The translations under genes were made by a program, and so were the position numbers. A stretch of 28,148 bases of DNA, taken from IMG/VR virus record IMGVR_UViG_3300000956_000098, positions 1-28,148 of that record; one strand, written 5' to 3'. Below the pieces are notes generated by a model. That model saw only the letters and a program-made list of their open reading frames with translations. It was not told where the DNA came from and ran no database searches. Positions 1-28,148 of this stretch are shown piece by piece. This DNA comes from a virus. Positions within the stretch are counted from its first letter, which is position 1. The number at the start of each line of letters is the position of its first letter.

Positions 1-43
1 CATGGCATGGAAGAGGTCAGGGGTTCGAATCCCCTAAGCTCCA
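1..43 (+). tRNA. tRNA-Ala (GGC), 3' part only; possible attachment site
   Basis: The window starts inside a tRNA. Bases 2-8 read as a seven-base anticodon loop with T33, anticodon GGC and A37. Bases 9-13 are the 3' side of the anticodon stem and 14-18 (AGGTC) a standard variable loop. The T arm is AGGGG-TTCGAAT-CCCCT (19-35), the 3' acceptor strand is AAGCTCC (36-42), and A43 is the discriminator. U at tRNA position 70 and A73 fit the alanine identity rule (G3:U70), although G3 itself lies outside the window. CCA is not encoded. The 3' half of a tRNA gene is a common phage attachment site, and phage genes begin immediately downstream, so this may be attL or attR. That role is inferred, because no second copy lies in the window. 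Confidence 0.85.
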
Positions 44-61
44 CCGCAGGATTCACGCTCA

Positions 62-98
62 GAAGGCCCCCTCCAGACTGGTTCCGGAGGGGGCCTTC
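62..98. terminator. Strong hairpin, tRNA terminator or bidirectional terminator
   Basis: A perfect 13-bp stem (GAAGGCCCCCTCC pairing with GGAGGGGGCCTTC) encloses an 11-base loop. It sits 19 bases after the tRNA and 33 bases beyond the stop of the minus-strand HTH gene, so it could end transcription from both sides. There is no long T-tract. GC-rich terminators without a T-tract are common in actinobacteria. Confidence 0.7.
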
Positions 99-131
99 GT
101 AATTCGGAGCGGCAGGGGAGCGGCGGAACTT

Positions 132-311
132 TCAGGAGTCCTTCAGAGCGAGCGCATCGCCGCGCCTGAAGAGATAGGCCCCGGTCGCCCCCGGCAGCTT
201 GCCGGCTGGCTTCAGCCGCCCCCGATCCACCCACCGCTTCACAGTCGATCGGTCGACCCCGAGCAGAGCGCACACCTCTGCTGTCCCGATGAGATCCTCC
301 GGCTTGCCCAT
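132..311 (-). CDS. Small excisionase-like helix-turn-helix DNA-binding protein
   Basis: This 59-residue protein consists almost entirely of one winged-helix HTH of the MerR/excisionase type (HTH_17 style). The core reads LIGTAEVCALLGV then DRSTVKRWVDRGRL, followed by a wing (GATGAYLF). Such proteins act as recombination directionality factors or small regulators in mobile elements. Its position between a tRNA end and the phage genes fits an excisionase, but no integrase is nearby to confirm this. No Shine-Dalgarno sequence precedes the ATG. A -10-like TATCCT (319-324, minus strand) lies only seven bases upstream, so the mRNA may be leaderless. The upstream region is full of inverted repeats, suggesting autoregulation. 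It could also be a small transcription regulator. Confidence 0.8.
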   Translation of the reverse strand: MGKPEDLIGTAEVCALLGVDRSTVKRWVDRGRLKPAGKLPGATGAYLFRRGDALALKDS

Positions 312-318
312 GGCTCAG

Positions 319-391
319 AGGATACCGCAAGTTGTTGCGCAACAACTGTTGCCTCACGTGTCAGGTAGTGCAACAATTGATGCATGGCAAC
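319..391. promoter_or_regulatory. Divergent control region with repeated GTTGC/GCAAC half-sites
   Basis: This region lies between the minus-strand HTH gene and the plus-strand gene at 423. It contains a perfect 18-bp palindrome, AGTTGTTGCGCAACAACT (330-347). Further half-sites are GTTGC at 348-352 and GCAAC at 370-374 and 387-391. On the minus strand TATCCT (319-324) resembles a -10 box, and TTGTTG (340-345) inside the palindrome could be a poorly spaced -35 (15 bp). The palindrome would then overlap the promoter, as an operator does. The binding protein is unknown; the HTH protein next door is one candidate and a phage repressor outside the window is another. Confidence 0.55.
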
Positions 392-422
392 CACGCCAGC
401 ATGAGCAAGGGGGAACCCCACC

Positions 423-890
423 ATGACGCAGTACCCGCAAGACCCGAATCGCCCATCCGTCCCGGAGTACGGGGTCGTGACCAACCAGCCGCAGCACCAG
501 GCGCCGAAGAAGACTCGCCGCTGGCTGCCGTGGATGATCGGCGCCGGCCTGTTCGTCTTCGGTGTCGCCATCGGCACCAGCGGCAGCGGCGACACCACGA
601 CAGCACCTTCTCCTCAGCCGACCGTGACCAAGACTGTTCCCGGCCCCACGGTCGTCAAGACGGTGCCCACCGTTCCGGCCATCTGCAAGACGGCGCTTGC
701 CGACGCTGACAAGGTCATCTCCATCGCGGGCGAAGGCTTCGGCCTCGTGTCCGAGGCGATGGGTGCTGCCTCGGAGTTCGACGCGAGCGGGATCGAGGCG
801 GCAACCAGGAAGCTCAACACGTTGAGCGAGGAGAAGCTGACTCCGCAGCTGGCCGCCTACAAGGCCGCGCGGGATGCATGTAACTCGTGA
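423..890 (+). CDS. Membrane-anchored protein of unknown function
   Basis: A 155-residue protein preceded by a good ribosome-binding site (AGGGGGAA). It has a polar, Pro/Gln-rich N-terminus of about 30 residues, ending in basic KKTRR. A single hydrophobic segment follows at about residues 34-52 (WLPWMIGAGLFVFGVAIG). A Thr/Pro/Val-rich linker with TVTKTV and TVVKTV repeats spans about 57-83. The C-terminal domain of about 70 residues is mostly helical, with two cysteines (near residues 88 and 153). The layout suggests a cytoplasmic tail, one membrane span and an external domain. I do not recognise the family. In a temperate phage, a membrane protein expressed apart from the late genes is a candidate for superinfection exclusion, but nothing in the sequence proves it. 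Confidence 0.75.
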   Translation: MTQYPQDPNRPSVPEYGVVTNQPQHQAPKKTRRWLPWMIGAGLFVFGVAIGTSGSGDTTTAPSPQPTVTKTVPGPTVVKTVPTVPAICKTALADADKVISIAGEGFGLVSEAMGAASEFDASGIEAATRKLNTLSEEKLTPQLAAYKAARDACNS

Positions 891-948
891 TTGTTTCCTC
901 AGGGGATGCTCGCACGCCTGCTAAGCGTTACCCTCAGAACACAGAAAA

Positions 949-978
949 GCGGCCCCACCCGACGAGGGGTGAGGCCGC
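949..978 (+). terminator. Hairpin after the membrane-protein gene
   Basis: GCGGCCCCACCC and GGGGTGAGGCCGC pair with small bulges around a loop of about five bases. The hairpin lies between the stop at 890 and the next gene. It may end the short transcript or separate the two genes. There is no T-tract, so this is tentative. The rest of 891-1053 shows no gene. Confidence 0.4.
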
Positions 979-1053
979 AACAGTCGAACTGGATGAGGAG
1001 CTCGACCAGAATGAACGATAGCAAGCGTGGCAGCGAGTGGGTCGGCGGCAAGG

Positions 1054-1494
1054 ATGAGTGAGACCGCGACCATGACGATCGTGGAGTTCCTGACCGCGCG
1101 CTTGGACGAGCAGGGGCAGGCCGTGCTTGGGCTGGAGAACGACCTCGCCCTAGCCATCAACGGTAGCTACGGCAGTGGGGCAAAGAGCGACTACCGCTGG
1201 GCTTGGTACGGGCTCGGACTGGTCTTCGGACCCATCCACGATGGGTGGCGAACGGAGATGCCAGAGGTTAAGGCCCGCGTGCTCGCTGACATCGCAGCCA
1301 AGCGGGCGATCGTTGAATGGTGCGGTGAGCGCGATCAGATCTGGGCCGGCACCGTCGCGGACGATCCCGAGCTGCCGAAGGTCAGCGACTTCGCGCCTGG
1401 CCACCTGAAGAACCCAGCCGATTCCGTGGTGCTCCGTCATCTCGCTGCGGTCTACGCCGACCACCCAGATTACCAGCAGGAGTGGAAGCCGTGA
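1054..1494 (+). CDS. DUF6221 family protein
   Basis: With the start used here the protein has 146 residues. It matches the DUF6221 pattern that I know from actinomycetes and their phages. The opening is TIVEFLTARLDE, the centre has a RVLADIAAKRAIVEW segment, and the end is VLRHLAAVYADHPDYQQEWKP-like. The function of the family is not known. Possible starts are GTG 1027, ATG 1054 and ATG 1072. Family members usually begin just before the IVEFL motif, which favours 1054 or 1072. None has a textbook ribosome-binding site. The stop overlaps the GTG start of the next gene (GTGA), so the two are probably translated together. Confidence 0.8.
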   Translation: MSETATMTIVEFLTARLDEQGQAVLGLENDLALAINGSYGSGAKSDYRWAWYGLGLVFGPIHDGWRTEMPEVKARVLADIAAKRAIVEWCGERDQIWAGTVADDPELPKVSDFAPGHLKNPADSVVLRHLAAVYADHPDYQQEWKP

Positions 1495-1817
1495 CCGACA
1501 CGGACGCGCCGCGTGCGGATCTGAGTTGGCCGGCGCTGATGCGACGGGCCCACGCGACCGAGCATGCTGAGGACTGGCAGTACGCCGTCGTGTGGCGGTT
1601 CGCGGCCGAAGGTGACCCCGTCGAACTCGACGATCCCCCGACCGAGGGCACCGGGTGGGAGCGGAACATCGACCGCGCCGACGATGGGCGAGAGGTAACC
1701 GTCCCTCGCTGGTCGGACGGGTCGAAGGTCATGCACCTGTCGTACTGGCGGCGGAAGTCACCAGGGACGAAGCCGTGGCAAGTGCGGCACAAGCTCCACG
1801 AACAGCGCGAGGCCTAG
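1491..1817 (+). CDS. Hypothetical protein, last gene of the left arm
   Basis: A 108-residue acidic protein with many Trp and charged residues (WPALMRRAHATEHAEDWQYAVVWRFAAEG near the N-terminus). I recognise no domain. GTG at 1491 is chosen because AGGAG lies eight bases upstream and the start overlaps the preceding TGA. An in-frame GTG at 1482 sits inside that ribosome-binding site and is less likely. Its TAG stop shares the bases CTAG with the TAG stop of the convergent tail gene. No terminator is visible between the two opposing transcripts. It probably forms a unit with the DUF6221 gene. Confidence 0.7.
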   Translation: MTDTDAPRADLSWPALMRRAHATEHAEDWQYAVVWRFAAEGDPVELDDPPTEGTGWERNIDRADDGREVTVPRWSDGSKVMHLSYWRRKSPGTKPWQVRHKLHEQREA

Positions 1818-2152
1818 CCCAGATCGTCGCTGATCCGGATCTGGATGTAGCCCCTGGTCGGGAAGGTCTGCTTGTGGCCACCCGGCCAGGTCGCCTCGAA
1901 CTCCACCAGCAGCAGCCCAGCGGTGGTGGTCTGCGGTGAGACCCACTGGTGGGTCACGGTCGCCTTCCACTTGTCGGTCGCATCCACGACCGGGGTGGTG
2001 GTGGCGTTGATCAGGAGGGCCGTCTCCCCGCGTAGCCGGCCGAGGATCTTCCATGACTCCACGAGGGTCAGGTCCACTGTCGTCGGGGATGCGACCAGAT
2101 CCACGATCAGGTCGGGTTCCAGGTCGCCGCGTTTCGGTCCGTCGATCGTCAC
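1814..2152 (-). CDS. BppU-N-like Ig-fold baseplate or tail-associated protein
   Basis: A 112-residue protein resembling the N-terminal domain of phage baseplate upper proteins (BppU_N type). It starts with GDLEPDLIVDL, continues with VDLTLVESWKILGRLRG, and ends with LLLVEFEATWPGGHKQTFP followed by IQIRISDDL. That family forms an immunoglobulin-like beta sandwich that joins receptor-binding parts to the baseplate. The GTG start overlaps the TGA of the upstream repeat protein (GTGA), and AGGAG lies just before it. It is the last gene of the late block. A free-standing BppU-N domain could be an adaptor or decoration on the tail tip. The family call is from memory of the pattern. Confidence 0.7.
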   Translation of the reverse strand: MTIDGPKRGDLEPDLIVDLVASPTTVDLTLVESWKILGRLRGETALLINATTTPVVDATDKWKATVTHQWVSPQTTTAGLLLVEFEATWPGGHKQTFPTRGYIQIRISDDLG

Positions 2153-3468
2153 TCGGAACTCCTAGCGGTAGCGGTGGACACGGCCGGGACAGCGGTAGCG
2201 GTGAGGACCAGAGCACGTGGGGTCGCGAGGGCGGAGTAGTCCCGGACTGTGGCCGTCACTTCCTCGGGGGCCTCGAACGGGGCCACGACCTCGGCCGCAC
2301 CAACCAGCGAGGCAGTGACGGACAGGCCGCCCGCAGCGAACCTCTCAAGCAGGGCGGCACCCGAGAGGTCTGCGGTACCCGAGAGATCGCCTGTGGCTTC
2401 GCGCGTGACCGTTGAGGCCCCTGCCAGCGTGGCCGTGGCGGTGAGGCCGCCTGCTGCTGTACGGGCCAGCAGGGCGGCGCCGGTGAGCCCAGCGGTGACA
2501 GTGAGGTCACCGCTGGCAGACAGGCCGCCGATCACGTCGGCGGCACCAGTCAGGGTGGCAGTGGCGGAGAGGTTCCCGCTGCTGGTCTTGGCTACCGACG
2601 CGGCGCCGGTGGTGAGGACCGTGGCTACGAGGTCGCCGAGGACCGGCTTGATCCCGGTCGCAGCACCGGTGAGTGCGGCGACGGCGGCCAGGGTGCCCAC
2701 CGCGGACATCGCCAGGGATGCGGCACCCGAGAGGGTGGCGGTGGATGACCGGTCGCCCGAGGCGGACTTCTCGGCCGAGGCTGCGCCAGCGAGAGTCGCG
2801 GTAATGGACCTGTCGCCCGTCGCCGAGTGGGTCGTCGATGACGGCACGAGCTCCAGCGCGATGACATACGCCGCGGCGCTCGACGTTGCGCCCGTCCATG
2901 CGGCAGGCGACTCCGGCGTGCCGGCCGTGAGACCGGACAGCTTGTCCGCGACGACAACGGTCGTACCGCCCGATCCACCGGTCGCGAACGACGCACGCAC
3001 CGTGTACCCGGCCGGCGTCCCGGTCGGGACCACCGAACTGGAGACGCGATCCATGTAGACGAGGACGATCGCCGAACCGCTGTCCGTGGGGGTGATGCTC
3101 GGGCTGCTGTGGCTCGTGACAGCCGTCCCGCCTTCGGCCAGGGACGTGACGTTCGTGATGGTGGGGCTGTAGCCCCGGTACAGCGCGAGCACACCGGTCT
3201 GGCGGTTCGCGCCACCACAGACCAGCGACACGTCACCGGACTCCGACCCCGTGCTGTCCAGACTGGCGACGATGGCACGCAGGGCACCGTCAGCGTTGGT
3301 GAACTCGGACGTGAAGCCTGAGGGCGGTTCGGTGCGGGTCTGCGTGTTGTCGCTCGCCCACCCGACGACCGCGACGTCATCGGCGTTGTGCGCCGGCCAC
3401 GTGACGCCAGTGAGAGTGGTGACTGAGGTGGTGGTGGACGAGGCGTCAGCCGCTACGAAGGTGCCCAT
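2149..3468 (-). CDS. Tail surface protein with an N-domain and nine 20-residue repeats
   Basis: A 439-residue protein in three parts. Residues 1-214 form a beta-rich domain (opening MGTFVAADASSTTTSVTTL, with GSESGDVSL and VYMDRVSS motifs) that is clearly paralogous to the start of the Gp37-like tail protein at 11431-13416. Residues 215-396 hold nine imperfect repeats of about 20 residues, with consensus SA[ST]G[DN]L[ST]xTATLTGAAxxxx. A 43-residue tail ends the protein. There are no cysteines beyond one in the N-domain. Ala/Gly/Thr-rich repeats of this kind suggest a beta-structured stalk on a tail tip or fibre. No enzyme motif is seen. ATG 3468 is preceded by AAGGTGAG. Function is inferred from paralogy and position. 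Confidence 0.75.
   Translation of the reverse strand: MGTFVAADASSTTTSVTTLTGVTWPAHNADDVAVVGWASDNTQTRTEPPSGFTSEFTNADGALRAIVASLDSTGSESGDVSLVCGGANRQTGVLALYRGYSPTITNVTSLAEGGTAVTSHSSPSITPTDSGSAIVLVYMDRVSSSVVPTGTPAGYTVRASFATGGSGGTTVVVADKLSGLTAGTPESPAAWTGATSSAAAYVIALELVPSSTTHSATGDRSITATLAGAASAEKSASGDRSSTATLSGAASLAMSAVGTLAAVAALTGAATGIKPVLGDLVATVLTTGAASVAKTSSGNLSATATLTGAADVIGGLSASGDLTVTAGLTGAALLARTAAGGLTATATLAGASTVTREATGDLSGTADLSGAALLERFAAGGLSVTASLVGAAEVVAPFEAPEEVTATVRDYSALATPRALVLTATAVPAVSTATARSSE
2281..2826 (-). repeat. Nine coding repeats of about 60 bp
   Basis: This stretch encodes residues 215-396 of the tail protein at 2149-3468. Nine units of about 20 codons follow one another, each with a Gly-Asp/Asn/Gly turn and a TATLxGAA core (for example GDRSITATLAGAAS and GNLSATATLTGAAD). 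The DNA copies have diverged at many positions, so the array is old and selected at protein level rather than freshly amplified. Confidence 0.85.
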
Positions 3469-3485
3469 GGCTCACCTTCGGTAGA

Positions 3486-3881
3486 TCAGGCTGCGATCGG
3501 CGTGAGGCTGAACGTCAGGCTGGTGATGTTCAGGACGTCGGTGTTGGCGACCGTCTTCGACGCCGTCAGCGCCAGAGAGAACCGGAAGGACCCCGAGGTC
3601 GAAGCGCTCCACGCGGACAGGTGTGAGATCGTGTCCGCGCCAGTAGCGGTCCACGTCGGAACGTTCGAGATGCCGCGCGTCCGCGAGGTCGTCCCGGAGG
3701 CAGCGCCCCACGTGATGGACTGCCGCGTCGACGGTACGCCCGTGGCGGCATTCGCCGTGCCTGCCGCGCCAGGGTCGCCATTGTGCGCAGCGATGTGCGA
3801 AGCGGTTACGGTCGCTGCGGTGCCGTCGAGTGCAGTCAGCACCAAGTCGGCGAAGGTAGCGGCAGCCAGTCCAGCAGTCAT
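3486..3881 (-). CDS. Minor tail or virion-associated protein, unknown function
   Basis: A 131-residue Ala/Thr/Ser-rich protein with alternating hydrophobic residues, probably all beta. Its opening (MTAGLAAATFADLVLTALDG) and the segment about HIAAHNGDPGAAGTANAATG resemble small tail-fibre-associated proteins in actinobacteriophages. Such proteins are usually annotated only as phage tail fibre or hypothetical. No signal peptide or enzyme motif is seen. It lies four bases downstream of the 46-residue gene at 3885-4025 and just before the repeat-bearing tail protein, so a role at the virion tip is plausible. That role is inferred from neighbours. Confidence 0.65.
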   Translation of the reverse strand: MTAGLAAATFADLVLTALDGTAATVTASHIAAHNGDPGAAGTANAATGVPSTRQSITWGAASGTTSRTRGISNVPTWTATGADTISHLSAWSASTSGSFRFSLALTASKTVANTDVLNITSLTFSLTPIAA

Positions 3882-3884
3882 GAT

Positions 3885-4025
3885 TCAGTCCTTCGATCCG
3901 TCGGCGTGGACGACTTCGGCGTCGGCCGTGATCTTCAGCGCCCAGACGTAGCCATCGGGGAGCTCGGGCAGTTCGGTCGGCGGGTTCGCCGGGTCGATCT
4001 GAACGTCAGCGGGGAGTTCGGGCAT
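3885..4025 (-). CDS. Small hypothetical phage protein (46 residues)
   Basis: The protein begins MPELPADVQIDPANPPTELP and ends in a short strand-like segment (GYVWALKITADAEVVHADG). The Pro-rich first half is probably extended. ATG 4025 is preceded by CCGGAG with a spacing of seven bases, and the stop is four bases before the next start, so it fits snugly between its neighbours. Very short acidic proteins in this position are common in actinobacterial prophages and have no known function. Confidence 0.65.
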   Translation of the reverse strand: MPELPADVQIDPANPPTELPELPDGYVWALKITADAEVVHADGSKD

Positions 4026-4037
4026 GGCTGGCTCCGG

Positions 4038-4190
4038 TCAGGTGAGGGTCTGCAGCAACTGCAGCGCGGGGACGAGGACCCACAGCGCCAGACCGGCCGC
4101 GGTCAGGTTGAACCGGGCCGGGACACTGAAGGTCGCCAGCAGGAAGAAGGCGAACGAGACGGTCAATAGCAAGAGGTAGATGACCGTCAT
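4038..4190 (-). CDS. Small two-span membrane protein, holin-cassette member
   Basis: A 50-residue protein, nearly all hydrophobic. The first segment (VIYLLLLTVSFAFFLLATFS, about 3-22) and a second at about 30-47 (LTAAGLALWVLVPALQLL) are separated by a short PARFN loop. ATG 4190 has GGAGG upstream and lies one base after the TGA of the preceding holin-like gene (TGACATG), so translation is likely coupled. Two-span proteins encoded next to holins in actinophages can be a second holin or an antiholin. The sequence alone cannot tell which. Confidence 0.7.
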   Translation of the reverse strand: MTVIYLLLLTVSFAFFLLATFSVPARFNLTAAGLALWVLVPALQLLQTLT

Positions 4191-4191
4191 G

Positions 4192-4371
4192 TCACGCCTC
4201 CGCCGGCTTGTTCGGGATGGCGAAGGTCGCCACTGCGGTGCACGCGGCACTGGCCAGCATCAGCCAGGGGCGGACGGCGTCCGGTACGGGCACGTCGGGC
4301 ATGCCGAGGATGGCGGTGATGACGCCGCCGATGAGAGCGGCGTACGCCTTGGCGCGTTCGGCGAACTTCAT
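4192..4371 (-). CDS. Holin candidate (DUF7439-like)
   Basis: A 59-residue protein beginning MKFAERAKAYAALIGGVITA and ending with a second hydrophobic segment (WLMLASAACTAVATFAIPN). This start, a basic amphipathic head followed by two membrane spans with a Pro-rich turn (GMPDVPVPDAV), is one I associate with actinophage proteins labelled holin or DUF7439. A holin would permeabilise the membrane and release the amidase encoded two genes upstream. ATG 4371 overlaps the TGA of the preceding gene (ATGA), and GGAG lies about seven bases upstream. The assignment rests on family memory and cassette position. Three other small membrane proteins nearby are alternatives. Confidence 0.7.
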   Translation of the reverse strand: MKFAERAKAYAALIGGVITAILGMPDVPVPDAVRPWLMLASAACTAVATFAIPNKPAEA

Positions 4372-4544
4372 GGGGTCTCTCCTGTCTCGGGCAACTGCCG
4401 GAGATGGTTCACGTTGGGGTTCCGCTCGCCGAGGATGAGCTGGTCGTCGACGGTGAGGAACAGGACATGGCCGGGTTTGAACACGACCTTGTCGGCCTCG
4501 ACCTGCTGCTTGATGCCGGACCAGGTCTCGAACTCGTAGGTCAC
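4368..4544 (-). CDS. Small hypothetical protein between endolysin and holin
   Basis: A 58-residue soluble protein starting MTYEFETWSGIKQQVEADKV, with a beta-like middle (VVFKPGHVLFLTVDDQLILG) and a polar end. The GTG start overlaps the amidase stop (GTGA), and its own TGA overlaps the ATG of the holin candidate (ATGA), so it sits in a tightly coupled lysis cassette. I do not recognise the family. It could regulate lysis timing or be a small structural protein that happens to lie here. Confidence 0.7.
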   Translation of the reverse strand: MTYEFETWSGIKQQVEADKVVFKPGHVLFLTVDDQLILGERNPNVNHLRQLPETGETP

Positions 4545-5389
4545 GGGATCCTGTCAGTGTCGGCCTCGATGCGGTCGAGTTGCTGGTTCAGGTCGCCACC
4601 CTCACCAAACCGCAGCGCCAGAGCGCGCGCCCGGGACAGGCAATCAGCGACAGTCGACTCGCCGATGACGCGGGCGAGGAGGCGGTCGACGACCAGTTCG
4701 GCGTCGGCGGTGGTGAGTGCCATGTCAGTCTCCTTGGGAGGGATGGGGGTTGGGCCGGTCGTACCGGGTCCGGCCTTGAGGCGGGCCGCAACGTCGGCGC
4801 GGAACTTGGTCATGGGGCAGTTGCCAGGGTCGTTCTTGCGGGCGGTCCACTCACGGTGCCCGATGACACTGAGCGCGGACCACCTGTGGAAGTCGCAGAT
4901 CGCGGCGGCCCACCGGACCGCGGCGTCGTACTGCTCCGCGGTCTGAGGCTGCCCGCCGTCGTACCTGACTTCGTTGCCGTAGAAGTGGGCGTTGCCGTCG
5001 GTGTCGTCACCGCCGGGTTTCAGTTCGGCGGTGAAGCCGAGATAGGACTCTGCGGTGACCTTCGCCATTACGGCGCCGGAGCCGCGGCCTGCGTGGTTCG
5101 CGCGGCCGGTCGCACCAAGCCACAGGTCACCGTCCATGTCGGTCGCGACGTGGCACAGCGGGCCGGGGATACCGTCCTCGGGGCGGCCGGTGATGAACAG
5201 GAAGTGGAGGTAGTCGTCGGACTGGCCCGCGTCGGAGCCAGTGTGGTGGATCATCACGCCGCGTACGTCGTCGAACGGCCCCGCGGAGGCAGGGCGGCCG
5301 TTGGTCCGCCACCCCGGGTACTCCTTGTACGGGACACGCCACTTGATCATCTGCGCGATCGTCTGGTCCGCGGTCATCGGTCTGGCCAT
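4541..5389 (-). CDS. Endolysin, N-acetylmuramoyl-L-alanine amidase (Amidase_2 type)
   Basis: A 282-residue enzyme expected to cleave the bond between MurNAc and L-alanine in host peptidoglycan. The Amidase_2/PGRP fold covers about residues 40-205. GVMIHHTGS holds the first zinc histidine (H48 or H49), CHVATDMDGDLWLGA is a core strand pair, and NHAGRG, VIGHREW (H178) and DPGNCPM supply the remaining site (D187 or C191). After a Pro/Gly/Thr linker (about 206-218), the last 60 residues are helical and acidic, and may bind the cell wall or multimerise. No signal peptide is present, so it needs a holin. ATG 5389 has GGGGAG about seven bases upstream. It is the clearest gene of the lysis cassette. 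Confidence 0.92.
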   Translation of the reverse strand: MARPMTADQTIAQMIKWRVPYKEYPGWRTNGRPASAGPFDDVRGVMIHHTGSDAGQSDDYLHFLFITGRPEDGIPGPLCHVATDMDGDLWLGATGRANHAGRGSGAVMAKVTAESYLGFTAELKPGGDDTDGNAHFYGNEVRYDGGQPQTAEQYDAAVRWAAAICDFHRWSALSVIGHREWTARKNDPGNCPMTKFRADVAARLKAGPGTTGPTPIPPKETDMALTTADAELVVDRLLARVIGESTVADCLSRARALALRFGEGGDLNQQLDRIEADTDRIP

Positions 5390-5407
5390 GCGGCTCTCCC
5401 CGTTCGG

Positions 5408-6181
5408 TTAGGGCGTGCATTCCGCTGTGATGGGGCCGTGGTTCCGGTCGAAGTTGAACGTGAACTTCAAGCCGGGTACGCCTTCGCAGTCGACGTCGAC
5501 GATCATCGGGGCGTCCACGCCGTCAGTGCCATCGGTTCCGTCAGCACCCCGGCATGGCTTGGAGTCCTGCGCGCAGTAGGATGCGAGCGCTTGCTGAGCT
5601 GCGGCCAAGAGCTCCTCGTCGGTGACCTTCGGTGCGGCGGTTCCCGGTTCACCCTTGTCCCCGCGGTCACCCTTCGCGCCTACACACTTGTCGCCCACGC
5701 AGTACGCAGCCAGCGTGGCGGTGACGATCGGCTGCAGCTGGGCAGCCGTGGGGGTCGTGCCGTCCTTCGGCTTCGGGACGAGCAGGGCGGCGATGCGGGC
5801 GATCTGGGAGATCTCCGCCTGCGTGATCTGCACCTTCTGCCGCGCGATCTGATCAGCCACGATCACCCGTACGGCTGCGGCTTCCTTGGCGGTGAACTCG
5901 TCCACCTGCACCGGCGGAGCGGGGGGTTCCGCCTTCGGGACCGGGACCGGGGTCTTGCCCAGCGCAACGAGCCGGCGGTTCGCCTCGGCCAGCGCGACAC
6001 TGTTGGCCTGGACCTGACCCTCGACCTCGCTCACTTTCGTCAGCGCTTGGTTCGCGGTGGTGCTCGACGCCTGCGCGTCGTCCTGCAGGGTCGGGACCTG
6101 CACCATCAGCCACGCCACGGTCCCGGTCAGTATCAGGATCGCGGCACCCCCATATCCCCGCATCTTCAGTCTCGGGTTCAT
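5408..6181 (-). CDS. Membrane-anchored protein with coiled coil and collagen-like segments
   Basis: A 257-residue protein. Residues about 11-29 form an N-terminal membrane span (GAAILILTGTVAWLMVQV). A helical, probably coiled-coil region follows (about 32-73), then a Pro-rich linker (PVPVPKAEPPAPP) and a second helical stretch. The C-terminal part has two collagen-like runs: GAKGDRGDKGEPGT and GADGTDGTDGVD. Each is preceded by a cysteine pair (YCVGDKCVG and YCAQDSKPCRG), an apparent internal duplication. Collagen-like phage proteins usually form trimers. An N-terminal anchor plus stalk suggests a trimeric surface fibre, but it could instead be a tail component. Its ATG overlaps the stop of the coiled-coil gene upstream (ATGA). 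Confidence 0.75.
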   Translation of the reverse strand: MNPRLKMRGYGGAAILILTGTVAWLMVQVPTLQDDAQASSTTANQALTKVSEVEGQVQANSVALAEANRRLVALGKTPVPVPKAEPPAPPVQVDEFTAKEAAAVRVIVADQIARQKVQITQAEISQIARIAALLVPKPKDGTTPTAAQLQPIVTATLAAYCVGDKCVGAKGDRGDKGEPGTAAPKVTDEELLAAAQQALASYCAQDSKPCRGADGTDGTDGVDAPMIVDVDCEGVPGLKFTFNFDRNHGPITAECTP

Positions 6182-6576
6182 GCAGGACCCAACTCCTCCG
6201 GGATTTCCACCCCGTTCTCACGCAGCAGCCGCCGTAGCTGGTAGTTCTTGCCACGCTCGTCCAGTAACTCCGACTCGTGCTGGATCCGCATCCGTTCGAT
6301 GGTCTCGATCTTGTCGGTGCGCAACTCGTCGATCTTGTCCTCGAGCGACTTCACCCGCGTGATGAGCTTGTGCAGCTCGGCGGTGTTGGTCTCACTGGTC
6401 GTCTTCTCGCGGGCCTCGGATTCGATCCGCCGTTTCCGTTCACCCTCGACGTCGATCTGCCGGGCCTCCTTGTATGCCCTGACTGCTAACAAGGTCAGAC
6501 CTCCGAACGTGGCGAGCGAGATACCGGGGGCGACGAGGGTGGAGTCGGTGAGCTCCATCAGCAAGTAGGCGATCAC
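6178..6576 (-). CDS. Membrane span plus long coiled coil, unknown function
   Basis: A 132-residue protein. A hydrophobic segment at about 15-32 (APGISLATFGGLTLLAV) is followed by a charged, heptad-rich helix from about 33 to 120 (for example KLITRVKSLEDKIDELRTDKIETIERM). The shape resembles small phage membrane proteins near holins, sometimes called minor structural or spanin-like, but a spanin role makes little sense in a host without an outer membrane unless the host has a mycolate layer. GTG 6576 overlaps the upstream TGA. ATG 6558 (MELTDS) is an alternative start without a clear ribosome-binding site. Confidence 0.7.
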   Translation of the reverse strand: MIAYLLMELTDSTLVAPGISLATFGGLTLLAVRAYKEARQIDVEGERKRRIESEAREKTTSETNTAELHKLITRVKSLEDKIDELRTDKIETIERMRIQHESELLDERGKNYQLRRLLRENGVEIPEELGPA

Positions 6577-7031
6577 TGTTCATCCCCCCGTCTGGGGATG
6601 GGGCCACGAAACCAGGCCAGCACGAAATGGCTGACCGCGATCATGACCGCCACGTACGCGGCGCGCCAGATGTAGCCGCCGACCTGCACCTGCGGGGAGT
6701 TCTGGTAGTGCCACACGGCCTGCAAGGTGGCGCCTGCGAACCCGAAGTAGAGGATCGCGCAGGCGAGATGCCCCAGCCACACGAGAGAGTGCCTGCCGAT
6801 AGTCAGACCCAGTGCGAGGACTCCCGCGGCGATCAGGTACCAGAGCCCCCAGGTGCGCAGGGTTGCGAGTCTCTCCACCATCGTGAGGGAGTTTGGTATC
6901 GCGCCCGGCGGGTGGAGGTAGTCGTATCCGGTGACGAATGCGTGCCCGGCGAGCATCCACGAGGCGGTGCGGGCGAGCCACCACGGCAGCGGTGTACGGG
7001 CGAGCTTGGCCTTGAAATCATCAATGCTCAT
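6573..7031 (-). CDS. Four-span integral membrane protein
   Basis: A 152-residue protein starting MSIDDFKAKLARTPLPWWLA. Four hydrophobic segments are visible at about 18-33, 63-80, 84-107 and 119-140 (for example LWYLIAAGVLALGLTIG and AAYVAVMIAVSHFVLAWF), and a basic tail ends GPIPRRGDEQ. ATG 7031 is preferred over longer openings because the upstream bases belong to the small coiled-coil gene and AAGG/GGGGGG motifs precede it. In prophages a small polytopic protein here may be a holin or an accessory membrane protein. I see no transporter signature. Confidence 0.7.
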   Translation of the reverse strand: MSIDDFKAKLARTPLPWWLARTASWMLAGHAFVTGYDYLHPPGAIPNSLTMVERLATLRTWGLWYLIAAGVLALGLTIGRHSLVWLGHLACAILYFGFAGATLQAVWHYQNSPQVQVGGYIWRAAYVAVMIAVSHFVLAWFRGPIPRRGDEQ

Positions 7032-7197
7032 CCTTCGTCCCCCCAGGAGTGATGCGCGGTAAGGCGAACACCACGGCGAAGGCTCTGCAGGCTGCTTCGA
7101 TGGCGGCGATGCGTTCCTCGTGGTCGGCCAGTTGTGCTTTGAGTTCGGCGATCTCTGCTTGCAGGTCCTCAATCGGGTCGGGTGTCTTCTTCCCCAT
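7021..7197 (-). CDS. Small coiled-coil protein
   Basis: A 58-residue protein starting MGKKTPDPIEDLQAEIAELK. Residues 9-38 form a clear heptad-patterned helix with Leu/Ile at core positions, followed by a hydrophobic patch (FAVVFALP). The ATG shares bases with the TGA of the preceding gene (TGATG), and its end overlaps the next start by 11 bases, so it is embedded in the operon. It could be a chaperone or a small tail-associated protein. The function is unknown. Confidence 0.65.
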   Translation of the reverse strand: MGKKTPDPIEDLQAEIAELKAQLADHEERIAAIEAACRAFAVVFALPRITPGGTKDEH

Positions 7198-7559
7198 CAG
7201 GGGAGGATGGGCTGCGCGAGTGCGGCTCGGATCTCTGCCACCGTTGCGCTCATGTCGCCCACTGCCGCGGTGAGGGCGTCGTCGTCGATGCCGTTCGCTG
7301 CGAGCGCCGCATCGAGGGCGCGGACCCCGGCCTCCAGGGCGTCGGCGCGCTTCTCCAGCAGCCCGCCGTCGCGGCCGATGTCATAGGCGTAGACGCCGCG
7401 CAGGTCGGCCTGGTAGCGGGTGTAGGGCTTGCCGTCGCGGTCCTTCGCGCCCGGGATAGCGGTGGTGTACCAGGTCTGGATCTCTTCGCGGAAGATCTCC
7501 CGAAGGCGCGTCTCCTGCTCGGCAGTGAAGACGGGTGGGGCCACTACGAGGACGGGCAT
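7197..7559 (-). CDS. Hypothetical protein, first gene after the moron
   Basis: A 120-residue, mostly helical acidic protein beginning MPVLVVAPPVFTAEQETRLRE. It contains a WYTTAIPGAKDRDGKPYTRYQADLRG-like central segment and a C-terminal helix with regular hydrophobic spacing (ALEAGVRALDAALAA, then AVGDMSATVAEIRAALA). I do not recognise the family. ATG 7559 is preceded by AGGAGG at good spacing. The plus-strand moron promoter begins only 16 bases upstream. This gene starts the leftward lysis/distal block, so it may need its own leftward promoter or read-through across the moron. Confidence 0.65.
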   Translation of the reverse strand: MPVLVVAPPVFTAEQETRLREIFREEIQTWYTTAIPGAKDRDGKPYTRYQADLRGVYAYDIGRDGGLLEKRADALEAGVRALDAALAANGIDDDALTAAVGDMSATVAEIRAALAQPILP

Positions 7560-7574
7560 GGTGGCCTCCTGGCA

Positions 7575-7603
7575 TTGTCAGAACCGCTACTCCCCGCTAC
7601 CTT
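7575..7603 (+). promoter_or_regulatory. Sigma70-like promoter of the methyltransferase moron
   Basis: TTGTCA (7575-7580) and TACCTT (7598-7603) are separated by 17 bases, close to the vegetative consensus. They point rightward towards the methyltransferase start 43 bases downstream of the -10. The promoter faces away from the leftward gene at 7197-7559. The match is by eye only. Confidence 0.5.
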
Positions 7604-7646
7604 GGAGTCTCAGCTCGTGGGGGGCTGTAGGAGCATGGGGGATCAC

Positions 7647-8372
7647 ATGACACGACCATTGGGCCTTGGTGCGCCCAGATCCAACAAAGGTGACCGGGGT
7701 GTGGAGAAGAGGCTCACCGCGCTCGCGCGCCTGACGCCGCTCAAAGGCGAACGGCTACTCGACGTCGGCTGCGGTGACGGCACCTACACCAGGCGTTTCG
7801 CCGAAGGCTGGGAACACGTCACCGCGGTAGACGTGGAGCCCGCGCGGCTCATCGACTTCCGCACCGAGATCGCAGGCACCGACCTCGACCGCATCGTGGT
7901 GCGGCAGATGCCCGCCGAGGAGCTGGACCTGCCGAACGACGCGTTCGACACGGTCACCACCATCGAGGTGTTGGAGCATGTGCAGGATCTCGGCCAGACG
8001 ATCAGTGAGATCCACCGCGTACTCCAACCGGGCGGCAGGTTCCTGATCACGTCACCGAATCGCTGGTTCCCGTTCGAGACCCACGGGTTCTTCTTCCTGC
8101 GTAAGCGAAGGTGGGCACCGAGATACAGCCTGTTCCTGCCGTGGTTCCCGCCGCTGCACCGCCGACTGGCGGATGCGCGGTCGTTCACCGTGCGGGGACT
8201 CTCCCGGCAGGTCGAAGGCCACGGCTTCACGCTGGTCGGGGTGGACTACATCATGCCACCGTTCGACCGGTCCGGGCTCGGCGGGAAGATCCGCCAGCTC
8301 ACAGACCGGGTCGAGCGCTCCCGGTTCAAGTGGTTCGGGATGGCACTGGTGCTGGTGTTCGAGAAGGACTAG
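7647..8372 (+). CDS. Class I SAM-dependent methyltransferase, moron gene
   Basis: A 241-residue methyltransferase with the full SAM-binding Rossmann pattern: motif I LLDVGCGDGTY (37-47), an acidic strand end at VTAVDVEPAR, VVRQMPAEELDL, FDTVTTIEVLEHVQD, and GGRFLITSPN. The C-terminal third is aromatic and basic (WFPFETHGFFFLRKRRW, then LFLPWFPPLH). I associate that feature with methyltransferases encoded among surface-glycan genes. The substrate is unknown. Methylation of host cell-surface glycan, changing phage adsorption, is an inference. ATG 7647 has GGGGGAT upstream; an in-frame ATG at 7635 is an alternative. The gene runs against all neighbouring late genes and has its own promoter and terminator, as a moron would, so it could be expressed in the lysogen. 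Confidence 0.85.
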   Translation: MTRPLGLGAPRSNKGDRGVEKRLTALARLTPLKGERLLDVGCGDGTYTRRFAEGWEHVTAVDVEPARLIDFRTEIAGTDLDRIVVRQMPAEELDLPNDAFDTVTTIEVLEHVQDLGQTISEIHRVLQPGGRFLITSPNRWFPFETHGFFFLRKRRWAPRYSLFLPWFPPLHRRLADARSFTVRGLSRQVEGHGFTLVGVDYIMPPFDRSGLGGKIRQLTDRVERSRFKWFGMALVLVFEKD

Positions 8373-8548
8373 CAGCCGTGTGAGCATCCACCATGAAACG
8401 AGTGCTCGCGCCAGTGAGTCAGGGCAACCTTCAGTTCCTCGATGGTCTGCGGCTCGGTGAGGGCGGCGCACTTCTCATCGCAGGCTACGAGGTCGCCCAT
8501 CGCGTGCCACGTGCTCCGCGTCAACGGGGGTTGAGTAGTATCTGACAT
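8369..8548 (-). CDS. Small cysteine/histidine-rich protein antisense to the moron end
   Basis: A 59-residue protein starting MSDTTQPPLTRSTWHAMGDL, with paired cysteines in VACDEKC and a C-terminal HSFHGGCSHGC. Two Cys pairs and several His could bind a metal ion. I do not recognise the family. ATG 8548 has AGGAG seven bases upstream, which supports it as real. Its TAG stop shares CTAG with the methyltransferase stop. It lies inside the interval bounded by the moron promoter and terminator but on the opposite strand, so the moron transcript would be antisense to its whole length. Confidence 0.65.
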   Translation of the reverse strand: MSDTTQPPLTRSTWHAMGDLVACDEKCAALTEPQTIEELKVALTHWREHSFHGGCSHGC

Positions 8549-8573
8549 ATCGACTCCTCATCCAGTCGGTCAC

Positions 8574-8613
8574 GTCCCGGGGCGGCTACCACCGTCGCCG
8601 GGACCTTTTCTTT
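8574..8613 (+). terminator. Rho-independent terminator after the methyltransferase unit
   Basis: GTCCC-GG-GGCG and CGCC-GGGAC form a nine-pair GC-rich stem with a small bulge and an 11-base loop. CTTTTCTTT follows on the plus strand. The orientation fits termination of the rightward moron transcript. It lies about 200 bases past the methyltransferase stop because the small antisense gene is in between. Confidence 0.7.
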
Positions 8614-8624
8614 GGAGTCTACGC

Positions 8625-10439
8625 CTAGGACACCGTCACCAAATTCGTCCCGGTCGGCACCGTCCCTGAGACGGCAGTGGTGATGTTCGCGTTCTCCACG
8701 TTGCCGATGATGGAGCAGTTCGTGAACGTCCCGTCGTAGTAGATGCCGCGCGTCTGTGTGGCGTACCGGCCACCGCTGCGGACGAAGATGTTGAACGCGA
8801 CAGCCTGGATCCGGTCGTTCGAGATCCGCAGTCCGGCCGCGTTGCAGGTGTCGATGACCAGCCCGGTCGCGGTCGCGGGGACGCCGTCCAGGAAGATGCC
8901 CGTGTCGTCGTCCTGCGACTCGTGCCCGGAGATCAGCGCGCGCCCCGAGGTGATGTACACGCCGTACTGGTTGGAGTAGAACGACTTGTTGCCGTTCATC
9001 TTCGTGTTGCCACCGGCGATCCGGTACGCGATCGTGTACCCGCCGATGTGGCAGTCGGTGATGAAGCAGTCCGACGAACCGTTGAAGTAGATGCCGTTGC
9101 CGCCCGCGTTGGCGTAGTTGCTGCGCATCTGGATGTTGCGAACCATGTTGCCACGGTTGTGATCCCCGGAGCCGGCTTGCAGGTGGATGCCATGGCGTGA
9201 GGTGTTCGCGTCGAACCCGAAGATGTACAGGTTCTCGATCAGGTGGTCCGAGTCCGGATTGCTGTCCGGGTAGGCGGATGTGTTCGCACCCCCGGTCATG
9301 TCGTAGTGGATCCCCGAGCACGTACCGCCTGAACCGGAGTTGCCCTGCATGTAGAAGTTCGACACATGCGTCAGGTGGTCCGTGTTGGCCCTCAGCCGGA
9401 TCAGCCCGGTCTGGTTGCACGACACCGCTCGCAGTTCGGTGGAACCCTGGCCGGCGCCGTTCAGGTGGACCGCGGTGCCGATCTGGATCCCGGCCGCACC
9501 GATGTTGAACCGGCCACCCGACAACTGCACCATCCCGATACTGCGGGCGCTGGCCGGCGAACCCGCGTTGAACGGAGCCGATGCACCCTGCCGGGGGCAG
9601 GCCGCGTCGATCGCGGCCTGGATCTGGACCTCGTCGTTCGTCGCGTCACAGACCCACGTGTAGGGGTCGGCTGCCGCGGCGGTGATCCATTCCGTTGGGG
9701 CGTCCTTGGACAGCACCTGCGCGAACACCGGGCGGGGTGCGGTGCTGGCCGCACCGAAGCGTGAGTCGTTGCCCTCGGCGACAGTCCCTGCGGTAGTCCC
9801 GAACGTGACGGCGAGAGTCCGGTTCGCTGACAGGTCCCCGCCACCGTTGAGGCCGGTACCGGCGGAGACGAGGCGGGTAGTGGGGACCGCGCCCATGTCC
9901 GCGGTGGTGAGGGTGACGTTGCCGGAGTCCGTGCCGCCGTTCGGGGTGGTGATGTCGATAACACCGGACACCCCGGAGGCGGGAAGCTGGGCGGTCGGGA
10001 CCTTACCGGTCGCGTCAAGAGACGCCACACCAAGGGCTGCCGCCTTCTCCGCTGAGCCGATCGGGTTCAGCGCCTCGATCACACGCAGCCTGGCCACATC
10101 GTTGACCGGGCGGGCAAGCCACCGCTGTCCACCGAGGACGCCCTGGCCCTGGCCGGTGACATAGACGGCGTCGAGGGTGTCCTCGGCCCAGAACAGGAAC
10201 GTCGAGCTCGACTCGGCCGGGAAGATCCCAGACGGGGCCGCGCCACCCGCTGTGGTGTAGCTGCCGGTGAACAGGGCGATGTCGGTGATCTGCGAGCCAC
10301 CGGTGCCCGCGCCCCACGCTTCCAGGGATGCGCCGGGGTTGAGCTTCAGCACGTCGACCGTGCCACCCGCACTGGCGGGGACAGTGACGGTGGTGACCAC
10401 GAAATCGGACGCGGTACCGGCGTACAGGATCTTCGCCAT
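8625..10439 (-). CDS. Tail fibre or tailspike with a beta-helix (pectate-lyase-like) domain
   Basis: A 604-residue protein. Residues 1-115 form a virion-attachment-like beta domain (MAKILYAGTASDFVVTTVTV, then FLFWAEDTLDAVYVTG). About 118-150 contains the fibre motif ASLDATGKVPTAQLP, common just before fibre shafts. About 155-235 is a Gly/Thr-rich linker with GLNGGGDLSANRTLAVTF. From about 265 to 590 the regular short strands with Asn/Gly/Ser turns (NLYIFGFDAN, NIQMRSNYANAGGNGIYFNGS, CFITDCHIGGY) indicate a right-handed parallel beta helix, as in tailspikes that bind or cleave glycans. Catalytic residues cannot be picked by eye. ATG 10439 has AAGGAG upstream. It is probably the main host-binding protein. 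Confidence 0.85.
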   Translation of the reverse strand: MAKILYAGTASDFVVTTVTVPASAGGTVDVLKLNPGASLEAWGAGTGGSQITDIALFTGSYTTAGGAAPSGIFPAESSSTFLFWAEDTLDAVYVTGQGQGVLGGQRWLARPVNDVARLRVIEALNPIGSAEKAAALGVASLDATGKVPTAQLPASGVSGVIDITTPNGGTDSGNVTLTTADMGAVPTTRLVSAGTGLNGGGDLSANRTLAVTFGTTAGTVAEGNDSRFGAASTAPRPVFAQVLSKDAPTEWITAAAADPYTWVCDATNDEVQIQAAIDAACPRQGASAPFNAGSPASARSIGMVQLSGGRFNIGAAGIQIGTAVHLNGAGQGSTELRAVSCNQTGLIRLRANTDHLTHVSNFYMQGNSGSGGTCSGIHYDMTGGANTSAYPDSNPDSDHLIENLYIFGFDANTSRHGIHLQAGSGDHNRGNMVRNIQMRSNYANAGGNGIYFNGSSDCFITDCHIGGYTIAYRIAGGNTKMNGNKSFYSNQYGVYITSGRALISGHESQDDDTGIFLDGVPATATGLVIDTCNAAGLRISNDRIQAVAFNIFVRSGGRYATQTRGIYYDGTFTNCSIIGNVENANITTAVSGTVPTGTNLVTVS

Positions 10440-10465
10440 GGGACTCCTTCAAGGCATGCGGAGGA

Positions 10466-10482
10466 GACCCACGATGTGGGTC
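10466..10482. other. Short perfect hairpin between two tail genes
   Basis: GACCCAC-GAT-GTGGGTC is a 7-bp stem with a three-base loop. It lies in the 56-base gap between the baseplate gene at 10496-11431 and the tail fibre gene. It has no T-tract on either strand. It may modulate or stabilise the transcript between these genes; a protein site is also possible. Confidence 0.35.
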
Positions 10483-10495
10483 AGGGAGGGGAGGA

Positions 10496-11431
10496 TCAGA
10501 GGTCGGCGTAGCGGTAGTGCCAGACCGGGCTACCGCTGATGATCTGGCCGGCCGCCATCGTCACGTCGTTGAAGCCCATCGACCCGGTGCCCGCTGAGAT
10601 GTACAGGCGGCACGGGCTGGAGCCGGCCCAGATGGTCTCGGTGATGTCCACCCCGCCGCCGGGCCACAGTGCGGACGGGAGGGTGACGGAGAAGTCGACA
10701 TCAGACCCGGTGGGGGTGACGAGCTTGGTCCAGTTGAAGGCGACCTTCACCATGCCGTTGCGGATGCGGGCCTTCATCGTCCCGCCGAACCCTGCGGGTG
10801 CGGTGAGCGCGTCATACCAGCCGGTGTCACTGTCGGCCCTGAATGTCCACCGTTCCGACCCAAAACCGCCGAGGAGGATCTTGCCGTTGTCGGGCGAGGT
10901 CACCAATCGACCGGGGAAGGTGGTTGGCGCAACACTGTCGGCGGTCTGCGCCAACAGTCCGTCTACCAGCCAGGTCCGACGGTCGCCTTGGGCGATCGTC
11001 GTCGCCGAGTAATCTGCCGCACTGTGCGGCAGCACTCCCTGACAGAGTGGCACGTCGAAGACGACGCCCGGGGACTGGTTGTAGGCCGGCGGTTCCGGGC
11101 TGCTGCTCGGGGTTCCGGCGATCATGATCAGCGCGGCGGCATGAGTGGTCCAGTTGATCCGCATCACCATCAGGTCGATGCGGGGAAGACCCGACGTGTT
11201 CGCCGGAGCCGCGGATGACGCAGAGGCCGCCGCATCCATGGTGACGTGGACGCCCGGGACGAAGCACTCGCCTGGCTGGATCAGCATGTTCCGCGCGCCG
11301 GCTACGCGCGCAGCGGCCAGCGACGTCCCGCCATATCCGCCGATGACGCCGTGGCCGCCGACGGCTCCCATGATCTTGGAGAACTCGGTCTCGCTGACGG
11401 TGCCGACGAAGCCAACCGGGTCGATCGCCAT
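10496..11431 (-). CDS. Minor tail/baseplate protein
   Basis: A 311-residue protein in two parts. The N-terminal part (about 1-175) begins MAIDPVGFVGTVSETEFSKI and contains RNMLIQPGECFVPGVHVTM and LPRIDLMVMRINW. Actinophage baseplate or receptor-binding proteins encoded after a Gp37-like gene often show this pattern. The C-terminal part (about 185-311) looks like a carbohydrate-binding-type beta domain (WTFRADSDTGWYDALTAPAG, then VKVAFNWTKLVTPTGSDVDF). The ATG overlaps the TGA of the Gp37-like gene (ATGA), pointing to joint production with the tail tip. The role is inferred from context and pattern. Confidence 0.75.
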   Translation of the reverse strand: MAIDPVGFVGTVSETEFSKIMGAVGGHGVIGGYGGTSLAAARVAGARNMLIQPGECFVPGVHVTMDAAASASSAAPANTSGLPRIDLMVMRINWTTHAAALIMIAGTPSSSPEPPAYNQSPGVVFDVPLCQGVLPHSAADYSATTIAQGDRRTWLVDGLLAQTADSVAPTTFPGRLVTSPDNGKILLGGFGSERWTFRADSDTGWYDALTAPAGFGGTMKARIRNGMVKVAFNWTKLVTPTGSDVDFSVTLPSALWPGGGVDITETIWAGSSPCRLYISAGTGSMGFNDVTMAAGQIISGSPVWHYRYADL

Positions 11432-13416
11432 CAGACCTCCCTCTCGAACTTGTTGATCCTGGCCCGCAATCTGCGGAGCTCCAGATAGACGGCACTCGCA
11501 CGCTCCGCCGCGCCCAGGTCCCCGACAACCGGTTGCACGTCGACCCCGTTCTCCACGGAGTCGGTGATGGTGACCTGCCGCACCTTGTCGGTCAGGGTCA
11601 CGCTCGGGAGCAGTTCGGTGGTGACGGTGTCGCCGAGGTTGTAGGTCTCGCCGAACCGCATCGACTCCGTGTCCCTGGGCACGACGGTGAACGAGTAGGT
11701 GGGGACGTTCTCCGCGAGGTCGTCGAGACCCTGTTCGTAGCGCTCGGCATCGGTGTCGCCGGAGCTGTCGAAGAACGACTCGGTGATACCCCAGCCGGTC
11801 TCGGAGGAGGTGAGCTTCGACAGCATGTACCTGCGGGCCGCGTCCTCGCCGTCGAGGCCGATGACGTTGCGGGTCTTCTTCGGCCCCTCGCTGGTGAACT
11901 CCCAGTCGCGGAGGTTCCCCAGTGAGCGGGAGAGCCTGACCGGTTGTGTCGCGGACTCGTAGACGTCGAACGACAGCGCGCCCGAGACCTGAGTGACCCG
12001 CAGGCCGAGACCGGTGATGTCGGCGATCCGGGCGCCCGCCTCGAGGACCGTCTCGAACCGCGGGCCGTAGCCCCTCACTGGGCCGCGGCCGAGGTCGGAG
12101 GCCACCGACAGTCCGGGGACGGGGAGCCGGGTCACGCAGTTCCTGGTGACCCAGTACTTGATGATCGTCTCGGCGTTGTCGCTGATGTGGTCCCGATAGG
12201 CGGGCTGGGTGAACCCCACCCCGTCGGCCGGGAACGTCGCGAGCGGGTTCGGGAACCCGAGTCTGCGATTGAGCCAGATCAGGTCGTCGTACCCGTAGAC
12301 CTCGACGTCATCCGTGCTGCCGTTGCGAGCACGCCGGATCCCGAACGCGGGGCCGGACATGATCCGCGTTCCCCGGTAGTCGATCGTGACCCGTCGCCCG
12401 GCCGCGGTGAAGAGATTCACCCCACCGTCAGTGAGAGCCAGGGTGAACCGCCACGACCCGACCTGGTTGTGGCGGAGGATCACTTCGCTCGAGGTGTATG
12501 AGCCGATCCGGCCGGCCTTCACGAACGGGGTGGAGGTCCCGTCCCACACCTCGATCAGGAACGGCGAGCGGGGCTCGGTGGACGCGACCGGGGCTGCGGT
12601 CACATCCGCCGCGCCGACCAGTGTCGCTGTGGCCGCCAGGTTGCCTGTGGCTGTCCGTGTGAGACCCGCGGCGCCAGTCAGACTTGCGGTCGTCGCCCGG
12701 TCGCCCGAGGCGAACTGTGTGATCGCTGCGGCACCTGTGAGGGATGCGGTGGCGGTGCGGTCTCCGGTGGCTTCGAGCACGGGCGCGAGTTCGAGCAGGA
12801 ACACGACCGCCGAGGTGGACCCGACCGCCACAGTCCAACTGGCAGGAGTGAAAGGGGTGAGGCCATGCGTACCGGACAGGTCGTCGGCGACCTGCAGGAA
12901 GATGCCGCCCGTACCCGAAGTGCCGAACTCTTCCCGCAGGGTGAACCCGGTCGGAGGCGTGGCGGTCGTGTTACCGGTCGACACCCGGTCCATGTAGATC
13001 ATCACGAACCCAGAGCCGGTCCTCTGTGGGGTGATCGCCGGGGACGCGTGAGTCGTTACCGCGGTACCCGAGGTCTCGGGCTGGTTGACGATCTGCTGAA
13101 CGTCGGAGTAACCATTCCAGACGCCGAGCGCGCCGACCTGTCGGGCACCGGTTGTTGTCGTGAGGGTGACGTCACCGGACTCGGAGCCGGTCATCGACGT
13201 CGGGATCCGCTTGCCAACGATCGCGCGGAGGTTTGTGTCGGTCAGGTCGGCGATGTTGGTGAACGCCGCGTCCATGGTTCCGGTGTTGGTGCTGTCACCG
13301 TAGCCGTGGGCAAGCAGCGCCAGGTCATCACCGGAGTGGGAGGGCCAGGTGGTTCCGGTCAGAGTCGTGACGCTGGTTGTCAGAGCACTGATGTCACCGG
13401 CGACAAAGGTGCCCAC
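11431..13416 (-). CDS. Siphovirus ReqiPepy6 Gp37-like tail protein with an extra N-terminal repeat module
   Basis: A 661-residue fusion. Residues 1-214 are the same domain that starts the protein at 2149-3468 (MGTFVAGDISALTTSVTTL, with SGSESGDVTL and VMIYMDRVS). Residues 215-274 are three 20-residue repeats (GDRTATASLTGAAAIT type). From about 285 to the end is the Gp37-like tail domain: FLIEVWDGTSTPFVKAG, an RHNQVGSWRFTLAL segment, GPAFGIRRARNGSTDDVEVYGYDD, and a C-terminal part resembling tail-tip hub proteins. Gp37-like proteins usually start near the IEVWD segment, so the first 280 residues are an addition. The GTG start overlaps the TAG of the distal tail gene (TAGTG). Confidence 0.85.
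   Translation of the reverse strand: MGTFVAGDISALTTSVTTLTGTTWPSHSGDDLALLAHGYGDSTNTGTMDAAFTNIADLTDTNLRAIVGKRIPTSMTGSESGDVTLTTTTGARQVGALGVWNGYSDVQQIVNQPETSGTAVTTHASPAITPQRTGSGFVMIYMDRVSTGNTTATPPTGFTLREEFGTSGTGGIFLQVADDLSGTHGLTPFTPASWTVAVGSTSAVVFLLELAPVLEATGDRTATASLTGAAAITQFASGDRATTASLTGAAGLTRTATGNLAATATLVGAADVTAAPVASTEPRSPFLIEVWDGTSTPFVKAGRIGSYTSSEVILRHNQVGSWRFTLALTDGGVNLFTAAGRRVTIDYRGTRIMSGPAFGIRRARNGSTDDVEVYGYDDLIWLNRRLGFPNPLATFPADGVGFTQPAYRDHISDNAETIIKYWVTRNCVTRLPVPGLSVASDLGRGPVRGYGPRFETVLEAGARIADITGLGLRVTQVSGALSFDVYESATQPVRLSRSLGNLRDWEFTSEGPKKTRNVIGLDGEDAARRYMLSKLTSSETGWGITESFFDSSGDTDAERYEQGLDDLAENVPTYSFTVVPRDTESMRFGETYNLGDTVTTELLPSVTLTDKVRQVTITDSVENGVDVQPVVGDLGAAERASAVYLELRRLRARINKFEREV
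12595..12774 (-). repeat. Three coding repeats of 60 bp, same family as at 2281-2826
   Basis: These bases encode residues 215-274 of the Gp37-like protein as three units of exactly 20 codons (cores GDRTATASLTGAA, GDRATTASLTGAA and GNLAATATLVGAA). They start at the same residue number, 215, as the nine repeats in the paralogous protein at 2149-3468. The two genes therefore differ mainly in repeat number and in what follows. Confidence 0.85.
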
Positions 13417-14378
13417 TACCAGGCCCGCCAGAACTTCGGCGTGAACTCAACCTCGACCTTCGTCCCCGCGTCGGAGCCGATCAGCGTCAGGCCCAGTTGG
13501 GTGGACGCGGATGCCGGAATGGCGCCGAACTCGACCGCGCCGGCCGACCCCCACATGTTCGCCCCGAGATCGTCGACCATGGTCTGCTTCTCGGGGTTGG
13601 AGTCGACGCGGATCCAGTGGTTGAGGGTCTTGGTGATCGGGAGCGCGATCGACTTCCCGCCCACGGTTCCGGTGAAGGACGTAAACGGGCCGTGGATCGT
13701 CCAGGTCGGCCACACGTCCACGTCGCCGGGGTTGGTGACGATCGCGTTGTCGGTGGTCTGCGAGTTCGCGATGTAGAAGTCGGGGGCCTCGGTCCCGACC
13801 CCGCCGCCGTAGAAGTTCACGCCGGTGACGGACTCGAACTCGAGCAGGACCGAATCGCCGTAGTAGTACGGCTGTTCCGCGGTGAAACGGAGCTTGTGGC
13901 TGTACCAGTAGAGGCCGTAGTTCGAGGACAGGAATTCCTCGTCCGCACCCGACAGGTACCGCAGGTTCAGGTACCGCCGATTCCCCAGCGGGTCAGCGAC
14001 AGTCAGGACGCCGAGCTTGTCCGGGCGAAGCGTGGACATGAACCGCGCCTGCTCCGCCCGCGCTTCTGTCGGAGTAGAGCCCGTAACGAAGACCGGGAAG
14101 TCGAAGACCCGCTGCTGCACCCGGTACCCCTGCCAGGTCGCGCCGTCTGTCGTGGCGGACTCGGTGAAGTACTGGGTGACCGGCGGCATTCCGAGTCCAT
14201 TGCGGCCCTCCAGTTGCATCACCGCCGAAGAACCGAGCCCACCCTGGATCTGCCACGTCTCGGCGTTCCAGCCCGTCCAGGTGAACGACAGCAGATCCGT
14301 CGCGATGTACGGATCCCCGATCGGGGTGGGGACATCCACAGGCGGGGTGATGGTTCCGGGGCTGACCACTACGGGCAT
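13416..14378 (-). CDS. Distal tail protein (Dit/Sipho_tail type)
   Basis: A 320-residue protein encoded directly after the tape measure, the usual place for the distal tail protein that joins the tube to the tip. The N-terminal half holds FVTGSTPTEARAEQARFMSTLRPDKLGVL and the strand pair NRRYLNLRYLSG, followed by YGLYWYSHKLRFTAEQPYYYG. This is typical of phage tail family proteins with a split-barrel domain. The C-terminal half (about 205-320) is a galectin-like beta domain (PGDVDVWPTWTIHGPF, NHWIRVDSNPEKQTMVDDLG) characteristic of Dit proteins. TGACATG couples it to the tape measure, with GGAGG upstream. Confidence 0.85.
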   Translation of the reverse strand: MPVVVSPGTITPPVDVPTPIGDPYIATDLLSFTWTGWNAETWQIQGGLGSSAVMQLEGRNGLGMPPVTQYFTESATTDGATWQGYRVQQRVFDFPVFVTGSTPTEARAEQARFMSTLRPDKLGVLTVADPLGNRRYLNLRYLSGADEEFLSSNYGLYWYSHKLRFTAEQPYYYGDSVLLEFESVTGVNFYGGGVGTEAPDFYIANSQTTDNAIVTNPGDVDVWPTWTIHGPFTSFTGTVGGKSIALPITKTLNHWIRVDSNPEKQTMVDDLGANMWGSAGAVEFGAIPASASTQLGLTLIGSDAGTKVEVEFTPKFWRAW

Positions 14379-14379
14379 G

Positions 14380-17300
14380 TCAGCCTCCGATGTCGTATGA
14401 GCGAGCGGCTTCCCGGTTCATGGTTTTGACCTCGGTGCGGACCACCCGTCGGACTTCGCCTCCAACCTCGATCGGAATGGTGGCGTACATGGTGCCGACG
14501 CCGGCCGAGTTCATGGCCCTCAGCATCGAGTTGGCCAACTGGTCGTAGTCGATCGCCGGGGCGAGGTCCGCGAGTTGCGGCTTGTTCAGCACGACCTCGG
14601 GCTCGCGGGTCTCGTTGTAGCCGTACTCGCCGGGCATCAACCATCCGCCGTCGCGGTAGCCGTTGACCGGTCCGCCTTCGGCGAACCTCTGCTTCGAGGT
14701 GGCATACCCCAGGCCACCGCTGGTGGTGGCCTTCTGCGAGGTACTCCTGCCGCCGAGGCCGTCGCCACCACTGAGGAACGACTGCACCTGCCGCTTAGCC
14801 GCGGGGGATGCGGACGAGTCGCCGATCGCGATGGAGTGGATATGGTGGCCCCACGGTCCCTGTGATGGGGTGCGGTGCCATGCGGCGAAGTTAGCCTTGC
14901 GGAGAGCGGCAACCGCGGCGCCCCATCCTCGGGGACCGTCCGTGTCCATCGCGCCGCCACCAGCATGGGTGCCAGCGGATGCGGCAACGCTCGTGCTGTA
15001 CGACCCCTGAGTGATGCGGAACCTGGCACCCAGGATTCTCTCGGCGTTCAACAGCATCGCGATCGTGCGGGCGTTCAATCGCTTACCGCGGAACGTCTGC
15101 ACACTCCCTGGAGGGCCACCAACGGTGAGGACCTCCTGGCTCTTCTTCGCGATCTCCTGGCCGTAGAACCGGGCGACGTCGTCCGCGATGCCCTGGACGG
15201 TCGTGGCACTCGGGGTTGAGGCGTTGATGCCGATGTGTACGTCACCACCGGCGGCATAACCCTTGAGGACCCCCTGGCGCATCTTCTTGACCGCGCCGTG
15301 CCCGCCGGCCGCCTGAACTTCGCGTGCGGTCCACACGTGCTCGTCGTTGCTGAGCATCGCGGGGATGGAGTCGCTGGTCGAGGTGCCCGCGCCGAACACA
15401 GGCCCGCCGGTGGCGTAGCCCACCTTCTTCTGGTTCAGGGGGTTCTTCCCGAGCGACGAGGTGTAGGCCAGGTTGACCCTGATCGCCTCATCCTTGATCC
15501 CGCGCAGCGTCTGGGTGACATGAGTAGCGAAGTCGGCGACGTCCTTCTTCGACTGGTGCAGGTTCGTGATCGAAACCTGCGTCGGTACGGACTTCGGGAG
15601 CTTGTCCAGACCGTTGGTCTTGTAGTCCTCCGCGGCCTTCTTCGCAGCCGCGGACGTGTTCGTGACCTTCGTGTCGACCTTGGCCGGGATGTCGATATAT
15701 GCCTTCGACAGCTTGTCGGCCTCGGCCTTGCTGAGGCCCATCTGACGGGCGACCTCGACGAACTTCTTCCGCGCCGCCTCGGAGGTCTTGCGAACCTGAT
15801 CGTTGCTCTTGCCGTTCTTCAGCATCGCGTCGGTCTGGTCGTTCGTCGCCTCGGCGAGATCGTTCAGAGCCTTCTGGTTGGAGCGGCCCTCCGCAGTGTT
15901 GAGGCGGAGCTTCCCGGTCCGCTTGTCGACCGACTTGCCGTTCTCCTCGACGGCCTTCGTGGCGTCGGCAAGCGCTTCCTGGTAGTTGATCTGAGCGCCA
16001 CTCAGCGCGAGAGCCTCACCGGACGCGGTGTGCATCTTGTCGATCAGGTCATCGAGACTCTGGGTCTCTTCCTTGATCTGCTCGTTGGCCTTCTTGACCG
16101 CGTCGGCCTGTAGCTGCTGGGCGGTCTTGTGCTCCTTCGCACCCTCGGCGGCCAGCTTCTGCTGCTTCTGGGCCTCGGTCAGCTGCTTGTTCGTGCCCAG
16201 CAGGGACTCTCTCAGTTCCCGGGCCGCGTCGGCATTGTCCCGGAATCCCTGCGCTTGCCCTTCGGTCAAGCCCTGTGCGCCCGACAGGCCTGACGCGAAC
16301 GCTTCGTTCATGGCGATGACGTCGTTCAGTGAACGGGCCACAGCATCCATGGCCGTCTGGTTGCCCAAGGCGGCGTCGGTCACGGTCGACAGACTGAGGC
16401 CGAAATCCTTCGCCTTCTGCGCCAGGCCGCTCTGTGCGAGCTGGTTCGCCACGTAGGCCCGGGTGTTCCCGGTGATCGCGCCAGTCTGCTCATCGAGAGT
16501 CTGGCGCAGATCCTCGGCCTTCTGCTTCGCCTCGGCGTTCTTCTTCGTGAACGCCCCGTACAGAATCAGGCCCGCGGTGATGGCGACGCCGACTGCACCC
16601 ATGGACAGAGTCAATGTCTTGCCGGTCTTGCCGAGGTTCTGCCACGCCTCACGAGCCTCACTCGCGGCGCTGGCTGCCTTCAGCAGACCCGCGGCACCGA
16701 GCCCACCCACGGTGGCGATAGCGCTCAGCGCGAGACCGACTTTAGAGACGTTCTCCGGGAGGTTCCCGATCCCGTCCACGAGGAGGCCAGCGCCCTGGGC
16801 TATCGCGCGCAGGGCGTCGTTCGCGCCTGATCCCTGCTGGATGAGGGCGGTGTCGATCGAACCGCCGAGGCGTTCGATGTCACCCTTCAGGTTGTCGGTC
16901 TTGATCGCCGCGGTCTCAGCAGCGAACCCCTGGTCGTTGACCTTCGTGGTCCAGTCCGCAATCCCCGCGGCACCGTTGCTGTAGAGGACGCTCGCAGCAC
17001 GGATCGCGTCCGACCCGAAGATCGTCGCTAGCGCCGAGTTGCGCTGCTCCTCGGACAGACTGCCCAACTTCGTCTTCAACTGCTCCGCCAAAGGCGCGAC
17101 ACCCATGAACGCACCCTGCGCGTCGTAGACGTTGATGCCGAGTTCCTTCATGGTCCTGGCGGCCTTGTCCGAGGGGTTCGCCAGCTGCAGCAACATCTGC
17201 TTGAAGGAGGTTCCCGCGTCGGAGCCGATCAGCCCGGCCGAGGCGAACGCCGCCAGGGTGCCGGTGGTCTCCTCGATCGACAGGCCCATCTGGGACGCGA

Positions 17301-17901
17301 CCAGGCCGCCCTGCTTGAGGGCCATCGCCATGTCGGACACTTCGCCCTGCGCCTTACCCGCGCCGGCCGCCAGGAGGTCCGCGATGTGCGGGACGTCCTT
17401 GCCTTCCAGCTTGAACTGGGTCATCGCCGTAGCGGCAACCTCGGCAGCGTCAGCAACGCCGAGCTCACCTGCGGCTGCGAGATCCAGCGCGCCCGCGAGT
17501 CCTCCGCCGAGGATGTCCTTCGTGGACACGCCGGCCTTGGCGAGGTTCTCGATACCGGCCGCCGCCTCAGTCGCAGAGAACGCGGTGTCCTTGCCCGCCT
17601 TGATCGCGGCCTCACGCAGTTCCGCCATGTTGCCGGCGGTCTCGTGCGTGGCGGCCTTCACGTTGGACATGGCCTGGTCGAAGTCGGCGAACTTCTTCAC
17701 CGCGATCGCGATTCCAGCGCCAGCCGCCAGACCCACGACGCCGAAGCCGCGGGCCATGGTGTCAAGGTCGCCCTTGTTCTTCTTGACGTTCTTCGACAGC
17801 CCGTCAGTGAAGTCCTTGGCCTGGCGGTTCGCCTGCTTCAGCCCGGCGACGAAGCCATCGTTCTTGAGGGTGAGCTGAACGGAGACGGTGCGATCGGCCA
17901 C
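14380..17901 (-). CDS. Tail tape measure protein with an embedded M15-like peptidase patch
   Basis: A 1173-residue protein, the longest in the window, that sets tail length. It starts at GTG 17901 (VADRTVSVQL), where AGGAGG lies upstream. About residues 60-300 fit the phage minor tail/TP901-type domain (FDQAMSNVKAATHETAGNMAELREAAIKAG pattern). Hydrophobic segments follow at about 395-420 and 430-455, then long helical stretches. Near the C-terminus, GTHAGGGAMD (H979, D986) and GHHIH (H1019-H1022) resemble the zinc site of M15 D,D-peptidases. They lie within a domain that begins about NARTIAMLLNAERILG. This may help the tail cross peptidoglycan. The end carries Gly-rich loops (FAEGGPVNGYRDGGWLMPGEYG). 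Confidence 0.92.
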   Translation of the reverse strand: MADRTVSVQLTLKNDGFVAGLKQANRQAKDFTDGLSKNVKKNKGDLDTMARGFGVVGLAAGAGIAIAVKKFADFDQAMSNVKAATHETAGNMAELREAAIKAGKDTAFSATEAAAGIENLAKAGVSTKDILGGGLAGALDLAAAGELGVADAAEVAATAMTQFKLEGKDVPHIADLLAAGAGKAQGEVSDMAMALKQGGLVASQMGLSIEETTGTLAAFASAGLIGSDAGTSFKQMLLQLANPSDKAARTMKELGINVYDAQGAFMGVAPLAEQLKTKLGSLSEEQRNSALATIFGSDAIRAASVLYSNGAAGIADWTTKVNDQGFAAETAAIKTDNLKGDIERLGGSIDTALIQQGSGANDALRAIAQGAGLLVDGIGNLPENVSKVGLALSAIATVGGLGAAGLLKAASAASEAREAWQNLGKTGKTLTLSMGAVGVAITAGLILYGAFTKKNAEAKQKAEDLRQTLDEQTGAITGNTRAYVANQLAQSGLAQKAKDFGLSLSTVTDAALGNQTAMDAVARSLNDVIAMNEAFASGLSGAQGLTEGQAQGFRDNADAARELRESLLGTNKQLTEAQKQQKLAAEGAKEHKTAQQLQADAVKKANEQIKEETQSLDDLIDKMHTASGEALALSGAQINYQEALADATKAVEENGKSVDKRTGKLRLNTAEGRSNQKALNDLAEATNDQTDAMLKNGKSNDQVRKTSEAARKKFVEVARQMGLSKAEADKLSKAYIDIPAKVDTKVTNTSAAAKKAAEDYKTNGLDKLPKSVPTQVSITNLHQSKKDVADFATHVTQTLRGIKDEAIRVNLAYTSSLGKNPLNQKKVGYATGGPVFGAGTSTSDSIPAMLSNDEHVWTAREVQAAGGHGAVKKMRQGVLKGYAAGGDVHIGINASTPSATTVQGIADDVARFYGQEIAKKSQEVLTVGGPPGSVQTFRGKRLNARTIAMLLNAERILGARFRITQGSYSTSVAASAGTHAGGGAMDTDGPRGWGAAVAALRKANFAAWHRTPSQGPWGHHIHSIAIGDSSASPAAKRQVQSFLSGGDGLGGRSTSQKATTSGGLGYATSKQRFAEGGPVNGYRDGGWLMPGEYGYNETREPEVVLNKPQLADLAPAIDYDQLANSMLRAMNSAGVGTMYATIPIEVGGEVRRVVRTEVKTMNREAARSYDIGG

Positions 17902-17911
17902 GGCCCGCCTC

Positions 17912-18804
17912 CTATGCTCGTTTGGCTCCCCACAGCAGGTGGGAGTGCTTGATCCTCGGCCGTCCGGTGTCCTTGTCGGGCCGCAGGACATCCGCCTGCT
18001 TGGCGGCTATCGCCTTGCACTTGAAGCACTCCGTCGGGTCGAGACCGTCCCAGTCGATGTCCGGATCGGTGGTCTCGTGAAGTTGCCCACCGCACCCACC
18101 GGGGCACTTGCCCGCCTCATATGCGGCGAGAGCGAGCATCCACGCCCGTTCCTCGTCGTCCCACTCCACCTCGGGAGTGGAGGAGACCAGGAGCCCGTCT
18201 GCGTAGGTGTAGTGAGTGGTGGGCTCCCAGCCGAGGAACCGCTTCCGGCTTACTCCGAGGGAGCGGGCGAGCTCGACGTCTCGCCTGAGTTCCGGAGAGT
18301 TCTCAAGGCGAGAGCGGAGAAAGGGACGCGCTGGTCACCACGGTTCAGCCAGGCCACCGTTTCGACCAGTTGGTCCCACTGGCCCTGGGTCAGTTCCTCG
18401 AGGAGCTTGTCGCGGGTCTCGTCGTCGAGTTCGGGTTCCACCCAGCAGGCGGGGACGGCGTCGTTGTAGATCGACATGTCGAACTCTTTGCCGTCGTCCT
18501 TGGAGGGGTGCTTCGCCACCAGGTCAGCCCATGCCTTGCGGGGGAGCGCGCGGAGCAGGACGTCGATGGTGGAGTCCTGCGCCTCGGCGATCAGAGCATT
18601 GATCTGCTCGGCGAGGGCCTTCGCCTTTGGGTTTCCGCCGAGGGACTTCAGTTCCCCGTCCTCATCGCGGAGCTTGATCAGGTCCCGCTCCAGTTCCTCG
18701 ATCTGCAACTGGATGTCGCCGCGCAGGTTCAGGGAGACGATCTTCTCGCCGCGCTTCGCGTTCTGGACGAGGGCGCGGACCTTGTCGATGTCCTTGTTGC
18801 TCAT
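17912..18804 (-). CDS. Tail assembly chaperone, frameshift fusion (gpGT type)
   Basis: Translation of the short chaperone slips -1 at CCCTTTC (18319-18325, minus strand). Codons Pro161 (CCT) and Phe162 (TTC) re-pair as CCC and TTT. The product is 162 residues of the short form plus 135 new ones, 297 in all. The added part reads LENSPELRRDVELARSLGVS, then KRFLGWEPTTHYTY, WDDEERAWMLALAAYEAG, and a Cys-rich segment (KCPGGCGG, then ECFKCKA) that could bind zinc. This is the familiar shape of actinophage chaperone C-termini. The fusion binds the tape measure while the tail tube assembles. The new frame has no stop until 17912, ten bases before the tape measure start. Confidence 0.85.
18250..18804 (-). 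CDS. Tail assembly chaperone, short form (gpG type)
   Basis: A 184-residue zero-frame product beginning MSNKDIDKVRALVQNAKRGE. A coiled-coil-like stretch at about 30-50 (IQLQIEELERDLIKLRDEDG) is followed by DVLLRALPRKAWADLVAKHP, a pattern typical of siphovirus chaperones, and then by TQGQWDQLVETVAWLNRG. It ends in a Ser/Pro-rich tail 22 residues after the slip site. It works with the fusion form on the tape measure. ATG 18804 has GAGGAG upstream, embedded in a short run of AGAGCC repeats. Confidence 0.85.
   Translation of the reverse strand: MSNKDIDKVRALVQNAKRGEKIVSLNLRGDIQLQIEELERDLIKLRDEDGELKSLGGNPKAKALAEQINALIAEAQDSTIDVLLRALPRKAWADLVAKHPSKDDGKEFDMSIYNDAVPACWVEPELDDETRDKLLEELTQGQWDQLVETVAWLNRGDQRVPFSALALRTLRNSGETSSSPAPSE
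18319..18325 (-). other. -1 ribosomal frameshift slippery site CCCTTTC
   Basis: On the coding strand the zero frame reads GTC CCT TTC TCC, so the heptamer C-CCT-TTC fits X-XXY-YYZ exactly. Both tRNAs can re-pair one base back with cognate or near-cognate codons. The downstream -1 frame is open for 135 codons and encodes chaperone-like sequence. Confidence 0.85.
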
Positions 18805-18844
18805 GGCTCTTGGCTCCTCTGGCTCTGGCTCTGGTCATGCGGAA

Positions 18845-18881
18845 GGCGCCGCCGACCCGAGCCAATTAGGCCGGCGGCGCC
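18845..18881 (-). other. GC-rich hairpin between major tail protein and chaperone genes
   Basis: GGCGCCGCCG and CGGCGGCGCC form a perfect 10-bp stem, slightly extended by a CC/GG pair, around an interior of 17 bases. It sits nine bases after the major tail protein stop. There is no T-tract. A partial terminator or mRNA-stabilising structure here would help make much tail protein and less chaperone. Confidence 0.55.
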
Positions 18882-18889
18882 GATCAGGG

Positions 18890-19369
18890 TCAGGCAACGA
18901 TCGCGTCGAGGTTCGGCTGGGACGAGACGTACCAGCGGGACCCGAAGGTGACACCGCCGTTCGCCGTGGTCGGATTCGGCTTCCGCTCACCCGCCGTCCC
19001 GGGGAACACCAGGCACTTCTGCGCGGCGGTGTAGTTCGTGTCCGCGTCGATGCCGTAGCGGAGGACGAGGAAGCCCGTCAGACCCCGGATCAGGGTCGTC
19101 CAGGCGACATCGTCCACGGTCGCGACGTGGCGGTACATGGTGAGGTCGATCGCGTACGTCGCACGGCCCGGGGACTGCGCGTCGAACGTCTCGCACAGCG
19201 CCGGCAGGGCAACCACGGCCTCGTCGACGGAGACACTCAGGCCGTCGGCGGTGATGAGGCACTCCAGGTCGAGACCGCCGTTGAGCGCTGTGGCAGTGGG
19301 GGCCGCGATGTCCGCGATGGACACCACGAACGTGGCCTTGACGTTGCCATCGGCCAGCATCTTCGCCAT
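18890..19369 (-). CDS. Major tail protein (tail tube subunit)
   Basis: A 159-residue protein encoded just before the chaperone pair, the standard place for the tube subunit. It is beta-rich with one central helix. It starts MAKMLADGNVKATFVVSIAD, has an LDLECLITADGLSVSVDEAVV segment with CETFDAQSPGRATYAIDLTMYRH, and ends in FGSRWYVSSQPNLDAIVA. Similar order (SISDVAAPTVAEL, then L...TADGL, then R YRH) recurs in actinophage tube proteins. GGAG precedes ATG 19369. A hairpin follows the stop. Confidence 0.8.
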   Translation of the reverse strand: MAKMLADGNVKATFVVSIADIAAPTATALNGGLDLECLITADGLSVSVDEAVVALPALCETFDAQSPGRATYAIDLTMYRHVATVDDVAWTTLIRGLTGFLVLRYGIDADTNYTAAQKCLVFPGTAGERKPNPTTANGGVTFGSRWYVSSQPNLDAIVA

Positions 19370-19372
19370 GAG

Positions 19373-19561
19373 TTACTCCGTTTCCGTACTGGCCGCGGGC
19401 GCGGCATGGGTGGGCTGGCTCGGCAGGTTCTTCTTCGGCTTCGCCTTGTCGGGGGCCGGGCCGTCGATGGGCTCCCAGTCGGGGAGGTTCGGCAGCGCCG
19501 ACTCGGGGAGCGATGCGAGGTCGCCGGTGTCCTTGTGCCTGACGCGGACGAACTTGGCCAT
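19373..19561 (-). CDS. Small conserved actinophage protein of the head-tail region
   Basis: A 62-residue protein starting MAKFVRVRHKDTGDLASLPE. The pattern VRVRHKDTG, then LPESAL, then PDWEPIDGPAPDKAKPKK, with a disordered Pro/Ala tail, is familiar from small proteins encoded near the tube gene in many actinobacteriophages. Its role is unknown; it may be a minor virion component. The stop lies three bases before the tube gene start. Confidence 0.7.
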   Translation of the reverse strand: MAKFVRVRHKDTGDLASLPESALPNLPDWEPIDGPAPDKAKPKKNLPSQPTHAAPAASTETE

Positions 19562-19893
19562 CAGACGCGCACCGCGAACAGGTTCACCGAGGTGTTCGGC
19601 GCGGCAGTGACGTCGATCAGGCCGTCCACCGGGTCAGCGAGGTCGGCGGACAGGAGAAGGGCGGCGTGGAGACCGGCGCCGACCGAGATCGAGGTGATGT
19701 CCGGTTCCGCCTGCCCGAACTTCGTGGTGCCCGGGGCGACGATCGTCAGGACCGTGGCGGACGCATTGCCGTTGTGGACGACCAGCAGAATCCGCTTGCC
19801 GGCGGGCGCGATCGTGTCCGGGCCCGCGGTCGCGGTGGTATTCGTGAGGAGGATGCCGTCCAGGTCGGCCGAGACGACAGGGATTGCTGCCAT
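19561..19893 (-). CDS. Hypothetical virion protein, beta-rich
   Basis: A 110-residue protein starting MAAIPVVSADLDGILLTNTT. Strands alternate throughout (KRILLVVHNGNASATVLTIVAPG, then HAALLLSADLADPVDGLIDVTAAP), suggesting a jelly-roll or Ig-like small protein. In actinophages such proteins between head-completion and tube genes may decorate the head or complete the tail. The start at 19893 is chosen because AGGAG lies nine bases upstream; a longer opening runs through the preceding hairpin. Its stop overlaps the next start (TGATG). Confidence 0.65.
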   Translation of the reverse strand: MAAIPVVSADLDGILLTNTTATAGPDTIAPAGKRILLVVHNGNASATVLTIVAPGTTKFGQAEPDITSISVGAGLHAALLLSADLADPVDGLIDVTAAPNTSVNLFAVRV

Positions 19894-19906
19894 GAGAGGG
19901 GCTCCT

Positions 19907-19933
19907 AAAAGAGGCGGCCCCGCTCGGGGGACC
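19907..19933 (-). terminator. Possible weak terminator inside the structural operon
   Basis: On the minus strand GGTCCCC-CGAGC-GGGGCC forms a short GC stem with one bulged base. GCCTCTTTT follows. It lies between the stop at 19940 and the start at 19893. As it is inside a long operon, it would have to be leaky or be passed by an antiterminating polymerase. Confidence 0.4.
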
Positions 19934-19939
19934 AAGGGA

Positions 19940-20326
19940 TCAGGCTGGGGAACTGGTGAAAGACCAGCCGTCGACCGCGTAGACCACGACCGGGCTCACA
20001 TCCCGGTCCGGCCGCGCCGGCTGGGAGTACTCGTTACGGATGAACCCGGTCCGCTGGCCGGCGATCAGAGGACGTTCCCCCTCGACCCGATCGCGCACGA
20101 GAGCCGCATAGAACTGGGTCTGCTCGGTCGTGAGCCCGACACAGGTGGTCTGGATCTCGTTGTCTACGAACGACCGCGCGCCACAGAGCGCCTCGTCGTG
20201 CTTCCACGGCATCGAGGGATGGACGACCACGTAGGGCGGCGGGGTGTTGTTCGGGGAGGTGGTGACGTACTTGTTCAGGTCGCCGAGGAGGGTGAGGAAT
20301 GCCGCAACGTGCGGCTGCTGGCTCAC
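19940..20326 (-). CDS. Tail terminator or tail-completion protein candidate
   Basis: A 128-residue protein starting MSQQPHVAAFLTLLGDLNKY. The alpha/beta pattern, with VVHPSMPWKHDEALCGARSFVDNEIQTTCVG in the middle and DVSPVVVYAVDGWSFTS at the end, resembles minor proteins that follow the HK97 gp10-like gene and cap the tail tube. The order gp10-like, this gene, then tube region matches the usual position. The GTG start overlaps the preceding TGA (GTGA). No family is recognised with certainty. Confidence 0.65.
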   Translation of the reverse strand: MSQQPHVAAFLTLLGDLNKYVTTSPNNTPPPYVVVHPSMPWKHDEALCGARSFVDNEIQTTCVGLTTEQTQFYAALVRDRVEGERPLIAGQRTGFIRNEYSQPARPDRDVSPVVVYAVDGWSFTSSPA

Positions 20327-20700
20327 AGGATGTCCTCGCCGATGTCGGCGATCGCCTTGAGGAGGCGGGGCTCCTCGGCCTGCAAGGCAGGACCACCGCC
20401 GGGGATCGGGGCGTTGTTGCTGGTGCCGTATTCGAGGATGTTGCCGAGGGCACCTTGCCGGAGGTCCTTGTCAGGCCCGATGATTCCCGTCACCTGACCG
20501 GGGCGGACCTTCACCTCCTGCGTGATGGCCTGCGGGATGTGCGGGGCATGCGAGATGCTGGACCAGCGTTGCCGCCAGCCCGCCTCGACGCGCTTGCTCG
20601 AGCCCTCGACTGCGGCGATTTGCTTCGAGACCATGCGGCCGGGAATCTTGCCGAGGTCTGCAGCGAGTTCGTCCATCTCGGAGGCGCCGAAGTCGGTCAT
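20323..20700 (-). CDS. HK97 gp10-like head-tail completion protein
   Basis: A 125-residue protein. MTDFGASEMDELAADLGKIP opens with the amphipathic helix typical of the family. A Trp-centred segment (RVEAGWRQRWSSIS) follows, then APHIPQAITQEVKVRPGQVTG, IIGPDKDLRQGALGNILEYGTSN, and a C-terminal EPRLLKAIADIGEDIL. The GALGNILEYGT motif with NAP after it is the strongest family mark. Such proteins join the head connector to the tail tube. The ATG overlaps the preceding stop (ATGA). Confidence 0.85.
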   Translation of the reverse strand: MTDFGASEMDELAADLGKIPGRMVSKQIAAVEGSSKRVEAGWRQRWSSISHAPHIPQAITQEVKVRPGQVTGIIGPDKDLRQGALGNILEYGTSNNAPIPGGGPALQAEEPRLLKAIADIGEDIL

Positions 20701-21110
20701 GACTGCGTCTCCTCCACTGCGAGACGGCGAGCCGTCATGTAGGACTTCTGCACCAGGGAAGCGACACGGAACGCCTTGCCGACCAACTGGGGATCGCTGG
20801 CGCTGGCGGTGGGCGTCCAGACGTCGTCCACAGCAGCCTGCGCTGCGGACATCGGTAGGTGGACCTCGAATCGGGTCTCCATCACGACGCGCTCGCCTGC
20901 ATCAGTGCCATGGCCCAGCGCTTCGGTGGTCTGGACCTTCCCGATCCCGGCGTACTTCAGGGTGCCGGGGGCCATGGGGTAGGTACCGTCCGGGTTGACC
21001 GGACCCTGCATGCTGGGACCGCGGAGTTCGCCCTCTTCACCGACCATGAGGGCCTCGGCCGAGTCGCGGCCCCGGGAGAGAGCAGCGGCGGCCCTTGCAG
21101 CGGAGGTCAC
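20697..21110 (-). CDS. DUF6093-like head-closure protein
   Basis: A 137-residue protein starting MTSAARAAAALSRGRDSAEALMVGEEGELRG. The order of an N-terminal helix, a short beta segment (TLKYAGIGKVQTTEAL), VMETRFEVHLPMSA and a closing VQKSYMTARRLAVEE resembles DUF6093, a family that occupies the head-completion slot in actinophages. The GTG start overlaps the TGA of the connector gene. It may act as a stopper between portal and tail. The family name is from memory. Confidence 0.7.
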   Translation of the reverse strand: MTSAARAAAALSRGRDSAEALMVGEEGELRGPSMQGPVNPDGTYPMAPGTLKYAGIGKVQTTEALGHGTDAGERVVMETRFEVHLPMSAAQAAVDDVWTPTASASDPQLVGKAFRVASLVQKSYMTARRLAVEETQS

Positions 21111-21688
21111 TTCAGCTCACTTGTGACGTAGACGCCACCGCCGAAGCGCTGAGCGAGCCACTCCTGGGTCTCCGCGGGGAGTTCCATCAGAGTCCGCGCG
21201 TTCGCGGCGTACTGGGACGTCTCGGAGTAGTCGTCGATCGAGGTGGTCGTCGAGACCAGATCGGCCGGGCGGGTCTCCTGGCCGGCCGCGTCGATCCCCA
21301 GCTTCGCGAGATCGGCGCACAGGTTGACGATGTCCGCCGGGACCTCGGCGAGGCCGTGAGTAAGGGTGACTGTCGCGTTGACCGGCTCGCAGAACGACCA
21401 GCCGCAGTGACGCCACAGCATCCCGCCGACGAACTTCCAGTCGGTGACCGCCACCCCGTCAAGGAGGACGGAGGCGACAGCGGTCACGGGACCGGGGAGA
21501 CGCAGCCAGCGACCCTCCGGAGCCATGACGCTGACCGTGGAGGTCTCCTCCGAGATCGCGCACCCCGCAGCCTCCCGGATGACAGAGGAGGCTGCGGCGA
21601 GCATCATGTCGACGAGTGGCACATTGACGCTGGTGTCGACGCCCTTGACTTCGAGGTCGAGCGCCGTGGCGAGCGGTGCGAGGGCCAT
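21107..21688 (-). CDS. Head-tail connector (gp6-like adaptor)
   Basis: A 193-residue protein encoded directly after the capsid gene. It starts MALAPLATALDLEVKGVDTS, with a helix (DMMLAAASSVIREAAGCAIS) followed by a beta layer (VMAPEGRWLRLPGPVTAVASVLLDG, then TVTLTHGLAEVPADIVNLCADLAKLG). This helix then WLRLPGPV pattern is typical of DNA-packaging adaptor proteins of the gp6/gp15 type that ring the portal. The end (WLAQRFGGGVYVTSELK) is also a usual closing. ATG 21688 follows GAGAGGAGGA. Confidence 0.8.
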   Translation of the reverse strand: MALAPLATALDLEVKGVDTSVNVPLVDMMLAAASSVIREAAGCAISEETSTVSVMAPEGRWLRLPGPVTAVASVLLDGVAVTDWKFVGGMLWRHCGWSFCEPVNATVTLTHGLAEVPADIVNLCADLAKLGIDAAGQETRPADLVSTTTSIDDYSETSQYAANARTLMELPAETQEWLAQRFGGGVYVTSELK

Positions 21689-21716
21689 GGCGCTCCTCCT
21701 CTCGGCTAGGGGTTGA

Positions 21717-22931
21717 TCAGGAGAACAGGCCGCGGATGACGCCGTGCGACGCCTGGTTGCCGTACTTCAGGCCGATCTCGCCGTAGATCTGGGTGTTGTC
21801 CGAGGCGCCGGTCTTCGCCAGCTCCTCCTCGAACAGGACGCCCTTGCCCGGGATCGACAGGAACACCGGGTCGACCTGCTCGAGCGACACCACCGCGAGC
21901 GCGTCCGCCGGCAACTGCCGGTCGATCACGATGTTCAGGGTGCCGAAGTCGGTGATGACGGTGTCCATCGCGACACCACCGACGTTGCGGGTACCGGCCA
22001 GCAGGCCAGCGGTCGAGGAGTAGGCGGTGGCGTACGCCTTCGACAGGGTGCGCTTCACGCCGGACGAGGTGAAGATCGTCGCGGTGCCCTGCTCGGAGAT
22101 GCCGCCGTTGTCGAAGACCGACTGGAGCAACCCACCCAGCATGTCGGGAGTGACGAGGGTCGCGGCCTTCATGCCGATGAACGACACCGACGCGGTGCCA
22201 ATGGTGATCGCCGCGCCACCCTTGGTCGCGGAGATGGTGAACGAGGTGGTGCCGGTGACGGTCTTCACCCAGTACGCGCGGCCCGGCACGATCGCGGTGG
22301 CGACACCGACGTCGGTGAAGACGACCTTGTCGTCCACGGCGAGGTTGTGGGTCGCGGTGACCACCGTGGTGGCGGTCGTGCCGGCAGTGACCACGTTCGT
22401 GGAATCTGCGACCTGCGCGTTCGAGGTCATCGCCCCCAGCAGGCCCTGGGTCGCGCGGGCGGTCGCGTTGGTGGTCGGGACCACCTTCGTGCCGTTCCAG
22501 AACACGTAGTTCACGTCCCGCGCGATCTGCTTGAGCGAGTTCATGATCTGCCACGTGTGCTCGTTGATCACGACGTCCTCGCCTGCGTTCTGCTGGAACG
22601 GCGCGGACTGCGCTGTGGCGTACTGCCCGGTCGCCGCAGCCTTCGTGTACGAGGTCGACACGGCCTCGTGAAAGATCTGGCACACGTTGGACACGTTCGC
22701 CCGCACGCGCTCTTCGGCGGTCGGCGCGGCGGCGCCCTCCAGGCGCGGCCGAGAGGCGGCGTCGCGGAGGTCGTAGGTCTGCCACTCGAACGTGGTCGAG
22801 TCGACCTGCCCGCCACCGCCGAGGCCACCTGCGGCAGACAGCAGCGGGGTGTCGGCCGGGGTCAGCGAGAAAAGCTCGCCGTGGTAGTTCGGCAGGTTGA
22901 AGGTGGTACCGAGTCCGGTGATTCCGGCCAT
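21717..22931 (-). CDS. Major capsid protein (SU10/DUF5309-like)
   Basis: A 404-residue HK97-fold capsid subunit of the DUF5309 group. The opening ITGLGTTFNLPNYHGELFSL, then TPLLSAAGGL, FEWQTYDLRDA and EGAAAPTAEERVRANVSN are its hallmarks. The end GEIGLKYGNQASHGVIRGLFS matches too. Residues about 178-254 look inserted: Thr/Val-rich strands (VVTAGTTATTVVTATHNLAV, then VKTVTGTTSFTISATKGGAA) that read as an Ig-like surface domain. No cleavable N-terminal scaffold is fused; a separate scaffold gene lies upstream. ATG 22931 has GAGGAG upstream. Confidence 0.9.
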   Translation of the reverse strand: MAGITGLGTTFNLPNYHGELFSLTPADTPLLSAAGGLGGGGQVDSTTFEWQTYDLRDAASRPRLEGAAAPTAEERVRANVSNVCQIFHEAVSTSYTKAAATGQYATAQSAPFQQNAGEDVVINEHTWQIMNSLKQIARDVNYVFWNGTKVVPTTNATARATQGLLGAMTSNAQVADSTNVVTAGTTATTVVTATHNLAVDDKVVFTDVGVATAIVPGRAYWVKTVTGTTSFTISATKGGAAITIGTASVSFIGMKAATLVTPDMLGGLLQSVFDNGGISEQGTATIFTSSGVKRTLSKAYATAYSSTAGLLAGTRNVGGVAMDTVITDFGTLNIVIDRQLPADALAVVSLEQVDPVFLSIPGKGVLFEEELAKTGASDNTQIYGEIGLKYGNQASHGVIRGLFS

Positions 22932-22944
22932 GGTCTAGCTCCTC

Positions 22945-23583
22945 TTACTTGGATGCAGCGAGATCAGCCGAGCGCTTCTGTTCGAGCGCGATGGCTAGGG
23001 CGTGGTTCCCGGCCTTGCGGGCCGCGGTGATCTGGTCAGCGACGTTCGTGACGGCCTCATTGCGGGGCCCTCCATCGCCGGTGCCCTGGAACCTCTGTTT
23101 GCCTTGCGCAGCCAGGTAGGGCTTGTTCTTGACGAGTTCGTCGATGGCGGCAGCGACAGCCTTGCTGTCCACTTCGCCGTCTTCGCCGATCTCGAGCTTC
23201 GTCAGGTCGAGGAACTGCAGTGCGTCGGCCGGGTCCGCGAGTTTGCCTGCTGCGGCGGCCCGAACCTCGGCCTTCAGGATCCGCGCGTTCGCAGCGTCCA
23301 ATGCCTCGTCCTTGACCTTCTGTGCCGCTACTTGCGCGGCGTGTTCCGCTTCCTTGCCTGCGGCCTTCGCTCGCTCGGCGGCGAGTTCCTCGCTGCTCTG
23401 CTTGGCGAGGGCCTCGGCCGCCTTCCACTTGGCCTTCATCTCGTCGAGTGCCTTCTTGCCTGCGTCGCCGAGGTGCTCGGCGCCGGGCGGGTCGGCTTCG
23501 ACGACCGGCGGAGGGGGTGCGGATACTGCCGGCGGCCCACCTGCAGGAGGGGCCGGGACAGGCGGAACGGGTGTCTCGGTCAT
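22945..23583 (-). CDS. Capsid scaffolding protein
   Basis: A 212-residue protein encoded just before the capsid gene. It has a Pro/Ala-rich flexible start (about 1-35), a long charged helix rich in Ala, Lys and Glu (about 40-110), a short acidic middle (LDLTKLEIGEDGEVDSKAV) and a basic C-terminal helix (ITAARKAGNHALAIALEQKR). Low complexity, coiled-coil character, position and size all fit a scaffold that guides procapsid assembly and leaves. No protease domain is evident. ATG 23583 has GGGAG about ten bases upstream. Confidence 0.85.
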   Translation of the reverse strand: MTETPVPPVPAPPAGGPPAVSAPPPPVVEADPPGAEHLGDAGKKALDEMKAKWKAAEALAKQSSEELAAERAKAAGKEAEHAAQVAAQKVKDEALDAANARILKAEVRAAAAGKLADPADALQFLDLTKLEIGEDGEVDSKAVAAAIDELVKNKPYLAAQGKQRFQGTGDGGPRNEAVTNVADQITAARKAGNHALAIALEQKRSADLAASK

Positions 23584-23636
23584 TGCGGGTGATCTCCCTT
23601 GCGGAGGTCGTACCCCGCGCCTTGCGCGCAGGGAAA

Positions 23637-24443
23637 CTAGAGGATGTAGCCGAAGCGGGACAGGAGACGGAGTGCGGCGGCCTGGTCATCGCCTGCGGTG
23701 CGGTAGATCTGCTCAGGTGTCGGGCGGGGTCCTCCGAGCGCCTTGGTCGTGGTGCCCTCGCGGGTGAATCTCCGGCCGGCTGGGTCCATGTAGATCGAGC
23801 GGCGAGCGTTCACTACCTGGTTCAGGTCTGCGCCCTGGCTGATGGCTTGCTGCTCGGCCTTGGTCACGCCGTTGACAAGACCCTGGTCGAACAGTGCTTG
23901 CGGGTCGGTGTGGACATCCCCTGCCACGTCCTCCCGGGTGGGGATGTGGCGGCAGTCGCACGCCGGATGTCGTTGGAAGCCGTCGTTCCAGCGGAAGAAC
24001 TTGCCCGCGAGGATCGCGCAACGGGGACAGCATGGCGGGTTGACCATGCGCGTCCAGCCGACCTTCTGCCGGGTAGCGATCGACAGTCCGGCGGCGACCC
24101 TCGCGGCGTCCGCAAGTTGCGTGACGACCATCAACTCCAGCGCCCCCACAGTGGCGGCCTGCTCAAGCAGCGACCCGAGAGGACGGCCATCCGAGGCGAC
24201 CCCGGTGAGGATTTCAGCGTTGACCTCGGCCGAAGCCGGGGCGTCGATGTTCTGTTCGGCGAGGATCGCGTCCACGCCGGCTGCTCCATCGCGGGCAGCG
24301 AGACCCTGGAGGACGGTGAGCGCGGGCAGCATCCCCACCGGTGAGCCGAGGCCCCAGGCTCTGCGGGCTGCGGCGATACCGACGGTGGCGTAGCGCTGCT
24401 GCTGCCGGTACTGCTCCTCAGACGCCCTGAGCACCTGGGACAC
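23637..24443 (-). CDS. MuF-like minor capsid protein
   Basis: A 268-residue protein following the portal. Helical first half, then VGWTRMVNPPCCPRCAILAG and FQRHPACDCRHIP. The spaced Cys and His (C138, C139, C142, H159, C162, C164, H166) are the mark of actinophage MuF-type head morphogenesis proteins, probably as a zinc-stabilised core. It may be ejected or sit on the portal. No toxin-like C-terminal domain is fused: the last 50 residues (RRFTREGTTTKALGG, then QAAALRLLSRFGYIL) are short. GTG 24443 lies 26 bases inside the portal gene. Confidence 0.82.
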   Translation of the reverse strand: MSQVLRASEEQYRQQQRYATVGIAAARRAWGLGSPVGMLPALTVLQGLAARDGAAGVDAILAEQNIDAPASAEVNAEILTGVASDGRPLGSLLEQAATVGALELMVVTQLADAARVAAGLSIATRQKVGWTRMVNPPCCPRCAILAGKFFRWNDGFQRHPACDCRHIPTREDVAGDVHTDPQALFDQGLVNGVTKAEQQAISQGADLNQVVNARRSIYMDPAGRRFTREGTTTKALGGPRPTPEQIYRTAGDDQAAALRLLSRFGYIL

Positions 24444-25908
24444 CAGGCTGCGCAGGTGGAGTCGCTACGGTCTTCAGGGCGGCCTGGAGGACGGGGTCGG
24501 TGCGCTCCTTCTCGAGCATGACCTCGAGTTCCGCAAGCTGCTTCTGGGTGTAGCCGAAGCGGTACTTCGCGATCCACATGATCGGGAAGCCGGTCGCCTT
24601 GTCCTTCGATGCGGCGTCTGCCATCTGGGCCTCAGAGCGGATCTCGGGGTTGCGCCACTGCACCTGACCGGTACGGCAGGCGTCCGCGAGATCCCTCTTC
24701 CCTTGGACGAGGGCGATCCGGCGGAACACGCCGCGGACCGCTGGAGTGTAGAACTCGTGCGACTCGCGGACCTTCATCGCCAGCGGCGTCTCGGTTGCGG
24801 TCAGGGTCTCCCCGTTGACATTGCCGAGTTCGCCGACGATGTAGTGGATCGGGGTGCGGGTCTGGGCCGCGAGGTGCTTCACGGCGACGTTGATGACGCC
24901 GGTGAACACGTCCAGCTTCGCGGCGTCCCACTGGTCGACCTTCGTGGTCTGCCCCGTAAGCCACAGCATGCGGCCCTTCTGGAGAGACTCGATGTCGACC
25001 GGCTTCTCGCCGACCTGGACGCCGTCCTCGTTCAGAATCGGCATCTTCGGCGGCGACTGACCCATCACCACGCGGGCGGGCATGCTCGCGTAGTCGGCAG
25101 CTGCGAAGAGGTACTTCCACAGCATGTTGATGGCGTCCTGCATCGAGACAGTGCCCTCGATGTCGCTGACGGGGGCTCCGCCGAGCTTCGGGCGGTTCGG
25201 GAACTCCTGCACCGGGAGGATCCCCAGCGGGTTGTCGATCGGCCACGTGTTGTCGCCGGTCATCTCCCGCTGCGCCCAGCCGCCCGGGGCCAGATCGGTG
25301 GCGGTGGAGACGATCACCAGGCCGGTCTTCGACAGACCGTTGACAACGTCGGCAGCAACGCGGGACCGCTGGAACTTCCACACCTCGTCAGCGGTGTAGA
25401 GGGTCGCAAGCTCCCGATCGTCATCAAGCCACGCCTTCAGCGCGTAGCGGGACTGCCGGGTAGACGGGTCGTAGTCGACGATCATCTGGGACGGGTGCTC
25501 CCAGGTCATCACCGGGTTCTCGTCCTCGTCGCCCCACACGAGGACACTCGAGCGACGGGCCACACGGGAGGTGAGGAACCCCTGTGATGCCTGGGAGGGC
25601 ATCTCGTTGAGGTCCCACTGCCGCCACAGTTCCTTCTCGTCGGCCGACTGGACATCATCGTCGGCGCCGATCCGGAAGCCGTCCAGGGCGGTCCGCTCAC
25701 CCGGCGCAGAGGCGACGACCCCGCACCAGTTGTCGGACCAGCCCTGGAACCGCTTGGCGTGGTCCTGGGACCACTCCTCCGACCCGAGGCGCAGCGGGTG
25801 CTTGCCGTCCGCGTAGTTCTCGAACCGGTTGATCTCCTGCCGGCGGTTCTTCAGCCGGCCATACAGGTCGTCGGTGATCTTGAGGGCTTGCTTGGCGGTC
25901 AGCGCCAC
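24418..25908 (-). CDS. Portal protein (SPP1 gp6-like)
   Basis: A 496-residue protein that forms the DNA entry ring at one capsid vertex. It begins at GTG 25908 (VALTAKQALKITDDLYG), with GAGGAGG upstream; the longer opening runs backwards into the terminase gene and is not phage-like. Marks include RFENYADGKHPLRLGSEEW, NWCGVVASAPGERTALDGFRIG, and KYLFAAADYASMPARVVMGQ. The stretch TPIHYIVGELGNVNGETLTATE with TPLAMKVRESHEFY resembles the wing and stem helix. The end is a Pro/Gly-rich tail (PPAQPGVPGAQGV). Neighbours are terminase before and MuF after, as usual. Confidence 0.92.
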   Translation of the reverse strand: MALTAKQALKITDDLYGRLKNRRQEINRFENYADGKHPLRLGSEEWSQDHAKRFQGWSDNWCGVVASAPGERTALDGFRIGADDDVQSADEKELWRQWDLNEMPSQASQGFLTSRVARRSSVLVWGDEDENPVMTWEHPSQMIVDYDPSTRQSRYALKAWLDDDRELATLYTADEVWKFQRSRVAADVVNGLSKTGLVIVSTATDLAPGGWAQREMTGDNTWPIDNPLGILPVQEFPNRPKLGGAPVSDIEGTVSMQDAINMLWKYLFAAADYASMPARVVMGQSPPKMPILNEDGVQVGEKPVDIESLQKGRMLWLTGQTTKVDQWDAAKLDVFTGVINVAVKHLAAQTRTPIHYIVGELGNVNGETLTATETPLAMKVRESHEFYTPAVRGVFRRIALVQGKRDLADACRTGQVQWRNPEIRSEAQMADAASKDKATGFPIMWIAKYRFGYTQKQLAELEVMLEKERTDPVLQAALKTVATPPAQPGVPGAQGV

Positions 25909-25918
25909 AACACCCTCC

Positions 25919-27541
25919 TCACCGGACGTAGACGTAGGCGTCTTCGGACTTCCACAGGTCAGCCGCGGTGACATCGCCCGCAGCCTCGTGGGTGATGATC
26001 GACGCCACGGCCGAGTCGATCTTCTGCTGCTGGCTCGCCTTCGCCAGCACGTAGCGCTGATTAGGGCGCGGGGCTTTGCGGGCATTACGCATGTGGATCT
26101 TGGTGATCTCGCACCCGTCGTGGGTGAACTCGCTGTCGGCCTTGTTGACATCGGTTAGCATCCGCTCGGCGGCGGCGTGCATCTGGACGGGGCGATAGGT
26201 CTCCCAGCGGATCACGCGCTTCTCGCCGTACTTCTCGGCCCAGGCGTCCATCTCGGACTCCCAGCCTGGAGGGTCGCCGTACATGCGGATCACGTCGAAC
26301 GTCTCGAAGACTTCCTCGAGTGCGGCGTGAACCTCGAGGCGAGGAACCTGGCCGTTATACCTGGCCGGGTTCCAGATCGTCGGACCACCCAAGGTGACCG
26401 GGGTGAACTGGAATCCGTCGCGCGTCTCCGCGCGCAGGGCCGTCCAGTCGTCCACATCCGAGCCGTCGAAGCCGAGCACGATCTGAGTGCGCTTGGGAAC
26501 GGCGCGCGGCCTCTTGATCTTGCGGGCATCCCACTTCGCTCCGTCGATCCACGAGCCCATGCCGGCAACGATGCGGTTCCCGAAGAAGCGCTCCGCCTGG
26601 CCTGGGTCGCGCTCGAGGATCTCGGCCGCCTCGCCCTCGATCGAGTCGAGGTCGATGTGCTTCGAGCCGGCGTAGACGTGAGCGTGAATCCGCCGCCGCT
26701 CCGCCTTGACGGTGTACGACAGGCCGGCAGGGGGGAGGCGGTGGAAGCGGAAGATGTCCTTCGCCTGCGATTCCGAGGTGGTCTGGGCCACGGACTGCTC
26801 GGACGGGTCCCACGCGTTCGTGGTCTCCATTGAGCGGCCCGACATGCCCGCAACACCGCGGCGCTGCGTGTCTGCGACCTTCCGCATCTTGTTCGTGTCG
26901 GTCCAGATGCCCGTCTCGTCCTGCAGCGGGAAGGTGATCGGGTTACCCAGCCGGGACTGAGCCGACGAAGTGACGACGTCGATCCGGCCGTTGTTCGGGA
27001 GGCGGATGAAGCCCTCACGGACCTTCATCAGTTCGCCGAGCGGGCCGCCCTTCACCATGGCCTGGAGCGGACGGTAGACGTTGTCAGTCTGGTCCTCCGA
27101 GGTGGCGGTGATCTGGATCAGCGGGGTCGGCCAAGGCCTACCCTTCGCCTCGCCGGGCTCGTACTCGTACACCCACCCGCAGCCGCAGCCATGGTCAGCG
27201 CAGTCGTAGACATCGCCAGCCTCAGCCCAGCCGTCGAACACCGCCGGGCCGGCTCCTTCGTTCGCCACGATCGTCGCCGACCAAGGGCCCTTGCCGATCT
27301 TCTGCGGCGCCACGATCTGCGAACGGCGGTAATAGAACGCCGTCGCTAACTGCCCAACCTTCGCCCGCGGCTTCACCCGGTAGTGGTTCAGGGTGCACCA
27401 CAGTTGCCAGTCGTACATCTCGAACGGATCGCGGCGGAGGAAGCCGAACCCATCAGGGACGATGCAGTGAGCGGAGATCCACTCCGGCGTGACCCACAGG
27501 GTGGGGAAGTCGACGACCCAGGCGTCAGCCTTCGGTGCCAT
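25919..27541 (-). CDS. Terminase large subunit
   Basis: A 540-residue packaging motor. APQKIGKGPWSA (78-89) is a Walker A variant (GKGPWSA replaces GKS/T). FPLQDETGIW (204-213) holds the probable Walker B D208/E209. The C-terminal nuclease has the RNase H-like acids D359 (GFDGSDVDDWT), D423 (MYGDPPGW) and D509 (KIDSAVA). RNARKAPRPNQRYVLAKASQQQKID is typical near the end. CADHGCGCGW (C114, H117, C119, C121) is a Cys-rich loop beside the ATPase. ATG 27541 overlaps the small subunit gene by 17 bases. Confidence 0.92.
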   Translation of the reverse strand: MAPKADAWVVDFPTLWVTPEWISAHCIVPDGFGFLRRDPFEMYDWQLWCTLNHYRVKPRAKVGQLATAFYYRRSQIVAPQKIGKGPWSATIVANEGAGPAVFDGWAEAGDVYDCADHGCGCGWVYEYEPGEAKGRPWPTPLIQITATSEDQTDNVYRPLQAMVKGGPLGELMKVREGFIRLPNNGRIDVVTSSAQSRLGNPITFPLQDETGIWTDTNKMRKVADTQRRGVAGMSGRSMETTNAWDPSEQSVAQTTSESQAKDIFRFHRLPPAGLSYTVKAERRRIHAHVYAGSKHIDLDSIEGEAAEILERDPGQAERFFGNRIVAGMGSWIDGAKWDARKIKRPRAVPKRTQIVLGFDGSDVDDWTALRAETRDGFQFTPVTLGGPTIWNPARYNGQVPRLEVHAALEEVFETFDVIRMYGDPPGWESEMDAWAEKYGEKRVIRWETYRPVQMHAAAERMLTDVNKADSEFTHDGCEITKIHMRNARKAPRPNQRYVLAKASQQQKIDSAVASIITHEAAGDVTAADLWKSEDAYVYVR

Positions 27542-27986
27542 CGCGGACGACCTGCATCCGCTGCTTCGCCGATGGTCGCGCCTTCGGCTTGGCTTCGCGC
27601 TTCACCGCAGTCTCATCCTCGGCGATCCGCCAGCGGTTCCGCATGAGACCCGGGAATGAGAGACCCAGCGCTTCCTGCATCTGCTTCACCAGGGTGCCTA
27701 GGTTCGTGGCGGCCCCAGGGACTTCCACCTCGACCAGCCGGCGCACGTACAGCGCGACCTCGAGGTGTTGCCCGTTCCGCTCCCACATCACCGACTGCGG
27801 CCGCCGCCACTCGATCTCCCACAGCTCGACCTCACGGGCGGACTGATCGGTGAGCGGCCAGGGCGGAATGTCGCCGTCTCGGCGGGCTGGCAGAATCGTC
27901 CACTCGCCATCGGTGGCGCGGTCGCGACGCTGCGCGTTCGGATCTGGTGCCGGGCCGGAATGCCCGCGAGCTCCACCACTGGCCAT
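27525..27986 (-). CDS. Terminase small subunit (probable)
   Basis: A 153-residue protein beginning MASGGARGHSGPAPDPNAQR, a Gly/Pro-rich start common in actinophage small terminases. The sequence continues DGEWTILPARRDGDIPPWPL and has a helical centre (SAREVELWEIEWRRPQSVMWE, then LEVALYVRRLVEVEV). The end is basic (KREAKPKARPSAKQRMQ). It would recognise the packaging site. The ATG at 27986 has GGAG upstream; a longer reading with MRLKEIE lacks support. Identified by its place before the large subunit as well as by sequence. Confidence 0.85.
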   Translation of the reverse strand: MASGGARGHSGPAPDPNAQRRDRATDGEWTILPARRDGDIPPWPLTDQSAREVELWEIEWRRPQSVMWERNGQHLEVALYVRRLVEVEVPGAATNLGTLVKQMQEALGLSFPGLMRNRWRIAEDETAVKREAKPKARPSAKQRMQVVRDGTEG

Positions 27987-28027
27987 CTCGATCTCCTTCA
28001 GCCGCATTGCGCGGCATCGGGTTAGCA

Positions 28028-28147
28028 GTCACCTTGCGTGACCGCCCAATGTCTTAGAACCTGGCGCACCTCGGAAAGACCTCTCCGGCGGTTCTCTGTC
28101 TCCACGTAGGAGGGGCCACCCCCCACCCTGGGGTCACTTAGTGTGAC
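28028..28147. promoter_or_regulatory. Two GTCAC-N5-GTGAC inverted repeats upstream of the terminase genes
   Basis: GTCAC-CTTGC-GTGAC (28028-28042) and GTCAC-TTAGT-GTGAC (28133-28147) share identical 5-bp arms and spacer length but different spacers, which points to a protein site. Centres are 105 bp apart, about ten helical turns. Between them a GGAGGGG-like run and an ACCCC/GGGGT pair occur. No gene is visible from 27987 to the end. The pair could be operator sites or part of the packaging region. Confidence 0.5.
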
Positions 28148-28148
28148 G

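Follow-up and report, generated by a model that had tools for sequence, protein, structure and literature searches.

Homologous N-terminal domains and 20-residue repeats ahead of the tail-tip hub and on a separate protein of an uncultured actinobacterial siphophage

The stretch of viral DNA analysed here (28,148 nucleotides, IMGVR_UViG_3300000956_000098; henceforth the window) contains the larger part of the virion gene block of an uncultured actinobacterial siphophage and encodes two proteins, P0001 and P0002, in which homologous N-terminal domains (N-domains) are followed by arrays of 20-residue repeats. In P0002 this module stands ahead of a tail-tip hub domain, at a precise position at which it is present in some phages and absent from another, while N-domain and repeats have been exchanged independently of each other and evolve under constraint on the protein. 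On balance we favour the reading that N-domain and repeats constitute an exchangeable decoration cassette, likely a surface-binding head on a spacer, carried both by the hub and by a separate fibre.

The gene block comprises small and large terminases, portal, scaffold, an SU10-type capsid protein, tail tube, tape measure, a Dit-like protein, P0002, a virion protein, a spike-like protein, an amidase, a Gp80-like protein, P0001 and a gene for a 112-aa protein; among cultured phages the terminases are nearest to those of Streptomyces phages, at about 60% identity. Scans of IMG/VR detected N-domains on four contigs besides the window, all metagenomic and without host assignment; the sample is small, with three fused hubs, one close unfused relative and these four contigs. 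Both genes are present in L007/L005 and in L006 with the arrangement of the window, and the P0002 homologues, 92% and 74% identical to that of the window respectively, have three repeats each. Genome collections scanned with two alignments of the N-domain yielded no bacterial relatives.

Several features elsewhere in these records deserve mention in their own right. Positions 1-60 of the window resemble the 3' portion of a tRNA gene (GGATTCGAACCCCTGACC) and may be an attachment-site remnant; ARAGORN found no intact tRNA in the window, and L007 carries what reads as a tyrosine-integrase-like ORF beyond its P0001 homologue. The SU10-type major capsid protein (21717-22931, minus strand) has 404 aa against the 292 positions of its profile, and its residues ~170-250 resemble an inserted beta domain. 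The product of 5408-6181 (minus strand) combines a membrane-like N-terminus with short collagen-like GxY stretches and weakly matches phrog_1806 'collagen like minor tail'. The C-terminal third of the tape measure (14380-17991, minus strand) is 49% identical across otherwise different phages (L004 15220-16299 and L044) and includes a HRTPSQGPWGHHIHSIAIGD-type motif, suggestive of a common enzymatic or peptidase-like segment.

The module at the start of the hub gene

P0002 (ORF 11431-13416, minus strand, 661 aa) begins with a B-type N-domain (residues 1-212; 12781-13416), recognized by its homology to P0001, by profile and by a confident beta-rich model, and continues with three 20-residue repeats (residues 215-274; 12595-12774) whose periodicity is evident from a lag-20 self-identity of 52% against 36% in the best of 2000 shuffles. 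The Gp37-like baseplate hub domain follows (residues 288-633; 11518-12555; PF14594 E 3.9e-34, phrog_538 E 2.2e-38) and matches positions 2-370 of the 370-position Sipho_Gp37 profile with 118.7 bits, the cut-off being 26.2; the protein ends in a segment (residues 634-661; 11434-11517) in which DSSP assigns a helix to residues 639-660, where the model has low confidence. Proteins of the Gp37-like family usually start at the hub domain itself, a trait that is not strictly defining, and the P0002 hub starting at residue 284-288 is a variation within the family and no ground for exclusion from PF14594. A short hub isoform made by internal initiation was considered and rejected, the GTG codons at 272 and 290 lacking a Shine-Dalgarno sequence and that at 272 not being common to L006.

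The gene lies directly after that of the distal tail protein (Dit-like; 13416-14378, minus strand; phrog_106 E 5e-43, phrog_33 Dit E 1e-12), an order also seen in phiScoe3, and the TAG stop of the Dit-like gene and the GTG start of P0002 have one base in common. Comparison with L044, whose tape measure, Dit and hub are 49%, 48% and 51% identical to those of the window, locates the module exactly. Both Dit proteins end in FWRAW; in the window this ending and its TAG overlap the GTG start of the N-domain, whereas in L044 the TGA stop overlaps the GTG start of a hub that begins at the equivalent of P0002 residue 284, with neither N-domain nor repeats. The L044 record, itself a fragment, contains no N-domain at any other place. 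Taken as sequence, the fusion is real, and the module is present or absent, in frame, at a defined site at the start of the hub.

The earlier note on this DNA had held that Gp37-like proteins usually lack such an N-terminus, and so it proves. Besides L044, the proteins of phiScoe3, Bauer, Kurnik, IndyLu, ArV2 and Pavo start directly with the hub domain, and comparison of CDS start with match start gives the same result for P100_A, Teagster, Rachella, Antuna, TrvxScott and Ponzi; the module is not a standard part of the family. The hub domain is matched by 588 records of cultured phages, yet the N-domain by none of the cultured-phage records, and tblastn of the N-domain, the repeats and the L004 neighbour against cultured phages returned nothing even at E 10. 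In a local tblastn control N-domains 36-38% identical were recovered with low-complexity filtering at that database size, so the absence is meaningful at such identities, tblastn being blind to fold relatives at 10-22% identity. The absence from the other hubs examined tentatively favours gain of the module over its loss.

In the relatives selection acts on these reading frames at the level of the protein, the repeats included: against the nearest relative, differences at codon positions 1/2/3 number 20/17/60 in the repeats of P0001 and 5/5/29 in those of P0002. Between the hub proteins of the window and L006 third-position differences are about equal in the N-domain (83/213, 0.39 per codon) and the hub (141/345, 0.41), while amino acid identity is 86% in the N-domain and 68% in the hub domain. 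By this sequence measure the hub protein is more strongly constrained in its N-domain than in its hub domain, which argues for a selected function and against a neutral passenger or a recently imported tract.

That same constraint could reflect an internal docking surface instead of adhesion, and the leading alternative, which we consider unlikely without dismissing it, is that the N-domain is a structural docking domain that gives the tip stability by packing on Dit, the tail tube or a collar protein, P0001 attaching elsewhere by the same docking surface. The N-termini of many phage fibres serve as anchors. In mycobacteriophages the N-termini of hubs contact the distal tail protein (PMC13252515), a further point in its favour. 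The hub of the close relative L044, however, has no such module, a repeat spacer would be unusual for a tight docking domain, and the hub domain of P0002 already provides an anchor.

Two lineages of N-domain and the exchange of repeats

The preferred reading, an exchangeable cassette, draws on the second protein as well. P0001 (ORF 2149-3468, minus strand, 439 aa) consists of an A-type N-domain (residues 1-209; 2842-3468; profile match 8.4e-97), nine 20-residue repeats (residues 215-396; 2281-2826) and a short T/A/R-rich C-terminal tail (residues 397-439; 2152-2280); short-motif tails of this kind, T/A/R- or T/RP-rich, occur also in L006A, L002A and L004. The repeats, with the consensus xAtGDLsATATLTGAAxVxr, are spaced 20 residues apart with one step of 22, and the lag-20 self-identity of P0001 is 44%, the best of 2000 shuffles reaching 24%. 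The N-domain profile matches exactly two places in the window, and these two N-domains, of 209 and 212 aa, show 47% identity (E 4e-47). The earlier note had described these two proteins as having a common N-domain with repeats from residue 215 in both, nine units in one and three, followed by a Gp37-like protein, in the other; every part of that description is borne out, both ORFs standing at the coordinates given there but on the minus strand, which the note left unstated, and the sequence homology disposes of the possibility that the N-domains are unrelated.

Its suggestion that the pair arose by duplication followed by repeat expansion fares less well. A- and B-type N-domains form separate lineages, a split with moderate tree support (84/93), and both lineages occur also in L002, an otherwise different phage fragment, where the A-type N-domain is 83% identical to that of P0001 and the B-type one, encoded one gene further on, is a stand-alone protein of 221 aa without repeats or hub. 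The lineages look old, and recent duplication need not be invoked. The same repeat consensus does stand behind both N-domains in the lineage of the window, as would follow from a recent duplication within this phage with subsequent repeat expansion and fusion to the hub; we nevertheless judge that course of events improbable, given N-domains just 47% identical, two lineages coexisting in L002 with the B-type standing alone there, and both architectures already present in three phages with up to 32% divergence between their hub domains.

Head and stalk occur in several combinations. P0001 and L002A have N-domains 83% identical and regions behind them only 26% identical, the N-domain of L002A being followed by an unrelated 21-residue repeat array, whereas P0001 and L006A are 66% identical over the later repeats and 42% over the N-domains, that of L006 belonging to a different lineage. 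In L004 (7926-9809) an N-domain precedes 18 copies of an 18-20-residue repeat of DSAGLTDAALL type and a tail of ITPRP type, a product that in part matches phrog_12240 and phrog_5070, whose function is not annotated. From these combinations in L006A, L002A and L004, with three unrelated repeat types on similar N-domains and one array on different N-domains, the sequences indicate that N-domain and repeats are exchanged independently. The earlier suggestion of a stalk whose varying length might bear on host range finds little encouragement in the arrays of the present repeat, which number three units in the hubs of all three phages and 9 (window), 9 (L007) and 8 (L006) units in the P0001-type proteins. 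A scan of viral contigs for the repeat, with 167 pattern matches of which two were confirmed, led back only to contigs found before; further cases may be concealed by low-complexity filtering.

That P0001 and the hub extension are neutral or selfish additions, propagated by recombination and without part in adsorption, would suit their patchy occurrence and modular exchange, but is very improbable given the strong third-position bias throughout and, in the hub protein, an amino acid constraint on the N-domain exceeding that on the hub itself.

Predicted fold and the setting of P0001

AlphaFold2 models built with nine sequences give a confident all-beta N-domain, a beta-sandwich, in both P0001 and P0002 (for P0001, pLDDT mostly 80-91 over residues 30-210), and two short strands per repeat unit at low confidence, the hub parts of the models being of low confidence as well; a beta stalk is a plausible reading of the modelled repeats. 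Neither Pfam nor PHROG offers a convincing match to any of the N-domains, no PDB sequence matches them, and a PDB fold search returned no match at E<=0.001 and no significant hit giving a binding site. In the BFVD viral fold library, by comparison, there are 31 matches at E<=0.001, with a best E of 4e-12 and a target-normalised TM of up to 0.69 (A0A7R7IB80); among them are minor tail proteins of phages, a phage protein with the annotation CenC-like carbohydrate-binding and many uncharacterised proteins about 200-250 aa long, with identities mostly of 14-22%. No fold relatives were found by sequence profile in Sinorhizobium phage phiN3 or Synechococcus phage S-CBWM1, and a 251-aa beta-like protein upstream in L004, alike by eye, proved unrelated by profile comparison. 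On these models the N-domain is best regarded not as a new fold but as a diverged form of an unnamed beta-sandwich that is widespread in phages. The beta-sandwich modelled for both N-domains is what would be expected of a virion-decorating carbohydrate-binding module; it matches no carbohydrate-binding module family convincingly in Pfam or PHROG, nor any PDB fold at E<=0.001, and is not filed as one, so that the likeness is retained as a working analogy.

As to the position of P0001 in the virion, gene neighbourhood offers a guide. Directly upstream lies a gene (3486-3881, minus strand) matching PF23140 'Podophage GP4 fiber I protein gp80' (E 3.5e-17), the head protein family phrog_240 and PDB 8jou_a (E 1.9e-5), and it holds the same position in L007 and L006. 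Downstream, and overlapping the end of P0001, the conserved 112-aa protein gene (1814-2152, minus strand) is the third gene of this cassette; its homologues after the P0001-type genes are 96% (L007) and 55% (L006) identical, it has a distant match to HGTV-1 gp6, and it belongs to no Pfam or PHROG family. The idea that it might be a BppU-like domain is supported by no Pfam or PHROG family and was dropped. The order Gp80-like gene, P0001, 112-aa gene is the same in three phages. In L002 the P0001-type gene comes after that of a head-tail adaptor; in L004 it has the capsid/connector genes on one side and the tail genes on the other, so that P0001-type genes are encoded with connector or fibre genes in L002 and L004 as well as, through the Gp80-like neighbour, in the window, L006 and L007. 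Because of these neighbours a neck or head fibre appears at least as likely for P0001 as a place at the tail tip; the earlier description of both proteins as tail proteins, possibly of the tip, thus stands for the hub protein P0002 and may not hold for P0001.

The Gp80-like protein is itself a fast-diverging virion protein, 43-47% identical between the window and two relatives although their Dit proteins are 98% and 64% identical. Likewise fast-evolving is the spike-like protein (8625-10439, minus strand), which is 66% identical to that of L007 against 98% for Dit and gives a hint of a NosD-like beta-helix below the cut-off.

Proposed role and comparison with known systems

In the arrangement that we envisage, the beta-sandwich of ~210 residues would be the head, most likely binding a carbohydrate or wall polymer of the host, and the beta-rich repeats of ~20 residues the spacer. 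In P0002 the cassette is fused before the tail-tip hub, which is trimeric in related phages, and would thus present three short-stalked heads around the hub, with three repeats each. P0001 would be a separate fibre-like subunit whose long stalk has nine repeats, with a small C-terminal anchor, attached to the neck or head beside the Gp80-like protein with greater likelihood than to the tail tip. With heads exposed outwards at these two positions, the particle might touch the cell envelope through weak, multivalent binding, either before the tail tip engages or while it does so. Taken one step further, a single mobile head-plus-stalk cassette may serve two distant sites of the virion, the hub and a neck or head fibre, with its parts exchanged independently, giving two-site adhesion and making the N-terminus of the hub a new attachment point; this we put forward tentatively. 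The arrangement, probably a surface-binding decoration at two places of the particle, is new, while the strategy behind it is already known. Since the junction before the hub is sharp between relatives, hubs with and without the module form a natural pair for assessing its contribution to adsorption, and the N-domain, as a widespread and unannotated phage domain, deserves a family model.

In siphophage virions adhesion modules are known from Dit, the major tail protein and the neck, and in Tal or hub proteins from the region that follows the structural domain. The closest parallel is provided by the 936 lactococcal siphophages, whose neck, major tail protein and Dit are decorated with carbohydrate-binding modules; two of these modules bound host cells (PMC6669499). 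Common to both cases are patchily distributed accessory modules on several virion proteins, including those of neck and tail tip; the window differs in that homologous modules, known here from sequence and with no family match among carbohydrate-binding modules, stand in front of the hub and also on a protein of their own, with repeat stalks. In the lactococcal P335 phages Tal has an N-terminal structural domain of 350-400 residues (PMC9692632), and the accessory domains of the described examples lie behind it, whereas the add-on of P0002 is N-terminal. In view of this layout and that of the mycobacteriophage hubs, an N-terminal addition of such size is unusual for a hub. Residues 288-633 of P0002 belong with the Siphovirus ReqiPepy6 Gp37-like and actinophage hubs (PF14594, phrog_538), likewise encoded downstream of a Dit gene, and are set apart by the N-terminal extension of 283 residues, absent from the 13 other hubs examined. 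P0001 for its part resembles Podophage GP4 fiber I (Gp80, PF23140) and neck fibres in its setting, with a Gp80-like gene directly upstream in three phages; P0001 itself has no similarity to Gp80, and the link is one of neighbourhood. With the unnamed phage beta-sandwich of A0A6J5RXD4 and of the minor tail proteins of Hawkeye and Phabba, finally, the N-domain shares its modelled fold over about 190-220 residues (longer in a few cases), from which it differs in being about 10-22% identical, outside any convincing PHROGs or Pfam profile and without a tblastn match in cultured phages.
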